In this document: positions 1 to 64,000 of the stretch, piece after piece
Position numbering within the stretch: position 1 is the first letter of the stretch
Layout of the letters: each line of letters starts with the position of its first letter
Source: an uncultured Erythrobacter sp.
Lineage (GTDB): Bacteria > Pseudomonadota > Alphaproteobacteria > Sphingomonadales > Sphingomonadaceae
DNA: 64,000 nucleotides
Assembly (NCBI GenBank): GCA_947488155.1
Contig: CANKYK010000001.1
Location: 620,001-684,000, forward strand
Reading direction: 5' to 3'
Notes under the pieces: generated by a model
Databases searched by the model: none
What the model saw: the letters and a program-made list of their open reading frames with translations, nothing else
Told to the model about the DNA's origin: nothing
Program-made: the position numbers and the translations under genes

Positions 1-1241
1 GCGGCGAGTATCGCGAAGAAAGCCTGAATTTCATCCGGACCAGCACGGACACTCTCGGGATAGAAGTGACTCAACCTGATCTCGATTCAAACCGCGAAAC
101 AACGGCGTTCTTTGCAGAATTGAGTTTCCCAATTCATTCCTCGGTCGTGGTCAACGCTGCGCTGCGCTATGAAGATATTCAAAACAACGGAACCTCAGTA
201 ACCCGGCAGAGCGCATTGGACCTGTTCCGAGAGAACGGGATCAATCAGTTTACGCCCGTAGGTGAGCTGGCCGAATATAGCGGATCGAGCGATGGATTTA
301 GCCCGCGGCTGGGAATTGCTCTGTACCCGACGGACGATCTGACTATCCGTGCGACAATCGGGCGTTCATTCCGCGCACCAAATGCCACCGAGATTGGTCA
401 GGCAAGCATAGTCGCAAGCCCCTTTGATCCGCAGGTGGACCCAGTATCGGGCGTAGTGCTTGATCCAACATTGGTGCCGCTGGTTTCAGGCGGCAACCCC
501 GACCTGGGTAACGAAACAGCCGAAACACTGAACGTCGGCGGTACGTATCGTTTCGATGCATTGGGCAGCAATTTTCGCGTCGATGTCGACTATTTCGCAA
601 TCGATTACAGCAACCGGATTTCATCCTCTGCCCCATTCCTGGGGGCGAGTTTCCCGCAAAGAGACCTGTCAGAACCAGCGATCGTCCGCGATGCAGCCGG
701 AAATCCTGAATTCCTGTTTAGCGGCCCTGTAAACCTGGCAAGCCAATTCACGGCTGGCCTAGATGTGAAATTCAATCATGTTGTATCCTTGGGCGAGCTG
801 CAGATCGACAGCCTGTTCACATACAGCCGCATACTGGACAATGAAGAGCGGCTAACAGAAGGCTCGCCATTCGAGAGCACTCGCGGCGAGGATCAACCAT
901 CGACCAGATGGAACTTCCGCTCGCAGCTAACCTACAACAATTGGTCTCTCACTGGCGTCGTCATTCACAATGGTGGGTACAGTGTTGAATCGGTCGGCTT
1001 TATCGATGGGGTTCTGACCATGGGTCAAATCCCGGTCGACAGCCTGACTCTGGTCGATCTCAACCTCGCCTACACTTTGCCAAAGTCGCTGGGCCCCATT
1101 GGAGGCACTAGAGTGACACTGGCAGTCGATAATGTGTTTGATCAGGATCCACCGTTCTTGAACCTTGCCAACGGTTTTTCCTCTCTCGGGTATGACCTGA
1201 GACGACGCACGGTCTTTGTTGGGCTAAGGAAGAGCTTCTAA
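1..1241 (+). CDS. TonB-dependent receptor, C-terminal part (5' end outside window)
   Basis: The frame is open from the first bases of the window (the codon at 3-5 is already in frame), so this is the 3' part of a longer gene, about 413 codons. The sequence is a typical outer-membrane beta-barrel: alternating strands rich in aromatic residues, the ETAETLNVG and LTIRATIGRSFRAPNATEIG type motifs of TonB-dependent receptors, and a C-terminal strand ending in FVGLRKSF, with the terminal Phe recognised by the Bam machinery. It would import a large substrate across the outer membrane using TonB energy. The substrate is unknown because plug and TonB box are missing. A two-component pair starts 29 bases downstream and an M16 peptidase follows, which suggests that uptake, sensing and peptide degradation may be linked (inference). 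Confidence 0.9.
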   Translation, partial: GEYREESLNFIRTSTDTLGIEVTQPDLDSNRETTAFFAELSFPIHSSVVVNAALRYEDIQNNGTSVTRQSALDLFRENGINQFTPVGELAEYSGSSDGFSPRLGIALYPTDDLTIRATIGRSFRAPNATEIGQASIVASPFDPQVDPVSGVVLDPTLVPLVSGGNPDLGNETAETLNVGGTYRFDALGSNFRVDVDYFAIDYSNRISSSAPFLGASFPQRDLSEPAIVRDAAGNPEFLFSGPVNLASQFTAGLDVKFNHVVSLGELQIDSLFTYSRILDNEERLTEGSPFESTRGEDQPSTRWNFRSQLTYNNWSLTGVVIHNGGYSVESVGFIDGVLTMGQIPVDSLTLVDLNLAYTLPKSLGPIGGTRVTLAVDNVFDQDPPFLNLANGFSSLGYDLRRRTVFVGLRKSF

Positions 1242-1270
1242 GAGGCAACACGTTCTGAGGGCCGGCCAGC

Positions 1271-1951
1271 ATGCGAATATTGGTGATCGAAGATGACAAT
1301 GAAATCGCGGAAATGCTGGTCGGACTGCTTGAGGCAAACGGCTACATCGTCGATCATCAAATCAGCATTGAACTAGCAATTGAGGCGATCAAGGGCGCGG
1401 ATTACGCATGCGTGATTTTGGATCGCGGCCTGCCAGATGGTGATGGGGTTGATCTGATTGAGCAACTGAAGCGAGAATTGCCAAGCGAGGAATTGCCCTC
1501 GTTCTTGATACTTTCGGCGCACGGGCAGGCAAGCGACCGAATTCATGGCCTGTCCGCCGGCGCGCTGGACTATTTGGCCAAGCCTTATGAGCCTGATGAA
1601 TTGCTCTTGCGGCTCAGGATATGCAGCAATTCGAAACAGTCCGCACAGCACAAGGTCATAAACGTCGCGAACGCCCAATATGATCTCAACTCGCGGCAAT
1701 TATCCGTGGATGGCCAAGCGGTGGCCTTGCCTCGGCGCGAGCTGGCAATCTTCGATCTACTGGTGCGCCGCAAGGGAGAGGTTGTCTCCCATCAAGCAAT
1801 CGAAAATTCGATTTACAGCTTCGACGACGAGATAGCGTCAAACACCGTGTCCTCGCAAATATCTAGATTGCGCAAGACCCTGGCCAACAGCGGGTCCGGG
1901 CTGCATATTCGCGTGATGCGGCACGTTGGCTACATCCTTGTCGAAAAATGA
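1271..1951 (+). CDS. OmpR/PhoB-family response regulator
   Basis: A 226-residue two-domain regulator. The receiver domain (about 1-118) has the acidic pair D8/D9, the phospho-acceptor Asp51 in VILDRGLPDGDG, Ser82 and Lys104 in LAKPYEP. The C-terminal winged helix (about 130-226) has the LPRRELAIFDLLVRRKGEVVS and NTVSSQISRLRKTL elements of the Trans_reg_C domain. It should be phosphorylated by the kinase encoded immediately downstream, whose start overlaps this stop codon by 4 bases (ATGA), implying translational coupling. Likely targets are the flanking receptor and peptidase genes, from context only. Confidence 0.93.
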   Translation: MRILVIEDDNEIAEMLVGLLEANGYIVDHQISIELAIEAIKGADYACVILDRGLPDGDGVDLIEQLKRELPSEELPSFLILSAHGQASDRIHGLSAGALDYLAKPYEPDELLLRLRICSNSKQSAQHKVINVANAQYDLNSRQLSVDGQAVALPRRELAIFDLLVRRKGEVVSHQAIENSIYSFDDEIASNTVSSQISRLRKTLANSGSGLHIRVMRHVGYILVEK

Positions 1952-3381
1952 TTGGTAAGTTCGCCAGAAGCGCATTCAACAGCCTTTCGTCGAGGATCAT
2001 GCTGGTCTTCATCGTATCCCAATTGGCGATGCTGGCTATCTTCACCGTATTGCAATGGCAGGTTGATCAGCAGCAGCGGGATATCCCGCTTAACGACGTG
2101 TTTGCCTTTCACATGATCTCCGCACTCAGCGCCCATGAGCAAGATCCCAGCTCCTTGGAAAGACCATTAGAGCCTGAAGACATTCCCAAACTGCGGGCCT
2201 CAGTCGAAGATATAAAACTTAAGAACCCTCAGTTTCGATATTTTGTCGAGCGTGACGGGCATTCTTCATCTTATGGCGAACCCCCAAAGATTTTACCGAG
2301 CTTGCGTGAGCAATTGCGGCAAGACGGGTTGTCGGCGAAAGACGTGCTGTCGCGAACCTGCCCCACTTTGTTTTACGATTCAGACCAGATCTACGCATTT
2401 GTGAGACAGTGTAATGGCGTTGAGAGTGCCGGTGAAGTCGCAGGTATTGAGCCGGGATATACGCCGATCAACGATGCGCATCTGCTGCGCACGCCGCTTG
2501 AATTTGCTTTCGAACCTATCCTTGTCAGTTATGCCCTACTCATCATCCTCACGCCGATGCTGATCTTCGCCATAATGCGGCCAATCAAGCGCGCCGCCAA
2601 CATTGCGCGAGACATCTCACCTTCAACTCGCGGTGCAAAACTGCCTGTCAAAGGGATGTTTTCCGAGGTGCACGGGTTTGTTGAGGCGATCAACAAAGCG
2701 CTTGCCCGGCTTGATGTCGGCTATGTCCGTGAACAGAAATTCCGCAACGCAATCGCACACGAAATGAACACGCCGCTCACTGTTTTGCGAGCGCGTCTTG
2801 AGAATGTCGAAGACGAAAAACTGCGTACCAAGCTGGTTGGTGATATCCGCCGGATGAGCGAACTTGTGAGACGCTTACTCGAATTTGCGAGCATCTCGGC
2901 AGAGGCGATCAATATCAAGGAAATCGACCTGGTGGCGGAGATCAGCACAACCTGCGATTCATTGCGATCTGCGGCCCGTGCACATGGCCTTAGTATTGAA
3001 TTGGCCCTGCCGCACGATGTGGACACGGTCTTGATACGGGCAAATGCAACCGCGCTGTTTCTTGCGATCAACAATATCATCAACAACGCCATCCATCACA
3101 GTCAGACCGGGAAACCGATTGCCGTAAGGGTGGATAGCAATGGGACGGTTACAATCCGTGATCATGGCATGGGGTTCGATGCGTCGAAGTTCGGATTGAG
3201 CGAAGATGGCCAGGACACGGCAGCTACAGAACGCAAAGGGAGACGCGGATTAGGGCTATCGATTACCATTCAGGTAATCGAACTCATCGGCGGCAGCATC
3301 ACATGCAAGAGTGAGCCAGGTTTTGGCACAATGTTCACCATCACACTGCCGCTGGCAAAAAAATCTGAGCCGCAATCTTAG
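1948..3381 (+). CDS. Sensor histidine kinase of the two-component pair
   Basis: A 477-residue membrane kinase. Transmembrane segments lie near residues 18-38 and 190-212, enclosing a periplasmic sensor of about 150 residues with no family I recognise. After a HAMP-like linker comes the H-box (phospho-accepting His271 in AIAHEMNTPL), then the N-box (INNIINNAIHHS), G1 (DHGMGFD) and G2 (GRRGLGLSI) of the HATPase_c domain. The start codon overlaps the response-regulator stop. The periplasmic domain contains two cysteines (in SRTCP and RQCNG) that could form a disulfide. The ligand is unknown; a compound or peptide imported by the adjacent TonB-dependent receptor is one possibility (inference). 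Confidence 0.92.
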   Translation: MIGKFARSAFNSLSSRIMLVFIVSQLAMLAIFTVLQWQVDQQQRDIPLNDVFAFHMISALSAHEQDPSSLERPLEPEDIPKLRASVEDIKLKNPQFRYFVERDGHSSSYGEPPKILPSLREQLRQDGLSAKDVLSRTCPTLFYDSDQIYAFVRQCNGVESAGEVAGIEPGYTPINDAHLLRTPLEFAFEPILVSYALLIILTPMLIFAIMRPIKRAANIARDISPSTRGAKLPVKGMFSEVHGFVEAINKALARLDVGYVREQKFRNAIAHEMNTPLTVLRARLENVEDEKLRTKLVGDIRRMSELVRRLLEFASISAEAINIKEIDLVAEISTTCDSLRSAARAHGLSIELALPHDVDTVLIRANATALFLAINNIINNAIHHSQTGKPIAVRVDSNGTVTIRDHGMGFDASKFGLSEDGQDTAATERKGRRGLGLSITIQVIELIGGSITCKSEPGFGTMFTITLPLAKKSEPQS

Positions 3382-3431
3382 CGCATAGTCGCACCCGTAG
3401 TGCCATTCCCGAAACAATGGGAAGCCTGATC

Positions 3432-6203
3432 ATGAATAAGTTCTTGTTGCTGGGGTCGTCCGCCCTGCTCGGTTTGCATAGCGTAACCTTGGCCAGCGAA
3501 GAAGCGAGCGTGCAAATCATCTCAGAAGAGCGCGCAGCGGAGGAGAGCCTGCCGTTCTCCGAGTACTTTCAATACGAGACCTTCACCCTTGAAAACGGGT
3601 TGCGGGTGATCGTCCATGAAGATCGCTCTGCCCCGGCAATTTCAGTCACCAACATTATCAACGTCGGTTCAAAGGATGAACCGGAAGGGAAAAGTGGCTT
3701 TGCGCACTTGTTTGAACATTTGCTTTTCAACGGCACGGTCAATGCACCGGGCGAATATTTCGAGCACCTGAAGAGGCTTGGTGCGACGGGCGCCAATGGG
3801 ACGACCAACAACGACCGGACAAATTATTTTCAGACCGTTCCGACAGGTTCGCTCGAAGGAATATTGTGGTTAGAAAGTGATCGGATGGCCAACCTCCTCA
3901 GCGGGCTAAGCGAAGAGGTTCTTAAAAATCAGATCGAAGTGGTGAAAAACGAAAAAGGCCTTTCGGACAACCGGCCATTTGGCAGCTCTCAATACACCTT
4001 GCTGGAAATGCTCTATCCCGAAGGGCATCCTTATGCGCATTCGACGATCGGTTCCATCGAAGATCTGGAAAGCGCTACGCTTGACGATGTTCGGCAGTGG
4101 TTCCGCGACTATTATGGCGCGCGCAACATGGTACTCGTGCTGTCAGGTGATGTTGATAGGCAAACGGCCGAACCATTGGTGAGAAAATACTTCTCGCGGC
4201 TACAGCCCGGTCCTGGGATCGATCGTGTCGTAACCTATCCGGTAAGGCGGGAAACAAACACTCTTCAGCATGTAACCGACATTGCCCCACAATCCGAGCT
4301 GAAGCGTTATTACATGCTACCGAAGATCACCGATCAAGATACATACACGCCAACAACAGCGGCAAACCTGCTTGGCTTTGACGAAAATTCGTTTCTGCAC
4401 AGGCGTTTGGTGGAAGACATGGAGCTTGCCACTCGCGCATACGGTTCCGTAGATGCACGGGCGCTGGATACCGTTTTCATCATCACCCTTGTTCCAAGGG
4501 AAGGCGTATCTCTGGAGCGTTTATCCGCAGCTCTGGACGAAGTCATGGCGGAATACCGGGAGGCCGGTCCAACCGAGGCAGATCGTGAACGTTTGGCCGC
4601 GCGGAGGAGAAACAATGTGTTTCGGGCCGCAGAATCGATTGGCCTGATCGGCGGGGCCCTGGGAGAAAATCTGCTGCTGAGGGGGGATCCGAATTTCGGA
4701 CTGCGTTCCCAAGTGTGGGCGGCAGAGATGACCAAAGGCGAGTTACACAATGCAGCTCAAGAATGGCTCAACAATGGATATCACGAACAACGCAAGGAAG
4801 CGCTTCGCGAAGCGCCTACCTCTGTAGAAGCTGACACGCTGACAGAAATGCCCCCTGTCCTACCGACAGAGGCAAAACCTTTCCCAGAGCCAGAACGCTT
4901 TACACTGAGCAATGGCACCGAAGTTGTATTTGTCCAAAGAACCAATTCTCCAACTGTTGAAATGGCTTTTGTTACCCCAGTTGGACGGTCTCATCACAAT
5001 ATGAGGGATGCACGAACTGCCCGGCATGTAGCCGAAATGATAAGTTCCGGAGGCGCTGGAGGGCTATCGCGTCAAGAAACGGAAGAACGCTCCGCGCTGA
5101 ATGGCGCCCGTATTTATGCGCTAGTCGAACGCATGCAGACGCGCGTTGGCCTCAGCACAAATGTCGAAGATTTCGAAAAAGCGATCAGCCTGTGGGCGCT
5201 TGCGCTGCGCCAACCCAATTTTTCGCAGGCGGATTATGATTTCTTTGCAGAGCGCAACACCGAGGAAAACCTGGTTCAGAGCAGAACACCCGAAGGTGTC
5301 GCATTCGATCAAGCTGGAGTTGGTCTGTTCGGGGCAGATCACTACGAAACTCTGCAAGACAAGATCGCGTATTTTGAAAGCGCAAACCCCGACGAACTGC
5401 GCGACTATCACGCTAGGTTTTTCAGGCCGGGTAATGCGCGCATTTTCGCGGTCGGCAATGTGACTAAAGCGGCATTAGAAGCAACTCTTGAACAAGAGCT
5501 AGGTTCTTGGCGCGGCGCGGTCCCAGAACTCGCGCCGATAAGAGAAGACGTTCCTGGGAACCCTGAGCGGCCACGTTTCGTGCTGGTCAACAAAGAAGGC
5601 AGCTCGCAAACTCTGGTCTACGCGACACGATTATTCCCGTTGGAATATGATGACAATTATACAGAAGAGCTTGCCAATCAGGTGTTCGGCGGTGGTTTCA
5701 CCTCGCGCCTGAACCTCAATATCCGAGAGGATAAGGGTTGGACCTACGGAATTAGCTCCGGCATCGTCCTGCGTCCCCATATCTCGCAATGGCGAGTAAG
5801 CGGAACCATCACCGGCGAACATACGATGGGGGCATTGCGCGAAATCGTGCGTGAAGTGGATGAGTATCTTGGTGAGCGCCCCATCGATGCGGCGGAACTG
5901 GCCGAGACCAACGAACCGATTATGCGGGGAATCTCAAACAGCATGGGCAACAATGCGTTCCTGCTGGGCAAGTATACAACCAACGAATTGTTCAACAAAC
6001 CGCATGCGTATTTGAACGAAGAGGTCAATCGGCTTGCGTCAGTCACTGTCGACGAGATTCAAGCCGTTGCGCCAACCATCATGGCGACCGACGACCTCAC
6101 ATGGGTGCTTGTTGGTGATCTTGACAATTTTGAGGACGAATTGCGGGCATCCGGTCTTGGCGATGTCGAGGTCTATGACCTTTCAGGCGATCGAATTCGG
6201 TAA
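3432..6203 (+). CDS. Secreted M16 (pitrilysin-type) zinc metallopeptidase
   Basis: About 923 residues starting at ATG 3432, chosen because GGGAAG lies 7 bases upstream and because the N-terminus MNKFLLLGSSALLGLHSVTLA is a signal peptide; an upstream in-frame ATG at 3417 is less likely. The protein carries two tandem M16 halves. The first has the inverted zinc motif HxxEH (HLFEH, about residues 92-96) and the downstream zinc-ligand glutamate in VVKNEKG. The second half (from about residue 480) lacks HxxEH and is the usual inactive partner, with the RxxY-type region near REDKGWTYG. Predicted to degrade peptides in the periplasm. It follows the two-component pair by about 50 bases and may serve the same uptake system. 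Confidence 0.92.
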   Translation: MNKFLLLGSSALLGLHSVTLASEEASVQIISEERAAEESLPFSEYFQYETFTLENGLRVIVHEDRSAPAISVTNIINVGSKDEPEGKSGFAHLFEHLLFNGTVNAPGEYFEHLKRLGATGANGTTNNDRTNYFQTVPTGSLEGILWLESDRMANLLSGLSEEVLKNQIEVVKNEKGLSDNRPFGSSQYTLLEMLYPEGHPYAHSTIGSIEDLESATLDDVRQWFRDYYGARNMVLVLSGDVDRQTAEPLVRKYFSRLQPGPGIDRVVTYPVRRETNTLQHVTDIAPQSELKRYYMLPKITDQDTYTPTTAANLLGFDENSFLHRRLVEDMELATRAYGSVDARALDTVFIITLVPREGVSLERLSAALDEVMAEYREAGPTEADRERLAARRRNNVFRAAESIGLIGGALGENLLLRGDPNFGLRSQVWAAEMTKGELHNAAQEWLNNGYHEQRKEALREAPTSVEADTLTEMPPVLPTEAKPFPEPERFTLSNGTEVVFVQRTNSPTVEMAFVTPVGRSHHNMRDARTARHVAEMISSGGAGGLSRQETEERSALNGARIYALVERMQTRVGLSTNVEDFEKAISLWALALRQPNFSQADYDFFAERNTEENLVQSRTPEGVAFDQAGVGLFGADHYETLQDKIAYFESANPDELRDYHARFFRPGNARIFAVGNVTKAALEATLEQELGSWRGAVPELAPIREDVPGNPERPRFVLVNKEGSSQTLVYATRLFPLEYDDNYTEELANQVFGGGFTSRLNLNIREDKGWTYGISSGIVLRPHISQWRVSGTITGEHTMGALREIVREVDEYLGERPIDAAELAETNEPIMRGISNSMGNNAFLLGKYTTNELFNKPHAYLNEEVNRLASVTVDEIQAVAPTIMATDDLTWVLVGDLDNFEDELRASGLGDVEVYDLSGDRIR

Positions 6204-6261
6204 GTCCCACGAATTCATCGCACCATGCACCAATACCCCCATGGTGCAACAAAGGAGATGT

Positions 6262-6284
6262 CGCTCCGCCCAAATTGCGGAGCG
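6262..6284. terminator. Stem-loop between convergent genes
   Basis: CGCTCCGC (6262-6269) pairs perfectly with GCGGAGCG (6277-6284) around a 7-base loop. It lies between the + strand peptidase and the - strand FAD oxidase, followed on the + strand by a T-containing stretch (GCATTTCCCGTTT). It could terminate either transcript. No long U-run is present, so the call is tentative. Confidence 0.45.
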
Positions 6285-6361
6285 GCATTTCCCGTTTCAA
6301 AGCCCAGCCAGAGCAAACATCCTCGATGACGTAACGCAGGTATTTGCAAGGCCAGCGAAGT

Positions 6362-7915
6362 TTACAAACCGAGTGATCCTGGATTCATAAGGCCTCGCGG
6401 ATCAAGGTGCCGCTTGATGGTGACAAGCAAATCGTCGGCCGCCGGAGCGAGACTGTCACGATAGCGATAAGTCCGCCCGATCTGAAAGTGAGCGGCGTCA
6501 TGCTCAAAAAAGACGTCGGCAATCGCTTTGCGCATTTTCTGGCAGAGCGCCCAGGCATCTGAGTTTGCCGCCAGCACTGGCAGCTTGCCGAGATGCGCAT
6601 CCTCAATCGTATCCTCGATCAACGGATTGCGCGCATCGGGCCAATACAGACATGGTTCGATAATCATACCCGAATTACCAACATTGGCTACCAACGCCCC
6701 ATAATGCATGCCATGCGCGTTCATCTCATCCTGATGACGTGCAAACAGGTCCAGAAACGCTTGGAAACAAGCGTTCGCCTTGCTGTGCGAAACCAACCCG
6801 TGAACCGGTGCCCAGCGTTCTCCATCGGGTCCCAGGATTGAGTTCAGCGGACCAAAGGGATTGGCGCGGATAATCTTGGGAATGGTGTTCTCAATCTCAC
6901 GCCCGCCATTGGCCGTAACAATCTCGCGAGCAATCGCGACATCGGCATCGGCGGCTGCCTGAATGCGTCCCTCGGCCAGCACATGAAGCGAGAAATTGGC
7001 GTCTTTCAGAAAGTCCCGGCCAGCAGCGACAACCTTCACGCCTTCTTTCAGTGCCTTCAGCACACTGCCCTGCTTCTTCATCATGCCAACCAACTGTTTA
7101 GCATCCCCTGCAAGGCTATCGCGTTTCATCCTGATCGCATTGAGAAATGGATCGAAACCGAAACATTCGGTCGCAATCCCGCGCCGCTCAATCTCACTTG
7201 CTGCGGTCAGCCAGCTCGCGTGATCGTCAAAGGCAAAACTGGCATAGCCATGGGCGTCTGCTTCGCGGATCAGACGCAGTGTGACAGTCGCCTTGATACC
7301 CAAAGCGCCCGTGTCACTCAGGAACACCCCAACCAGGTCAGGGCCATAGGGCCGGGTGAAGCCTTTACCCACGGAAAGTAAGGAGCCATCGGCCAGCGCC
7401 ACTTCCAGCGCCAGACAGCCCTGGACGGCGGTGCCATAACGGCCCGTTCCCCAGAAGATGCCATTCTGGCTCATCCCGCCGCCGATGCTGGCTTTTAGCC
7501 CTGATAGGGTGCCCCACATCGGAGTCCGCAGACCCAGCGGTTCGAGGTTTTCACGCAGCTTGGCCCAGGTGCAACCAGCCTCAACCGTCACGGTCATGTC
7601 GGTTTCATTGACTTCAATGATCTGGTCCATCCCGGCCAGATCAAACAGCACCGCACCGGGTGTTCCCGCCGTATATCCGCCCGTATAGCTCATGCCGCCA
7701 CCACGCGGCACAACGGCGTGCCCGGCATCGGTTGCCGCCTTAATCGCCGCGGCAAGTTGATGCTTGTCTGCCGGTCTAACAACCGCAGAAAGATCGGCCC
7801 CGCGCGAATAGATGTCATGCGCATAGAATTCGAGGTCATCTGCACCGGACAGAACCTCAGCCCCTGTTTGGGTTAGCTGATCGGCGAGAGGTTTTTCAAG
7901 GAGGGTGGTTGTCAT
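6362..7915 (-). CDS. FAD-binding oxidase/dehydrogenase (PCMH-type, GlcD/VAO-like)
   Basis: A 517-residue flavoprotein. An N-terminal PCMH-type FAD-binding domain (about 40-220) has the glycine-rich PRGGGMSYTGG (residues 70-80) and the GGGMSQNG and GTGRYGTA segments. A C-terminal FAD-oxidase domain ends in the typical DPRGLMNPGSLGL. Such enzymes oxidise 2-hydroxy acids (GlcD, lactate) or para-substituted phenols (p-cresol methylhydroxylase, vanillyl-alcohol oxidase). The exact substrate cannot be read from the sequence. The start overlaps the stop of the upstream MFS carrier by 4 bases, so carrier and enzyme are translationally coupled and probably handle the same compound. A His or Cys for covalent FAD attachment was not identified. 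Confidence 0.88.
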   Translation of the reverse strand: MTTTLLEKPLADQLTQTGAEVLSGADDLEFYAHDIYSRGADLSAVVRPADKHQLAAAIKAATDAGHAVVPRGGGMSYTGGYTAGTPGAVLFDLAGMDQIIEVNETDMTVTVEAGCTWAKLRENLEPLGLRTPMWGTLSGLKASIGGGMSQNGIFWGTGRYGTAVQGCLALEVALADGSLLSVGKGFTRPYGPDLVGVFLSDTGALGIKATVTLRLIREADAHGYASFAFDDHASWLTAASEIERRGIATECFGFDPFLNAIRMKRDSLAGDAKQLVGMMKKQGSVLKALKEGVKVVAAGRDFLKDANFSLHVLAEGRIQAAADADVAIAREIVTANGGREIENTIPKIIRANPFGPLNSILGPDGERWAPVHGLVSHSKANACFQAFLDLFARHQDEMNAHGMHYGALVANVGNSGMIIEPCLYWPDARNPLIEDTIEDAHLGKLPVLAANSDAWALCQKMRKAIADVFFEHDAAHFQIGRTYRYRDSLAPAADDLLVTIKRHLDPRGLMNPGSLGL

Positions 7916-9183
7916 GCAGTAACTCCACTGGGTTGGGCGGACCCTCCCGTGTCCGCTGCTTTGAGATCGGGATAACGGCCCAGCAGCAACAGCAATGAAC
8001 CGCCGATAAGAAACAGGACCATCGCAATTTGCAGCATGGAATCGTAGCTTCCAGTCTGGTCAACCGCGCGCGCATAAAGCTTTGGCGAGACGCCAGCGCA
8101 AAGGCCGAAGAAAAGGTATACGGCACCGAATATCTTGCCGTAATTCTTCATACCAAAATAGCGCGCGACCATAAATGCGATCACATCGCTCTCTGCCCCG
8201 GCGGCGAGGCCAAGCAGGAAGGCAGCGATATGAAGCTGGCTGAGCGGCGCATCCTGGCCGATCAGAATATAGGCGGAAATCGCCGGTAAGAGCAGGACGG
8301 GAAACGCGACACCGGGCGCCCAGAACCGATCAAACAACAGGCCAACGACCACGCGCCCTAGGACAATACCGACACCTATTAGCGTTGCGACGCCGGCAGC
8401 ATCGACCGTGGTAAACCCGTGTGTACGCACCATCGGCACCATGTGGACGTGGGCGCCGCCATAGGCGATCGATATGAGCACCGTGGATGCGACAAGAATC
8501 CAGAAGCGATAATTACGCAGTGCCTCGCCGATTGTGATGCCCAGAAGCTCTCCCCCTTCATCCGCCAGCGCCGGTGGTCGCTCCTCCTGTTTAGGTTCAC
8601 GGAACCAGGCAATCGCCAGAGGCAGGGCGATAATGGCAGACAGTCCGGCCAGCATCGGGAACAACATGCGCCACCCGAATTCTTCGATAATCGCAGTGCC
8701 AAGCCGGGGTAGGATGATCGCAGTGACGCTGGTGCCCAGCAGCATGATCCCAAGCGCCAGCCCCCGATTTTCAACAAACCATTGGCTGATCCCGCGGCTC
8801 CAGGTGACCGGTGTAGAGCCGATACCAAACAGGCTGATCAAGACCCAGATTGCATACCACCACCAGACATTTGGCGGCGTAAAATAGAGGAGGGAGAAGG
8901 TGACGATGAAGGCAGCCAATGACCAGATCGCCACCTTGCGCGACCCTATACGATCGGCAAAAGCGCCAAACAACGGCGCAAGAAGCGCGGCAACAACGCC
9001 GAAAATGGTGATGCCGTTGGCAACCTGCTCAACGCTCCAACCATACTCTTTCGTAATCGGATCAATGACAAGTCCGATAGAATTGTAGGGTATCGGAGAT
9101 GCGCCTAACGCCACCCCGACAAGAGCGGCAATCAATGGCTTGGTACCGAAGCGAAACTCACCTGTTTTGGACGCTTGTGTCAT
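7912..9183 (-). CDS. MFS transporter
   Basis: A 423-residue inner-membrane carrier with about 12 hydrophobic segments and the MFS signature loop between helices 2 and 3 (AFADRIGSRKVAIW, consensus GxxaDrxGrrr). The organisation resembles oxalate/formate or monocarboxylate-type MFS carriers. The C-terminal tail overlaps the start of the FAD oxidase by 4 bases. Together with the TonB-dependent receptor upstream on the same strand, this gives an outer-membrane entry, inner-membrane import and first oxidation step for one substrate (inference). The substrate is unknown. Confidence 0.9.
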   Translation of the reverse strand: MTQASKTGEFRFGTKPLIAALVGVALGASPIPYNSIGLVIDPITKEYGWSVEQVANGITIFGVVAALLAPLFGAFADRIGSRKVAIWSLAAFIVTFSLLYFTPPNVWWWYAIWVLISLFGIGSTPVTWSRGISQWFVENRGLALGIMLLGTSVTAIILPRLGTAIIEEFGWRMLFPMLAGLSAIIALPLAIAWFREPKQEERPPALADEGGELLGITIGEALRNYRFWILVASTVLISIAYGGAHVHMVPMVRTHGFTTVDAAGVATLIGVGIVLGRVVVGLLFDRFWAPGVAFPVLLLPAISAYILIGQDAPLSQLHIAAFLLGLAAGAESDVIAFMVARYFGMKNYGKIFGAVYLFFGLCAGVSPKLYARAVDQTGSYDSMLQIAMVLFLIGGSLLLLLGRYPDLKAADTGGSAQPSGVTA

Positions 9184-9188
9184 CGGCT

Positions 9189-9320
9189 CTATGCTCGCTT
9201 CGAAATATGGAGGTCTGCCAAAAGTCGCGTCAAACCGACGGGATCGGTTATCATGGCATCATGACCGGTTTGGAGCTGGAAATAGTCCCAGGCAGGGTCA
9301 CGCCAATAAACGACGCCGGT
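9189..9320 (-). pseudogene. Remnant of an alpha/beta-hydrolase C-terminus
   Basis: Between the MFS gene and the TonB-dependent receptor, one - strand frame reads RDPAWDYFQLQTGHDAMITD followed by PVGLTRLLADLHISKRA and a stop. The GHD-[AM]-[IM]-x-x-P-x-x-L-x-x-L-L pattern is what I expect at the end of small esterase-type alpha/beta hydrolases, where the His is the catalytic histidine. No upstream part of a hydrolase exists, because the receptor gene ends at 9367. It therefore looks like the tail of a deleted gene, not an expressed protein. The identification rests on about 45 residues. Confidence 0.4.
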
Positions 9321-9366
9321 CCACTTGAAGAGGGACCGGCGCAGAAGTGAACAGGGTTCCGCTCTA

Positions 9367-11643
9367 TTAATCGAAGGAGAAGCCAATATCGACGCCCCAG
9401 GTCAATGGAGGTGCGGCAAAAAGCTGATTGGCGCCCGTTGAGGCACGAGCATATTCTCTGTCCGTCAAGTTTTTACCCCATAAGGTAATACGCCAGCTAT
9501 CCCGCTTGTAGCCGATGCGGGCGTCAATACGCGTACCTGGTTCGAGAACGGCACCGGGCGCGTTTGCAACCAGACCAAAGCTATCGTCTTCATAGGCAAC
9601 ATCACCGCCAAAAAAGAGAGCGCCTGCCCCAATCTGAGTCTCGTAATTGAATCCGATTGTTCCTTTCAATTCTGGCGCATTCTTGAGCTCCAGGCCAAGT
9701 GCACAATCGATTAGAGATGCTTCTGATGGTGTCGCCCCAGCAGGGCATGCCGGTCCGAGTGCTGTGACATTGCCAGTAGCGTCGATGCTACTGCCTGAAA
9801 GTATACCCGCCTGGAAGGCAGTAAGGTTTTGATATTCTGCATCGAGCCAGCTTGCATGCGCGTAAATCGTCAAGCCATCAATAGGTTTGAAGTTGGTTTC
9901 AATTTCGATACCTTGGATCTGTGCTTCACCCGCATTGGAGCGAGTAAAGCCTCCCGTGGGCAATGTCGCACTTATCTGCAGATCGTCATACTGATTGTAG
10001 AAATAAGTGGCGTTGAACTGTGCGCGGCCATCCCAAAATTCGGTGCGCAAGCCGACCTCGAAACTATCGAGCTGCTCCTCATTCACAGGAAGGAAGCATG
10101 CTGCGGCAGAAAAGCAGTCCGGCGATACGCCTGGTGACTTAAATCCGGTGGCATATGACGCGTAAAGGAGGATGTCGTCAGTAAACGAATAATCGACTTT
10201 TGCCGTCCAAGTGATGTTGTCGGTATCCAGTTCACTGACAAAAGGGAACGTGAGGGTGGCGACGCCTGGTGCACCGGAAGTGCTATTCACTGCGCGGTCT
10301 TCCGTGGTCCAGCGAAGACCACCAGTCAGGCTGAGTTGTTCGGTCAAATCATAAGTCGCCTGACTGAACAATGCGAAAGATTCTGTTTGTACATTCACAC
10401 TGAATGGAAAGAAGAAAACCGAGTCCAACTGAACACTCTCATCGAAATAATAAGCGCCAGCAACAAAATTGAACGGACCATCAAAATTCGAAGATAAGAG
10501 CAGTTCCTGACTAAACTGGTCTTGATTTGTTGTTTGAGAGAAAGGGAAACCGATATGAGTAGACAGATCATCGTCCAGTTCCCGATATGCGGTGATCGAC
10601 GAAACGTCGAACGTACCAATACTGCCATCAACTTTCAGCGATAGGCCAGTTGTTTCGACCCGGCTATCGTAGTCGAGAAAACAACCAATTTGCTGAAAAA
10701 TCTGAGGGATGGCTCCAACACAATCAACGCCAGGTGCCGGTTCAACCGTAAACAGATTGTTGTCCGCATCATTGGCGACGCCTGGGCGGCTATTGACGCT
10801 CTGCGGCGCGATCGAACTAGGCGTAGGCTCGGTCCGATCAATGGCGCGATCGAATGTGAAGAGTGCGCTCCAGTCGTCGCTGATTTGTTGGCGCAAGCTA
10901 GCTCTTAATGCGAACACATCTTCCTCGCCCAAGTTCTGGTCACCTTGCCCAGCCAAGTCGCCGGTGGGATTCAATGCGAAAAAGCCATCACGTTCTTTGT
11001 AAAGAGCTGATATCCTTAAAGCTGTCGATTGACTCAATCCAGCATTCAATGTGGCCTTGGTACTGAACCGAGAATCCGAACCGAACCCAACCTCGCCATC
11101 TAGCGAGTAAAAATCATATTCTGGTAGAACTGAGGTGAATTTAATTGCGCCACCGACCGTGTTCCGGCCGTAAAGTGTACCCTGTGGACCTCGTAGGACC
11201 TCGACCTGTTCAACATCGACCAGATCAACCAAAGAACCCACGGTCCTGCCGAGATATACTCCATCAATATAGATACCTACAGCAGGATCGATCGCGCCTC
11301 GCGATTCGTCTTCACCAACCCCACGGAAAAAGATTCTCGCAGACGATGACGTGCCGGTCCCGGTGGAAATCACTACGCCCGGAATTTGCACTTGTAGATC
11401 GTTGGCGTCTGAAATTTGACGGTTTGAGAGTTGATCAGCGGTCAGCGCGGTAACAGCAGCCGGAACATCCTGAATATCCTCTGCGCGCCGTTGTGCGGTG
11501 ACGACGATTACGTTGCTATCATCACCTTCATTTGATGCGGTGTTATCACCTGCATCTTGCGCGGATACCTGTGCGCCAGAACTCAATGCAAGCGCCGACG
11601 CTGCAAACAGAAAAGCAGTTCTGGCGGTAAGACGATTAGACAT
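9367..11643 (-). CDS. TonB-dependent receptor
   Basis: About 758 residues. The start at 11643 was chosen over a longer frame because GGGAGG lies about 5-9 bases upstream and MSNRLTARTAFLFAASALALSS is a signal peptide. A TonB-box-like NVIVVTAQRR follows, then the plug domain (VPAAVTALTADQLSN to LRGPQGTLYGRNTVGGAI) and a 22-strand-type barrel ending in DIGFSFD. This is the Proteobacterial catabolite-uptake type seen widely in sphingomonads, not an obvious siderophore receptor. It is on the same strand as the MFS and FAD oxidase genes, 183 bases upstream of them. A perfect 18-base palindrome lies 77-94 bases upstream of the start and may be the operator. Confidence 0.93.
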   Translation of the reverse strand: MSNRLTARTAFLFAASALALSSGAQVSAQDAGDNTASNEGDDSNVIVVTAQRRAEDIQDVPAAVTALTADQLSNRQISDANDLQVQIPGVVISTGTGTSSSARIFFRGVGEDESRGAIDPAVGIYIDGVYLGRTVGSLVDLVDVEQVEVLRGPQGTLYGRNTVGGAIKFTSVLPEYDFYSLDGEVGFGSDSRFSTKATLNAGLSQSTALRISALYKERDGFFALNPTGDLAGQGDQNLGEEDVFALRASLRQQISDDWSALFTFDRAIDRTEPTPSSIAPQSVNSRPGVANDADNNLFTVEPAPGVDCVGAIPQIFQQIGCFLDYDSRVETTGLSLKVDGSIGTFDVSSITAYRELDDDLSTHIGFPFSQTTNQDQFSQELLLSSNFDGPFNFVAGAYYFDESVQLDSVFFFPFSVNVQTESFALFSQATYDLTEQLSLTGGLRWTTEDRAVNSTSGAPGVATLTFPFVSELDTDNITWTAKVDYSFTDDILLYASYATGFKSPGVSPDCFSAAACFLPVNEEQLDSFEVGLRTEFWDGRAQFNATYFYNQYDDLQISATLPTGGFTRSNAGEAQIQGIEIETNFKPIDGLTIYAHASWLDAEYQNLTAFQAGILSGSSIDATGNVTALGPACPAGATPSEASLIDCALGLELKNAPELKGTIGFNYETQIGAGALFFGGDVAYEDDSFGLVANAPGAVLEPGTRIDARIGYKRDSWRITLWGKNLTDREYARASTGANQLFAAPPLTWGVDIGFSFD

Positions 11644-11719
11644 AAATGGGCCTCCCAAGCAATTGTGAATGTCCCTTCGGCACATTGTTCCTCGGTATGC
11701 GCTCGAAGGGTAATTTGCC

Positions 11720-11737
11720 AATTTGTCCGGACAAATT
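11720..11737. promoter_or_regulatory. Perfect 18-base palindrome, candidate operator
   Basis: AATTTGTCCGGACAAATT is an exact dyad in the 186-base gap upstream of the TonB-dependent receptor and downstream of a LysR gene. The core TTGTCCGGACAA resembles the t-GT-N-AC-a pattern bound by FadR-type GntR regulators, but no GntR gene is in the window. Its position about 80 bases before the receptor start fits a promoter operator. Confidence 0.5.
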
Positions 11738-11829
11738 TGATTGAGAGATAACGCTTGGAGAATGAGGTGCCAACAAAACGTTCGCCCGTCATCACAACTT
11801 CTGGTTGTTATGCTGAAGGGGCAACACTC

Positions 11830-12816
11830 TTAGAACTTGGACGCGGTTGGAGCACAGTGCAGCTGCTCATCGATCATCTCACGCCATACCTGATCAAAAA
11901 TCGTGATCATCTGCCGGGTAAGCGCCTGCTGATCAGCATTCTTGCGCGTAGCAAGATACGCCTTGCGCGGCAGGGCAAAGGGATTGTCACCGATCGTATG
12001 GTACATCGCCTGCTCATGCGGCAGGGAGACGAGCTCGGGCGATAACAGAGCAACCCCATCAGTAGATAAAAGCATAGATTTCAACAATATGACCGAATTG
12101 AGGTCGACGAAATTGGCTGGCGGCTCCAGTTGTTGCTTCAAAAAGGTATCACAAATGCTCTTCCATTGCTGACTGAGCTGGAGCGAGATCATCCAAGTCT
12201 GTGTACGCAAATCTTCGAGCGTGTGGCTACCGCGTTTCGCCAAAGGATGATCAGCACGCATGACCAGCTGATCACGATCAACAAACAGGGGGTGTCGCTG
12301 GATCATTGGGTCCGCAAGCATATCGGTGGGCGGCGCGCTGGCGACGAATTCGACATCTCCAATAAGCAACGAAGCATAAAGCTGGCGCGACTCGCCGGTC
12401 ACGATAGAAACGGTCACATCGGGGTTCGACCGCTTGAACCGCTCAATCAATTCAGGCCCCAGACGCGGCAAGAACGTCCAGCCCAAGCCAATTCGAACGA
12501 AACCCTGTCCAGCGCCACGTAACGCGACCAATTCGGCAGCGGCAAGTTTGCTTTCAGAAATGATGGCGCGCGCGCGTTTCGCCAGAGTGTGAGCAAAGAT
12601 CGTCGGAGCGACGCCTGTAGGTCGACGTTCAAAAAGAACGACACCCAAGCTGTCTTCCAGCCTTGCAATGCTCTTCGAAATTGCCTGCTGAGTGACACCG
12701 ACATCAGCTGCGGCGACAGAAAATACGCCAGTTTCATATACCGCCATAAAGTGCGTCAACTTCTGAGGGTCGAGCGAAGGACGGATGAACCGTGCGCGGA
12801 TATCAGGCTTTTTCAT
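11830..12816 (-). CDS. LysR-family transcriptional regulator
   Basis: A 328-residue LTTR. The N-terminal winged HTH (about 16-75) reads LTHFMAVYETGVFSVAAADV, then GVTQQAISKSIARLEDSLGV with the LFERRPTGV wing. The rest is a periplasmic-binding-protein-like effector domain starting near VRIGLGWTFLPRLGPELIERF. It is divergent from the DUF3598-like gene (115 bases apart) and upstream, on the same strand, of the TonB-dependent receptor/MFS/FAD oxidase block. It is a good candidate regulator of either or both sides; LTTRs commonly control a divergent target. Confidence 0.92.
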   Translation of the reverse strand: MKKPDIRARFIRPSLDPQKLTHFMAVYETGVFSVAAADVGVTQQAISKSIARLEDSLGVVLFERRPTGVAPTIFAHTLAKRARAIISESKLAAAELVALRGAGQGFVRIGLGWTFLPRLGPELIERFKRSNPDVTVSIVTGESRQLYASLLIGDVEFVASAPPTDMLADPMIQRHPLFVDRDQLVMRADHPLAKRGSHTLEDLRTQTWMISLQLSQQWKSICDTFLKQQLEPPANFVDLNSVILLKSMLLSTDGVALLSPELVSLPHEQAMYHTIGDNPFALPRKAYLATRKNADQQALTRQMITIFDQVWREMIDEQLHCAPTASKF

Positions 12817-12931
12817 ATTAACGGCGCCAGCCTGAAAACAATCAATCGTTGTGTCAAGAACCCAAAGAGTTGTTATTCGATGGCACTCAAGGTTCCTATC
12901 GGAAAGGCCAAATGAGAGAGGTGGTCGTCTT

Positions 12932-13396
12932 ATGAGTTCATCACAAAAGCCTATTCTTGACGGTATGATGCCAGGGATGTTGCGCCATGCGGGGGTCTGG
13001 AAAGGGATTTATCGGCATGTCGACGCGGTTGGCAATTTGATCGATGAACACAAGACGAAAGTTGAATGCGTCTTTCCCGCCTCCGGTCCTTATGCCTACA
13101 TCCAGCACAACGAATTCACTTGGTCCGATGGCCGGCAATATCGTGCGACCCTAAACGGCGAACTTCGCGAAGACCGCCTGTGGTGGGAAAATGACCGCTT
13201 TTCGGGCTGGGGATGGGAAACTTATGATGGAATCATCCTGCTCAATCTGGATCGCAAAGATGAACCAGGCGCCAACTTCTTCGAGATGATTACCATTGGA
13301 TCTACCGGAAAGAAGCGAGCGCGAACGTGGCAGTGGTTTAAGGATGGGGAATTGATCCGCCGCACACTTTGCAATGAAGAATTGGTTCAGGCCTAG
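12932..13396 (+). CDS. DUF3598-like (lipocalin-type) hypothetical protein
   Basis: 154 residues from ATG 12932, preceded by a GAGAGAGGTGG ribosome-binding region. A longer frame from 12851 has no such support. The pattern (GVWKGIYRHVDAVGNLIDEH, VECVFP, YIQHNEFTWSDGRQY, WENDRFSGWGWETYDG) is the Trp/Gly-rich beta-barrel layout of DUF3598-type proteins, which are thought to bind small ligands. There is no signal peptide, so it is cytoplasmic. It is divergent from a LysR gene that may control it. Function is unknown and the family assignment is from memory of the pattern. Confidence 0.65.
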   Translation: MSSSQKPILDGMMPGMLRHAGVWKGIYRHVDAVGNLIDEHKTKVECVFPASGPYAYIQHNEFTWSDGRQYRATLNGELREDRLWWENDRFSGWGWETYDGIILLNLDRKDEPGANFFEMITIGSTGKKRARTWQWFKDGELIRRTLCNEELVQA

Positions 13397-13647
13397 AGAG
13401 CTGCCGGTGCCCAATCTCTAAAGAGAGAGGCGAGCCTGGCGAAGCGGCACCAGCGCGCCGATCGTCTACACACTCTATCTTTGCCCTTGCTGCGGCCTGA
13501 ACGCTCCGTGTGCCAAACATAGGCATTATGTCATCAAGCGATGGCTTCATTCGCATTACCAAAACTTATCGAATCAATAAATGTAATCGGCAGCGGAACT
13601 TTGCCATAGGCTGTCCTGAGAAGGACTAAAGCAACGGAGGGTGCCCC
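13397..13647. other. Intergenic region before the cytochrome P460 pair
   Basis: About 250 bases with no convincing gene. A small hairpin GTCCT-GAGA-AGGAC lies at 13613-13626, just upstream of the GGAGGG ribosome-binding site of the first P460 gene. A promoter for the P460 pair is expected here, but I cannot assign -35/-10 boxes with confidence. Confidence 0.35.
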
Positions 13648-14301
13648 ATGGCCAAAGACCTATTTATCAATCGAACAAAGTGGACATTCATTGCCGCAGG
13701 ATCACTTGCTCTTGCCGCTTGTACGCAGGGAGCAGATACAGCTGGTGAGGGTGATCGAGCCACGGCATCCTCTGAAGCGTCGGGTGAGATAATCCGCGCA
13801 TCCTTTAATGATGATGGTTCGGTGAACCAGCCGGAAAATTGGCGCGAATGGGTCTTCATCGGGGCACCTCTCACGCCAAATGCGCTCAATGGCGGGGAAG
13901 CTCCATTCCCGGAATTCCACAATGTTTATATCGAGCCCTCCGCGTTCGCCGCATATTCGGCCACGGGAGAGTTCCCCGAAGGAACTCAGATCGCCAAAGA
14001 ACTGACAAGCGTTCGCAGCAACAACAATGCGGAAAACGGATCCACTCAGGAAGTCAGCGGAGTTGGCTACTTCGAAGGTGAGTTTCAGGGTCTGGAACTG
14101 ACTGTGAAGGATACTGAGCGTTTTAAGGACGAGCCTGGCGGATGGGCCTATTTCAGCTTTGGTCACTCAGCCCCCCCGTATGAGCAAACGGCTTCCGCCA
14201 TGCCAACAGCATCTTGTAATGCTTGCCATGCGGCGTCTGCTGCTGATGATTTCGTTTTCACGCAGTTTTATCCAGTTTTGCGAGCTGCCAAACCCAACTA
14301 A
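13648..14301 (+). CDS. Cytochrome P460-family haem lipoprotein (first of pair)
   Basis: 217 residues with a GGAGGG ribosome-binding site. The N-terminal export signal ends in a lipobox (LAAC, near residue 25), so the mature protein is lipid-anchored. The central region shows the P460 pattern: WREWVFIGAPLTPN, FPEFHNVYIEPSAFAAY, G-x-FPEGTQIAKEL, and near the C-terminus a single c-type haem site CNACH followed by FVFTQFYPVLR. P460 proteins carry an unusual Lys-cross-linked haem and oxidise hydroxylamine in some bacteria; many homologues in heterotrophs have no known role. A paralogue follows 28 bases downstream. Confidence 0.88.
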   Translation: MAKDLFINRTKWTFIAAGSLALAACTQGADTAGEGDRATASSEASGEIIRASFNDDGSVNQPENWREWVFIGAPLTPNALNGGEAPFPEFHNVYIEPSAFAAYSATGEFPEGTQIAKELTSVRSNNNAENGSTQEVSGVGYFEGEFQGLELTVKDTERFKDEPGGWAYFSFGHSAPPYEQTASAMPTASCNACHAASAADDFVFTQFYPVLRAAKPN

Positions 14302-14329
14302 GTAAACAAAAAGCGGAGGGAGGCACTCC

Positions 14330-14968
14330 ATGAGAAAAGCAAAATTAGGCGCCGTGGCTGCCTTAGCATTGGCCCTCGGTTCGTGCGGCTCGGAATCCTC
14401 TCCTGAGGGTTCCGAGCTAGCAAATGGAGAGGTGGCTTGGCCGTCAGATATTGTATCTGACAGTGGAGACATTTCTTTTCCGGAAGACTTCTTGGAATGG
14501 CAAACTCTGGGAGCTTGGTCGACAGCTGACGGGGCCGGAACCACTAATGGCATGCACCAAGTGTATGTTTCGCCAGGCACGATTGATGCCTATCGAAGCA
14601 CGGGCAAGTTCCCTGATGGCGCTGTCCTCGTCAAGGAAGTGAGGAGCGCGGCGACCGCACAATTGTCTACAGGTGCGGCCAGTTATGCCACAGACAAGGG
14701 CGTCTGGTTTGTTATGGTCAAGGACGCTCAGCAGCGTTTTGGCGACAACCCGCTCTGGGGAGATGGCTGGGGCTGGGCCTTGTTCGAAGCCAAAGAACCC
14801 ACGAAACAAGTGGCCACGGATTACAAACGAGACTGTCTGGCTTGCCATGTTCCGGCAGAAGACACCGATTGGATCTACGTGGAAGCATATCCGGTCTTAT
14901 GGGAAGATGGAAACCCACCCGTCCCCAAATGGCTCGGCGAGGTTGAGGCTTCACTAGACGATTCCTAA
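14330..14968 (+). CDS. Cytochrome P460-family haem lipoprotein (second of pair)
   Basis: 212 residues, preceded by a GGAGGGAGG ribosome-binding site. A lipobox LGSC near residue 22 marks a lipoprotein. It shares the layout of the upstream gene: FLEWQTLGAWSTADG, the MHQVYVSPGTIDAYRSTGKF region, FPDGAVLVKEV, WGWALFEA and a C-terminal haem c motif CLACH with DWIYVEAYPVLW. The two genes probably arose by tandem duplication and have diverged strongly. A strong hairpin just downstream (14981-15014) probably ends the transcript. Confidence 0.88.
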   Translation: MRKAKLGAVAALALALGSCGSESSPEGSELANGEVAWPSDIVSDSGDISFPEDFLEWQTLGAWSTADGAGTTNGMHQVYVSPGTIDAYRSTGKFPDGAVLVKEVRSAATAQLSTGAASYATDKGVWFVMVKDAQQRFGDNPLWGDGWGWALFEAKEPTKQVATDYKRDCLACHVPAEDTDWIYVEAYPVLWEDGNPPVPKWLGEVEASLDDS

Positions 14969-14980
14969 AAGCGGCAATGT

Positions 14981-15014
14981 AATGGCGGCTGGCGATGAGA
15001 GGCCAGCTGCCATT
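14981..15014 (+). terminator. Probable rho-independent-like terminator after P460 pair
   Basis: AATGGCGGCTGGC (14981-14993) pairs with GCCAGCTGCCATT (15002-15014) with one G-T wobble, an 8-base loop, and is followed by GCTTGTT. It sits 13 bases after the second P460 stop codon. Confidence 0.6.
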
Positions 15015-15288
15015 GCTTGTTCGCAAGAATTGCTATCCGTTTGAAAATGTGAAGATCAATATCGGCCTAAGTCGGGCTGGCATGTTGCGGTGCAAAGTTG
15101 CAAATATTGCAAGCCACACCTAGACACCTGAGATGAAAATCGACTGTGTTCAACCTGAAGACCATATCTCGCGTCCTCCATCAGAACTCTGCCCTAGGGC
15201 AGTTTTTTGAAGAATGATGGCATCGGTTGCAATGCGTGATCGATGCTCTTTTACGACGGCGATAAAATCATAGCTTAGGAGGGATCAC
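15015..15288. other. Intergenic region upstream of LysR gene
   Basis: About 270 bases (320 counting the terminator) without a gene. Relatively AT-rich near the LysR start, where AGGAGGGA at about 15277-15284 is the ribosome-binding site. No recognisable operator or promoter could be assigned. Confidence 0.35.
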
Positions 15289-16194
15289 GTGGAGCTAAGT
15301 CAGATAAAATACTTTCTGTCGGTAGCTGAGACGCTGAACTTTACGCAGGCATCACAGCAGCACAATATTTCGCAACCCGCCTTGACCAAATCCATCCAGA
15401 AACTGGAGGATGAATTTCGCGGTCTGCTGATTATTCGCGATGGCAAGAACACGCGACTGACAGAACTGGGCCAGAAAATTCGCCAGGAGTTCTCAAGCAT
15501 AGCAGAGAGCGAAGCGCGTGCAAAAATGCTTGCGGAAGAACATTTGCAATCTGGCCATTGCATGTTGAACATCGGCATCGCTAACTCTCTGGGGCCAGCG
15601 AAGTTTGCAGATTTTTTCTCGCAATTCATGAACGAGAATTCCAACACACGCATCGTTCTGCACCAAATCGACCAATCCACTTCTGAAGAGGCGATACTGT
15701 CGGGTTTCCTCGACGCCTGCATCTGTACACAGCGGCCGTCTGAAAATCATAAGATAAAAACCACCCCTCTTTTCGAAGAGCGGATTCTAATGGCCTTTGG
15801 AGACAAACCTGAACTTGCAGACAAGTCTCAGATCAGTTTGGAAGAATTCTCCAAGGAGAGCTATTTTGATCGTTTGAACTGCGAATTCCGATCAGATTTT
15901 CTGGCGATGGTGACTGAAAAAAGATTGGACATACGCCCAAAGGTGCAATCTGATCGTGAAGACTGGATCCAGCAACTGGTGGCCGCAGGCAAGGGCGTTT
16001 GCACCTTGGGTGAATTTTCAACGGTTGTTGCGGGCATCAATATGCGCCCCATTGAAGGCATCGACCTTAAGCGTACGGTCTCTATGTCATTCATATTCGG
16101 ATCTGGCGCTGCAAAGTCGATTGTAGGTCTGGAACAGCTGGCGCGTGGCTATGACTGGAAGGCAGCCGCTATATCCGCAGCGAAGATCGCCTAA
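15289..16194 (+). CDS. LysR-family transcriptional regulator
   Basis: 301 residues with a GTG start 5 bases after AGGAGGGA. The N-terminal HTH reads MELSQIKYFLSVAETLNFTQ and QHNISQPALTKSIQKLEDEF, the classic LTTR helix. It is followed by LIIRDGKNTRLTELGQKI and the effector domain beginning at MLNIGIANSLGPAKF. It converges on the PPOX gene (22 bases between stops), so its target is not obvious from position. Relative to LTTRs that control aromatic catabolism nothing specific is visible. Confidence 0.9.
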   Translation: MELSQIKYFLSVAETLNFTQASQQHNISQPALTKSIQKLEDEFRGLLIIRDGKNTRLTELGQKIRQEFSSIAESEARAKMLAEEHLQSGHCMLNIGIANSLGPAKFADFFSQFMNENSNTRIVLHQIDQSTSEEAILSGFLDACICTQRPSENHKIKTTPLFEERILMAFGDKPELADKSQISLEEFSKESYFDRLNCEFRSDFLAMVTEKRLDIRPKVQSDREDWIQQLVAAGKGVCTLGEFSTVVAGINMRPIEGIDLKRTVSMSFIFGSGAAKSIVGLEQLARGYDWKAAAISAAKIA

Positions 16195-16215
16195 ACACAG
16201 TCGACGCCGAGACCC

Positions 16216-17145
16216 TCAAAGCGCCGGATTGACCGGTGATGGTTTAAGCAGCTGCCACCTCAAGCCGATGCCAGCGTCTGTGGCGCGGACGTCTAACACA
16301 TCGAAAGCGATCAATCGCTTTGCACCGGGATATGCTGCAATCGCGGCCTCATCTTCGATAATCTTCGCTGCCGCATTGATGTGGAGCAGATCGCCCGTTT
16401 CAAAATCGACGAAGAGCACAGCGGCAGCGGAGTTCGAGACCAGATTGCCAATCGTGTTGAACAGATTGTTGCCCCTGTAATCAGGGACAACAAATCGGCT
16501 GTCCCCTTCCACATGGATGAAGCCGGGGTTGCCGCCGCGGTGCGACATATCACTGCCCTCATATGGCTGGCCGCTGCCATCAAGGTGATGGCTGGCAATG
16601 AAGAACGTATCGGACCTCTTTATCAGATCGACGTCTTGCACCGACAGCTCATCTCGCTCTGCCACGACTGGATTTGCCGGCGTGTCGACGCGATCGATAA
16701 TTGCCCGCGTGCTGATATATTTGGGGCAATTGCCGTAGCTCTGGCTGACCGTAATATCGAAACCATCCGGGTCGATGCGAGAAATCCGACCATGCATCCG
16801 GTTACGGCGCCTATTGCTAAGCTCGATGCCCAGAACGCTAACCGGGGCACCCACTTTCAGCTCAGCAAATGCGGGATCTTCGTCGTCAATCGTATTGCGA
16901 ATACTCAAGATTTTGGGATCAGGTGACGACGCAAAGCCAACGGGGCCGGTCAGCATTGAAGCATATGGTTTCCCATCTGCGCCGACCGTGCCGACCAAGA
17001 TGTATTCAAGACCAGCATAGAATTCGCGATGCTGATCGGGCATCTCATCGTGCATCAGCCTTTCCGTGAGCATGTCGATTTGTTCGCGCATCCCCATCTT
17101 GTTTTGGAGGCGCATCTCATGCTCATGGAAATTCTGATCAGCCAT
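16216..17145 (-). CDS. PPOX-type flavin-nucleotide-binding protein
   Basis: 309 residues with a split-barrel pyridoxamine-5'-phosphate-oxidase-like fold. Recognisable segments are DQHREFYAGLEYILVGTVGA, SNRRRNRMHGRI, QSYGNCPKYI and DMSHRGGNPGFI. These same blocks occur in the N-terminal half of the larger flavoprotein at 22440-24419, so the two are paralogues. Such proteins bind FMN or F420 and reduce or oxidise small electrophiles; the substrate is unknown. It is the last gene of a four-gene - strand unit, 2 bases after a SnoaL-like gene. Confidence 0.85.
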   Translation of the reverse strand: MADQNFHEHEMRLQNKMGMREQIDMLTERLMHDEMPDQHREFYAGLEYILVGTVGADGKPYASMLTGPVGFASSPDPKILSIRNTIDDEDPAFAELKVGAPVSVLGIELSNRRRNRMHGRISRIDPDGFDITVSQSYGNCPKYISTRAIIDRVDTPANPVVAERDELSVQDVDLIKRSDTFFIASHHLDGSGQPYEGSDMSHRGGNPGFIHVEGDSRFVVPDYRGNNLFNTIGNLVSNSAAAVLFVDFETGDLLHINAAAKIIEDEAAIAAYPGAKRLIAFDVLDVRATDAGIGLRWQLLKPSPVNPAL

Positions 17146-17147
17146 CG

Positions 17148-17540
17148 CTACGCATCCTCAAGATTGGGCGGGCCGTTGGGGCAATCAATTAGATAGCCCC
17201 AGCCACCATTGTCCAGTTTCTTGGCAACTTCGGTCGATTGCCCTTCCGCCATGACCGACCCGTCGGGCGCGATAACCCGCCAGTTCGCGCGGAGCATGGC
17301 CGTGTCGCCAGTGATGATTTCGCTGAAGACCTTGCTTTCGATCTTGGGGCGCACTTCCAAGAAGCTTTCAAAGGCCTTTCTGGCGCCTTCCAAGCCTACA
17401 CTTGGCGGGGCGTCAGGTGGAAAGAACACCAGACAATCGGGATGAAACATCGAAACGATCCCATCCAGGTCACCCTCTTGCAAATAGGCGCTGACGCAGT
17501 CAGCAATCTCGCGGGGTCGGTGTGCAATGTGTTTTGTCAT
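17148..17540 (-). CDS. SnoaL/NTF2-like protein
   Basis: 130 residues. The pattern AYLQEGDLDGIVSMFHPDCL, GARKAFESFL and WRVIAPDGSVMAEGQSTEV is that of the SnoaL/ketosteroid-isomerase (NTF2-like) fold, a cone-shaped small-ligand pocket. It sits in a - strand operon with two other SnoaL-like genes and the PPOX flavoprotein. Family members isomerise, cyclise or hydrolyse small molecules or are only binding proteins, so no reaction can be assigned. Confidence 0.85.
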   Translation of the reverse strand: MTKHIAHRPREIADCVSAYLQEGDLDGIVSMFHPDCLVFFPPDAPPSVGLEGARKAFESFLEVRPKIESKVFSEIITGDTAMLRANWRVIAPDGSVMAEGQSTEVAKKLDNGGWGYLIDCPNGPPNLEDA

Positions 17541-17582
17541 TTGGGTACCTCAATTAGTTTAGTTTGGGTGATATTGTCGGCG

Positions 17583-18017
17583 TTAGAAATCGAATGAACC
17601 TGCGCTACGCACAGCCTCAGGCAGCCAAGTTTCCTGAAGGTGCAGCCATGTCACCGGCTTGGTCATCTCCATCAGAACTGTGGTGAACCGGGCGTTGTTG
17701 GCCAAGGCGGACCGGGTCGCTCCTGATTGCCATTCAGTGTAGGTGGCAAGAACATGGTCGCCATGCTCATAGCGAATATCGACATCGCGAATTGCGATGC
17801 GAAAATCAGGGTTTGATCCGTAACTGTTGTCAAAGCCCGCTTGCAGGGTGGCCCGGTTCATTACCTGGCCTTCTGGTGGGATGAACTGGATATCCTGATG
17901 CAAGCGCGACAGAAAACGTGGATCAAGCTGATCGCGATCGGCAGTGCCGTTAAACCATGCGGCGAAAAAATCGTGCAGACCCACAATTTCGTTGGTGACG
18001 GTTTCCAAGGTTGTCAT
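17583..18017 (-). CDS. SnoaL/NTF2-like protein (DUF4440-like)
   Basis: 144 residues. VGLHDFFAAWFNGTADRDQL, FIPPEGQVMNRATLQAGFDN and the closing block VLATYTEWQSGA indicate an NTF2-like domain related to DUF4440. Second gene of the - strand unit, 42 bases before the next SnoaL-like gene. Three different NTF2-like proteins in a row suggest either a multi-step conversion or hetero-oligomers (inference). Confidence 0.8.
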   Translation of the reverse strand: MTTLETVTNEIVGLHDFFAAWFNGTADRDQLDPRFLSRLHQDIQFIPPEGQVMNRATLQAGFDNSYGSNPDFRIAIRDVDIRYEHGDHVLATYTEWQSGATRSALANNARFTTVLMEMTKPVTWLHLQETWLPEAVRSAGSFDF

Positions 18018-18086
18018 GATTCACGCTCCGGTACTCAGCTCAAAGGGGGAGACAGGCCGCGCCGGTATGACGCGGCCTGCAAGGGA

Positions 18087-18473
18087 TCAGGCTGGGCCGT
18101 TATTGTCGATGTCGAGGATCATCTTCCAGGCGCCCGTGTCGTCGCGTTGGTAGACCAGAACCAGGCGGCCTTCAGGGTTACGGACTTCTCCGGTGTCGCG
18201 CATTTTCATCGTACCGTAGAAACGGCCCGAAACGACGGCAACATCACCAAAGAACTGCAAGTCTTCAATGTCATATCCCGAGGTAATTTCGGCGGCTGCG
18301 ATGCGGGGGTTGTACTTATCGCGGATACCTTGCGTACCAATTGTGACGGGCTGACGTTCATTCACGGTCATCGTGTCCGGATGACAGGTTGCGACCATCG
18401 CTTCGATGTCACCAGCGTCCAGGCCATTGTTCCAAGCGTTAACGACAGCTTCGATTTCTTCACGTTCAGTCAT
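18087..18473 (-). CDS. SnoaL/NTF2-like protein, first gene of the unit
   Basis: 128 residues from ATG 18473. This start was chosen because AGGAGA lies 6-7 bases upstream; the longer frame to 18599 overlaps the divergent LysR gene. MTEREEIEAVVNAWNNGLDA, MVATCHPDTMTVNERQPVTI and DVAVVSGRFYG identify the NTF2-like/DUF4440 fold. It is divergent from the LysR gene at 18585, with about 110 bases between, an arrangement typical of an LTTR and its target operon. Confidence 0.85.
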   Translation of the reverse strand: MTEREEIEAVVNAWNNGLDAGDIEAMVATCHPDTMTVNERQPVTIGTQGIRDKYNPRIAAAEITSGYDIEDLQFFGDVAVVSGRFYGTMKMRDTGEVRNPEGRLVLVYQRDDTGAWKMILDIDNNGPA

Positions 18474-18584
18474 AATCATTCTCCTGTGTTTCAGTTTCAG
18501 TTTCGGCTTGCAAAGACAGATAGGCTCGCTAGATTGATCTGATAATCCGCATTTTAACAAACACACTGTAAGAAATATCAAACA

Positions 18585-19481
18585 ATGGAACGCCAACAAT
18601 TGAGCGACCTGACAATCTTCGCCGAGGTTGCACGTTCAAACGGATTCCGGGCCGCCGCATCCCGCCTGAACCTTCAGGCGGGTTCGATCAGCGAAGCCGT
18701 GCAGCGTTTCGAAGACCGCCTGGGCGTGAGGTTGTTTGAAAGATCCACTCGCTCGGTCGCGCTCACAACTGCTGGCGAAAGGCTCTATTCGCGCAGCCTG
18801 CCGGCTTTGTCCGACCTTGAGGTCGCCATTCAGGAACTGGATGATGACAAGGATGCGATTGCTGGCACATTGAAACTCAGCGCGCCATACAGCGCCGGAC
18901 CGTTCTTCCTTGATCGACTTCTCGCTCAGTTCGCCAAGGAATTCCCGGACGTTCAAGTCGAGCTTATTTATGAGGACGCCAAAGTCGATTTGGTGACAAG
19001 CGGTATCGACGCAGCAATCCGGTCCAACACGCTTCTTGAACAGGATACGCACGCCGTACCTCTCGGACCAAAGCTCAAGATGGCCCTGATCGCATCGCCC
19101 GGCTATCTCGCAGAGAAAGGCACGCCTGATCGCCCTGACGATCTGCTCGATCACGATGGGATATTCTTTGCCTTTGGCAATTCGGGGAATGTTGCACCCT
19201 GGACCTTTCAAGAGGAGGGGGGATCGCGCGTGATCAATCCCAAGCGCCGGATGACTATCAACAATCTGCGGTCCATGGTCGAATTCGCGGCCAGCGGCCT
19301 CGGCCTTGCCTATGTCTATCATGAGGCCGCCAGAGATGCGCTGGAGCATGGCACGTTGGTGAGCCTGTTCGAAGATATGGTGCCTGAGTTGCCGCATTAT
19401 TCGCTAAACTACCGGACGAAGCGACACATGCCTTCCAGATTACGAGCCTTTATAGATTTCGCGAAAAGAACACCCGTCTAG
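18585..19481 (+). CDS. LysR-family transcriptional regulator, divergent to SnoaL/PPOX unit
   Basis: 298 residues. HTH: LSDLTIFAEVARSNGFRAAA, LQAGSISEAVQRFEDRLGV, LFERSTRSVALTTAGERLY. The effector domain starts at GTLKLSAPYSAGPFFLDRL. It resembles the AaeR/DmlR-like LTTR group. Divergent from the SnoaL-SnoaL-SnoaL-PPOX operon and so its likely regulator. It converges with the next LysR gene (45 bases between stops). Confidence 0.92.
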   Translation: MERQQLSDLTIFAEVARSNGFRAAASRLNLQAGSISEAVQRFEDRLGVRLFERSTRSVALTTAGERLYSRSLPALSDLEVAIQELDDDKDAIAGTLKLSAPYSAGPFFLDRLLAQFAKEFPDVQVELIYEDAKVDLVTSGIDAAIRSNTLLEQDTHAVPLGPKLKMALIASPGYLAEKGTPDRPDDLLDHDGIFFAFGNSGNVAPWTFQEEGGSRVINPKRRMTINNLRSMVEFAASGLGLAYVYHEAARDALEHGTLVSLFEDMVPELPHYSLNYRTKRHMPSRLRAFIDFAKRTPV

Positions 19482-19526
19482 CTTTCGCACAACTGGCGCA
19501 ATTCTGGTGTGCGATCCGGCTCTCGC

Positions 19527-20423
19527 TCAGTTCAGGACGGCAACCGAACGCAGCCGCCGGGATGCTAGGTCGATGAAAGTTCGAACCTTTGCAGCCGCCC
19601 TGCGGCCTTCGACATGCACAAGGTGAATCGGTAGAGGCTCGGGCTCAAAGTCTTCCAGAACGGTTTGCATTGCTCCGCTCTCTAGGTCGGGCCCGATCTG
19701 GTAGGACAGGACGCGCGTGAGGCCCCAACCTTTCCGCGCCACTTCAATGCCCGATGCCACGCTGCTCACTACGAGGCGAGAATTGATCCGGACCGTCTCG
19801 TCCATCTCATAGCCGAACCTCCAGTCGACCGATGGGCTAACCGGGCTGATTGCCACGGTGCGGTGCATCTTTAGATCCTCGGGAGATCGAGGAATGCCGT
19901 TTTCCGCGAAATAGCCGGGCGCCCCGCACACAACCCGGCGCACACGGCCCACGCGTACTGCAGACAGATCGGACGAGGGCAGATGCCCAATCCGAACGGC
20001 GATATCGAATCCTTCCTCCACCAGATTTACGATACGATCGACCATCACCACATCGACGGAGACATCAGGATAAAGATCGAGAAATTCGGTGAGCACAGGC
20101 ATCACATAGATGCGGCCGAATTCATGCGAACAGGTTAGCCGCAACTGCCCAACCGGATTGGTTGCCGCGCCCGCAGCAGCATCATTTGCCGCCTGCAAGT
20201 GCTCCAATATCTGCCGTGCATCCTCCAGATAGGCCTGACCAACATCGGTAAGCCGCACGCGCCGCGTGGTGCGCGTGAATAGCCTTGCGCCCAGGCGTTC
20301 TTCGAGCGAGTTTATCCCGCGCGTCACCGAGGGTGGGCTGAGGCCTGTCTTGCGCGCGCCACCAGCAAAGCTCTGCGCCTCGGCCACCGCTACAAACACT
20401 TCGAGAGCCTGAATCCTGTCCAT
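19527..20423 (-). CDS. LysR-family transcriptional regulator, divergent to AhpD-like gene
   Basis: 298 residues. HTH: IQALEVFVAVAEAQSFAGGA, LSPPSVTRGINSLEERLGA, LFTRTTRRVRLTDVGQAYL, the standard motif of the DmlR/PgrR-like group. Effector domain from GQLRLTCSHEFGRIYVMPVL. Divergent from the CMD/AhpD-like gene at 20552, with 128 bases between the starts. An imperfect dyad CCTATTATAGCAGG (20432-20445) next to the LysR start may be its binding site. Confidence 0.92.
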   Translation of the reverse strand: MDRIQALEVFVAVAEAQSFAGGARKTGLSPPSVTRGINSLEERLGARLFTRTTRRVRLTDVGQAYLEDARQILEHLQAANDAAAGAATNPVGQLRLTCSHEFGRIYVMPVLTEFLDLYPDVSVDVVMVDRIVNLVEEGFDIAVRIGHLPSSDLSAVRVGRVRRVVCGAPGYFAENGIPRSPEDLKMHRTVAISPVSPSVDWRFGYEMDETVRINSRLVVSSVASGIEVARKGWGLTRVLSYQIGPDLESGAMQTVLEDFEPEPLPIHLVHVEGRRAAAKVRTFIDLASRRLRSVAVLN

Positions 20424-20551
20424 ATGGCAATCCTATTATAGCAGGAATATGAAATAATCCATTTCCAAAATAGGCCATTCTTCTCTCAGCCGGATGAACT
20501 TATTTCCATCGGCATCGGCAGATCATCTGCTCAATTGAATGGAGAATACAC

Positions 20552-21103
20552 ATGTCACGCATCCCCACCCCCGCTACGATCGCAGACTCCCCAGAGGCTG
20601 CTCGCCCACTTCTTGAAGCGGTTGAGGCCTCTCTCGGTTCCGTGCCGAACCTCTTTCGCCTGGTTGCCAACAGCCCCATCACGCTTGAGGGAATGCTCGG
20701 TATGAATGGCGCGCTTTCCAAGGGCTCGCTTAACGCTGCGACCCGTGAACGCATCGCGCTGGCCATCGCCAACTATAATGGCTGCAGCTATTGCAACAGT
20801 GCGCACACCTATCTCGCCAAAAACGTCGCCAAGCTCGATGAAGCTGAGATCGCGTCCAATCGCTCAGGCCGGTCTACGGACGCCAAAGCCGATGCTGCTG
20901 TGCAGTTCGCACTCAAGATTGCGGAAGAGCGCGGCCGTGTGACCGAAGGCGATATTGCCACAGTCCGGCTCGCCGGCTTTTCCGATGCCGAGATCGTCGA
21001 GATCGTTGGTCACGTTGGATACAATATTCTGACCAATTACCTCAACGAAGTGTTCGATACGGAGATCGATTTCCCTGTTGTCGAGGCGGCCCGCGCAGCC
21101 TGA
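20552..21103 (+). CDS. Carboxymuconolactone decarboxylase / AhpD-like peroxidase-related protein
   Basis: 183 residues, GGAG ribosome-binding site. The CMD signature is present: [20 protein letters not shown] followed by SAHTYLAK, with the redox pair Cys78/Cys81 and His85 in the C-x2-C-x3-H layout of AhpD-type alkylhydroperoxidases. A second half reads [20 protein letters not shown]. It probably works in peroxide or thiol redox detoxification. First gene of a + strand run with DUF1348, glutathione S-transferase and a PPOX-reductase fusion; the divergent LysR is the likely regulator. Confidence 0.9.
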
Positions 21104-21110
21104 CCCCGTT

Positions 21111-21159
21111 GGGAGGTTCGCGGTATTCCCCTCCCCTCACCCTCCACCGCGAACCTCCC
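21111..21159. repeat. Intergenic inverted repeat, 14-base stem
   Basis: GGGAGGTTCGCGGT (21111-21124) and ACCGCGAACCTCCC (21146-21159) are exact inverted copies around a 21-base C-rich spacer. It lies between the AhpD-like and DUF1348 genes, 7 bases after the first stop. It may attenuate or stabilise the transcript. No U-run follows, so it is not a standard terminator. Confidence 0.6.
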
Positions 21160-21191
21160 TCCCCCCTTTCGCCCAATGCAGGAGTGAAACC

Positions 21192-21671
21192 ATGAAACAG
21201 AATGAAGCACCTCGCCCGCCGCTGCCACCGTTTACGCGTGAGACCGCAATCGAGAAGATCCGGCTTGCTGAAGATGGCTGGAACTCGCGCGATCCGGCGA
21301 AGGTTGCCCTTGCCTACACACCTGATAGCAAATGGCGCAATCGCGCCGAGTTTCCGCAAGGCCGCAAGGAAATCCAAGAGTTCCTGACCAGAAAATGGGC
21401 CAAGGAGCTCGACTATCGTCTGATCAAGGAGCTCTGGGCGTTCGATACGGACCGCATCGCTGTCCGCTATGCCTACGAATATCGCGACGATAGCGGCAAC
21501 TGGTTCCGCGCCTATGGCAACGAGAACTGGGAGTTTGATGCAAACGGATACATGGCCGTGCGCCACGCCAGCATCAACGAGCATCCGATTGCCGAAGAAG
21601 ATCGCAAGTTTCGCTGGCCACTTGGCCGTCGACCCGACGACCATCCGGGCCTGTCCGATCTTGGCCTTTAA
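21192..21671 (+). CDS. DUF1348 NTF2-like protein
   Basis: 159 residues from ATG 21192, with AGGAGTGA just upstream; the longer frame from 21078 would overlap the previous gene. Blocks typical of DUF1348 are present: [73 protein letters not shown] and [15 protein letters not shown]. This is a near-full-length member. Homologues are SnoaL-like proteins with no proven reaction. It is the fourth NTF2-like protein in this region. Confidence 0.9.
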
Positions 21672-21710
21672 CCAGTCAACCAATCAACAATTTTGAAAAA
21701 GGAATTACCT

Positions 21711-22358
21711 ATGAACACCAACTTCCCTGCCAACGCAGCCCCAATCAAGCTTCACCGCGTGGCCAAATCTGGCCACAGCCACCGGGCCGAACTGATGCTT
21801 GCCCTTCTCGACCTGCCATACGAAACGGTTGAAGTGGACATGGCGAATGGCGCTCACAAAGCACCTGAATTTCTTGCCATCAGCCCATTCGGGCAAGTTC
21901 CAGCAATCGACGATAACGGCACAATGCTGTCGGATTCCAACGGGATCATTGCCTATCTGGCAGACCGCTATGGCGACACCGCTGAATGGGCCGGGCGCGA
22001 TCCGGTCGAGACGGCCCAGATCCAGCGCTGGCTTTCCGTCGCAGCGGGTGAGATTTTCGCTGGCCCATGCTGTGCCCGTCTCGTCACCGTTTTTGGAGCG
22101 CCGTTCGATCATGAGGCCTGCATTGCAAAGTCCCATGCCCTGTTTGAGGTTATGGAAAAGCATCTTGAAGGCAAAAGCTTCCTCGTCGCCGAACGCCTGA
22201 CGCTCGCTGATGTCGCTGGTTACAGCTATATCGCGCATGCACCCGAAGGTGGTGTCAGCTTGGATGCCTACCCCAACATCCGTACTTGGCTTGGCCGGAT
22301 TGAAGCCCAGGATCGCTTTGTCGGAATGGCAACGTCGCCCATTCCTGTGGCGGCTTAA
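21711..22358 (+). CDS. Glutathione S-transferase
   Basis: 215 residues from ATG 21711 after an AAAAAGGA ribosome-binding site. N-terminal thioredoxin-like domain: IKLHRVAKSGHSHRAELMLA, with SPFGQVPAIDDNG (cis-Pro) and SDSNGIIAYLADRYG (the ES/DS-type glutathione-binding site). The C-terminal helical domain has the LTLADVAGYSYIAHA N-capping-box motif. It conjugates or reduces electrophiles with glutathione in the cytoplasm. It sits in the + strand run between DUF1348 and the PPOX-reductase fusion. Confidence 0.92.
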   Translation: MNTNFPANAAPIKLHRVAKSGHSHRAELMLALLDLPYETVEVDMANGAHKAPEFLAISPFGQVPAIDDNGTMLSDSNGIIAYLADRYGDTAEWAGRDPVETAQIQRWLSVAAGEIFAGPCCARLVTVFGAPFDHEACIAKSHALFEVMEKHLEGKSFLVAERLTLADVAGYSYIAHAPEGGVSLDAYPNIRTWLGRIEAQDRFVGMATSPIPVAA

Positions 22359-22439
22359 GCCAATCAGGGCTAATTTCCTCGCGAGCGCGGCTGATCGCAC
22401 GGTCAGCCGCGCCCAACATCGCCGATGAAAGGATCGAAA

Positions 22440-24419
22440 ATGACCGCAGGACATCCATGGCATAGCGGCGAGGCGTTGGTTCAAGAGCGCCGCGGCACAC
22501 CGAGCAACATTGTACTCTCGGTGCCAGATTATATCGAAAAGGATATGCCGCAACAGCACGCGGAGTTCTTTTCTGGACTGCCTTACCTGCCATTGGCGAC
22601 GCTGGATAAGCGGGGGCGGCCGTGGGTGAGTGTTCTGGTCACCATGTCCGATAGTGATCCTTCAATAGGCATCACAACATCTGGCCCCAACCAGACCGAT
22701 ATTATCGCTGAGGTGAACCCTCATGATCCGTTCGTTCGAGCGCTCGGACCAGACCAGAAACCTACCGATGATGATCGCCGTCTTTTTGCCGGAGTCGGGG
22801 TCGACTTCTCCAATCGTCGCCGCAACAAACTGGCAGGACTCATAGAGCCCATTTCACTCAGCACTATCGGCAAAGTTAGCCTGCGACTGATCTCCGATCA
22901 GCACCTGGGCAATTGCCCCAAATATATCACGGTTCGCTCGCTGGTGCATGAAAGCTGGGAGGCTGAGCTGGCCCTCGATAGCTTTGATGCGCTCACAGCG
23001 GCTTTGCCGCAGGCTTCAAAAGACCTGATTGCTCGGGCAAGCACCGTGTTTCTGGCGACAAAACACAGTGAGAACGCTGAGGATGCGTCTCTGGACCAAG
23101 GCGATATGGGCCTCAATCACCGCGGCGGGGCGCCAGGTTTTGTGCGGATGTATGAAGAAACGAGCGGTGACGGCGTCACCACCTATCTGATCCTACCAGA
23201 CCACTCTGGAAACCGTTTTTATCAGTCATTGGGCAATATCGAAACTGACAAGCAGGTCGGGTTGGCATTCCCGGATTTCACCACGGGCGATGTTCTCTAT
23301 ATCACCGGAGATGCTGAGAATCTGTACGATACAGAAGCAGAAGCAATCATGCCGAGGGTTGGCCTCCTGACCCGCATCCAAGTGACCGGGGCGGTCTTTG
23401 TAAAAGGCGCGCTCAACTTGCGACTAGTGTCAGAAGAACAGTATTCTCCTTACAACCCGCCAGTACGATATCTTCGGTCTGAATTGGACGCGATGGGGCA
23501 TGCGGTTGACGCGCTCGAAACGTCTAACCCGATAGGAGCAACGCTCGTCTCAACCGAGCAGATCTCCGCTACTATTCGCACATTCACCTTTGAATTGTCG
23601 GAAACGATTGAGGCGCCCATGCCGGGCGGATTCGGCATCTTCGATTTCTCGGGTATGCTGGATTCTGGGTATAGCCATATGAATGAGGCCAATCCCCAAT
23701 TGGTGAATGAAGACTTTGTTCGCACCTGGACCCTCTCAAGCGCGCCAGAGTTTGATGCAGAGAAAAACCTGTTCCGGCGGGCCAATCAGGTCAGCGTCAC
23801 GGTCAAACGCAAACGCGGCGGCCTCATGTCCAACTTCTTACACGAGTACGTGGCCCAACAGATCGAGCAACCAATGCAGGTGGACTTTAAAGGCGCTGGC
23901 GTGGGGTTTAGTTGCCTTACTCCAGATGCAGCAGGAGGCCCTCCGACTATTCCGGCGAAGATGCTCTGGGTCGCAGGCGGTGTTGGTATAACCCCGTTCA
24001 TGGCTATGTGGGAAGGCATAACGAAGATCGCAAAAGTGCTCCCTGATCAGCTGTCTTCCGAAATCGTTTTGGTGTTCTCCGGCCGCGGCGATGACATCAA
24101 CGTCTTGAGGCATTTTCTGGTGACCAGCAGCGCAGTGCCAGAAAGCCTCAACCTTCGCATCCTCGCTTTCCAAAGCGCGGACCATGCCTCGTCCGAGGAT
24201 GAAACTGCGCTGGATACCCTAATCCAGGACTTCCCGGGCGCTGCATTGAACATTGAACAAAGGCGTGTTCAACTCTCTGACTTAGAAGCAATCAAGGGCT
24301 TAACCGATACAGAGGTATTTCTGTGCGGGCCGGATCCCTTGATGGACTGGAGCAAGGACGCACTTCGCGAGCTCGGCGTCAACGAAACAAATATGCATCA
24401 AGAGCAATTTGCTTTCTGA
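22440..24419 (+). CDS. Two-module flavoprotein: PPOX domain fused to FNR-type reductase
   Basis: About 659 residues from ATG 22440 (AAAGGA 6-7 bases upstream; an in-frame ATG at 22425 is possible). The N-terminal half (about 35-320) is a PPOX split barrel with HAEFFSGLPYLPLATLDKRG, SNRRRNKLAG, HLGNCPKYIT and GLNHRGGAPGFV, paralogous to the gene at 16216. The C-terminal half (about 360-659) is a ferredoxin-NADP+-reductase module: RTWTLSSAP for FAD, LWVAGGVGITPFMAM for the nucleotide, and VFLCGPDPLM. It ends in MHQEQFAF without the plant-type 2Fe-2S domain often attached to such fusions. It likely moves electrons from NAD(P)H through FAD to an FMN-bound substrate site. Confidence 0.88.
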   Translation: MTAGHPWHSGEALVQERRGTPSNIVLSVPDYIEKDMPQQHAEFFSGLPYLPLATLDKRGRPWVSVLVTMSDSDPSIGITTSGPNQTDIIAEVNPHDPFVRALGPDQKPTDDDRRLFAGVGVDFSNRRRNKLAGLIEPISLSTIGKVSLRLISDQHLGNCPKYITVRSLVHESWEAELALDSFDALTAALPQASKDLIARASTVFLATKHSENAEDASLDQGDMGLNHRGGAPGFVRMYEETSGDGVTTYLILPDHSGNRFYQSLGNIETDKQVGLAFPDFTTGDVLYITGDAENLYDTEAEAIMPRVGLLTRIQVTGAVFVKGALNLRLVSEEQYSPYNPPVRYLRSELDAMGHAVDALETSNPIGATLVSTEQISATIRTFTFELSETIEAPMPGGFGIFDFSGMLDSGYSHMNEANPQLVNEDFVRTWTLSSAPEFDAEKNLFRRANQVSVTVKRKRGGLMSNFLHEYVAQQIEQPMQVDFKGAGVGFSCLTPDAAGGPPTIPAKMLWVAGGVGITPFMAMWEGITKIAKVLPDQLSSEIVLVFSGRGDDINVLRHFLVTSSAVPESLNLRILAFQSADHASSEDETALDTLIQDFPGAALNIEQRRVQLSDLEAIKGLTDTEVFLCGPDPLMDWSKDALRELGVNETNMHQEQFAF

Positions 24420-24936
24420 TGATGGGCAGGGGTGACAACAAAGATATCGCGAGAGTGTGTGGCGTTGGACATCTGCAGTGAGACGAATAGGCTAGTCCAG
24501 TTTCAATCTAACGACCAAGCCCGATCGATGACCAGCACCGACAGGCTTAAGTTCAAACCTAACTTAAATGCCAGTCTGCACGCAACGGATTGTCCGTCGC
24601 CACGTTGCCCGCTGCCCCACCATCAAGCATAAATAGCTCCATCAATTATCGATACCCTGACCGCCATTCGTTTGCACCACCCCCTCTTTCAGGACCGCAA
24701 ATGCGAATCACTTGCATTAGCAAGTGATGAGTGTAGGCGCGGCCAACACCACCAGTTCATTTGTTTAACTGTGAGGGGCGAGACCAGAGGCATGCCCAGA
24801 GAAATACAATGCGATTGGGCCGGTCAGATTGGCTGACTTCAAGTGCGCTCTCACCCGGAGAGATCGCCCTTCGCGATGACAAAAGGACAATCCTGCCAAG
24901 AAACCATTTGCAAGGAACAATTCTCTGGGTTAACTG
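24420..24936. other. Long intergenic region upstream of the zinc-type cluster
   Basis: About 515 bases with no convincing gene on either strand; short frames here lack ribosome-binding sites and coding-like composition. It contains the nested dyads at 24700-24728 and leads into the Zur-box-like dyad at 24937. Confidence 0.5.
24700..24728. promoter_or_regulatory. Two overlapping dyads (hairpin and metalloregulator-box-like)
   Basis: ATCACTTGC-ATTA-GCAAGTGAT (24707-24728) is a perfect 9-base stem with a 4-base loop. Overlapping it, AATGCGAATCACTTGCATT (24700-24718) is an imperfect dyad resembling alphaproteobacterial Fur-family boxes. Only one structure can form at a time on single-stranded nucleic acid. 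It may be the terminator of the upstream flavoprotein gene or an operator about 250 bases before the DUF1826 start. Confidence 0.4.
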
Positions 24937-24955
24937 AAATGATACGTTGTAACAT
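24937..24955. promoter_or_regulatory. Zur-box-like operator
   Basis: AATGATACGTTGTAACATT is a dyad of two 8-base half sites (AATGATAC / GTAACATT) with one mismatched pair and a 3-base centre. Preceded by GA, it matches the gammaproteobacterial Zur consensus GAAATGTTATANTATAACATTTC at most positions. It is 25 bases upstream of the TTG start of the DUF1826 gene, where repressor binding would block transcription. The identification as Zur rather than Fur rests on this pattern and on the DUF1826-MerC gene content. Confidence 0.7.
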
Positions 24956-24979
24956 TCTGCATAAGAGCTAGTCTCCAAA

Positions 24980-25582
24980 TTGTCCGAAATATTGGAATCC
25001 TGCGCGGCGGTTTCTGCCTCCTGCGACGTTTTTAGCGCGGTGCGTGACCCCGAGTGCAATCTGGCGATCTGGGAACGCGAAACCTCAAGCAGCTTCGCAA
25101 ACCTGTTGTCTGATGGATTGGACGACGTGCGTTTCGAAGCATCCTTGTCGCACTTACGCGACCGCCTCGAACAAGCCTTGAGCGACGCCGGATATGTAAA
25201 TCAGATTGAACGAGATGAATTGATTGCCGACATTGTGATATTGGCAGGCCACTATTGCAGCGTCCTTAGCCTCAGTGACCTCGAGGTGAGGCTTGAGGTT
25301 GTAACCACCAATTCCTGCCGCAAATGGCATGCTGACTATGTCAAAGCACGCCTGATCACGACCTATGTCGGCTCTGGCACTCAATGGTTGAACTCTGCAG
25401 ATTCTGACCGGGTCAAGAACGCAGCGGAGCCCGTCCGTATCAACTCCATGTCAGCGGGCGATGTTGGCATCTTCAAGGGTAAGCTCGCAACGACCAACGC
25501 AGCCATTCACCGCTCGCCACCGATCGCGGGAACGGGCGAGAAGCGCCTCCTTTTGGTCCTCAATCCCACAGAGGGCAATTGA
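24980..25582 (+). CDS. DUF1826 protein, first gene of zinc-type cluster
   Basis: 200 residues from a TTG start. The family pattern is clear: NLAIWERETS near the N-terminus, LEVVTTNSCRKWHADYVKAR in the middle, LITTYVGSGTQWL, and the diagnostic end HRSPPIAGTGEKRLLLVLNP. DUF1826 genes are frequently next to zinc-starvation genes such as COG0523 GTPases and Zur-regulated transporters. The reaction is unknown; the conserved HxD and HRSPP region could bind metal (inference). The MerC gene starts 1 base after the stop. No good Shine-Dalgarno is visible, and a leaderless or weakly translated start is possible. Confidence 0.88.
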   Translation: MSEILESCAAVSASCDVFSAVRDPECNLAIWERETSSSFANLLSDGLDDVRFEASLSHLRDRLEQALSDAGYVNQIERDELIADIVILAGHYCSVLSLSDLEVRLEVVTTNSCRKWHADYVKARLITTYVGSGTQWLNSADSDRVKNAAEPVRINSMSAGDVGIFKGKLATTNAAIHRSPPIAGTGEKRLLLVLNPTEGN

Positions 25583-25583
25583 C

Positions 25584-25940
25584 ATGGACAGCACAGCAAG
25601 GATCGACCGGGCGGCGATAGGCTTTAGCTTGGTCTGTGTAGTGCATTGCGCGCTCCTACCCGTGGCCGCGATCAGCCTGCCAATGCTTGGCTTGCTGGCG
25701 GACGCAGAGTGGGTCCATTGGTTGTTTGTGTCGCTCTCAATCCTTGCAGCGATCACAATTGCCTTAATCGCGCATGATGCGCACGCGCCGTCATTCATGA
25801 TCCCAGCATCTATCGGGATTGGCTTGCTGCTGCTTGCGCTTGTCTCAGAATCTTTGGGCCTGGGCGAAACCGCTCCAACAGTTTCCGGCGCCATGCTTTT
25901 GGCTAGCGCGCACCTCTATCGACTTTCCCGAAATCACTAA
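25584..25940 (+). CDS. MerC-domain membrane protein
   Basis: 118 residues from ATG 25584. The N-terminal half reads IGFSLVCVVHCALLPVAAIS, the MerC helix pattern with a C-x2-HC motif that binds soft metals. Four hydrophobic helices fill the protein. Classical MerC transports Hg(II) inward. Here there is no mer operon, and the coupling to DUF1826 (stop-start spacing 1 base) and the Zur-like box point to zinc uptake or zinc sensing instead (inference). It is slightly shorter than mercury-resistance MerC. Confidence 0.85.
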   Translation: MDSTARIDRAAIGFSLVCVVHCALLPVAAISLPMLGLLADAEWVHWLFVSLSILAAITIALIAHDAHAPSFMIPASIGIGLLLLALVSESLGLGETAPTVSGAMLLASAHLYRLSRNH

Positions 25941-25963
25941 TTCAATTCTGAACGGATATTCTA

Positions 25964-28147
25964 ATGCACCTTAATCGGCTCCTCGCCTCATCCTCGTTCA
26001 TCATCCTTAGCGTTATCAGCGCTCCAGCAATTGCTCAGGACTTTGAGACCTCCGAAAGTGCCGAAACGGCAGGTAGCGAGATTATCGTGACCGATCGCCG
26101 GGCGTATCGCGGCGATTTCGAGCCGCTGGAAACGCCAAATGCGGACCAGATCATTGATGAAGATCTGCTGAGGGATGCCAACGCGCTCGATCTAAGCCAA
26201 GCACTCGATCTATCGGCCTCAGTCGCGCGTCAAAACAATTTCGGCGGGCTGTGGAATTCGTTCTCTGTTCGCGGCTTCCAGGGTGACATCAATCTGCCGA
26301 GCGGTTTCCTGGTCAATGGCTTTAATGCCGGACGCGGATTTGGTGGTCCGCGTGATCTGGCCGGTATCGAAGCGGTTGAAGTCCTCAAGGGGCCACGCTC
26401 TGCACTGTATGGCCGCGGCGAACCGGGGGGCACGGTCAATCTGATCACCAAGCGCCCACAGTTCGAGACGTCTGGATACGTGCAGTTCCAAGGCGGCTCG
26501 TTCGATTTCTATCGCGGCGATGTCGATCTGCAAACGACATTGGGTGACAATGTCGGCGTCCGTGTTGCGGGCTTTTACGAGGATGCGGGCAGTTTCCGCG
26601 AGACAGTGGAGACCGAACGCTTTGGCATCTATCCGTCGATCACAGCACGTCTGGGCGAGAGCACCGCGCTGACATACGAACTGGAATACACCGCGCAGGA
26701 CATTCCATTTGATCGAGGCGTCGTTTTCTCAGATGAGTTCGGTTTCAGCCCGCGCCGCACCTTCACAGGCGAACCCGGCGACGGTCCAATTGAGACCGAA
26801 GTCCTCGGCCACCAGCTTGAATTGCAACACGATTTCTCGGACAATTGGAGCCTGCTGGCAGGTATTGGCTATCGCGACACCTCGCTCACCGGGAACGCCT
26901 CTGAAAACAATTTCGGTGGCCGCCAAACCTTTTTCATCGATGGGCAGACGATTTCGCGTTTCTTCCGATTCCGCGATTTCGACTCCGAATACTTCGTCGC
27001 GCGGGCGGAGCTGGCCGGTCAATTCGACACCGGCTCGCTCCGCCACAACCTTATCGTTGGTGCGGATTATGACCGCTTCGAGAACAGCTTGTTTATCCTG
27101 CGTTTCCGGTCTGGCAGCATCGGTGGAAGACCAATCAGCGATCTTGATCCGGCAGAATTCCTGCTACTCGATGCCTTTAACCCGGTCTTTGGCCAGTTTC
27201 CGACGCCGGTACCGGGACCGAACACGGACCGAGAGGAAGTGCTCAAAGGCTTTGGTTTCTACATCCAGGATCAGATTGAGATTACCGAACGATTCCAGAT
27301 CCGTATCGGTGGGCGCTTCGATGATTTTGAGCAGGACCTGACCAACCTGCGGGCAACACCAGCAACCACAATCACGACCAATGATGATCGCTTTTCTCCG
27401 CAAGTTGGTGCGGTCTATCAAGTCGACGACGGGTTCAGCATCTACGCGTCTTACGGTGAGGGTTTCCGCCAACAGACCGGCTCGAACTTTGAAGGCAATC
27501 AGTTCGCACCGAACATCACCGAATCGTTCGAATTCGGCGTGAAGGCCGACCTCGGTACCTATCTCGATAACGTCCAAGGAATTGTCACGTTGACCGCATT
27601 CCAAGTCGATCAGAGCAATATCTTGGTGAATGACGACAGTCCGGCGGCGACCGCAGCGGGCTTCTTTTCCATCGATGCGGGTGAAGCACGCAGCAGAGGC
27701 ATCGAATTCGACGCCAATCTCGCCTTTGACAGCGGTTTCAATCTCTTCCTGTCCTATGCCTACACCGACGCCGATTTCCAGACGTCGCAGCCCGACGCCG
27801 ATTTTGGCGCATTGATTGAGGCTGGTGACCCGCTGATCAACTCCCCTGATCACCAGCTCAGCATTCTGATGAGCCAGGACTTTGACGTTTCGGACGTGCC
27901 AGTCACGATCGGCGGCCGGATGCTGCATGTGGGCGAACGCCTTGGCTTCACCGGCTTCGATTTCTTCCTGCCTGACTACACGATCTTCGGCCTGTTCGGA
28001 GAAGTCGAGGTTGCCGATGGCTTCATTATTCGCGGGGACATCGAAAACCTGTTTAATGAAACCTATTTCACCAATTCATTCGCCGATGTGTGGGTGCAGC
28101 CTGGCGCCCCTACTACGGCGCGCGTTTCGGCACGGTTCTCGTTCTAA
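25964..28147 (+). CDS. TonB-dependent receptor of siderophore-receptor type
   Basis: 727 residues. Signal peptide MHLNRLLASSSFIILSVISA with cleavage near AIAQD; TonB-box-like SEIIVTDRR; plug with FSVRGFQGDINLPSGFLVNG and EVLKGPRSALYGRGEPGGTV; a barrel ending in TTARVSARFSF. The VRGF and GRGEPGG forms are those of the TonB-siderophore receptor subfamily (FhuE/FpvA-like). Given the operon context, the ligand may be a zinc-metallophore complex. Spacing to MerC is 23 bases and to the ABC ATPase 18 bases, so a single transcript is likely. Confidence 0.93.
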   Translation: MHLNRLLASSSFIILSVISAPAIAQDFETSESAETAGSEIIVTDRRAYRGDFEPLETPNADQIIDEDLLRDANALDLSQALDLSASVARQNNFGGLWNSFSVRGFQGDINLPSGFLVNGFNAGRGFGGPRDLAGIEAVEVLKGPRSALYGRGEPGGTVNLITKRPQFETSGYVQFQGGSFDFYRGDVDLQTTLGDNVGVRVAGFYEDAGSFRETVETERFGIYPSITARLGESTALTYELEYTAQDIPFDRGVVFSDEFGFSPRRTFTGEPGDGPIETEVLGHQLELQHDFSDNWSLLAGIGYRDTSLTGNASENNFGGRQTFFIDGQTISRFFRFRDFDSEYFVARAELAGQFDTGSLRHNLIVGADYDRFENSLFILRFRSGSIGGRPISDLDPAEFLLLDAFNPVFGQFPTPVPGPNTDREEVLKGFGFYIQDQIEITERFQIRIGGRFDDFEQDLTNLRATPATTITTNDDRFSPQVGAVYQVDDGFSIYASYGEGFRQQTGSNFEGNQFAPNITESFEFGVKADLGTYLDNVQGIVTLTAFQVDQSNILVNDDSPAATAAGFFSIDAGEARSRGIEFDANLAFDSGFNLFLSYAYTDADFQTSQPDADFGALIEAGDPLINSPDHQLSILMSQDFDVSDVPVTIGGRMLHVGERLGFTGFDFFLPDYTIFGLFGEVEVADGFIIRGDIENLFNETYFTNSFADVWVQPGAPTTARVSARFSF

Positions 28148-28165
28148 GGACAGGTAAGGTTGACC

Positions 28166-28885
28166 ATGACATCTCCGCTTGAAGCCCGTTCACTGGTCTT
28201 GGTGCGTGAGGGGAACACCGTGCTCGACGGTGTTTCTTTCACAGCCGAGCAAGGCGAAATTTTCGCTCTGCTCGGCGGCAATGGTGCCGGCAAATCCAGC
28301 ACATTGCTCACCTTCCTCGGCTTTCTTGACCCGTCCGGCGGCGAAGTGTTGGTGAATGGTACAAGCGTGACAAGTGACATTGCCGCCGCCCGGAATGCGA
28401 TCGCATACCTCCCCGAGGCCGCGTCGCTCTATGGACATATGACAGCCTACGAAAATCTCGACTATTTCCTTGATCTTGCTGGGAAGTCGGCGAGCAAGGA
28501 TGAGATCGACGCCGCGCTTGATCGCGTGGCTCTACCGCAAGAGGCTCGCACCCGCCGGTTGCAATCCTATTCCAAGGGGATGCGCCAAAAGACCGCCATC
28601 GCCCTCGCTTTGCTTCGTGAGACCCCGATCCTGCTCCTTGATGAGCCGACGTCTGGCCTCGACCCTGTCGCGATCGATGAATTTCACGATCTGGTGAAGA
28701 CACTGGCCGAGGGCGGGCAGACCGTCCTGATGGTGACCCACGATGTTTATGGGGCCTGCCAGGTTGCCGATAGGGTTGGTTTGCTCCGCCACGGCAAGCT
28801 GGTCGGCAGCTTCGCGGCAGAGAACGGCAAGCGGATCGATACAGAAACGGTGCATGCTGCATTCGCAGAGAGGCAAGCGGTATGA
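28166..28885 (+). CDS. ABC transporter ATP-binding protein
   Basis: 239 residues from ATG 28166 with GGTAAGGT upstream; an in-frame TTG at 28160 is the alternative. Walker A GGNGAGKSS, Q-loop region, signature YSKGMRQKTAIA, Walker B ILLLDEPTSGLDP and the H-loop THDVYG are all intact. It belongs to the ABC-2 (CcmA/NosF-like) class, which drives membrane subunits encoded downstream. The next gene overlaps by 4 bases. Confidence 0.95.
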   Translation: MTSPLEARSLVLVREGNTVLDGVSFTAEQGEIFALLGGNGAGKSSTLLTFLGFLDPSGGEVLVNGTSVTSDIAAARNAIAYLPEAASLYGHMTAYENLDYFLDLAGKSASKDEIDAALDRVALPQEARTRRLQSYSKGMRQKTAIALALLRETPILLLDEPTSGLDPVAIDEFHDLVKTLAEGGQTVLMVTHDVYGACQVADRVGLLRHGKLVGSFAAENGKRIDTETVHAAFAERQAV

Positions 28886-30318
28886 GCACGATCACGCGCA
28901 TAGCGCGCGAGGAATGGCGGCTATGGCTGCGCTCACGGGTTGTGGTCGCTGCCGCGCTGATCGTCGCGGTGCTGATTGCTGCCACCAGCATGCTGACGGC
29001 GGGTCGCATCGCCGATGAGCAGTCTCAGCGCACCCAGCAACAGATCGCAGCGGAGCAAACGTTCTTCGCGCAACCGGACCGCCATCCGCACCGCATGGTC
29101 CACTACGGCCACTATGCATTCCGTCCGCCGCCCCCACTCGCGGTGTTCGAGCCGGGCGTGGATGCGGTAACAGGTCAATCAATCTTCCTCGAAGGACACC
29201 GCCAGAACACCGCCATGTTCGCCGACACCAAGGCGGCAGCCGATCTGGGCGGGTTTGCGGCACTGACCCCGGCAAGCCTGTATCAATTGCTTCTACCTTT
29301 GCTGCTGATTGTCTTGGGGCATGCCATGTTCCTGCGCGAGCGGGAGAGCGGGACGCTGGCGGTCATGCTCGCTCAGGGGCAATCAGGTACGAAGCTTGCG
29401 TTGGGTAAGGCCGCAGCTTTGCTTGCCGTGATCGCAATCTTCATGGTCCCGTTGGTCTTTGTGGCTGTCTATTCGATCAGCCTCGGCGAAAGCGCGCTCG
29501 CGGCAGGCTCAATGGTCGCTGGATACTTCGTCTACCTCTGTATTTGGGGTGCAATTGTCCTTGCCGCCTCAATCCTGCTCAAACAGCGCTCGGTTTCGCT
29601 TGGCGCTCTGATTTTTGTGTGGCTGTTTGCTGCGCTCATAGTGCCGCGCTTCGCAATCAACGCCAGCAGTGCTGCTATCGATGCTCCCGGCAAGATCGAG
29701 AGTGACCTCGTGATGCTCGCCGAGCAGCGAAAGCTGGGTGACGGGCACAATGCCGCGGACCCCGCCTTCATGCAGCTTCAGGCCGAAGTGCTGGAGCAAT
29801 ATGAGGTGGAGACCATTGAGGAACTGCCGATTAATTGGCGCGGCGTGGTTGCCTCCTATTCGGAGGCTGAGCTGACCGATCTGCTCAATTCCTACGCTGA
29901 GGAGCGCATGGGGCTAGAGGCGAGCCAGTCGCGCATCTTCGGACTGTTCGGGCTAGCGTCGCCGACCATCGCGATCAGTTCGGCTTCGCGCACGCTGGCT
30001 GGAACTGATCTCGCCACCCACCACCGGTTTCTGCGCGAAAGCGAGGCGCTGCGATTTGGCTTTGTTCAGGCGCTCAATGAAAAACACGCAACAGAGCTCG
30101 ATTATGCGGCAGACATAAACCGCAACGCTGACGCTGAGGCTTCCCGCCGGGCGCGCGTAAATGCCAGTGCATGGCAGGTACTCGACGAGTTCCGTTTTGA
30201 GCCGGACGGCGCAGACGCGCGCCTGGAACGGGCATTGCTATCGTTTGTCATACTGCTCGCCTGGCTCACCGCTGCTGGCGGGATCGTGTATGGTGCAGCA
30301 CGCCGAGTGAGGCTCTGA
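28882..30318 (+). CDS. ABC-2 permease, DUF3526-type, with His-rich extracytoplasmic segment
   Basis: 478 residues. One N-terminal helix (about 21-42) precedes a large extracytoplasmic domain, then five helices (about 140-260) and a final C-terminal helix, with the reentrant MFLRERESGTLAVMLAQGQS element of ABC-2 permeases. The extracytoplasmic segment RHPHRMVHYGHYAFRPPPPL has four histidines at 68, 70, 74 and 77 before the usual PPxPLA motif of DUF3526 proteins. The His cluster could bind zinc (inference). Start overlaps the ATPase stop (ATGA), and the stop overlaps the next start (TGATG). Confidence 0.88.
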   Translation: MSTITRIAREEWRLWLRSRVVVAAALIVAVLIAATSMLTAGRIADEQSQRTQQQIAAEQTFFAQPDRHPHRMVHYGHYAFRPPPPLAVFEPGVDAVTGQSIFLEGHRQNTAMFADTKAAADLGGFAALTPASLYQLLLPLLLIVLGHAMFLRERESGTLAVMLAQGQSGTKLALGKAAALLAVIAIFMVPLVFVAVYSISLGESALAAGSMVAGYFVYLCIWGAIVLAASILLKQRSVSLGALIFVWLFAALIVPRFAINASSAAIDAPGKIESDLVMLAEQRKLGDGHNAADPAFMQLQAEVLEQYEVETIEELPINWRGVVASYSEAELTDLLNSYAEERMGLEASQSRIFGLFGLASPTIAISSASRTLAGTDLATHHRFLRESEALRFGFVQALNEKHATELDYAADINRNADAEASRRARVNASAWQVLDEFRFEPDGADARLERALLSFVILLAWLTAAGGIVYGAARRVRL

Positions 30319-31568
30319 TGGTTAGAAATCTCATCCGCGAAACCCGCTTCCTCGCAAAGGATCGCGGCGCAATTTTCTGGCTGTTTCTCGCTTTCCTCCT
30401 CTCGGTCGTGGCGGTGTCTTTCGGCGTCGCAGAGGTTCGTGAACAACGTGAAACCATCGCGGCCCTGCTCGAAGAGGACGCGGCCGACCGCGCAAATGCA
30501 CTCGAAGGGCAAGAAGATTGGGGCAGCGCCGCCTATTACGCGTTCCACCTGACCTATGCGCCACCATCTGACTTTGCATTTGCAGCGATGGGGCAGCGCG
30601 ATAGCAGCCCGTGGAAGCACCGCGTGCGCATGCTCGCATTGGAAGGGCAAATCCATGAGGCCGATACACGCAATGCGGATTTTGGACTCGTCGGACGGTT
30701 CGATTTCGCTTTCCTTGCGGCGTCGGTTGCGCCGCTGCTGCTGATCCTACTGCTCTATGACCTGCGGGCATCGGAGCGGACCATGCGTCGCCACGACCTG
30801 CTGGTGGCGACCGCCGGATCACCGCGATCGCTTTGGCTGCCGCGTGCGCTGGTGCGTGTCGCTGCGCTGGCATTGCTGCTGCTCATACCCCTCTGGATAG
30901 GAACCTTGATCGAAGGGGCTGCGATGGGGCTTGCTTTGCAGGCGACGGCCATAATGGTCGGCTCGCTGCTGATCTGGTGGCTGATTGTTGATCTGGTTAG
31001 CCGCGTAGACGCGTCGCCATCCATCCTTCTGACGTCACTGATCGGCCTGTGGCTTGCACTCGCGATCGTTATTCCTGCTGTTTCAAAGGCGGCCATCGAA
31101 GCGGGCAACCCTGTGCCCGACGGCGGCGAAATCCTGCTGCTACAGCGCGAGACGGTGAACGATGCGTGGGATTTGCCCAAGGAAGCAACGATGGAGCCGT
31201 TCGTTGAGCGGCACCCAGAACTCGCTGACCACACCGAGATCGAAGAAGGCTTTGAATGGAAGTGGTACTACGCCTTTCAACAAGTCGGCGACCAAGTGAC
31301 AGAACCGCTCGTAGAGGAATACCGCGATGTGCGCCTTGCGCGGGACCGGCAGGCCGGGACCGCTTCGCTATTGTCCCCAATGTCGATGGTCGAGCGCGCT
31401 TTTGAGCAGCTGGCCGAGACCGATGCCCGCTCCATGATCGCATATGAAGACCGCGTTCGCGATTACCACGCTGATCTGCGGGCCTTTTACTATCCGCTGA
31501 TGTTTCCTGAGGAGCCATATGATAGCGAGCTACTGGATGACTTGCCCAGTTATACTCCTGCGTCGTAA
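30318..31568 (+). CDS. ABC-2 permease, second DUF3526-type subunit
   Basis: 416 residues with the same plan as the preceding gene: an N-terminal helix FWLFLAFLLSVVAVSFGVAE, an extracytoplasmic domain with YAPPSDFAFAAMGQRDSSPW, then a block of helices containing APLLLILLLYDLRASERTMR. It lacks the His-rich segment of its partner. Two different DUF3526 permeases and one ATPase form one transporter. Similar trios occur with TonB-dependent receptors; whether they export a metallophore or import a metal complex is unknown. Confidence 0.87.
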   Translation: MVRNLIRETRFLAKDRGAIFWLFLAFLLSVVAVSFGVAEVREQRETIAALLEEDAADRANALEGQEDWGSAAYYAFHLTYAPPSDFAFAAMGQRDSSPWKHRVRMLALEGQIHEADTRNADFGLVGRFDFAFLAASVAPLLLILLLYDLRASERTMRRHDLLVATAGSPRSLWLPRALVRVAALALLLLIPLWIGTLIEGAAMGLALQATAIMVGSLLIWWLIVDLVSRVDASPSILLTSLIGLWLALAIVIPAVSKAAIEAGNPVPDGGEILLLQRETVNDAWDLPKEATMEPFVERHPELADHTEIEEGFEWKWYYAFQQVGDQVTEPLVEEYRDVRLARDRQAGTASLLSPMSMVERAFEQLAETDARSMIAYEDRVRDYHADLRAFYYPLMFPEEPYDSELLDDLPSYTPAS

Positions 31569-31577
31569 CGGGTCACC

Positions 31578-32651
31578 ATGATTGGTTTTGTCTCTCGATT
31601 GGTCGCTGCCGCTGGTTTAGCGCTTTATGCATCAGTCGCATTGGCTGCTCCGGCGGCTCCATTTATGATTGGGCAAGAAGAAGTCCAGCCAGGATCGCGG
31701 GTGGACCTGCGATTGGCAATCGGTGCTGCGGAGGATGAGCCAGCAACTTTCATCCCCATCACGGTCATTCATGGCAACGAAGACGGGCCTGTACTCGCGG
31801 CAGTTTCCGGTGTGCATGGATACGAGTTTGCGCCGATCCTTGCGGCGGACCGCTTGGCCGATCGAATTGATCCCAAAGACCTCTCCGGCACGCTGGTCAT
31901 CGTTCGCATCGCCAATATCCCCGCTTTTGAAGCGCGATCACCCTATGTGAACCCGATCGACCGAAAAAACCTCAACCGCTCCTTTCCCGGCAGCGCACAA
32001 GGCAGTTCAACCGAACGGATCGCGGATATGTTGTCGCGCGAGGTCGTCGCGCGCGCCGACTTCCTAATGGACATACACAGCGGTGACGGCGCAGAATTCC
32101 TGGAGGCGTTCATCGGTGTCTATGGAGGTCCTCTATCGACCGATTTCGAGCAAGCGCTGGAAGTAGCGCGTGGCTTTGGCTTTCCAAATGTCGTGCGCTA
32201 CAAAATGAACACGCAGGAGCAAGTCGACACACGCCGCACGCTTAACCGTCAGGGCGTCGCCACCGGCATTCCAACAATCCTGGTGGAGATCGGACAGAAT
32301 GGCAGCCGTAAAGAAGAGCATATTGAGGCGATTGTGACCGGGGTTGAGAATGCACTCGGGACCTTGGGCATCTGGAACAAGCCGCGCCAAAACGTGCCGC
32401 CGGTGTTGCGATTGTTTGAGAGCACGACCGGTGTTAGCGCGTCACATTCTGGTCTCTTCTATCCGGCCGACCCGGAACGTCGCTATTTCTTTGAAGGCGA
32501 TCTGATCGGCACGATCCGCGACTATTCAGGGCGCGAAGTCGAACGCCTACATTCACCCATAGACGGATATGCTCTTTATGGCCTCCGAGGACCACCCGTC
32601 CGCGCGGGCGATGGCGTCATTACTATCGGGAACCCTGTAGATGACTTTTGA
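31578..32651 (+). CDS. Secreted succinylglutamate desuccinylase/aspartoacylase-type zinc peptidase
   Basis: 357 residues. Signal peptide MIGFVSRLVAAAGLALYASV cleaved near ALAAP. The M14-like AstE/AspA zinc site is intact: H80 and E83 in SGVHGYEFA and H168 in MDIHSG. NPIDRKNLNRSFPG is the substrate-carboxylate/Arg region, and TILVEIGQNG holds the catalytic Glu. The C-terminal domain (about 275-357) is the usual beta domain. It is 9 bases after the second permease. It probably deacylates or cleaves an amide in the periplasm, for example in a metal-binding small molecule, and would itself need zinc. Confidence 0.88.
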   Translation: MIGFVSRLVAAAGLALYASVALAAPAAPFMIGQEEVQPGSRVDLRLAIGAAEDEPATFIPITVIHGNEDGPVLAAVSGVHGYEFAPILAADRLADRIDPKDLSGTLVIVRIANIPAFEARSPYVNPIDRKNLNRSFPGSAQGSSTERIADMLSREVVARADFLMDIHSGDGAEFLEAFIGVYGGPLSTDFEQALEVARGFGFPNVVRYKMNTQEQVDTRRTLNRQGVATGIPTILVEIGQNGSRKEEHIEAIVTGVENALGTLGIWNKPRQNVPPVLRLFESTTGVSASHSGLFYPADPERRYFFEGDLIGTIRDYSGREVERLHSPIDGYALYGLRGPPVRAGDGVITIGNPVDDF

Positions 32652-32752
32652 AATGCCCTTCTTTGCTCGTTGCCAAGGGTACGGTTGAGGATCCGAAAAT
32701 TGCGTCGAATGCGGAATGGGTGCTTTGTATCTCTTGGACACTCATAGAGAAA

Positions 32753-32842
32753 TGGCGGAGACGGTGGGATTCGAACCCACGAAAGAGTTGCCCCTTTACA
32801 CACTTTCCAGGCGTGCGCCTTCGACCACTCGGCCACGTCTCC
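32753..32842 (-). tRNA. tRNA-Ser (anticodon GGA)
   Basis: The - strand folds as a long-variable-arm tRNA: acceptor GGAGACG/CGTCTCC, anticodon stem CACGC/GTGTG with loop CTGGAAA (anticodon GGA), variable arm around GGGGCAACTC, T-arm GTGGG-TTCGAAT-CCCAC, discriminator G and an encoded CCA (revcomp of 32753-32755). It reads serine UCC/UCU codons. It sits alone between the zinc-type cluster and the cyclophilin gene. Confidence 0.96.
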
Positions 32843-33045
32843 GCATGCTCTATCCGAGCAGGATGCCCCTAGCGATGCGAAATTTGCTTCGCAACCGTGC
32901 TCAAACAACAAAGTGTTAGCACAAACAAAGAAGCGTGCGCATAGGGCGCATGCGCGCCCGTCTACGCCCACCTCAATTAGGCAGGCTCGCGCCTCTAGCT
33001 GCCCTCTGCTTGCCGCGCAAGCGGCGAAGTGGCACGGTGGCATTT

Positions 33046-34110
33046 ATGAAGTCACAAATCCTATTCTGCGCGGGCCTTCTTACCGCCGCCATATCGATAC
33101 CCACGAGCGCTGCGCTCGCTCAAGAAGCACCGGAGGGCGCACCCTCCCCGAACGAGATCGTTGATGCTGCGCCGCAGGCTGAGTGGGTGACAATTGCCCC
33201 AGAGGATTTGCTGGTGATGACGCTCGCCCCGGATGCGCAAGGGGCCTCGCGCAAAGTGGTGATCCAGCTGATGCCTGCGCCATTCTCCCAGGGCTGGGTC
33301 GGCAATATCCGCAAGCTCGCCCGCGCAAAGTGGTATGACGATATCACCGTCAACCGCGTGCAGGACAATTACGTCGTGCAATGGGGCGATCCCAATTATG
33401 ACAATCCGGAAGGCGAAGGCGAGGCAAAGCCGCTGCCCGAGGGGCTGAGCGTAATGGGTGAGGAGGAGTATGTTGTCACAAAACCCAACAACGTAATGCG
33501 AAAATTGCATGAAAGCTGGGTCAGTAGATTCAATTCGGAATATCCTGACCGCCTCCCTTTGGTGGGATACGAAGCGGGCGACCTGAGAATAGCCGACGTC
33601 CCAATTGGGGTTTACGCCGCGTTCAATCACGGCTTTCCATACTCGTTCAAGTTGATCACGAGCCTCTTCGATGGGTCTTTCGCGCCCGCCCATTGCTACG
33701 GCATGGTCGGCGTGGGTCGCGGATACTCGCCGGACACCGGCTCTGGCGCAGAGCTTTACACTGTGATCGGCCATGCGCCGCGTCACTTGGATCGCAATAT
33801 CGCGCTGGTGGGCCGGATCATTTTCGGCATGGAGCATCTCTCCAGCCTGCCGCGCGGGAGCGGCGCTCTGGGCTTCTACACCGCAGAGGAAGCAGACAAG
33901 CGCACGCCGATCCTCTCCGTTCGCGTCGCATCCGACCTGCCGGACGGTGAGCGGCCTCAGTTCGAGTATCTCTCGACGGAAAGCGATACCTTTGCTCAGT
34001 ATGCTGATGCACGCGCGAACCGACGCGATCCGTTCTTTATCGTGCCCGCTGGCGGCGCGGACATCTGCAACATCCCGGTACCAGTGCGGCCAATCTCTGC
34101 TGGCGAATGA
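33046..34110 (+). CDS. Secreted cyclophilin-type peptidyl-prolyl isomerase
   Basis: About 354 residues from ATG 33046, chosen because MKSQILFCAGLLTAAISIPT is a signal peptide; the longer frame (32935) has none. The family pattern appears in VVIQLMPAPFSQGWVGNIRK, LARAKWYDDITVNRVQDNYV, VQWGDP, HCYGMVGVGRG and a VGRIIFGMEHLSSLPRG end block. This is the long sphingomonad periplasmic form, larger than E. coli PpiA (about 190 residues), because of an inserted middle region (about 120-200). It speeds prolyl isomerisation during folding of exported proteins. Catalytic Arg is likely R in NRVQDN; other active-site residues are not all classical. Confidence 0.82.
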   Translation: MKSQILFCAGLLTAAISIPTSAALAQEAPEGAPSPNEIVDAAPQAEWVTIAPEDLLVMTLAPDAQGASRKVVIQLMPAPFSQGWVGNIRKLARAKWYDDITVNRVQDNYVVQWGDPNYDNPEGEGEAKPLPEGLSVMGEEEYVVTKPNNVMRKLHESWVSRFNSEYPDRLPLVGYEAGDLRIADVPIGVYAAFNHGFPYSFKLITSLFDGSFAPAHCYGMVGVGRGYSPDTGSGAELYTVIGHAPRHLDRNIALVGRIIFGMEHLSSLPRGSGALGFYTAEEADKRTPILSVRVASDLPDGERPQFEYLSTESDTFAQYADARANRRDPFFIVPAGGADICNIPVPVRPISAGE

Positions 34111-34427
34111 GTGTGGCGCAGATCACGCAAACAGGCCCGCTGTGGCTGTGGACCGCCTCCAACGGGGTCAGCTGGCACTTTATCACGATTAATGGCGAGG
34201 CGGGGGAGACCATCGCCGCCAATGAGGCAATGCGGCGTCTGGAGCTGGGGCGGAAACGCGGGTTCCGTTCGCAAAAGGTGGAGGCCAAGATCGGCGAAAC
34301 GATCTGGACGACCTCGTGCTTTCCCAGCGATGATGGCGCCTGGTTACTGCCTGTGAAGGCGCCTGTGCGGAAGGCTGAGGGGCTGGCGGAAGGCAGCCAA
34401 GTTCAGGTCACTCTGGCGCTAATCTGA
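34107..34427 (+). CDS. DUF1905 protein
   Basis: 106 residues. It overlaps the cyclophilin stop by 4 bases (ATGA). The pattern GPLWLWTASNGVSWHFITIN, FRSQKVEAKIGETIWTTSCF and WLLPVKAPVRKAEGL is that of DUF1905, a small beta-barrel domain often fused to YdeI-like sequences. Cytoplasmic, function unknown. Coupling to the cyclophilin gene is probably incidental. Confidence 0.85.
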   Translation: MSVAQITQTGPLWLWTASNGVSWHFITINGEAGETIAANEAMRRLELGRKRGFRSQKVEAKIGETIWTTSCFPSDDGAWLLPVKAPVRKAEGLAEGSQVQVTLALI

Positions 34428-34448
34428 GCGCCGAGGGGTCCAGCGCGC

Positions 34449-36293
34449 TTAGCCCACCACCTTAAGCTCTGTATCCTGAGAATTCAGATCGCTCGCGCTG
34501 CGGCGCACGTCCCCGAGGAAACTCGTGGCTTTTTCGCGCAGTGCATCGGCGTGAATGTCAAGCTCGCTGGCGGATGCCAAAACCTGGGCAGAGGCGGATC
34601 CGGTCGCCAGCGACGCCTCACGCAAATTATCCAGCTGCGCATCCACTTGCGAAGTGCCATTGGCAACGGTGTCGATATTGCGCGCCAGATCTTCGCCAGA
34701 AATTGACTGCTGATCGACGGCGGTCGCAATCACGACCGAGGCGCGTTCAAGCTCGTTGATCTGCGTAACCATAGAATTGAGATCTGCCACGCTCGACTGG
34801 GTGGAGCTTTGCATCGCGCCGATCTTCTCAGTCACGCTGTTGGTCGCATTACTGGTCTGGGTCGCCAGCTCTTTCACTTCGGAGGCGACAACGGCAAACC
34901 CGCGTCCCGCCTCGCCGCCGCGTGCAGCCTCAATAGAAGCGTTAAGCGCGAGCAGATTGGTGCGTTGAGCAATGGTCTGGATCATCTCGACGATGCTGCC
35001 AATCTCATCGGCCGCACTCGACAGATTTGTCATCTTAAGGTTGGCTGCGGTCACCAACTCGCTGGCCTCGCGCGCCAAAGTGGCAGAAGCGCCGGCTTGC
35101 TTGCTGATCTCTGCAATCGACAGTGCAAACTCATCCGTTGCCGCCGCCGCCGCCGTCACATTGCGGGTGGTTTCCTGCATAGAGGTGGAGGCCTCTTGCG
35201 ATTGCTCAGCTGAGCTCTCCGCAAGCCTCACCATGCTTTCCGAGGTTTCTTTGAGCTGCGCAGAGGCTGCGCCAACGGCATCAATCACTTCCCCGATTGA
35301 AACTTCAAACCCTCCAGCAAGCCTTTCTAACAGCTCACCTTTATCGGTGCGCAGGCGGTTCGATTCCTGTGCGAGCGTTTGCTGCTGAGCAAGCTCGCGT
35401 TCTGCGGCGCTGGCGCGTTCAGCGGTTAGCTGACTTAGCTCCAGAGCATCCTGGCGGAACACCGCAAGCGCGCGGGCCATAGCGCCAATTTCATCTTCAC
35501 GCTGGGCGTGGGGAATCTCGGTCTGGTCATCACCGCTCGCGATACGCTCCATCGCATCGGTAATGCTGCGCACCATGCGCACCACATTGCGAATGATAAC
35601 GCGGCCGCCAAAGAAGGAACCAATTACGGTGACGGCCAATAGGGCCATAAAGGCAAGGATTGTCTTGCCGACAATGTTCAGCAGATCGCCAGCCTTTCCG
35701 CTGACAAACACGTGAAGGTCATCAACATAGACACGCATCTCGCTGTAGAGAGTGCCCACCTCTTTTTCGACTTCACGGGCTGCGGACGTATCAGCGCCAG
35801 CACCGGCCGCAATCGCATCAAGGCGTGCATCCGCATTCTCAATCCGCTCACGGTAATTCTCAAGCGATAAGCGAATGTCAGTTGGCATCATTTCGCCGCC
35901 ATAGTTGAGCGCTGTTGCAATATCCTCAGCAGCGTCTTCGAGCTTATCAGAGGCGCGCTCATACCCTGCCTGTTCGCCGCGCTCCGTCACATCGCGCAAT
36001 GACACATAGGCATCGCCCAGCGCCAGTGCAGCATGGCCACTGCGTACCTCTGCAGAGGCAAGCACGGTTTGCCTTTCGCCTTGATTGCCGATGTAGGCAA
36101 ATCCGCTCAGGATAATGAAGGCAACGATCAGCACCATGGCCGCGTTGCTGAAAATCGCGATCCGCAGATTTCCGACCAGAGAAAAACGATCGAGCCAGCG
36201 CCTGCGGCGATCTTCACCTGCGCTCAGATCCGCGTCATCTGCGGCCAGTTCCTCGCCGGTGGCGGGCACGAAATCATGCGCTGAAAAGCTCAA
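34449..36293 (-). CDS. Methyl-accepting chemotaxis protein
   Basis: 614 residues. A cytoplasmic N-terminal tail of about 45 residues is unusually long and acidic ([20 protein letters not shown]). TM1 (about 46-70) and TM2 (about 215-240) enclose a periplasmic four-helix-bundle-type sensor of about 145 residues. HAMP (about 240-300) is followed by the signalling domain with the hairpin tip around [20 protein letters not shown] and [15 protein letters not shown]. No CheW/CheR-binding pentapeptide is visible at the C-terminus (ends ELKVVG). It feeds a CheA kinase not encoded in this window. Confidence 0.94.
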
Positions 36294-36428
36294 TGTATTT
36301 TCCTCATACCGCCGCTTGCGGGCGTTTGTGGTTTCTTACATGAGGGGTAATACGAGGGCGGGTTTAAGGAGTGGTAAACGCCAATTTAACCATCAAAGCC
36401 CGCGAGAAGCCAACAATTGAGGCGCTGA

Positions 36429-36788
36429 TCAACCGCGCTGCATCAGCTCAATCCGATTGCCGAAAGGGTCGCTGGTGAAAAAGCGTGAGTAGCCTTCAAC
36501 CGGCTTGTCATCGCGCGTATCCATGCCCGCTTCCATCAGTTTTTCCCGAAGGCCCGCAAGATCGTCAACCAGCATAGCGGGATGAGCTTTTCGCGCTGGA
36601 GAGAAATCCGGATCGACTCCGATATGCAGGCTCACTCCGCCCGCCTCAAACCAACATCCACTGCTTGATAGGTTAGCTGGCTTTGGCACCTCGCGCATGC
36701 CCAGCAAGCCGACGAAAAATGCACGCGCTTGATCCTCTCCACCAGCCGGAATGGCCAGTTGAACGTGATCAATACCGACTATTCCCAC
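36429..36788 (-). CDS. VOC-family (glyoxalase-like) protein
   Basis: 119 residues. VGIDHVQLAIPAGGEDQARA starts the first beta-alpha-beta-beta-beta module, and DPFGNRIELMQ closes the second, with metal-ligand candidates His8, His55 (SLHIGV) and Glu115. Single-chain VOC proteins act as dimers: dioxygenases, glyoxalases or resistance proteins. The stop-start junction with the RelA/SpoT gene overlaps by one base, so it is cotranscribed, but no functional link is evident. Confidence 0.85.
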   Translation of the reverse strand: MGIVGIDHVQLAIPAGGEDQARAFFVGLLGMREVPKPANLSSSGCWFEAGGVSLHIGVDPDFSPARKAHPAMLVDDLAGLREKLMEAGMDTRDDKPVEGYSRFFTSDPFGNRIELMQRG

Positions 36789-38878
36789 TAAATTCGCTCT
36801 GCCTGTGCCACTGCGTCACTCGCGCGCAGCGCGCTCAATATTCGCGTAAGGTGGGCGAGATCCTGCACCTCTGAATCGATCTCATAGGTGGTGAAAGGAT
36901 GGTCAAGCTGGACCTGATTTAGGCTGGTCACATTCGTCTTGTTCTGCGCGAAGATCCCGGCCATTTCCGCCAGAGTGCCGGGCCGGTCATACAGCGTCAC
37001 TCTCAGGCGGCCAACGGCGCCAACCGAACGCTTGCCCCAGGACAGATCGAGCCAATCGGCATCGATCCCGCTGGCAAGCTCCAGGCAATCAATCGCATGC
37101 ACTTCCACCCGCTCGTCTTTGCGGCGTAAGCCGACGATCCGGTCGCCCGGCACCGGATGACAGCAGGTTGCCAGCGTGTAACCAACCTCTGGCGTCAACC
37201 CGCGGATCGAGATCACCCGCTCGCGCTTGGACCATTCTGCGTCATCTTCGAAATCGGCGGTCGATCCGGGGACCAACGCCTCCATCACTTCGCGGTCGGT
37301 GATTTTGGCCGCACCAATCGCGAACATCAGATCTTCCGGCTCCTCCATTTGGAGGCGTTTCACCGCTTCGCGTATGGCTTTCTTGCCAATCCTGGCGGGC
37401 ACTTTTGCGGCAATTTCATCGAACAATTTGCTGCCAATGGCCGCCACCTCTGCGCGTTCTTTGAGGCGCACAGAGCGGCGGATCGACGCACGCGCCTTGC
37501 CCGTCACCACAAAGCCAAGCCAGGATAGCTGTGGTTCCGCATTCTTGCCTTTGATAATCTCCACCACATCACCATTATTCAACGTGGTGCGCAGCGGCAT
37601 GTGCCGGCCATTAATCTTCGCGCCGACCGTTTGCGCGCCCAGATCGGTGTGCACTGCAAAGGCAAAGTCGACCGAGCTTGCGCCCTTGGGCAATTGGAAC
37701 AAAGCGCCCTTGGGCGTGAAGGCGAAAATCCGATCCTGATAGATCGCCATGCGGGTATGCTCGAGCAATTCCTCCGCATCATGGCTGGCATCGACAATCT
37801 CGATCAGGTCCCGCAGCCAAGCCACCTGGCCATCGGCGCTGTCGCTCTGTTTGTAGGCCCAATGCGACGCCAAACCGAATTCATTGCGGCTGTGCATTTC
37901 GCGGGTCCGGATTTGCACCTCCACCCGCATTGAATTTTCATACATCAACGAGGTGTGGAGCGAACGATAGCCGTTCGACTTTGGCGTTGAGATGTAATCC
38001 TTGAAACGGCCGGGCAGAAATTGCCACGTGGTGTGCAGCACGCCCATCGCGGCGTAACAATCCGTCTCGCTCTCGCAGATCACACGAAATGCCATAATAT
38101 CAGTAACCTGCTCGAAACTAACATGGCGCTCCGCCATCTTTTTCCAGATCGAATAGGGATGCTTTTCGCGCCCCATCACCTCGACCTGAAGGCCCGCCTC
38201 GGCCAGCACCTGCTTCACCTTCAACGCGATTGCATCAACCTGTCCGCCATCCTGGCTGCGCAATTGCTCCAGCCGGTTGGTGATGGTCGTAAAGGCCTCT
38301 GGCTCCAATTGCTCAAACGCCAGCGCCTGCATCTCGCGCATATATTCATACATGCCAATCCGCTCGGCCAGCGGCGCATAAATATCCATCGTCTCGCGCG
38401 CGATCCGCTGGCGCTTCTCAGGTTTTTTGATGAAGTGCAGCGTGCGCATATTGTGCAGCCGGTCCGCCAGCTTGACCAGCAGAACTCGGATGTCCTCGCT
38501 CATCGCGAGCAGGAATTTGCGCAGGTTCTCCGCCGCCCGTTCATTCTCTGGCATGGCCTCGATCTTGGACAGCTTGGTCACGCCATCGACCAGCCGCGCA
38601 ACGTCGGTGCCAAAGTTTTTCTCAATATCCTCAATCGTGGCGAGCGTGTCTTCAACCGTGTCATGCAACAACGCGGTGATGATCGTTTCCTGATCCAGCT
38701 GAAGATCGGTCATCAAACCGGCAACCTCGACCGGATGAGAGAAATAGGGATCGCCGCTCGCGCGCTTTTGCGTGCCGTGTTTCTGAACGGTGTAGACATA
38801 GGCACGGTTGAGCGCTGCCTCATCCGCCTCTGGGTCATATTCCTTGACCCGTTCCACCAGTTCATATTGCCTCAGCAT
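36788..38878 (-). CDS. relA/spoT: Bifunctional (p)ppGpp synthetase/hydrolase
   Basis: 696 residues from ATG 38878; the N-terminus MLRQYELVERV is the family start, and the longer frame to 38977 is spurious. The HD hydrolase domain (about 20-180) has H48, the HDxxED motif at 72-77 and LVKLADRLHNMRTL. The synthetase domain (about 235-350) contains GYRSLHTSLM and VQIRTREMHSRNEFG. TGS (about 385-445) and a C-terminal ACT domain (about 620-696) follow. Both catalytic sites look intact, as in alphaproteobacterial Rsh. It makes and degrades the stringent-response alarmone. Divergent from the patatin lipoprotein gene. Confidence 0.96.
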   Translation of the reverse strand: MLRQYELVERVKEYDPEADEAALNRAYVYTVQKHGTQKRASGDPYFSHPVEVAGLMTDLQLDQETIITALLHDTVEDTLATIEDIEKNFGTDVARLVDGVTKLSKIEAMPENERAAENLRKFLLAMSEDIRVLLVKLADRLHNMRTLHFIKKPEKRQRIARETMDIYAPLAERIGMYEYMREMQALAFEQLEPEAFTTITNRLEQLRSQDGGQVDAIALKVKQVLAEAGLQVEVMGREKHPYSIWKKMAERHVSFEQVTDIMAFRVICESETDCYAAMGVLHTTWQFLPGRFKDYISTPKSNGYRSLHTSLMYENSMRVEVQIRTREMHSRNEFGLASHWAYKQSDSADGQVAWLRDLIEIVDASHDAEELLEHTRMAIYQDRIFAFTPKGALFQLPKGASSVDFAFAVHTDLGAQTVGAKINGRHMPLRTTLNNGDVVEIIKGKNAEPQLSWLGFVVTGKARASIRRSVRLKERAEVAAIGSKLFDEIAAKVPARIGKKAIREAVKRLQMEEPEDLMFAIGAAKITDREVMEALVPGSTADFEDDAEWSKRERVISIRGLTPEVGYTLATCCHPVPGDRIVGLRRKDERVEVHAIDCLELASGIDADWLDLSWGKRSVGAVGRLRVTLYDRPGTLAEMAGIFAQNKTNVTSLNQVQLDHPFTTYEIDSEVQDLAHLTRILSALRASDAVAQAERI

Positions 38879-39003
38879 ACCGGTTTCTATGATGCGGCGA
38901 AAACGCTCAATATTGCAAAACAATTCCGCAACCGAGCAAGTAAATATCAAACTCTTAGCGTCATAAGGCCCTGGCACAGTGACGAGATTGAGGGAATTGA
39001 CGC

Positions 39004-40404
39004 ATGAGCATCGCAGTAAAACTGAGCGCCACGGCGCTGGTATTGGGCGCGGCCGCCGCCGCTGGCTGTCAAAAGGCGCCGATCACACCCGCCAATCAGA
39101 TGTGCGATTTCAAGACGATCCGCATGAGTGTAGGCGTGCCAGTATCACGCCCGGCGGACCTTGCCGAACGCACGCCATCCCCGCTAGCCGGAGAGATTGA
39201 GGCCAGCCTGCGCGCTCATGACCGCCTGCGACAAGGCGAAACGGCCAGCCTGCTCGCACTGTCAGGCGGCAGCGAGCATGGCGCATTTGGCGCAGGCATT
39301 CTGGCCGGATGGGGCGGCACAGGCGATCTGCCAGACTTTCAAGTCGTCACCGGGATCAGCACTGGCTCCATCCTGGCCACCTTTGCCTTTGTGAACGATG
39401 CAGAGGGCGCGGTTGAAGGCTACACGATCAATTCCGAAAGCGAACTTATCACTGTCTATGCCAAGCCGGACCATGGCAATCCAGGCCCGGCAAATTTCGC
39501 CAGCCTGGTTGAGCATGGGTCGTTCGCCAATCTGGAGCCGCTGCGCGCCCGGCTTAAGAGCTTCATAGACGGCGACGTACTGGCCAAGGTAGCCAGCCGC
39601 TACGCCGCTGGTGCGCGTCTCTATGTCGGCGCGACCGATGCCGACACCGGCGATGCGGTGGCGTTTGATCTGGGCGATATGGCGACCCGCTATGTCAATG
39701 CAGAGGAAGCGGACCAATCGGCGATCCAGGATTGCTATGTCAGCGCAATCATCGCCAGCTCATCCTCGCCAATCGCCGCCCCGCCCGCCTTTATCGACAA
39801 CACCATGTATATCGATGGCGGCACCCGTTTCGGGCTCTTTTCAGACAGCGTGTTGGAAGCATTCTTCCGCCGCCAGAATGGGCTGACCGATGCCTATGAG
39901 CTGGAGGAAGAGATAGCAGCCGAGCAAGAGGATGACGTCCCGACGCCAGTCCAATCGCTCGCCCCGGTTGTCTATGCGGTGATCGACGGAACACTCGATC
40001 TCTCCAAGCGCCACTGCCCGAAAAAGGACAAGAGCCTGTGCACCAAAGACAAACCAATGGGCGGCAAGGACGGCGCGCATAAGGATTGGAACATCCTCGA
40101 TCTCGCGCTCACTTCGGAGCATATTCTGGTCAACGAGGTCTACCGCTTCTCCGCCCTAGCGGTGGAGGCTAACGCGTGCGAAGAAGCCGGCTGCTTCAAC
40201 TTCCTGCGGATCGAGAAGGACGTGAACGATTTCATCTATGGCATGCCAGCGGGCGATGGGTTTGAAGAGTTCCTGACCTGCCCAGAATGGCAAGAGGTCG
40301 ACATCGAAATCGACGATCCGATCGAATTTCACAAGCGCTATATGCGCTGCCTCATTTCCTATGGGGAGGAAAAGGTGAGTGTGGCTGGTTGGGGCAAAAG
40401 CTAG
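39004..40404 (+). CDS. Patatin-like phospholipase lipoprotein
   Basis: 466 residues. The signal ends in a lipobox (AAAGC, Cys near residue 21), so it is a lipoprotein. The patatin core has the oxyanion loop LSGGSEHGAFGAG, the nucleophile elbow GISTGS (G-x-S-x-G) and a DGG-type catalytic Asp in YIDGGTRFG. It is expected to hydrolyse phospholipid acyl esters at the membrane face. The C-terminal third (about 300-466), with KKDKSLCTKDKP and four further cysteines, is not part of the patatin domain and is unfamiliar. It is divergent from relA/spoT with 125 bases between. Confidence 0.88.
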   Translation: MSIAVKLSATALVLGAAAAAGCQKAPITPANQMCDFKTIRMSVGVPVSRPADLAERTPSPLAGEIEASLRAHDRLRQGETASLLALSGGSEHGAFGAGILAGWGGTGDLPDFQVVTGISTGSILATFAFVNDAEGAVEGYTINSESELITVYAKPDHGNPGPANFASLVEHGSFANLEPLRARLKSFIDGDVLAKVASRYAAGARLYVGATDADTGDAVAFDLGDMATRYVNAEEADQSAIQDCYVSAIIASSSSPIAAPPAFIDNTMYIDGGTRFGLFSDSVLEAFFRRQNGLTDAYELEEEIAAEQEDDVPTPVQSLAPVVYAVIDGTLDLSKRHCPKKDKSLCTKDKPMGGKDGAHKDWNILDLALTSEHILVNEVYRFSALAVEANACEEAGCFNFLRIEKDVNDFIYGMPAGDGFEEFLTCPEWQEVDIEIDDPIEFHKRYMRCLISYGEEKVSVAGWGKS

Positions 40405-40406
40405 GG

Positions 40407-40970
40407 CTAGCCGCGCGCACCAATTGCGGCTCCGATCCTATCACGGATCCTGCCAATCAGTGGGACTCGCGCAGCCAATGGCAAACCATATGCCCCGATC
40501 AAAGCCAGCGCAGTGCACGGAACCAATCTGGCGGTGAACACCACCGCAAGCAGCGCAAGAGGGCCAAAGCCGAGCAGCGCGCAAGCGACAACGGTTAGGC
40601 GCGGTGTCCATGGCAGCATGGCCATACCGGCCAGAAACCACAGGCCATATCGCCTGAATTGATCGGTCGCCTGCGCTAGTGGACCATTTGTTTCATCAGC
40701 AGCAAGAAACAGACTGTGGTCCATTCCCAAACTTTGCAGCGCCAAGGCGACGGCCCCCGCACCCAGCGCTGTACCAGCAGCAAAGACAAGGGTGAATATC
40801 CACCAACGCGCCGGGGCCAGCATCGACAATCCAGCGAGCAGCAATTGGTTGGGCATGATCGGGACAAGGAAATCCGCCGCAGGAAAAACCGAAACGGCTG
40901 GCGGCAGCCACGGCTTATGTGCTCGCGCCGCTGCCCAGGTACCCAATCTCAAAGCGAGCGGTTTGCGCAT
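40407..40970 (-). CDS. VTT/DedA-like membrane protein
   Basis: About 187 residues from ATG 40970 (GTG at 40982 is possible, overlapping the SDR stop). Hydrophobic segments near 25-50, 55-75, 100-125 and 130-155. Motifs FLVPIMPNQLLLAGLSM and FTARLVPCTALALIG resemble the VTT (SNARE-associated/DedA) core. Function is unknown; such proteins are thought to move lipids across the membrane. It follows the SDR gene by 4 bases. Confidence 0.72.
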   Translation of the reverse strand: MRKPLALRLGTWAAARAHKPWLPPAVSVFPAADFLVPIMPNQLLLAGLSMLAPARWWIFTLVFAAGTALGAGAVALALQSLGMDHSLFLAADETNGPLAQATDQFRRYGLWFLAGMAMLPWTPRLTVVACALLGFGPLALLAVVFTARLVPCTALALIGAYGLPLAARVPLIGRIRDRIGAAIGARG

Positions 40971-40974
40971 CCCC

Positions 40975-41721
40975 TCACCCACGGCTCAAAATCCGATAGC
41001 CAAGCGACGGTGACAGCCGCATGATCGCACGCAAAAGACGGGTCTTGCCGACATCGATCACCGGCTTATCGCGCTCCATCCCAGTAATGATTTGGGCGGC
41101 ACATTCGCGGGCAGTCAATTTTCCGCGCCCCCGCCCCTCCGTCATGGCGGTGTCAACCAGCGGCGGCAGCGCCTCAAATATCTTCAGGTTTTTTGCGCGA
41201 GCTGCCGCCTGATAACGCAGCGCACGCGAAAACGAGCCCAGCCCTGCCTTCGTCGCGCAATAGACTGGTGCAGATTGCTTCGGCGCTAATGCAAGGCCGG
41301 ATGTAACATTGCAGATCGCTGCCTCCTTGTGGCGAAGCAACATTGGCATGACATGTAGGCCAAGCAGAATGGGACTGGCAAAATTGAGCTCGATCTCTTG
41401 CGCGATAACGCCTGCATGCTCGCCAGCATCGGGCGCGACGCAATCGTTCATCACCTGCATGCCCGCATTGTTGATGAGCACCGAGCATTCCGGGTGCTCA
41501 GCGATCAAAATCTGCGCCAGATTGACCGCGCCGCCAGATTGCGACAAATCGCATTCGATGAAGCTTATCAACGTCTCGCCAATCTTGTCTGGCAAGTCAC
41601 CACGAGAGCGCCCGGCACATATGATTGCCGCCGCCCCCCGCTCGGCCAGTTGGTCGCTCATTGCCCGGCCAATTCCCCGGCTCGCACCCGTGATGCAAAT
41701 GGTTCGATTTTGAAAATTCAT
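40975..41721 (-). CDS. Short-chain dehydrogenase/reductase
   Basis: 248 residues from ATG 41721, with GAAAGAGGAAG upstream; the longer frame runs through the divergent regulator. MNFQNRTICITGASRGIGRA is the Rossmann start (TGxxxGIG). The NAG motif is NNAGM, the catalytic Ser is in CNVTSGLALA, and YCATKAG is the YxxxK pair. It should be an active NAD(P)-dependent oxidoreductase of unknown substrate, classical type. Divergent from a Crp/Fnr gene with only about 30 bases between. Confidence 0.9.
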   Translation of the reverse strand: MNFQNRTICITGASRGIGRAMSDQLAERGAAAIICAGRSRGDLPDKIGETLISFIECDLSQSGGAVNLAQILIAEHPECSVLINNAGMQVMNDCVAPDAGEHAGVIAQEIELNFASPILLGLHVMPMLLRHKEAAICNVTSGLALAPKQSAPVYCATKAGLGSFSRALRYQAAARAKNLKIFEALPPLVDTAMTEGRGRGKLTARECAAQIITGMERDKPVIDVGKTRLLRAIMRLSPSLGYRILSRG

Positions 41722-41752
41722 CAGTTCTTCCTCTTTCCAAGTTGCGTAACCT

Positions 41753-42370
41753 TTGGCAGGCTTTGTGTGCAAACCGATTGATCGAGGTTTATTGGAACAG
41801 AAAAATCCTGGAACGCGCCTTGCCGCATTGCTTGAAGCCCGCGCGATCGAGGCGGATGAGTGGCGATTGCGCGAATATTCCCTCGGGTCTGACGTTTTCG
41901 CACCGCAATCGGAAACACCCCCGATCTGCGTTCTCAAAGGCGGACTGGTAAAGCTGTATTATTTGGTGGCCGAAGGCGACCAGTGGACCAAAAGCTACAT
42001 CATCGACGCGGGCGTGTTTGGCCCCACCTCCGCAAGTGCACAGTTCACACAATTTGGTGCGAGCGCGCTGGAGAATTGCACGATTGGGCACATTTCGCTC
42101 ATCTGGTTGAGCCAGCAATTGCAGCGGGATGAGCAACTGGCAGGTGCCCTAGGTGAGTTTCAAAACTGGCTGTTTGAGCGCAAACGCAAACGCGAAGAGG
42201 ACCTCCTCTGCCTATCCGCAGAGGATCGGTATTTGAATTTCTTGAACAGCGAGCCGGAACTGGCCCACCGCCTGGAACAGCGTGAAATTGCATCGTTCCT
42301 GCGCGTGACGCCGGTGGCCCTTAGCCGGATCAGAAAGCGGCTAAAGCAGGATCGCAAGATCCCAGCTTGA
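41753..42370 (+). CDS. Crp/Fnr-family transcriptional regulator
   Basis: 205 residues from TTG 41753 (GTG 41765 also possible; no clear ribosome-binding site, and no internal ATG nearby). N-terminal cNMP-type beta-barrel (about 20-130) with PICVLKGGLVKLYY. C-terminal HTH (about 150-200) with QREIASFLRVTPVALSRIRK. It has no N-terminal cysteine cluster, so it is not an oxygen-sensing FNR iron-sulfur protein, and cAMP-contact residues are not preserved. It converges on hemF (adjacent stop codons) and is divergent from the SDR gene. Confidence 0.85.
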   Translation: MAGFVCKPIDRGLLEQKNPGTRLAALLEARAIEADEWRLREYSLGSDVFAPQSETPPICVLKGGLVKLYYLVAEGDQWTKSYIIDAGVFGPTSASAQFTQFGASALENCTIGHISLIWLSQQLQRDEQLAGALGEFQNWLFERKRKREEDLLCLSAEDRYLNFLNSEPELAHRLEQREIASFLRVTPVALSRIRKRLKQDRKIPA

Positions 42371-43228
42371 TCAGCTCCAGGTGGCTCTGGGCGGCAGACT
42401 CATCAGGATCGCATCAATATTCCCGCCGGTCTTCAGACCAAACAATGTCCCGCGATCATAGACGAGGTTAAACTCGGCATAGAGCCCGCGATACTCAAGC
42501 TGGCGGGCGACGTCCTCGTCGCTGAATTCGCTGTTCATGCGGGCGCGCACCAGCTTGGGATAGATGTCGAGGAAGGCTTTGCCGACGTCCTGAGTGAAGG
42601 CGAAATTGCGATCAAACGCCGCCTCGTCCTCGCATTCCAGATGATCGTAGAAAATCCCGCCAACGCCGCGGTGTTTATCGCGGTGCGGAATGTAAAAATA
42701 GTCATCCGCCCATTTCTTGTACTTCTCATAATAGGTCGGATTGTGGGCCATGCATGCGGCGCGCAGGCTGGCGTGGAATGCCTCGGTGTCTTCCTCATTA
42801 GGGATCGGCGGGTTGAGATCCGCCCCGCCGCCAAACCAGGCCTTACCCGTGGTGAGGAAGCGTGTGTTCATATGCACGGCGGGCACGCGCGGATTGGTCA
42901 TATGCGCCACCAGCGAAATGCCGGTCGCAGAAAATCCGGGGTTCTCCGCGCTCGCGCCGTTCACCTGGCCCGCAAACTCCTTGCTGAAGCTGCCGCGCAC
43001 GGTAGAGACATTGACGCCAACCTTCTCAAACACTGTACCCTTCATCAGGCCTTGCGTGCCGCCGCCGGGGTCAGAATTGCCTTCCTCTTCCCGTTCCCAC
43101 GGCGTGTAGGCAAAGCTTGCATCGGATCCGGCTTCGCGCTCGATCGCTTGAAACTCAGCGCAAATCTGGTCGCGCAGGCTTTCAAACCACATGCGTGCTT
43201 GCTCTGTGTTGGATTGCCTCTCGCTCAT
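42371..43228 (-). CDS. hemF: Oxygen-dependent coproporphyrinogen III oxidase
   Basis: 285 residues, usual length. HemF blocks are intact: EFAGQVNGASAENPGFSATG with the arginine/substrate loop, VPAVHMNTRFLTTGKAWFGG (the fold-defining GGGADLNP follows), HRDKHRGVGGIFYDHLEC and RGLYAEFNLVYDRGTLFGLK. It catalyses the two oxidative decarboxylations making protoporphyrinogen IX in haem synthesis, using O2. A good FNR/FixK-type box lies about 75-88 bases upstream of its start. Confidence 0.96.
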   Translation of the reverse strand: MSERQSNTEQARMWFESLRDQICAEFQAIEREAGSDASFAYTPWEREEEGNSDPGGGTQGLMKGTVFEKVGVNVSTVRGSFSKEFAGQVNGASAENPGFSATGISLVAHMTNPRVPAVHMNTRFLTTGKAWFGGGADLNPPIPNEEDTEAFHASLRAACMAHNPTYYEKYKKWADDYFYIPHRDKHRGVGGIFYDHLECEDEAAFDRNFAFTQDVGKAFLDIYPKLVRARMNSEFSDEDVARQLEYRGLYAEFNLVYDRGTLFGLKTGGNIDAILMSLPPRATWS

Positions 43229-43302
43229 AAATCTCGCTCTCTTGCCGCTCTGTCACCTACACCGCGTCAACTGCGCGATGACAACGCCGCTGTCCACCCG
43301 CT

Positions 43303-43316
43303 TTGACGTAAATCAA
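43303..43316. promoter_or_regulatory. FNR/FixK-type box upstream of hemF
   Basis: TTGACGTAAATCAA matches the consensus TTGAT-N4-ATCAA at 9 of 10 defined positions. It lies 75-88 bases before the hemF start and 55 bases before the divergent pdeM start, so it could control either. Haem-synthesis genes in alphaproteobacteria are often under Crp/Fnr-family (FnrL/FixK) control. Confidence 0.55.
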
Positions 43317-43370
43317 ATAGGCACAGCGAATGCAATCATCGCGGTTGCATTATCGCGCTAGGCCCGCCAG

Positions 43371-44102
43371 ATGAGACGCATGGTTCACCTTTCGTTCGCA
43401 CCATCTGATTTTGCCGCAATGGAATTTGCCGGTGAGGAAATGGTGCTGCTGAAGAACAATGCGCTGTATTGGCCGCGGGAGCGCGCCTTGCTGGTCGCGG
43501 ACCTGCACCTGGAAAAGGGCAGCTTCTATGCGCAGCACGGGCAGATGCTGCCGCCTTATGACAGCCGAGAGACGCTGGAACGGCTGGCAGATAGCGTGAA
43601 GGCGACCGGCGCGCAGCGAGTGATCACTCTGGGTGATAATTTCCACGATGATGATGGCACGCACCGGCTGGATGATTACGCCGCTGGCATGCTGGAATCG
43701 CTGACCCGCGCGCTCGATTGGGTGTGGATCACCGGCAATCACGACGAGAATATGCAGCGCTCTTTTGGCGCGCAATTGACCGAGGAGCTGGAGGTCGGCA
43801 GCATTGTTCTGAGGCATGAGGCGAAGGCAGGCGAGACGCAGCCGGAGCTGTCCGGACATTATCACCCCAAGATGCGCCTAAGGGTGCGCGGCCGCCATAT
43901 CGCCCGCCCCTGCGGCGTCGTGAGCCGCGGAGAAGCGCGCGCAGACCGGATGATCCTGCCCGCCTTTGGCGCTTACACCGGCGGCATGGATGCTGGCGAT
44001 CCGGTGATTTTGGATGCGCTGAAACCCGCGAGCCAGATTGATGCCGTGCTGCCCGCGAAGGGGAAATTGGCACACTTCCCATTATATCGCGCTGCGGCGT
44101 AA
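43371..44102 (+). CDS. pdeM: Ligase-associated metallophosphoesterase PdeM
   Basis: 243 residues (ATG 43371; ATG 43380 is an alternative; no strong ribosome-binding site). Calcineurin-like dimetal site: LLVADLHLEKG (DxH), VITLGDNFHDD (GDxxHD), WITGNHDEN (GNHD) and ELSGHYHPK (GHxH). PdeM normally travels with a DNA ligase and Lhr-type helicase as a DNA-repair module. Here its neighbours are hemF and infC, so the partners lie elsewhere or are absent. It is a predicted nuclease. Confidence 0.88.
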   Translation: MRRMVHLSFAPSDFAAMEFAGEEMVLLKNNALYWPRERALLVADLHLEKGSFYAQHGQMLPPYDSRETLERLADSVKATGAQRVITLGDNFHDDDGTHRLDDYAAGMLESLTRALDWVWITGNHDENMQRSFGAQLTEELEVGSIVLRHEAKAGETQPELSGHYHPKMRLRVRGRHIARPCGVVSRGEARADRMILPAFGAYTGGMDAGDPVILDALKPASQIDAVLPAKGKLAHFPLYRAAA

Positions 44103-44176
44103 GACTCATCTGGCATTCGCCTGTATTTGCTCTTACATAACGCGCTGCACACTTTGGCTATTACAGGAGAACACAC

Positions 44177-44719
44177 ATAGCCCGTCCACCTCGGCGTTCG
44201 ATGGCCCCGCCAATCAAAAGCGGCCCTCGCTACGATAATTTCATTCAAGTTCCCAAGGTCCGCGTGATCGACGAAAACGGCGAGAATCTCGGCGTTATGA
44301 TCACGGCTGAAGCCACCGAGCAGGCCAATGAAGTTGGTCTCAACCTGGTTGAGGTTTCGCCCAATGCAGACCCGCCCGTGTGCAAATTCCTGGATGTCGG
44401 CAAGTATCGGTATGAGGCCCAGAAAAAGGCCAATGCTGCGCGTAAGACCCAGAAAACGCAGGATATTAAAGAAGTCAAAATGCGTCCCAACATCGACACG
44501 CATGATTATGACGTGAAGATGCGCAATGTGAACAAATTCATCGAAAACGGCGACAAGGTGAAGGTCACCTTGCGTTTTCGCGGGCGTGAAATGGCGCACC
44601 AACATCTGGGCATGGATTTGCTCAAAAAGGTGCAGGCTGACGTCGAAGAGATTGCCAAAGTCGAAGCATTTCCGCGCCTAGAAGGCCGGCAAATGCTGAT
44701 GGTGCTCGCCCCGAAATAG
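44177..44719 (+). CDS. infC: Translation initiation factor IF-3, probable AUA start
   Basis: About 180 residues if the start is ATA 44177, six bases after AGGAGA (44165-44170). The next in-frame ATG (44201) has no Shine-Dalgarno, and the added N-terminus ARPPRRS is of the type found in sphingomonad IF-3. N domain ([20 protein letters not shown]) and C domain ([40 protein letters not shown]) are complete. IF-3 binds the 30S subunit and rejects non-AUG/GUG/UUG starts, so infC with a rare start represses its own synthesis; E. coli uses AUU. The rRNA/tRNA-coupled rplT/rpmI genes that often follow infC are not downstream. Confidence 0.9.
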
Positions 44720-44739
44720 GCACGAACACTCGATACAGA

Positions 44740-44753
44740 CCCGCAAAGGCGGG
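44740..44753 (+). terminator. Stem-loop after infC
   Basis: CCCGC-AAAG-GCGGG, a 5-base stem with 4-base loop, 20 bases after the infC stop. The downstream 30 bases contain TTTT runs (CCTTTTGCTTTTCC), but not immediately after the stem. Confidence 0.45.
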
Positions 44754-44914
44754 CCCTCGAAAGAGCGCTCGCCTTTTGCTTTTCCAGCTTACCTTCACCC
44801 CGGCGCGCCGCATTTCTCTGATCCCGCTTGCACTTGCGGGCTTTGCGCGCGAGTAATGCGAGATCGCCGCGAGCATTCCAGCGCGCGGCCACAGCACGGG
44901 GACCGATAGCCAGT

Positions 44915-46444
44915 ATGAGCGCGCGCATGATTGGCCTGATCCTTGGCCCGCTGGTCTTTGCCATCACCGCGATCACCGCCCCGCCCGCCGGCATGCCGGG
45001 CGAAGCGTGGCTGGTCGCGGGCCTGGTGGTGTGGATGGCCGCCTGGTGGATGACGGAGGCTGTGCCGCTGACGGTGACGGCGCTGCTGCCGTTTGTGATC
45101 CTACCCTTTGGCGGGGTGTCGACCGCGCGCGAGACGGCCAGCACGTACTATTCGCCGATCCTGTTTCTGATCTTGGGCGGCGCGTTTCTGGCGCTGGCGA
45201 TTGAACGCACCGGCCTGCACAAGCGCCTAAGCCTGGCGATCCTACGCGTCGTCGGCAAAGGCGGCGGGCAGACGCAATTGCTGCTCGCATTTATGATCTC
45301 CGCCGCGCTGCTCTCAATGCTGATTTCCAACACCTCGACCAGCTTGATTATGATGCCCATGGCGCTGGCGGTGCTTTCTGGAGGCGCGCTTTCGCGCGCA
45401 GCCGAGCCTCCCGCTCCCTCCGCCCTTCCACCCGGAACAGTTTCGGATACGATCCGGGTGGAAGGGCGGAGGGAGCGGGAGGCCCAGCCCCAGGTTTCGG
45501 CGGATGCCGAAACCGCACTCGACAAAGAAGGCCTCTCCGGCGCTTTGCCGATGGGCATTGCCTTTGCCGCCAGCATTGGCGGGCTCGGCACCATTGTCGG
45601 ATCGCCCACCAACGCGATTGCCGTCGGCCTGCTCGACACGATGATCGGGGTGGAGATCACCTTTGCCCAGTGGACCCTGTTTGGCCTGCCGATTGTGATC
45701 GTCGGCGTACCGCTCGCCGCGCTGATCATTGCCAAGTTTCAAAAGGTGTCGCAGCACCCGTTTGATGTCGCCGCCGCGCGCGATGCGATCGAGACCGGCA
45801 CTGCCTGGACCACACCGGAGAAACGGCTGATCCCGGTCGCCGTCCTCACCTTCTTCGCGTGGATGACATTGCCGTTGGTCAAACCGTACTTGCCGGAAGG
45901 GTCATGGACCAATGGCACGATTGCGATCCTGGCCAGCTTTGCGCTGTTCCTGCTGCCTGATGGTACGGGGCGCGCGCTGCTGAATTGGAAAGAGGCCGAC
46001 CGCGCGCCATGGGGCGTGATCATGATGTTTGGCGGCGGCTTGGCGCTGGCGGGCGGCATGCAGGCCTCTGGCCTGGCCACATGGCTGGGAGAGGCGTTGT
46101 TGCCGCTGGAGAACCTGCCGCTGATCGTGGTGGCTCTGTGCGTGGTGGCGATGATCGTGGTGATCACCGAATTCGCCAGCAATGTCGCAACCGCAACCGG
46201 CATTATCCCGGTGATCGCGGCGCTGGTGGTGGCTCTGGGCGCAGACCCGCTGCTGCTCGCGATGCCCGCTGCACTGGCGGCGAGCTGGGGCTTTATGCTG
46301 CCCGCCGGGACCGGGCCAAACGCGATTGCGTGGTCCACCGGACGGATCAAGATAGAGCGGATGGTCGGCGCAGGCCTGGTGCTCGATATCGCCGGGATAT
46401 TCCTGATTGTGGGCATGGTGTGGGGAATTGCTTTCTTGTTCTAA
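44915..46444 (+). CDS. SLC13/DASS-family permease with palindromic insert
   Basis: About 509 residues from ATG 44915 (ATG 44927 also possible). Helices and motifs match divalent-anion sodium symporters: MTEAVPLTVTALLPFVILPF, ILGGAFLALAIERTGLHKRL, MLISNTSTSLIMMPMALAVL (SNT motif) and later GSPTNAIAVGLLD and TEFASNVATATGIIPVIAAL (SNV/TAT motif), with AGTGPNAIAW near the end. Between the two repeats a 31-base perfect inverted repeat (45406-45483) is read in frame, adding a Pro/Arg-rich loop (AEPPAPSALPPGTVSDTIRV...). The rest of the loop contains AETALDKEGLSGALPMGIA, which keeps the frame. Transport of carboxylates or sulfate is likely; the loop is cytoplasmic. Confidence 0.9.
   Translation: MSARMIGLILGPLVFAITAITAPPAGMPGEAWLVAGLVVWMAAWWMTEAVPLTVTALLPFVILPFGGVSTARETASTYYSPILFLILGGAFLALAIERTGLHKRLSLAILRVVGKGGGQTQLLLAFMISAALLSMLISNTSTSLIMMPMALAVLSGGALSRAAEPPAPSALPPGTVSDTIRVEGRREREAQPQVSADAETALDKEGLSGALPMGIAFAASIGGLGTIVGSPTNAIAVGLLDTMIGVEITFAQWTLFGLPIVIVGVPLAALIIAKFQKVSQHPFDVAAARDAIETGTAWTTPEKRLIPVAVLTFFAWMTLPLVKPYLPEGSWTNGTIAILASFALFLLPDGTGRALLNWKEADRAPWGVIMMFGGGLALAGGMQASGLATWLGEALLPLENLPLIVVALCVVAMIVVITEFASNVATATGIIPVIAALVVALGADPLLLAMPAALAASWGFMLPAGTGPNAIAWSTGRIKIERMVGAGLVLDIAGIFLIVGMVWGIAFLF
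45406..45483. repeat. Palindromic element inside SLC13 gene
   Basis: Left arm 45406-45436 and right arm 45453-45483 are exact 31-base inverted copies around a 16-base loop ACAGTTTCGGATACGA. The arms contain CCTCCGCCCTTCCACCCGGA, the same 20-base core as the element at 53407-53494, which also has a 16-base loop containing GGATAC. It is a dispersed hairpin element that has been absorbed into the coding frame. Confidence 0.85.
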
Positions 46445-46738
46445 CGCTTTCGTAGCCACCCGCAACTACGCGACCTTCGGGTCGGATAAGCAAGGAAATC
46501 ACACACCTGATGGCGTGCAAAACAATCGAAGTGGCGGTGCTCGTTATGGGCGCTTAGACTCAAACACGGACGCTAGAACTCCTTGCCTGCTTTCCCAAAA
46601 GCGGATGGAATTCGCACTGCTCCGATACTTCACAAATTGGAGGTGTAAGCGGACGGCCTCAAAAGCAGGCTTGGGCTCGCCCATCTACCAACCTTGCCGC
46701 GAGTTGCAGTCAGTCCGTCGATCCTCGAAGAAACAGAC
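46445..46738. other. Intergenic region between SLC13 permease and GST gene
   Basis: About 295 bases, no convincing gene. A hairpin CGACC-TTCG-GGTCG with a stable UUCG-type loop (46471-46484), 27 bases after the permease stop, may end that transcript. No promoter recognised. Confidence 0.4.
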
Positions 46739-47347
46739 CTATTTGACCGAAACGGCCTTTTTCCAAGCCGGACGGTCCTGCAGTCTTTCGAAATACGCTT
46801 GCACGCGATCTGGGACGGGCAATCTACAAATCGCGTTTGCCAGAAATAGGCTGTATCCCACAGAGATATCAGCGGCTGAGAAGCGTTCTGCGGCGATGAA
46901 TGACCTTGCGCTAAGATGGTCATTGAGCATCTCAAAAGCCTTCTCAGCTTGAAACTTCACATAAGCTTCAAAGCCTTCGGAAACTGCATATTTATCGATG
47001 CCCATCATCTGACCGAGATAGACAGCGAGATAGTGCGATAGGCCGCTTTCGGCCATGTGGAGCCAAGTCAAATAGTGCCCAAAATCCCCCTCTTCGGGCG
47101 CTACGCTAAGGGGAGATGGACCGTGTTTCGCCAGAATGTATTCGAGAATAACGGTCGATTCCAAAACAAGGTGATCGTCATCATAGAAGGCGGGCACCTT
47201 GCCCATGGGATTGATCTCTCGGTAAGCATCGGACGCAAAATACTCTGCGTCATAGCCAATCGTCTTCAGCTCGAACTCGAGTCCCATCTCTTCGAGTAAC
47301 CAAAGAGGCCGGAGCGAGCGCGAATTCGGCGTGTGAAACAAGATCAA
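46739..47347 (-). CDS. Glutathione S-transferase
   Basis: 202 residues. N-terminal thioredoxin-like domain: MILFHTPNSRSLRPLWLLEE, with Ser as the likely activating residue, NPMGKVPAFYDDDHLVLES (cis-Pro and E-S glutathione site). C-terminal domain ends with SAADISVGYSLFLANAI, the N-capping box. It lies 13 bases after the quinone oxidoreductase gene on the same strand. Possible roles in detoxification of reactive intermediates of the catabolic operon (inference). Confidence 0.9.
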   Translation of the reverse strand: MILFHTPNSRSLRPLWLLEEMGLEFELKTIGYDAEYFASDAYREINPMGKVPAFYDDDHLVLESTVILEYILAKHGPSPLSVAPEEGDFGHYLTWLHMAESGLSHYLAVYLGQMMGIDKYAVSEGFEAYVKFQAEKAFEMLNDHLSARSFIAAERFSAADISVGYSLFLANAICRLPVPDRVQAYFERLQDRPAWKKAVSVK

Positions 47348-47360
47348 GGGGCCGGGTATC

Positions 47361-48380
47361 CTATGATTGCCTTTCTTTCAGCCGGACAATGACTTTGCCT
47401 TCGACTTTTCCGTCCGCGATATGCGTCGCCGCTGTCACCGCATCTTCGAACTCAAAGACTTGGCTGCTTGAAAGATCAATCGCGCCCTCCTGCCAGTGTT
47501 GGATCAAATCCTGATGGGTTTCGAGCACCTGATCTGCGGTCCAGCCAACGGGCATTGCGCCCAAGAGTGAGATGTTCTTCATCACCGTTTCTGGCAGAGC
47601 GATGCGCGCCCATTCACCGCTGGCATAACCGATCACAACAAACCGCCCTTCGAAAGCGATCGCATTGAAAGCAGCGCGTGCAGCTTTGTCTCCAACAGGA
47701 TCGAAGATGACCGAGGCGCCTTTGCCGCCTGTGAGCTCAAGAGCTGCCTCGGTTATGTCTTGCTCACGCCTGTCGATGACATCATCTGCGCCGATGCTTT
47801 TGCAGAAAGCGGCCTTTTGCGAGCCGCCAGCAACGGCGATAACGCGGGCGCCCTTGGCCTTTGCCAATTGAACCGCTGCATTGCCCGAGCTGCCGGATGC
47901 ACCGAGCACCAGCACGACGTCGTCTTTTGTGATTTTCGCGCGCCGGACGAGAGCGACCCATGCCGTTTGATAGGGTATATAAAGACCTGCTGCCTCGGTT
48001 CCGCTCATTTCATCGGGGATGGGGAATAGGCCAGTTAGTACACCATAATCGGTGCCACTTGCCCGCATCAAGCATTCTTCGGCCAAACCGCCAGCTTGGG
48101 CTTGGAAAAGAGTAGGACCAACCACGCGGGTACCGATTAGCGCTTCATCGACACCTTCACCGGTGGCGATCACCTCGCCCGCTGCCTCTTGCGAAGGCGT
48201 AAACGGAAGAGGCGGCGTCAAAGGGTAGTTGTCGCGGCTCATCAAGACATCGGGCAGGCCCAAGCCGCAGGCTTCGACTTTGACTTTGACCTGACCGGGG
48301 CCGGGCACCAGGCTTTCGACGTCCTCAAGCGTCCAAACATCTTTCGGCTCTCCGAACGATTCAACTACCCATCTACGCAT
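47361..48380 (-). CDS. Quinone-oxidoreductase-type MDR family enzyme
   Basis: 339 residues. Medium-chain dehydrogenase fold with VESFGEPKDVWTLEDVESLV, NYPLTPPLPFTPSQEAAGEV and VLVLGASGSSGNAAVQLAKA (Rossmann G-x-S-G-x-x-G). It lacks the zinc-binding cysteine cluster, so it is of the zinc-independent NADPH:quinone oxidoreductase (QOR) class. Part of the - strand unit with acyl-CoA dehydrogenase and SDR; it may act as an enoyl-type reductase. Confidence 0.9.
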   Translation of the reverse strand: MRRWVVESFGEPKDVWTLEDVESLVPGPGQVKVKVEACGLGLPDVLMSRDNYPLTPPLPFTPSQEAAGEVIATGEGVDEALIGTRVVGPTLFQAQAGGLAEECLMRASGTDYGVLTGLFPIPDEMSGTEAAGLYIPYQTAWVALVRRAKITKDDVVLVLGASGSSGNAAVQLAKAKGARVIAVAGGSQKAAFCKSIGADDVIDRREQDITEAALELTGGKGASVIFDPVGDKAARAAFNAIAFEGRFVVIGYASGEWARIALPETVMKNISLLGAMPVGWTADQVLETHQDLIQHWQEGAIDLSSSQVFEFEDAVTAATHIADGKVEGKVIVRLKERQS

Positions 48381-48407
48381 TTTGCACTCTCTCTTTTGGC
48401 TTGCGGC

Positions 48408-49655
48408 TCAATCGGTGGGGACGTCGTTCCAGCCAGTGCCGGGCTTTGCGTATTGCCCGATCTTGAACTTACCCAGTTGGGATGCGTGCACTTCATCAGG
48501 GCCATCGGCGAGACGGATGAAGCGCTGCGTGGCAAGAATATTGGCCAAGGGCACATCATCGCTCACACCCATGCCGCCGAAGATTTGGATCGCGCGATCT
48601 GCCACTGTTTGCGCCATTTGCGGGGCCACTACTTTGATCGCTCCGATCAGATCTTTGGCGTTCTTGGCACCTTGACGATCAATCGCATCAGCAGCCTTCA
48701 ACGTGAGGAGGCGAGCCTGCTCGATATCGCAATAGCTCTTCGCGATTTCCATCCGAATGCTGGAGCGATCCGAAAGCATTCGGCCAAAGGTTTTGCGCTC
48801 GGTCGCGCGTTGACACATCAATTCAAGCGCAAGTTGGGCTGATCCGATCGAACGCATGCAGTGGTGAATGCGGCCAGGGCCAAGGCGCCCTTGCGCGATT
48901 TCAAAGCCGCGCCCTTCGCCAAGAATGATGTTCTCTTTGGGAATGCGCACATCCTTCAAATGCACTTCGCAATGCCCGCCGGGAGAATGGACATCACCGA
49001 ACACGGTCTGTGCGCGGATAACCTCTACGCCGGGCGTGTCGCGGGGAATGATCACTGTTGATTGCTGCGAATGGCGTGGGTTCTCTGGATTGGTCTGTCC
49101 CATCATCAGCAAGACTTTGCTGCGTGGGTCCATGATACCCGAAATCCACCATTTCTTGCCATTGATGACATAATCATCGCCGTCACTACGAATTTCAGTG
49201 CGGACATTCGTCGCATCGGAGCAGGCGTGGTCAGGTTCGGTCATCATATATACCGAACGAATTTCCCCGGCGAGCAGGGGCTCTAGCCATTCCTTTTTTT
49301 GGGCATCGGTGCCGAATTTAGCGAACACTTCCATATTGCCGGTGTCAGGCGCAGAGCAGTTAAAGACCTCGCTGCACCAAGCATTGCGGCCCATAATCTC
49401 AGCCAAGGGCGCATATTCCAGATTGGTCAGGCCAGGGCTGTATTCGCCATATTCCTCAGGCAGGAACAGATTCCATAGACCAGCTGCTTTTGCTTTTTCT
49501 TTGAGCGGTTCAAGGCCAGGCCAAGGCTTCCAGCGATTGACCGGGTCGTGGTTCCATGCATGGACCTCATGATCCACAGGAAGAATATTCGCATCGACAA
49601 AGGCTTGCAATCTGGCGATCAGGCCTTGCGTTTTTTCGCTATATTCAAAGAGCAT
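48408..49655 (-). CDS. Acyl-CoA dehydrogenase
   Basis: 415 residues, the size of the long-chain/ACAD11-like class. MFLPEEYGE-type first domain; YMMTEPDHACSDATNVRTEI as the flavin-edge motif; RHSQQSTVIIPRDTPGVEVI in the beta domain; LGPGRIHHCMRSIGSAQLAL and QIFGGMGVSDDVPLANILAT at the FAD/CoA C-terminal helix. The catalytic base is likely the Glu near FGGMGVSDDVPLA-type loop of ACAD10/11 enzymes, although I cannot place it with certainty. It oxidises acyl-CoA esters with electrons going to ETF. Confidence 0.92.
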   Translation of the reverse strand: MLFEYSEKTQGLIARLQAFVDANILPVDHEVHAWNHDPVNRWKPWPGLEPLKEKAKAAGLWNLFLPEEYGEYSPGLTNLEYAPLAEIMGRNAWCSEVFNCSAPDTGNMEVFAKFGTDAQKKEWLEPLLAGEIRSVYMMTEPDHACSDATNVRTEIRSDGDDYVINGKKWWISGIMDPRSKVLLMMGQTNPENPRHSQQSTVIIPRDTPGVEVIRAQTVFGDVHSPGGHCEVHLKDVRIPKENIILGEGRGFEIAQGRLGPGRIHHCMRSIGSAQLALELMCQRATERKTFGRMLSDRSSIRMEIAKSYCDIEQARLLTLKAADAIDRQGAKNAKDLIGAIKVVAPQMAQTVADRAIQIFGGMGVSDDVPLANILATQRFIRLADGPDEVHASQLGKFKIGQYAKPGTGWNDVPTD

Positions 49656-49704
49656 ACTATGGGTGTCCTAGATTGTGATTACCGGGCTGGGTTGGGGCAG
49701 GTCG

Positions 49705-50439
49705 TCACAGCGTGAGCCCGCCATCTGCGATGAGAGTGTGCCCCTGCACGTACGAGGCAAGCGGCGATGCAAGGAACATGGCCGCGCCAGCCATATCTTC
49801 CGGAGTGCCCATGCGGCGAAGCGGGATCGAGCGCAAAGATGCCTCTTTGCGCTCCTCATTCTCGGTAGTGACGGCCGTCAGTTTAGTTGGCACCAATCCC
49901 GGTGCGAGCCCGTTCACCCGTATCCCGTCACGCGCCCATGACTGGCCGAGCGTTTTGGTAAGGCTGATCGCGGCAGCTTTAGAGGCGGCATAAGCTGGGT
50001 TGCCTATATTCGCCTTCAAGCCAGAAACCGAACTGACAATCACAATTGAGCCTTTGGCTTCGCTTAGCATTGGCTTGAATTTGGTCGCCGTATGCATGAC
50101 CGAGTTGATATTGATGTCCATCACGTCATCCCAGCCCGGCTTGGCATATTCCGCCTGCTTGTACCGGACGAAGCCCTGCGACTGCACGAGCACATCTAGA
50201 CTGTCGAAAGGCGGCTGGTAGGCGTCCAGCTCGTCGAAGTCCGCGACATTGACTTGTCCGTAATGCAGGCCTTCCAAGTCAGAGCCTTCCTCAGCCGAGT
50301 AGTCGCTTGCCTCTGCGCGCGTGCCCCAAACATGCACCTCGGCCCCGCGCGCGCGGAAACCATGGGCGATGCCATTCCCGATCCCGCTGGAGCCGCCGAC
50401 AACCAGCACCCGCCTTCCCGAAAAGTCCAAATCATTCAT
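49705..50439 (-). CDS. Short-chain dehydrogenase/reductase
   Basis: 244 residues. GRRVLVVGGSSGIGNGIAHG (Rossmann TGxxxGIG variant), NINSVMHTATK, IVIVSSVSGL (catalytic Ser), YAASKAAAISLTKTL (YxxxK) and PGLVPTKLT. A complete SDR, probably a 3-hydroxyacyl-type oxidoreductase from the context with acyl-CoA dehydrogenase and phosphotransferase. Confidence 0.92.
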   Translation of the reverse strand: MNDLDFSGRRVLVVGGSSGIGNGIAHGFRARGAEVHVWGTRAEASDYSAEEGSDLEGLHYGQVNVADFDELDAYQPPFDSLDVLVQSQGFVRYKQAEYAKPGWDDVMDININSVMHTATKFKPMLSEAKGSIVIVSSVSGLKANIGNPAYAASKAAAISLTKTLGQSWARDGIRVNGLAPGLVPTKLTAVTTENEERKEASLRSIPLRRMGTPEDMAGAAMFLASPLASYVQGHTLIADGGLTL

Positions 50440-50452
50440 AATTGGTTCCCTC

Positions 50453-51502
50453 TCAATTCTTCGCGATCAATCGGTGCGCGCGATCGAACAGTGAAATTGT
50501 CATTGCATGCAGGCGATCGCCGGTTTCTTTGGAGGCCTTGCCAGCGCTCGCGCGGGCATGGGTTCCCTCCAATATTGCTCCCAATTTGAAACACGCGAGC
50601 ACACCGTACCAAGCGACCGCGTCCAAACTGCGGACCGTGTGTTTGCCATAGTGTGCAACGAGTTCATCGAGATCTGGGAAGCCTTCCCAAGGTTCGATAT
50701 TACCGACGGTTGGTGTGTGGTCATCCGCCCAAGTTGCCATGACCCACCCAAGGTCGATCAAGGGATCGCCAATGGTGGCCAATTCCCAATCGACAAATGC
50801 GGCCAGTTCGGCGCTGTCATGGGCAAACATCGTGTTGGCCAAATGGCAATCGCCGTGAATGATGCCTGGCGTGAATTCCTGAGGTAGGTTGTCCTCAAGC
50901 CACATGACGATTTTTTCGACGTCGGGCAGCTCCTTAAAGCCAGTCCATTCGTCAAATGCGGCATAGCTTTCGAGCTGCTTCATCCACCGGCCCGATTGCC
51001 GCTCTAGAAAACCATCGGGCTTGCCGAAACCTTCCAGTCCCGCAGCCTTGTAATACACTGCTCCAAGGGCTGCCATTCCTTCGATATAGGAATATCCCAT
51101 GCGCTGTCGGATCGCCGGGTCGTTAGAGTGAAGCGGCGGCAGACCGTTGGCCGGATTGAAGCCATCAACAGGCGACATCAGATAGAAGCAGGCGCCAAGC
51201 ACGTCTTCATCGTCGCAGCTCGCGATGAATTTAGGATGTGGCACCCCAGTTGCGACTAGCGCTTCCAAGACGCGTGCCTCGCGTTTCATCGTGTCATTGG
51301 AATTCTTGCGCAGATGGAGCGGCGGTCTGCGCAGCACAAACTCTTGGCCGCCACGGTCAAAACGCAGGAGGATGTTTTGGGTCCCGCCCGCCAGAAGCTG
51401 CATATTGCTAAGCGGTCCGCGTTCCAGTCCGATATCGTCCATCCAAGCTGTTAGAGCTTGCAGATCGACCGGTATCGATTCTCCGCTTGATTGATTCGAC
51501 AT
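50453..51502 (-). CDS. APH-type phosphotransferase (ACAD10-like)
   Basis: 349 residues. Phosphotransferase core: QNILLRFDRGGQEFVLRRPP (ATP region), GIIHGDCHLANTMF (HGDxxxxN catalytic loop) and FVDWELATIGDPLIDLGWVM (DxD Mg site). Proteins of this type are fused to or encoded with acyl-CoA dehydrogenase in ACAD10/ACAD11 and phosphorylate hydroxy-fatty acids or related hydroxyacyl-CoAs. The direct neighbourhood of an acyl-CoA dehydrogenase supports that function. First gene of the - strand unit, divergent from a TetR gene. Confidence 0.9.
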   Translation of the reverse strand: MSNQSSGESIPVDLQALTAWMDDIGLERGPLSNMQLLAGGTQNILLRFDRGGQEFVLRRPPLHLRKNSNDTMKREARVLEALVATGVPHPKFIASCDDEDVLGACFYLMSPVDGFNPANGLPPLHSNDPAIRQRMGYSYIEGMAALGAVYYKAAGLEGFGKPDGFLERQSGRWMKQLESYAAFDEWTGFKELPDVEKIVMWLEDNLPQEFTPGIIHGDCHLANTMFAHDSAELAAFVDWELATIGDPLIDLGWVMATWADDHTPTVGNIEPWEGFPDLDELVAHYGKHTVRSLDAVAWYGVLACFKLGAILEGTHARASAGKASKETGDRLHAMTISLFDRAHRLIAKN

Positions 51503-51503
51503 A

Positions 51504-51545
51504 ATGCAACTGTATTAATCATCTGCATTATTGCAAGCTGCAATT
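51504..51545. promoter_or_regulatory. Repeated TGCA operator-like dyads between APH and TetR genes
   Basis: ATTGCA-AGC-TGCAAT (51531-51545) is a perfect 6+6 dyad. AATGCA (51504-51509) and TGCATT (51525-51530) form a second dyad. TGCA recurs four times in the 42 bases. This lies in the 67-base gap between the divergent phosphotransferase and TetR genes and fits a TetR-type operator overlapping both promoters. Confidence 0.55.
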
Positions 51546-51569
51546 GCCTGTGGTCTATATGCGGCTGAT

Positions 51570-52208
51570 ATGAGCAAACTGTCTTCGAAAGTGCGCAGCC
51601 CTTCGGTTGAGAGGCTCAAGGCCGAGGCACAGCGCCTCTTTGCCAATCGAGGCATCGACGGCGTTACCGTGCGTGACATCGCCGCGGCCGCAGGGCAAAA
51701 GAACCCTGCCGCTGTCGGTTATCACTTTGGTTCGAAGGAGGCGCTGATCCGCGAGCTTATCGTGGATGGTGCTAAAGTCATTGATGATCGCCGAAACGAT
51801 CAACTTGATGTTCTGGAAGACAGCGGCGGCCCGGCCAGCATTTCTCAAATCGTCGATATTCTGATCTATCCGTCCGTCAATCTGGCAGCGCCCGGTGAAA
51901 CAGACACATACAACCGCTTCCTCTGCATGCTTACCATGTCACACCGCGACTTATTTGACGATGCTCTGGAGGGGCGCTGGAACTCTGGGTATCAGCGCTG
52001 CCTCAAACATCTGCGCGTGCTGATGCCAACAAAAAGCCGAACCATCCAAAACCAGCGCTTTGTCTTTCTGGAATCCTATCTTGGCGGGGTGCTTAGCGCG
52101 CGCGAGACAAGGCTAGATGATAAGAGCCGTGCTCACCCAACTTGGAACGACAAATCAACGCTAGCGCATTTCGCAGCTACGATTACCTGCATGCTGGAAA
52201 TGGAGTAA
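51570..52208 (+). CDS. TetR/AcrR-family regulator, divergent to acyl-CoA catabolic unit
   Basis: 212 residues from ATG 51570. N-terminal HTH: VERLKAEAQRLFANRGIDGV, TVRDIAAAAGQKNPAAVGYH and FGSKEALIRELI. The C-terminal ligand-binding domain is unfamiliar. It is likely the repressor of the phosphotransferase-SDR-acyl-CoA dehydrogenase-QOR-GST operon, relieved by an acyl-CoA-type ligand (inference). Confidence 0.92.
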   Translation: MSKLSSKVRSPSVERLKAEAQRLFANRGIDGVTVRDIAAAAGQKNPAAVGYHFGSKEALIRELIVDGAKVIDDRRNDQLDVLEDSGGPASISQIVDILIYPSVNLAAPGETDTYNRFLCMLTMSHRDLFDDALEGRWNSGYQRCLKHLRVLMPTKSRTIQNQRFVFLESYLGGVLSARETRLDDKSRAHPTWNDKSTLAHFAATITCMLEME

Positions 52209-52388
52209 AAACGGGACAACGGCTGAAATTGGGTCGTTAGCAGAAGCCTTAAACTCGGAGAAGTAGCGTCAGCTTTTGCGGTTCCGTTTCCCATTGGCTG
52301 CCGTTCAGCTCCAACCCCCAATTTCAGAGCTCACGGCTTACTATATGCCATAACGAGCCAGGTTGAATGACACCGCCAAACAAAGCCT
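52209..52388. other. Convergent intergenic region with long-range inverted repeat
   Basis: CTGAAATTGGG (52223-52233) and CCCAATTTCAG (52317-52327) are exact inverted copies, 83 bases apart, between the convergent TetR and nuclease genes. A bidirectional transcription-end structure is possible. No gene is present. Confidence 0.4.
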
Positions 52389-53129
52389 TCACCACATCTT
52401 GCGGGTGCGGCTTTTGTCGCTGTGCAGGTCGCCGCCGGAAATCCGATCCCAGAAGCACCCTCCGACGACCTGTTCCGCATCATAGGTTTTGACCAGAAAG
52501 CTCTCCAGCGGATCAGTCTGTTTCTTGTTCGGTATCTCAAAGGTCCACAGGCGAAAGCGCCCGCGTTTGTTCTCTGCCAGCACGCTTTTTATAAAGGCGT
52601 GGGGCACCGGCACGCTGATGCCAAAGTCCGCCTGATCCTTGCCGATCCGCTCCACCTTCTCACCAAAGTAAAACACCGGGCAGGTCAGAACATAGGTCTC
52701 CAGCGTGCTATCACGGGCATCAAGCTCGCGGATTTCCTCCTCCAGCTGGCGCCAGATGCCGCGATTGAACATCGGCCGTTGCGGCGACATGTTGGACAGC
52801 AGAAACGTCTCGGAATTTTGGATATCCTGCAAATCCTGATTGGCGCTGGCGACCAGATGGCCGCGATCAAACCCGCTGCCCTGATAGGCCTTTAGACCCG
52901 CACGAAACCGCTTCGGAATGCGGGTGTCGGCGCGGAAATTATCGAGCCGCTCGACATCCTCCAGACTGTTCACCAGTTCACGGTCGCGATTGATGATCTC
53001 CAGCGTCCATTTGGCTTGGCGGAAATACCAGGAATAACCGATGGTGAAATGCCGCCCCGTCATGATCTGGTCGCATGGCGGCGCGCCGTAGCGCAGCTCT
53101 CGCTGCATTTGGAATGGATCGTTGATCAT
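52389..53129 (-). CDS. DNA/RNA non-specific endonuclease (NUC1-type)
   Basis: About 246 residues from ATG 53129 (GGGGGTG just upstream; a TTG at 53165 is possible). DRGHLVASAN (the DRGH catalytic motif with His as general base) and NMSPQRPMFNRGIW (the Asn-x-x-Pro-Q...N metal-binding block) are intact. The endonuclease core covers about 40-210. No signal peptide is seen, whereas many family members are exported, so export by another route or an immunity partner would be needed. No obvious immunity gene is adjacent. Confidence 0.88.
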   Translation of the reverse strand: MINDPFQMQRELRYGAPPCDQIMTGRHFTIGYSWYFRQAKWTLEIINRDRELVNSLEDVERLDNFRADTRIPKRFRAGLKAYQGSGFDRGHLVASANQDLQDIQNSETFLLSNMSPQRPMFNRGIWRQLEEEIRELDARDSTLETYVLTCPVFYFGEKVERIGKDQADFGISVPVPHAFIKSVLAENKRGRFRLWTFEIPNKKQTDPLESFLVKTYDAEQVVGGCFWDRISGGDLHSDKSRTRKMW

Positions 53130-53406
53130 TAGGCACCCCCACAATGAAACGCCTGAATTGAGCAAATATCAATCGGCGCAATACTCTATGATCGTGCAAC
53201 ACTAGCATGCGGACGGGAAGCGTGATTGTAAATTTCCTACATGCAGCAAATGGATTATCAGGGGGCTATGAACCGACCCTCGCCTTTGATCGGAAAAATC
53301 GATTACAGGCCGCGTTTTGATCGAATGGATTTTTGGCTCAAGACTGTGTTCCAGCCGTTCCAAGCGTGCCCCACCAGCGATGAGTTGAGTGCGCCCTCTC
53401 GCTGTG

Positions 53407-53494
53407 CCGTAGCCACCCGCACCCTCCGCCCTTCCACCCGGAACCTACCAGGATACCATCCGGGTGGAAGGGCGGAGGGTGCGGGTGGCTACGG
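53407..53494. repeat. Palindromic element, intergenic copy
   Basis: Left arm 53407-53442 and right arm 53459-53494 are exact 36-base inverted copies with the 16-base loop ACCTACCAGGATACCA. The inner core is shared with the coding copy at 45406-45483. The outer arms differ (CCGTAGCCACCCGCA versus GCCTCCCGCTC), so the copies belong to one family with variable tips. Confidence 0.85.
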
Positions 53495-53632
53495 TCCACA
53501 AACTGAGACTCCGAACCGGTTGCAAGGGCAACCATCGCGCGATAGTCAATGCGCGTTGTATGGGCCGAGTGGAGAGGCGTTCCTGCGGAGGTTAGGGACG
53601 GGAGCTGCTCGGACTGCTCAGACTAGCTCCTG

Positions 53633-53659
53633 CCTTCCTGGGGGTGTGACTAAGGAAGG
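53633..53659 (+). promoter_or_regulatory. Hairpin sequestering the ribosome-binding site
   Basis: CCTTCC (53633-53638) can pair with GGAAGG (53654-53659), which is the Shine-Dalgarno-like sequence directly before ATG 53660 and 12 bases before ATG 53672. This would hide the site. It could be part of a metabolite- or protein-controlled switch for the sulfur amino-acid gene. I could not match the leader to a known SAM or SAH riboswitch. Confidence 0.4.
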
Positions 53660-55021
53660 ATGCCGGCCATCATGACCGACGCAATCGACGCAACTGAGAC
53701 CCCCACCCCGCGGCGCAAACCCAAGCAGCCCAAGACCATGATCGGCGGGCGCGAGATGAAGCCGGCGACTCAGATGATGGGTTATGGCTTTGACCCGGCC
53801 TTGTCAGAAGGGTCGCTGAAAGCGCCGATCTTCCTCACCTCCACCTTCGCGTTTGAGAACGCGGCGGCGGGCAAGCGGCATTTCGAAGGCATCACGGGCC
53901 AGCGCCCCGGCGGCGCAGAGGGCCTGGTCTACTCCCGCTTCAACGGACCCAACCAGGAGATCCTGGAGGACCGGCTGGCGATCTGGGACGGGGCGGAGGA
54001 TGCGCTCACCTTCTCCAGCGGGATGACCGCAATCTGCATCCTGATGCTGGCGAGCGTTGGCCAAGGCGATGTGATCGTGCACTCCGGCCCGCTCTATGCC
54101 GCATCGGAGGGCTTCGTCGCGAAAGTGCTGGCGAAGTTCGGCGTGACGTACGTGGACTTCCCAGCAGGTGCGAGCCGCGAGGAGCTGGACGAGGTGCTGA
54201 AACGCGCCAAAGCCCAAGCCAATGCAGGCGGCGGCAAGGTGGCGATGATCTACCTCGAAAGCCCGGCCAATCCGACCAATGCCTTGGTCGATATCGAGGC
54301 GGTAAAGGACGCGCGCGATGCGATCCTCGGCGGCGCTCAAGCAGCGGGCGGTAGCGCGCAAGAAAGCGATTGCCCGATCGCGATCGACAACACCTTCCTG
54401 GGTCCGTTATGGCAGCGCCCGCTCGATCACGGTGCGGACATCGTGGTCTACTCGCTGACCAAGTATGTCGGGGGTCATTCGGACCTGGTCGCTGGCTCGA
54501 TTGCTGGCGCGAAGAAGTGGATGGACCCCGTGCGCGCCTTGCGCAACACCATGGGCGGCATTGTCGATCCGAACACCGCGTGGATGCTGCTGCGCAGCCT
54601 GGAAACGGTTGAGCTGCGGATGCAGCGCGCGGGCGAGAATGCGGCCAAGGTCTGCGCCTTCCTGAAAGCACACCCGAAGGTAGAGGGGCTCGGTTATCTT
54701 GGCTTTATCGACGACCCGCGCCAGCAAGACATATACGATCGCCATTGCAAGGGCGCAGGCAGCACATTCAGCGTGTTCATCAAAGGCGGCGAGGCAGAGA
54801 GCTTCCGCTTCCTCGACAATCTGACAATCGCGAAACTCGCGGTCAGCCTGGGCGGCACAGAGACGCTAGCAAGCCATCCGGCGGCAATGACGCATCTGTC
54901 TGTCCCTCAGGAGCGCAAAGACGCGCTGGGCATTACAGACAACCTCGTGCGGATCAGCATCGGGATCGAGGATGCCGACGATCTGATCGCAGACTTCGAA
55001 CAGGCATTGGAGCACGTATAG
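53660..55021 (+). CDS. Cystathionine gamma-synthase-family PLP enzyme
   Basis: 453 residues from ATG 53660 (449 from ATG 53672, which has better spacing from GGAAGG). PLP-fold type I: FSSGMTAICILMLASVGQGD, HSGPLYAASEG, AMIYLESPANPTNALVDIEA, IDNTFLGPLWQRPLDHGADI and YSLTKYVGGHSDLVAGSIAG with the Schiff-base Lys. The end has the typical LVRISIGIEDADDLIADFEQ. This covers cystathionine gamma-synthase, gamma-lyase and methionine gamma-lyase; the sequence does not decide which. The N-terminal extension of about 35 residues is rich in Pro/Thr/Lys. Confidence 0.9.
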   Translation: MPAIMTDAIDATETPTPRRKPKQPKTMIGGREMKPATQMMGYGFDPALSEGSLKAPIFLTSTFAFENAAAGKRHFEGITGQRPGGAEGLVYSRFNGPNQEILEDRLAIWDGAEDALTFSSGMTAICILMLASVGQGDVIVHSGPLYAASEGFVAKVLAKFGVTYVDFPAGASREELDEVLKRAKAQANAGGGKVAMIYLESPANPTNALVDIEAVKDARDAILGGAQAAGGSAQESDCPIAIDNTFLGPLWQRPLDHGADIVVYSLTKYVGGHSDLVAGSIAGAKKWMDPVRALRNTMGGIVDPNTAWMLLRSLETVELRMQRAGENAAKVCAFLKAHPKVEGLGYLGFIDDPRQQDIYDRHCKGAGSTFSVFIKGGEAESFRFLDNLTIAKLAVSLGGTETLASHPAAMTHLSVPQERKDALGITDNLVRISIGIEDADDLIADFEQALEHV

Positions 55022-55112
55022 AGCGCGCATTGGTTCGAAAATTGGCGGGTTTCAGCAATTCATAGCGTGAATTCCGTGGTACTTCTTCAAGTCATCATTG
55101 AGGAGACGGACC

Positions 55113-55613
55113 ATGTTTACGCTGGAGATAGTCCTGTATATTGCAGGAGGGCTGTTGTTACTCGCTGCTGTAGGCTGTTACTTGAAGGACACCGGCAGGG
55201 TGGTTTTCCCAATTGTGCTGGCGTTGATCGGTGCGTTCATGTTTGCCGCCGATGAAGTCAGTGCGAGCCTGCCGGGCGGCGGGAGCGTGAAGCTGGTCCG
55301 GGAAGTGGCGGACCAATCAGCCGAAGCTGCCGATGCAATGCTGAAAGCATCAGAGAAGAACAGTGAAGCAATCTCGGCGATCAATACCGCGCTGACCGAT
55401 TCCCAGGAGGCATTCGCCAGCTATCGCGAGGAAGTTAATGATCGCTTCGCTGCGCTCGATGAGCAACCGGTGGCCGCGCCGACGCAGCAATTCGAGCAAT
55501 CACGCGCGGCGGTGCAGTCCAAAATCGACGCGGCAAACAGTGCCAATTCCGCAGCCAAAATCGAAAGCAAAGAACTCCGAAATCTGTCTCGCGGAATATT
55601 CCTAAGGCAATGA
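55113..55613 (+). CDS. Small membrane protein with coiled-coil tail
   Basis: 166 residues from ATG 55113 with GAGGAG 8 bases upstream. Two helices (about 4-22 and 30-48), then a soluble coiled-coil-like tail rich in Ala, Glu and Gln, including a KLVREVADQSAEAADAMLKA heptad-type run. I do not recognise the family. It could form a membrane-anchored oligomer. It is 91 bases after the PLP gene and may be independent. Confidence 0.65.
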   Translation: MFTLEIVLYIAGGLLLLAAVGCYLKDTGRVVFPIVLALIGAFMFAADEVSASLPGGGSVKLVREVADQSAEAADAMLKASEKNSEAISAINTALTDSQEAFASYREEVNDRFAALDEQPVAAPTQQFEQSRAAVQSKIDAANSANSAAKIESKELRNLSRGIFLRQ

Positions 55614-55667
55614 CGCCGTTCCCTTGTTCGGCCCGCAGTGGTAGAATGGACAGCTAGGGAGAGGAAC

Positions 55668-56462
55668 ATGAGTGAGACACGCAAACCTGTATGCCTCGTA
55701 ATCGGAGCGGGCGCTGGGATCGGCGGGCACACGGCGATGCGCTTTGCCGCTGGCGGCTATCACACAGTCCTTGCGCGGCGCAGCGATGAGGAGGGCCTTG
55801 CAAAGTTGGTCAGCCAGATCGAGGACGCGGGCGGTTCGGCCAGCGGCGTCCTGCTCAACGCCACCGAGGATGGTTCAATCGAAGAACTGACCCAGCGGAT
55901 CGAACGCGACATAGGCCCGATCGACACCGCGCTCTACAATCTCGGCGCGCAAATCGGCAATCGCTCTCTTGCTGACACGCCGCACCGCACATTTGAGCTC
56001 GGTTGGAGGCTCGGCACCTATGGCCTGTTCCGGCTCGCCCATGCGGTGTTCCCCGCGATGGTAGAGCGAAGGAAAGGCACGCTGCTGGTCACCTCGGCGA
56101 CCGCGGCCGTGCGCGGCAACACAGGTCAGCACAGCCACGCCGCGGCAATGGGCGGACGGCGTATGTTGTGCCAAACGCTCAACGCAGAGTTCGGTCCGCA
56201 AGGCGTGCATGTGGCGCACATCGTGGTCGATGGCTCGGTTGATGCGCCCGACACGTTGGGCAAGCTGCTGGGCGACAAGTTTGAGGCCTATAAGGCGTCA
56301 AAGGGCGAAGACGGCGTGATCGATCCGGCTGCACTGGCGGAGACATATTGGCACCTCGCGCAGCAGCCGAAAAATTGCTGGACGCATGAGATTGACGCGC
56401 GGCCATGGACCGACACTCCGTGGTGGAATGACAACCCAATTGCGGCGATTGACCGGAAGTAA
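55668..56462 (+). CDS. SDR-fold protein lacking the catalytic Tyr/Lys
   Basis: 264 residues from ATG 55668 with AGGGAGAGGA upstream. CLVIGAGAGIGGHTAMRFAA is the Rossmann G-x-x-x-G-I-G. The Ser block TSATAAVRG is present, but where SDRs have YxxxK this protein reads SHAAAMGGRRML, so the Tyr and Lys are missing. It resembles the divergent (glucose/ribitol-type) SDR proteins. It binds a nucleotide but may have lost ordinary redox catalysis. Confidence 0.82.
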   Translation: MSETRKPVCLVIGAGAGIGGHTAMRFAAGGYHTVLARRSDEEGLAKLVSQIEDAGGSASGVLLNATEDGSIEELTQRIERDIGPIDTALYNLGAQIGNRSLADTPHRTFELGWRLGTYGLFRLAHAVFPAMVERRKGTLLVTSATAAVRGNTGQHSHAAAMGGRRMLCQTLNAEFGPQGVHVAHIVVDGSVDAPDTLGKLLGDKFEAYKASKGEDGVIDPAALAETYWHLAQQPKNCWTHEIDARPWTDTPWWNDNPIAAIDRK

Positions 56463-56467
56463 GCTGG

Positions 56468-58165
56468 TTACCGCAGCTTTTCGAAAATCACATTTTCCGC
56501 AAGAGCGGCGGATACCAATGCGCCTGTCACTCGGCCATCGCCGTCACGTTGGAAAACGACTTCCTGCAGGCCAGAGCCGGGCCCTGTAAACGTGTCCGGG
56601 GCAAAGGCAGACAAGGCAATTGGCCCAAATCGCAAATGAAGGGCCGTGAGCGTGCCTTCGACAACACGAAATTCATATTGTGTCTGCAATTCTTCGCTGA
56701 AGAAGACCCCGGTGAATTCCTGCAAGTTTAGCGTTTCTGTATCGACCGGCGTGACGGTCGTCTTGTGAGCAGTCAGCTCACCGTTCAAACCAATCACATA
56801 TTTGACTTCCTGCGCTTGCTCACCGGGCTCGTTGTCAAACCTTATCGAGAGCTGGCTTGCTGAGTTCAGAACGAATTCCCCTTTCCCAGATTGAGCAAGC
56901 GTCAGTTGCTGACCCGTTCCATAGGGCGAGAACTGCAGCTTGCCTTCGGCGTTAGATATATCGAACACCGCTCCGGGAAATAGCTCATAATAGCCCGCAT
57001 AGCTGTCCAGCTCGCTTTGCGTTGCCTCGCTCCATTCCGGCTCCGGCGCTTTTTCAAAGTCAGCATTGTCTGCCAAATAGATATCCGTGAGTGCAAAGGC
57101 CGTCCCGGCTGCATCAAAGTCACTGCGATTGCTAAGCAGAGCGACCGAAAAATTCGCATCAGGCACGCGCAAAAGGAACGATCTAAACCCGGCGATACGC
57201 CCACCGTGCGACCATGTTTCGAGGCCATTGTGCACGCGCGATTCCTGCCCGCGAGACAGCAAAGAAACCTCGCCGCTTGCGGTGACGCCGCGCTGTTCCA
57301 TTAACGCAAAGACGCGCTCATTTCCGACGGTCATCAAATTGAAATTCGCCGACCACTTCATCAGATCAGCTATCGTCGTGATCACCCCAGTGGACCCGAC
57401 AATCTCGCGGTTGAGAATGCTTTTTGAAGTCCCCCGGCGAGACACGTTATAGGAATAGGCAACATTCGGCACCAAGGCGGACCGGTTGGTTTGAACCACC
57501 GTATTATCCATGCCAAGCGGCGCAAATATCACCTGTTCCAGATAGGCATCAAACGCTTGATCAGAGACCTTCTCAACGACCTTTGCCAACAGGGCATAGC
57601 CCGTATTGCTGTATTCGATCTGCTCCGCGGGTGAGAAATTGAGATCTCGCTGCCGCGCAATCATCGAGAACTGCTGATCCTGGGTTACAATGTCGTCTTC
57701 CAACCAACCTGCCATGAGCAGCAATGTGCCGACTTCTCGCAGGCCGCTCGTGTGGTCGAGTAACTGCGCGATAGTCATCTTTTCTGGCAAAGCGCTGAGG
57801 TCTGGCAGGATCTCTCGGACATCGTCGTCCAGATTAAGTCTACCCTCATCAACAAGGGTTGAGATCGCGAAGGCGGTAAATTGTTTCGAAAGGGATGCAG
57901 CATGAAATGCCGTCTTTTCCGAAATCGCTACATCATGCTCCAGATCGGCCGCCCCATATCCCCTTTGAAAGACTGTCTGGCCATCGGCGACAATGGCGAC
58001 GGCAAGTCCCGGGTTCGCGGGATCATCCCACTTCGCAAGTAAGTCCCTTGCTGCGTCCCCCTTCGCCGACGCATCAGTGACTTCTTGCGCCTCAGCTGTG
58101 GGGACCACCCCAAAACAAAGGCCAGTAGCTATCAGCCCGCACAGCACCCACCCAACAAATCGCAT
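56468..58165 (-). CDS. Serine hydrolase of the beta-lactamase/class-C type
   Basis: 565 residues with signal peptide MRFVGWVLCGLIATGLCFGV (cleavage near AEAQE). Active-site motifs: SxxK in HAASLSKQFTA, YxN in EYSNTGYALL and HGG in WSHGGRIAGF. The first about 370 residues are the catalytic fold; about 195 residues at the C-terminus form extra beta domains, as in DUF3471-type serine hydrolases and esterases. Periplasmic or outer-membrane-associated peptidase, esterase or penicillin-binding-like enzyme; not evidence for antibiotic resistance. Confidence 0.9.
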   Translation of the reverse strand: MRFVGWVLCGLIATGLCFGVVPTAEAQEVTDASAKGDAARDLLAKWDDPANPGLAVAIVADGQTVFQRGYGAADLEHDVAISEKTAFHAASLSKQFTAFAISTLVDEGRLNLDDDVREILPDLSALPEKMTIAQLLDHTSGLREVGTLLLMAGWLEDDIVTQDQQFSMIARQRDLNFSPAEQIEYSNTGYALLAKVVEKVSDQAFDAYLEQVIFAPLGMDNTVVQTNRSALVPNVAYSYNVSRRGTSKSILNREIVGSTGVITTIADLMKWSANFNLMTVGNERVFALMEQRGVTASGEVSLLSRGQESRVHNGLETWSHGGRIAGFRSFLLRVPDANFSVALLSNRSDFDAAGTAFALTDIYLADNADFEKAPEPEWSEATQSELDSYAGYYELFPGAVFDISNAEGKLQFSPYGTGQQLTLAQSGKGEFVLNSASQLSIRFDNEPGEQAQEVKYVIGLNGELTAHKTTVTPVDTETLNLQEFTGVFFSEELQTQYEFRVVEGTLTALHLRFGPIALSAFAPDTFTGPGSGLQEVVFQRDGDGRVTGALVSAALAENVIFEKLR

Positions 58166-58168
58166 ATT

Positions 58169-58702
58169 CTACCCCTTCCACTCCCGCCGTTCTTCCGCCT
58201 GGCGCAGCACTTCATAGGAAACCTGGATCGCCTGGAATTGCCGCGCAGCCTCTTCGTCGCCTGGCATCACATCAGGATGGACCAGTTTCGCCCTCGCCCG
58301 GTAGGCTTTCTTGATTGCCCCGAAATCGGCGTCCGCCTCTAGCCCTAACAATTCCAACGCGCGCATTTCGTCATCGCTGCGGCTGCCATCGCCAGAGCCG
58401 GTCCAGCCGTAATGGCTTGCCTCAGCATAGCCTGAATTTTCGCGCCGTTCGTCTTTCGCGCGCTTCGCGGCTTCTTCTTTGTCGAGCCCTTCGAAATAGT
58501 CCCACTTGCGGTTGTATTCCGCCGCATGCTTTTGGCAAAAATGCCAGCGGTCTGGGCTGTTCGGTGATTTCGGCGCCGGGCATAGACCCGGATCGCCGCA
58601 TCCATGTCGATCACATTCGCGCTGAGTCACCGCCTCGCGTGAGGAATCGTAAGATCTCCAGCGCGGAAAACCCCAGTCGTTTGATCGTCCTTTGCCGCTC
58701 AT
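58169..58702 (-). CDS. J-domain protein with N-terminal Cys/His cluster
   Basis: 177 residues. The C-terminal J domain (about 115-175) has LELLGLEADADFGAIKKAYR, the HPD tripeptide (VHPDVMPGD) and the final helix FQAIQVSYEVLRQAEERREW. It activates DnaK-type Hsp70 ATPase. The N-terminal part has CDRHGCGDPGLC and FCQKH, a Cys/His cluster that could bind zinc; this form is common in sphingomonad J-proteins. Cytoplasmic. Confidence 0.88.
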   Translation of the reverse strand: MSGKGRSNDWGFPRWRSYDSSREAVTQRECDRHGCGDPGLCPAPKSPNSPDRWHFCQKHAAEYNRKWDYFEGLDKEEAAKRAKDERRENSGYAEASHYGWTGSGDGSRSDDEMRALELLGLEADADFGAIKKAYRARAKLVHPDVMPGDEEAARQFQAIQVSYEVLRQAEERREWKG

Positions 58703-58919
58703 GCCAGCTGCCCTGCAGCGGCGCGACTAATGTTGTTTGTCGATGCCATTATCCGCTTAACCTAGGCGCGCTGGCGCACAAAGCAAAGCCAGTAGATCGC
58801 ATATGAAGGAAGATTTTGAAATCAGTTGCGTATTGCAATGTTGCATCGCAATAAATCGTTCATATGTAAGCGCTAGAGCGCAGCCGAAGATAAACGTAAG
58901 CAAGAGACCCAAGACCGTT
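58703..58919. other. Gap upstream of the possible small ORF
   Basis: About 215 bases without a supported gene. It includes the possible promoter region of the divergent J-domain gene and of the small + strand frame that follows. Confidence 0.35.
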
Positions 58920-59090
58920 ATGAGTCCACAACTCGCCATCTCGAGCACATTCGCAACATTCGCGATGGCTGCGCTGTGCGTATTGTCGGCAGGCGGCGAG
59001 ATGAGCAGTGGGCCAAGCACAGTCCTCGCACCGGTCCAGGCCGAGCTTCCTTCGCTCGACCTGCCAGCTCTGGATTACTTGCTGCCATAA
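58920..59090 (+). CDS. Possible small exported or membrane protein
   Basis: 56 residues from ATG 58920: a hydrophobic segment (FATFAMAALCVLSAGG) followed by a short tail with LPSLDLPALDYLLP. It has signal-peptide-like character but a weak ribosome-binding site and no recognised family. It could be a shadow reading of non-coding DNA. Confidence 0.3.
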   Translation: MSPQLAISSTFATFAMAALCVLSAGGEMSSGPSTVLAPVQAELPSLDLPALDYLLP

Positions 59091-59098
59091 AGGCGCTG

Positions 59099-59117
59099 GC
59101 CCGGCGCGGAGCCGGGC
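59099..59117. terminator. GC-rich hairpin near the end of pal
   Basis: GCCCGGC-GCGGA-GCCGGGC, 7-base stem. On the - strand it lies 24 bases past the pal stop and is followed by CAGCGCCTTTAT, so it may terminate the Tol-Pal operon. Confidence 0.45.
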
Positions 59118-59141
59118 AGCCACCTCTATGCAATTTTCAAA

Positions 59142-59669
59142 TTAGTTAATTACGACGCTGGCCGCACGGCGGTTCTGCGCCCATGCCTCTGCGTTGGATC
59201 CAAGCGCAATCGGGCGCTCCTTACCAAAGCTGACCGTGCTGATCCGGTTTGCGGCAATGCCCAGGCTGACCAAATAATTCTTGGCTGAATTGGCCCGGCG
59301 TTCGCCCAGCGCGACGTTGTATTCGCGTGTGCCGCGCTCATCCGCATGGCCTTCAATCGTGATGGTTACTTGCGAGTACTGACCAAGATATTGTGCCTGT
59401 GTTTGCAGGGCCGCCGCATCGGTGCTGTCGATGTTGAAGCGGTCCGTGTCGAAATACACCACGGCATTGCTGCCCACAGCCTGTTCGAAATGCGCCTGTG
59501 TTCCAACACCTGGACCAGACGGAGCGGTGGAGGGGCCGCTCGTGGTTGGCGTAGCCGTTGCTTGCGGGGTCGGTGGCAGTTCCTCTGGTGCCTTTTTGGC
59601 GCAGGCGCCGAGCAAGGCGGTCGATGAAAGCACAGCGATCGCGATAATACGAGTATTAGGGATAGTCAT
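59142..59669 (-). CDS. pal: Peptidoglycan-associated lipoprotein
   Basis: 175 residues from ATG 59669 with AGAGGA upstream. The signal ends in a lipobox (LLGAC, Cys near residue 22). A Pro/Thr-rich linker follows, then the OmpA-like domain with YFDTDRFNIDSTDAAALQTQ and IEGHADERGTREYNVALGER, whose Asp and Arg bind peptidoglycan diaminopimelate. It anchors the outer membrane to the wall and is recycled by TolB. Last gene of the tol-pal operon. Confidence 0.97.
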   Translation of the reverse strand: MTIPNTRIIAIAVLSSTALLGACAKKAPEELPPTPQATATPTTSGPSTAPSGPGVGTQAHFEQAVGSNAVVYFDTDRFNIDSTDAAALQTQAQYLGQYSQVTITIEGHADERGTREYNVALGERRANSAKNYLVSLGIAANRISTVSFGKERPIALGSNAEAWAQNRRAASVVIN

Positions 59670-59729
59670 GGCAAATCCTCTCTGGTTGCCGGCGGGTCGG
59701 GGAGCCCGGCGGATGGTGAATAACATACC

Positions 59730-61136
59730 TCAAGGACGAATGGGTCCCCAAGCAGGGTCTGAAGCGTCAACCGGGGTTGGCAGGCGCCGTTCATTGCGCC
59801 CGGTCAGATCAACCTGATGCAGTCCCGACCGGCCCGAATTGCGCGCCGTGCGGAAGAATTGGATGATGCGGCCATTGGGTGCCCAAGTTGGTGCCTCATC
59901 TTGCCATCCGTTGGTAAGCACCCGAAGGTTACGCCCAGCAGGCGTCATAACAGCAATATTAAAGTCGCCTGCGATGCGGGTGAAGGCAATCTGGTCTCCG
60001 CGCGGGCTCCATTCTGGCGTGGCGCAGCGACCGCCAAAGAAGGTGATGCGGCGCTGGCCAGAACCATCGGCATTCATGACATAGCATTGCTGCGAGCCGG
60101 AACGATCGCTCTCAAAAACGATCTTTTGCCCGTCGGGGGAATAGGATCCCCCCACATCAATACCGGGTGTGTTGGTAAGCCGCACGCTGCGCCCGCCATT
60201 GGCCGACACGCGGTAGATATCCGTGTTGCCATTCACCGCCATCGAATAGAGGATCGAGCGGCCATCCGGCGACCAGCGCGGCGCAAGTGTGGGATTGCCC
60301 GTATCCGCAACCAGTTTCTGCTTACCGGTGCCAATGTCATAGACATAGATGCGCGGATTGCCGTCGACATAAGACAAATAGAGCAGCTGAGAGTAATCCG
60401 GCGAATAGCGCGGTGTGAGCGCAGTTGCACTGCCCAGGGTCAGGAAGCGGTGGTTTGCGCCGTCACTGTCCATAATTGCGAGCCGCTTGACCCGTTTATC
60501 CTTCGGGCCAGTCTCAGCGATGTAAGCGATGCGGCTGTCAAAAAACGGGTTCTCTCCCGTCAAACGGGCATAGATAAGGTCAGAGCATTTGTGCGCAGCG
60601 CGGCGCCAATCCGCTGGACGCACGACCCAGCCTTCACGGATCAGCTCGTCTTGCAGGGCAACGTCATAGAGGTAGCACCCGACGACCAAGCGGCCATCAT
60701 CGCGGGCCCTCACATATCCCTTCACCAGCATCTCTGCGCCGCGCCCGTTCCAACTGCTCCATGATGGTGCAGTGATCTGGGCAAAGCTCGGCTTGGGCAA
60801 AGCATCGGGGCCTGTTGGCTTGAAGATACCATTGTTGCGCAGGTTGGCCGTAATGACGCGGGCGATCTCTCCGCCCAATGCGCCTGTGCCGCTGGCGTTG
60901 GCCGGTGTCGAACGCTCCCGATCTGTGGCAAATGCAGGGATCGCAATGCCAAGATCCTGCCAATCGCTTTCATCGGTGACAGAGCCCGTCAGCCCGCCTT
61001 CTTCAGAGGCGTTTTCTTCGAAAGCTGTTTCAACATTGCCGCCTTCGCCCACTGGCTCACCCAAATCCTCGTTTTGAGCGGCGAGTGGGGCTGCGAAAAG
61101 AGCCAAGGAAAGTGCGAGATAAGATCTCATAATCAT
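59730..61136 (-). CDS. tolB: Tol-Pal periplasmic protein TolB
   Basis: About 468 residues from ATG 61136 (or 61130), preceded by AAGG; the longer frame to 61397 is a shadow of tolA. Signal peptide MIMRSYLALSLALFAAPLAA cleaved near AAQNE. The N-terminal TolB_N domain (about 60-180) is followed by a six-bladed WD/PD40 propeller with PRYSPDYSQLLYLSY, APRWSPDGRSILYSM, GSYSPDGQKIVFESD and PEWSPRGDQIAF repeats. It cycles between TolA and Pal. The start codon overlaps the tolA stop (TAATG). Confidence 0.97.
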   Translation of the reverse strand: MIMRSYLALSLALFAAPLAAQNEDLGEPVGEGGNVETAFEENASEEGGLTGSVTDESDWQDLGIAIPAFATDRERSTPANASGTGALGGEIARVITANLRNNGIFKPTGPDALPKPSFAQITAPSWSSWNGRGAEMLVKGYVRARDDGRLVVGCYLYDVALQDELIREGWVVRPADWRRAAHKCSDLIYARLTGENPFFDSRIAYIAETGPKDKRVKRLAIMDSDGANHRFLTLGSATALTPRYSPDYSQLLYLSYVDGNPRIYVYDIGTGKQKLVADTGNPTLAPRWSPDGRSILYSMAVNGNTDIYRVSANGGRSVRLTNTPGIDVGGSYSPDGQKIVFESDRSGSQQCYVMNADGSGQRRITFFGGRCATPEWSPRGDQIAFTRIAGDFNIAVMTPAGRNLRVLTNGWQDEAPTWAPNGRIIQFFRTARNSGRSGLHQVDLTGRNERRLPTPVDASDPAWGPIRP

Positions 61137-61942
61137 TAGAGCCTTCTGTCGAAACGCCATGCGGAAATGGTCTTCCACCCGTTGTAGAACTGATCGGGCA
61201 GATCGAAAGGGGCCGCAAGCTGAATTGCTCGAATCACACGTTCGCAATGCAAATTTGCCTGTGGCCGATTGGACGGGGTTATGCTGCTGCCAACGGTATT
61301 GCATTTGGGCCGGCCACTCAATGAGCCATCCGGATTGAGCCGCCAAGAGGCGACCGAGACCAATTTCTCGGCATCGACACCTTGCGGCGCGGTCCAATGA
61401 GGGCGCAATTGCCGAGTGATCGCAGATCGCAAGGACGCCTGCGCACTCGCGCCGATCTGTGAAGCCGGGATGCGGGTGTCGTCCGTGGTCGTTGAGCTAC
61501 CTGAACCGGGGAGAAAATCGCTGCCAATCCGGCTGCCACCGCGCGGGGTCGGGGTAGCTGAAGGCCGGGTGCGCGGTGTTTGTGTCGCGCGGGTGGTGGG
61601 GCGGGATGTCGGACGCGTTGTTGGCTGCACGGACGGCCGCGTCGGTTCGGGGTCGCTCTGCGCCTCGCTGGGCAGCTCCTCTGCCGTCGTAGGCGCGGGA
61701 TCTTCCGCGAGCGTCGGCGCAATCGCAGCCCTGCTGTCTGCAACGGGATCCGGCGCGGTCGATTCTAGACTCACTTCGCTGGCCAGGCTAACCGTCATCC
61801 GCTCTGGGACCGGCATTGCATCATCGCGTACCGGCTGCAGCAGCATCACCGCGACAACGCCCACATGCAATGCCAGAGCGACCAGAAGGCCGATCCGTTC
61901 CTCGCTGCTAAACTGCGCTGGCTGCATGGTCTGCTCGCTCAT
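61136..61942 (-). CDS. tolA: Tol-Pal inner-membrane protein TolA
   Basis: About 268 residues from ATG 61942 (the GTG at 61945 is the alternative). A single helix IGLLVALALHVGVVAVMLLQ near the N-terminus anchors it; the middle (about 60-160) is Pro/Thr/Glu/Arg-rich, shorter than the Ala/Lys-rich helix of enterobacterial TolA; the C-terminal domain has SLRSAITRQLRPHWTAPQGV and a mixed-strand end. It transmits proton-motive force from TolQR to the outer membrane. Confidence 0.93.
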   Translation of the reverse strand: MSEQTMQPAQFSSEERIGLLVALALHVGVVAVMLLQPVRDDAMPVPERMTVSLASEVSLESTAPDPVADSRAAIAPTLAEDPAPTTAEELPSEAQSDPEPTRPSVQPTTRPTSRPTTRATQTPRTRPSATPTPRGGSRIGSDFLPGSGSSTTTDDTRIPASQIGASAQASLRSAITRQLRPHWTAPQGVDAEKLVSVASWRLNPDGSLSGRPKCNTVGSSITPSNRPQANLHCERVIRAIQLAAPFDLPDQFYNGWKTISAWRFDRRL

Positions 61943-61954
61943 CACTGTACCGGG

Positions 61955-62401
61955 CTATGGCGGCGAAACTGAACCGCTGGTGACCAGCGAGATCGAAGAA
62001 AAGCCCGCTCGGTTCAATTCACCCATCACAGCCATCACTCTGCCGTAATCAAGCGTGCGGTCGCCGCGTAGCACAATAGCCGGCTGCTGACCGTCACCGC
62101 CGCGGTCAATCCGGGCCAAAGCCTCAGGAAAAGCACCCGGTTCGACCGCTGCATCATCAATGTAGATCACACCCGCGCCATCGACCGAAATAGTCACCTG
62201 CTCCGGCGTTTGATCGATCGGATTGGCACGACTTTCCGGCAGTTCAATCGGCACGCCAGAGGCGAGCAGCGGCGCTGTGACCATAAAGATGATGAGCAGC
62301 ACAAGCATGACGTCGACGAACGGCGTGACGTTGATCTCCGCCATGGGCGCGCGCCGCGAACGACGCCCGCCGCGAGAGTTAGCGGCTAGCCCCATCCCCA
62401 T
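61955..62401 (-). CDS. tolR: Tol-Pal motor subunit TolR (ExbD-like)
   Basis: About 148 residues from ATG 62401 with GGAAGGAAA upstream; a frame from 62428 would add residues within the structured gap. It has the ExbD/TolR pattern APMAEINVTPFVDVMLVLLI with the proton-conducting Asp, one helix, and a soluble domain with VTISVDGAGVIYIDD. Partner of TolQ. Separated from TolQ by a 139-base structured gap, which is unusual for this operon. Confidence 0.95.
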   Translation of the reverse strand: MGMGLAANSRGGRRSRRAPMAEINVTPFVDVMLVLLIIFMVTAPLLASGVPIELPESRANPIDQTPEQVTISVDGAGVIYIDDAAVEPGAFPEALARIDRGGDGQQPAIVLRGDRTLDYGRVMAVMGELNRAGFSSISLVTSGSVSPP

Positions 62402-62422
62402 TAGCTTATTTTCCTTCCGCAC

Positions 62423-62512
62423 GCCCATCCGGGCGCGCGAACTCCTCGCTCATGCGGCCATAGGCCGCGTCGCTGCGGGCGGGCAGTCGCCCTTGCGGCT
62501 GCTGCGCAGCCG
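62423..62512. repeat. Cluster of four hairpins between tolQ and tolR
   Basis: Four tandem inverted repeats: GCCC-ATCC-GGGC (62423-62434), GCGGCC-ATA-GGCCGC (62454-62468), GGGC-AGTC-GCCC (62481-62492) and CGGCTGC-TGC-GCAGCCG (62496-62512). They fill the 139 bases between tolQ and tolR and are very GC-rich. No coding frame on the - strand joins them to the genes. Confidence 0.7.
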
Positions 62513-62540
62513 AACATCGCCAATCGCAAACCCCGCTCCG

Positions 62541-63251
62541 TCATGCCTTATCCAGTTCCCTACTCAGGCCCGCATGGAAGCGGTCCGCAAAACGCTGCAA
62601 TCGCGCCTCAAACCGATTCACCCTATTGCTGAAACGGTTGTACCCAATCACTGCCGGGATCGCCGCGAACAGGCCTATCGCGGTTGCAAACAGCGCCTCG
62701 GAAATGCCCGGCGCGACCACAGCCAGCGACGAACTTTCCTGAGCGCCGATTTGGAAGAAGCTGTTCATGATGCCCCAGACCGTGCCGAACAGACCAACAA
62801 ATGGTGCGACCGATCCGGTCGTGGCGAGGAAGTTAAGCCGCGCAGCAAGCTCGTCTGCTTCAAATGCGACCTGGCTCTCCATCGCCGCGCCAATCCGCTG
62901 GCGTGCAGCATCCCGGTCAACGTTGGAGGATTGGGTCGACATCTTCCATTCGCGCAGTCCCTTGGCGGCGACCCGGGCGGAGGCGACCTCTTTCTGAGTG
63001 CGTTTACCCAGCACCGCCTCATGGTCGCTGGTCTCGAAGAAATCCTCTTCATAGCCGCGCGCCTTGCGCTCCATCCCGCCGATCCGCAGGCTGAAGGAGA
63101 CGATGATCATCCATACCCAGATGCTGGCAAGGATCAGGCCAGCCATCACCAATTGCACAACAATATCGGCGTCCAGAAACAGCTCAATCGGATCGAGCCG
63201 GGTGGGCGCAGCAGCAGCGGCGCTCGCCGCAAGCGATGAGAAAATCGTCAT
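62541..63251 (-). CDS. tolQ: Tol-Pal motor subunit TolQ (ExbB-like)
   Basis: 236 residues. Three helices (about 27-50, 132-155 and 165-190) with the MotA/TolQ/ExbB motif ATTGSVAPFVGLFGTVWGIM and the ISEALFATAIGLFAAIPAVI helix. N-terminus faces outside. With TolR it forms the proton-driven motor. The start overlaps the ybgC stop by 4 bases. Confidence 0.96.
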   Translation of the reverse strand: MTIFSSLAASAAAAAPTRLDPIELFLDADIVVQLVMAGLILASIWVWMIIVSFSLRIGGMERKARGYEEDFFETSDHEAVLGKRTQKEVASARVAAKGLREWKMSTQSSNVDRDAARQRIGAAMESQVAFEADELAARLNFLATTGSVAPFVGLFGTVWGIMNSFFQIGAQESSSLAVVAPGISEALFATAIGLFAAIPAVIGYNRFSNRVNRFEARLQRFADRFHAGLSRELDKA

Positions 63252-63715
63252 TTAGCCTCTTGGTCCATGAAGTTCTGAAAGGCCGCTCGCCAAGCACCAG
63301 GCTGGCGCTTTGGACGACCTTCGAGAGAGATAAAGCCGACGCGCAGATACGCCTCGCACAGGGTTCCTTCGCCGCGTTTTGCCAGTTGATGCATGCGGCA
63401 ACTCGCCGCGCCCAACTCGGTGCATGTGGTGACAATCACCACATCATCATCAAGCTTGGCCGGGCGCAGATATTTCAGATTGATCTCAGACACGGCATAG
63501 GCGCCCTCGTCCGCTTCGATCGCGGCGCGCTGATCGATTTCGAGCATACGCAGCAAATCAGAACGCGCACGCTCAAACCAGCGCAGGTAATTCGCGTGAT
63601 AAGTGATCCCCGACAGGTCTGTGTCCTCGTAATAGACGCGCACCGCATAAAGGTGGCGCGGCCCATCAAAGACGCCGCCCGGAAGATTCAAAGACTGCGG
63701 ATTGGGGTTAACCAT
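63248..63715 (-). CDS. ybgC: Tol-Pal-associated acyl-CoA thioesterase YbgC
   Basis: 155 residues, hot-dog fold: VYYEDTDLSGITYHANYLRW has the catalytic Asp (YxDTD) and the conserved His, then the FERARSDLLRMLEIDQ helix and FISLEGRPKR. It hydrolyses short- or medium-chain acyl-CoA and is usually the first gene of the tol-pal operon, as here. Confidence 0.94.
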   Translation of the reverse strand: MVNPNPQSLNLPGGVFDGPRHLYAVRVYYEDTDLSGITYHANYLRWFERARSDLLRMLEIDQRAAIEADEGAYAVSEINLKYLRPAKLDDDVVIVTTCTELGAASCRMHQLAKRGEGTLCEAYLRVGFISLEGRPKRQPGAWRAAFQNFMDQEAK

Positions 63716-63815
63716 GGTGCAAACCGTCTAACGCAGCGGGGATTCGCTGGGAAGTGGGCTTTTCACCCTCGGTGATTAATGGCGGTGAAACGAGTCTTAT
63801 CTGCGACAGAATTGG

Positions 63816-64000
63816 TTACGCGCTGATCATCCGGCCCAGCGGTTGACCGCCAAAAATATGCACATGCAGGTGCGAAACCTCTTGCCCACCATGCGCGCCG
63901 ATATTGGCGAGTAGGCGGTATCCCAGTTCCACCAGCCCCTTGGCCCGAGCGACTGTGCCAACCGCACGGACAAATCCGCCGATCTCTGCGTCTGACGCCT
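63816..64000 (-). CDS. HIT-family protein, C-terminal part (5' end outside window)
   Basis: The - strand frame ends at the TAA at 63816-63818 and runs off the window edge. The visible about 60 residues include GYRLLANIGAHGGQEVSHLH followed by VHIFGGQPLG, with the histidine-triad motif HxHxH (HLHVH). It is a HinT-like nucleotide hydrolase/binding protein acting on purine phosphoramidates. It lies about 100 bases upstream of ybgC on the same strand. Confidence 0.93.
   Translation of the reverse strand, partial: ASDAEIGGFVRAVGTVARAKGLVELGYRLLANIGAHGGQEVSHLHVHIFGGQPLGRMISA

Follow-up and report, generated by a model that had tools for sequence, protein, structure and literature searches.

The window, that is, the whole 64,000-nucleotide stretch of DNA that was analysed, contains seven genes packed on the + strand at positions 24980–32651, with successive gaps of 1, 23, 12, −4, −1 and 9 bases. 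In order, they encode a DUF1826 protein with a predicted Fe(II)/2-oxoglutarate dioxygenase fold (24980–25582; PF08856, 162.6 bits), a MerC-family membrane protein (25584–25940; PF03203, 63.7 bits against a cut-off of 27.6), a TonB-dependent receptor of the siderophore/metallophore type (25964–28147; TIGR01783, 264.6 bits, cut-off 223.5), an ABC-2 type ATPase (28160–28885, with an alternative ATG start at 28166), two DUF3526 ABC-2 permeases (permease 1, 28882–30318, 108.4 bits; permease 2, 30318–31568, 111.6 bits) and a likely periplasmic AstE/AspA-type hydrolase (31578–32651; AstE_AspA_cat, 96.4 bits). These family assignments, obtained from Pfam and TIGR matches, and the gaps agree with those of the initial annotation. 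A scan for consensus promoters and terminators gave no signal above shuffles. The genome is 3.2 Mb in size, and its closest named protein relatives are found in Erythrobacter and other Sphingomonadales. The DUF3526 trio is patchily distributed (41 of 298 family genomes in a profile search) and a tRNA-Ser adjoins the locus, a combination that is no more than suggestive of a genomic island; composition shows no step across the window, and an island was rejected.

Zur-type operators at the locus and beyond

A 19-base dyad, AATGATACGTTGTAACATT, lies upstream of the DUF1826 gene, 23 bases from its TTG start, and differs at one position from GTTA-N5-TAAC. The initial annotation had recognized it as Zur-like, which is upheld, but placed it at 24937–24955, one base to the left of its best register (24938–24956). 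When four Caulobacter Zur sites serve as the scoring matrix, the dyad reaches 16.1 bits, and the next best site in the 64 kb reaches 8.8 bits. A second matrix, built from 61 selected sites in related genomes within the family, gives 24.9 bits for the dyad, which exceeds three quarters of the 61 sites themselves, 9.7 bits for the next best site in the window, and a peak of 15.6 bits among 20 Markov resamples of the window. The same genome carries a second gene of the FUR family (L003), marked by Cys pairs, which we read as Zur.

Of the three further sites in this genome that have two mismatches or fewer, two stand ahead of a TonB gene and a second MerC gene; one lies 17 bases from the first start of a TonB_C open reading frame, for which a later start is possible, and the other 18 bases before the second MerC gene. 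A site with two mismatches at C3:49475 (L135; 10.8 bits), behind which no gene start was found, was set aside as a chance match, and three-mismatch sites do not rise above a reversed-pattern control (19 versus 21 per strand).

The upstream regions of homologous loci, where the initial annotation had proposed to look for the dyad, were examined in two sets: a family sample comprising the best 40 of 56 permease-1 match places outside this genome, in which some genomes repeat, and a named set of 80 loci from many phyla, 78 of which possess a usable promoter window. The locus-best site fell in a cluster promoter window in 28 of the 40 family stretches (expected by length, 1.9; 12 column-permuted matrices, 1 to 16) and at 37 of the 78 named loci (expected by length, 2.7; column-permuted matrices, 2 to 23); the permuted matrices are imperfect controls, with maxima of 16/40 and 23/78, and the observed counts exceed every one. 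Sites of at least 11 bits occupied the window in 21/40 and 35/78 cases, and three of the 37 matches in the named set score below 6 bits. All of these are raw locus counts, uncorrected for kinship among genomes, from sets that have three or more loci in common (L012/L166, L021/L167 and L034/L169). An earlier, cruder promoter window had given 34/74. At 41 of the 78 named loci, 21 labelled Gammaproteobacteria and 10 Alphaproteobacteria in their record titles, the best site lies outside the promoter window, so that regulation, and perhaps the metal, may differ in part of the group. Predicted Zur control of the operon is supported by this comparison, and the reading of the locus as responding to zinc starvation is strengthened by the recurrence of the dyad and its presence before the TonB and second MerC genes, but genes that stay together without the dyad, the outcome that would weaken that reading, occur in part.

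The receptor, the ABC trio and their known relatives

The nearest solved relatives of the receptor in the PDB are those for pyochelin, ferrichrome and ferrioxamine/pseudopaline, its matches including entries named CntO and FoxA. The receptor contains 6 His and no Cys and is found near permease 1 at 70 of the 80 named loci and 31 of the 40 family loci; these features are compatible with a receptor for a metallophore. It shares the siderophore class with the CntO/pseudopaline and siderophore receptors, but the operon has no ligand-synthesis gene. The profile of opine dehydrogenase (PF10100), sought as a mark of an opine metallophore (cnt) system, gave no match in this genome, nor in any control genome.

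Whereas the initial annotation could name no zinc system of this composition, the same core is found in Caulobacter crescentus, in which znuK and znuGHI (CC1517–CC1520) likewise combine a TonB-dependent receptor with an adjacent ABC-2 ATPase and a pair of ABC-2 permeases and also have a Zur-type operator. According to the accessible part of the published study, Zur with zinc represses znuK and the ABC-2 trio znuGHI and binds to the promoter region of these genes, and on 850 uM EDTA znuK mutants grow only if zinc is supplied (PMC4176598). DUF3526 (PF12040) matches Caulobacter vibrioides alone among 14 control genomes, a match that is not tied to CC1519/1520 by coordinates, and a search of the accessible literature found no paper on DUF3526. 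Given this repression, the EDTA phenotype and the occurrence of DUF3526 in Caulobacter, the core of the operon is of a known kind, and the operon is an enlarged version of the Caulobacter zinc-scavenging system, a likeness judged by gene arrangement, families and operator rather than by sequence identity. The two listed Caulobacter operators are reverse complements, which suggests that receptor and trio diverge from a single shared site, whereas here all genes form a single co-directional operon to which DUF1826, MerC and AstE have been added.

In a structural model of permease 1 (pLDDT 88.1), the nearest folds are NosY and then ABCA/ABCG-type proteins; the permease is thus predicted to have a NosY-like fold, with its further residues read as periplasmic insertions. 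NosY serves copper-site assembly in the periplasm. In comparison with the NosDFY(L) proteins of nitrous oxide reductase assembly, with which it would share the NosY fold, the system here has two permeases that differ from each other, about 200 additional residues in permease 1 (DUF3526 among them), Zur-type control and an outer-membrane receptor, and no NosD was found by Pfam in any of the seven genes. One predicted periplasmic segment of permease 1, HPHRMVHYGH (H68–H77; 29083–29112), corresponds to the His-rich segment with H68, H70, H74 and H77 noted at the outset, and is lacking in permease 2. All four residues are present, but in an alignment of 39 family permeases, H70 and H106 (codon at 29197–29199) are His in 39, H74 in 38, H68 in 34 and H77 in just 17, which rules out a fixed four-His motif and adds H106 to the invariant positions. 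Conservation of H68, H70 and H74 was taken from the family sample, the 80 named loci having been found by a pattern that contains those His residues.

Predicted enzymes, MerC and the apparent lack of ZnuABC

Residues H117, D119, H177 and R189 of the DUF1826 protein are invariant in 37 sequences and would constitute an HxD...H metal triad followed by a later Arg, as in Fe(II)/2-oxoglutarate dioxygenases, whose fold the protein is also predicted to have; such an enzyme might modify a protein or the ligand. DUF1826 is mentioned beside Zur in the accessible parts of two publications (PMC5786701; PMC2770081).

In the AstE-type enzyme, HxxE (H80, E83), H167 and E237 are invariant in 15 aligned sequences, as expected from the intact motifs first noted. 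The role of these positions is known from the AstE/AspA family. The catalytic domain and metal-site positions are common to the DoeB/AstE-AspA deacylases, and solved N-acetyl-diaminobutyrate deacetylases match the profile; unlike those deacylases, the enzyme here has an N terminus that resembles a signal peptide by eye, making a periplasmic location likely, and occupies the last place in a zinc operon. An AstE orthologue of at least 65% occurs in 4 of 298 family genomes, always beside the trio, and the next best match is at 31%. At 23 close loci (the 22 named-set permeases above 600 bits plus L027, whose permease was read in two pieces), the gene after permease 2 is of the AstE type in 12, Peptidase_M14 in 2 (L027 and L028), Peptidase_S9 in 1 (L010), and absent or unclear in 8. 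In L017, L018 and L019, an HGSNAT/acyltransferase gene (Pfam on L017) separates the receptor gene from the ATPase gene, and the cluster is not followed by AstE. Judged by these sequences, the AstE slot is exchangeable; that this position is filled by varied hydrolases of amides or peptides suggests that the ligand must be broken, and the 8 of 23 loci point to ligand hydrolysis as an accessory step.

MerC also occurs beyond this operon. It is present in 292 of 298 family genomes, and its CxxHC (C18, H21, C22), H45, H64, E95 and H110 are retained in 29 or more of the 32 aligned rows, one of which was misread; its profile has no match in the Caulobacter control, a species that possesses the trio family. 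Among the 30 MerC loci with the best HMM scores, chosen without regard to the site, the locus-best site lay within 320 bases upstream in 24 (expected 3.1; controls 3 to 12) and reached 11 bits in 15. A corresponding DUF1826 test (n = 29) included several matches that start inside the gene and ignored shared ancestry of the genomes; the observed counts exceed the control maxima of both tests (12/30 for MerC, 11/29 for DUF1826). Two loci with a short upstream flank (L228 and L249) were counted as misses, and the two samples share at least two sites (the L211/L257 and L224/L261 regions).

Zur-controlled zinc acquisition is common to this operon and ZnuABC/AztABCD, but this genome has neither a clear ABC-3 permease nor a ZnuA-type binding protein. 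Its best ABC-3 match (PF00950) scores 20.6 bits over positions 89–223 of 258, and PF01297 has no match in it. ABC-3 matches occur in 139 of 298 family genomes, all but five scoring below 33 bits, and those 5/298 were counted as clear permeases; C. vibrioides is the sole control genome with no ABC-3 match. MerC is a possible candidate zinc importer, and its Zur-marked copies as an inner-membrane zinc route constitute our boldest reading. A literature search combining MerC, Zur and zinc uptake returned no paper on the subject, as judged by titles.

Proposed function and alternative explanations

The locus is very probably a Zur-controlled zinc-acquisition operon of the znuK-znuGHI kind. Under zinc shortage, the operon would be derepressed, likely through Zur; the TonB-dependent receptor would take a zinc chelate into the periplasm, where the AstE-type hydrolase would cleave the ligand and the NosY-like ABC pair would spend ATP to free zinc or hand it on; and MerC would likely move zinc across the inner membrane. 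This proposal draws on gene order, the operator, catalytic motifs, recurrence of the operator with the core genes, and predicted folds. From these we infer that the metal is zinc and the ligand a metallophore, that the hydrolase is periplasmic, that the ABC pair works on the periplasmic side instead of pumping zinc inward, and that MerC is the importer. The full chain, from a Zur-repressed znuK-znuGHI-type operon through the roles of receptor, AstE, ABC pair and MerC, is advanced tentatively, with slightly less than an even chance of holding throughout. An extension to the family, that with nearly no ZnuABC-type permeases zinc enters the cytoplasm through Zur-controlled MerC and that the DUF3526 trio is a NosDFY-like zinc-stripping machine rather than an importer, aided by an exchangeable periplasmic hydrolase, is unlikely to hold in full.

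The trio might instead import: ZnuGHI would pump zinc or a zinc-ligand complex into the cytoplasm without a binding protein, and MerC and AstE would be side activities. Zur repression in Caulobacter and the missing ZnuA fit this explanation, the periplasmic His cluster of permease 1 could serve as a loading site, and a review, in its accessible part, counts znuGHI as one of the ABC-type systems for zinc uptake (PMC6103462); the nearest folds, NosY and then the ABCA/ABCG type, argue against it, and the accessible part of the Caulobacter study contains no transport assay of znuGHI (PMC4176598). The predicted NosY resemblance says nothing of direction and is still compatible with pumping, and import by the trio is rated as rather unlikely. 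Export or recycling of the emptied ligand, in the manner of siderophore recycling pumps, appears distinctly unlikely: efflux pumps are among the known ABC-2 folds near permease 1, and Pfam searches of tested flanking genes found an outer-membrane efflux protein after the trio in L041 and an HlyD-type protein before it in L078, but the same searches of the seven genes here revealed neither an efflux partner nor a gene for ligand synthesis.

The possibility that copper or a different metal is handled, Zur-type control being incidental or combined, is raised by the NosY fold, by the 41 named loci whose best site lies outside the promoter window, and by CruR-like upstream open reading frames that precede the receptor in several relatives. 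Such frames (CxxC, RAPP) are copper-sensing in Bordetella, according to the accessible part of the report (PMC9426467). At this locus, the CruR (DUF2946)-like pattern is absent from positions 19001–39000 and a Zur-type site is present, the same type of site marks the TonB and MerC genes of the genome, and it was zinc that restored growth of the Caulobacter znuK mutants; a metal other than zinc is considered very unlikely.

Zinc acquisition by a znuK-znuGHI-type operon bears on how zinc passes the inner membrane in bacteria without ZnuABC, for which a NosY-like permease with conserved periplasmic His and a near-universal, mostly Zur-marked MerC are offered as parts; the exchangeable hydrolase slot points to a ligand, and DUF1826, a recurrent zinc-starvation gene, gains a predicted enzyme class. 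The observation on which the initial annotation rested is confirmed and its interpretation partly supported; it had missed the NosY-like fold, the DUF1826 dioxygenase fold, the wider role of MerC and the exchangeable AstE slot.

Small reading frames preceding the receptor

In six related loci, a short ORF resembling CruR (a copper-sensing upstream ORF of Bordetella) or DUF2946 lies between a predicted Zur-like site and the TonB-dependent receptor gene: L021 (6659-6964), L034 (6065-6373), L041 (6627-6974), L055 (6347-6685), L171 (3073-3381; reoriented) and, as a weaker case, L042 (6629-6982). The products look exported, and their likeness is by motif (HxH, CxxC and C-terminal RAPP); the sites preceding the first five score 11.3-15.7 bits, and that of L042 scores 10.4 bits. 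Such ORFs behind a Zur operator possibly represent a second metal control, acting in translation.

The gammaproteobacterial loci L031, L032, L033, L045, L046, L049 and L079, which mostly have no Zur sites, encode a different small protein ahead of the receptor; it contains HEH or HxH and a single Cys and ends in an RPPPTGPPS-like sequence. It also occurs in L038, behind a Zur-like site of 18.3 bits. A Pfam search with the L032 and L033 proteins returned zero matches.

Additional genes in related loci

A membrane acyltransferase gene of the HGSNAT_cat/Acyl_transf_3 family, assigned by a Pfam run on L017, is inserted between the receptor and ABC ATPase genes in four loci (L017:8025-9194, L018:8037-9197, L019:8037-9197 and L032:8087-9247). 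In L031, a second ABC-DUF3526-DUF3526-like set (12681-16303) immediately follows the first.

Operon flanks and other sites in the same genome

Upstream of the operon, a large protein with PNPOx_N and NAD-binding reductase domains is encoded at 22425-24419 of the window; directly downstream is a tRNA-Ser (gga) gene (32753-32842, − strand), which, together with the operon's patchy distribution, hints at insertion at tRNA-Ser.

Elsewhere in this genome, Zur-like sites precede a TonB_C gene (L133:3388-4131), whose first start codon lies 17 bases downstream of the site (L133:4149-4167; gene and site at C2:441148), and a second MerC gene (L134:3850-4221), 18 bases downstream of its site (L134:3813-3831; gene and site at C1:1373812). 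On the small contig C3 (54.7 kb), a multicopper-oxidase-like gene adjoins a CsoR-like regulator (L135:1-1640), both named by eye.
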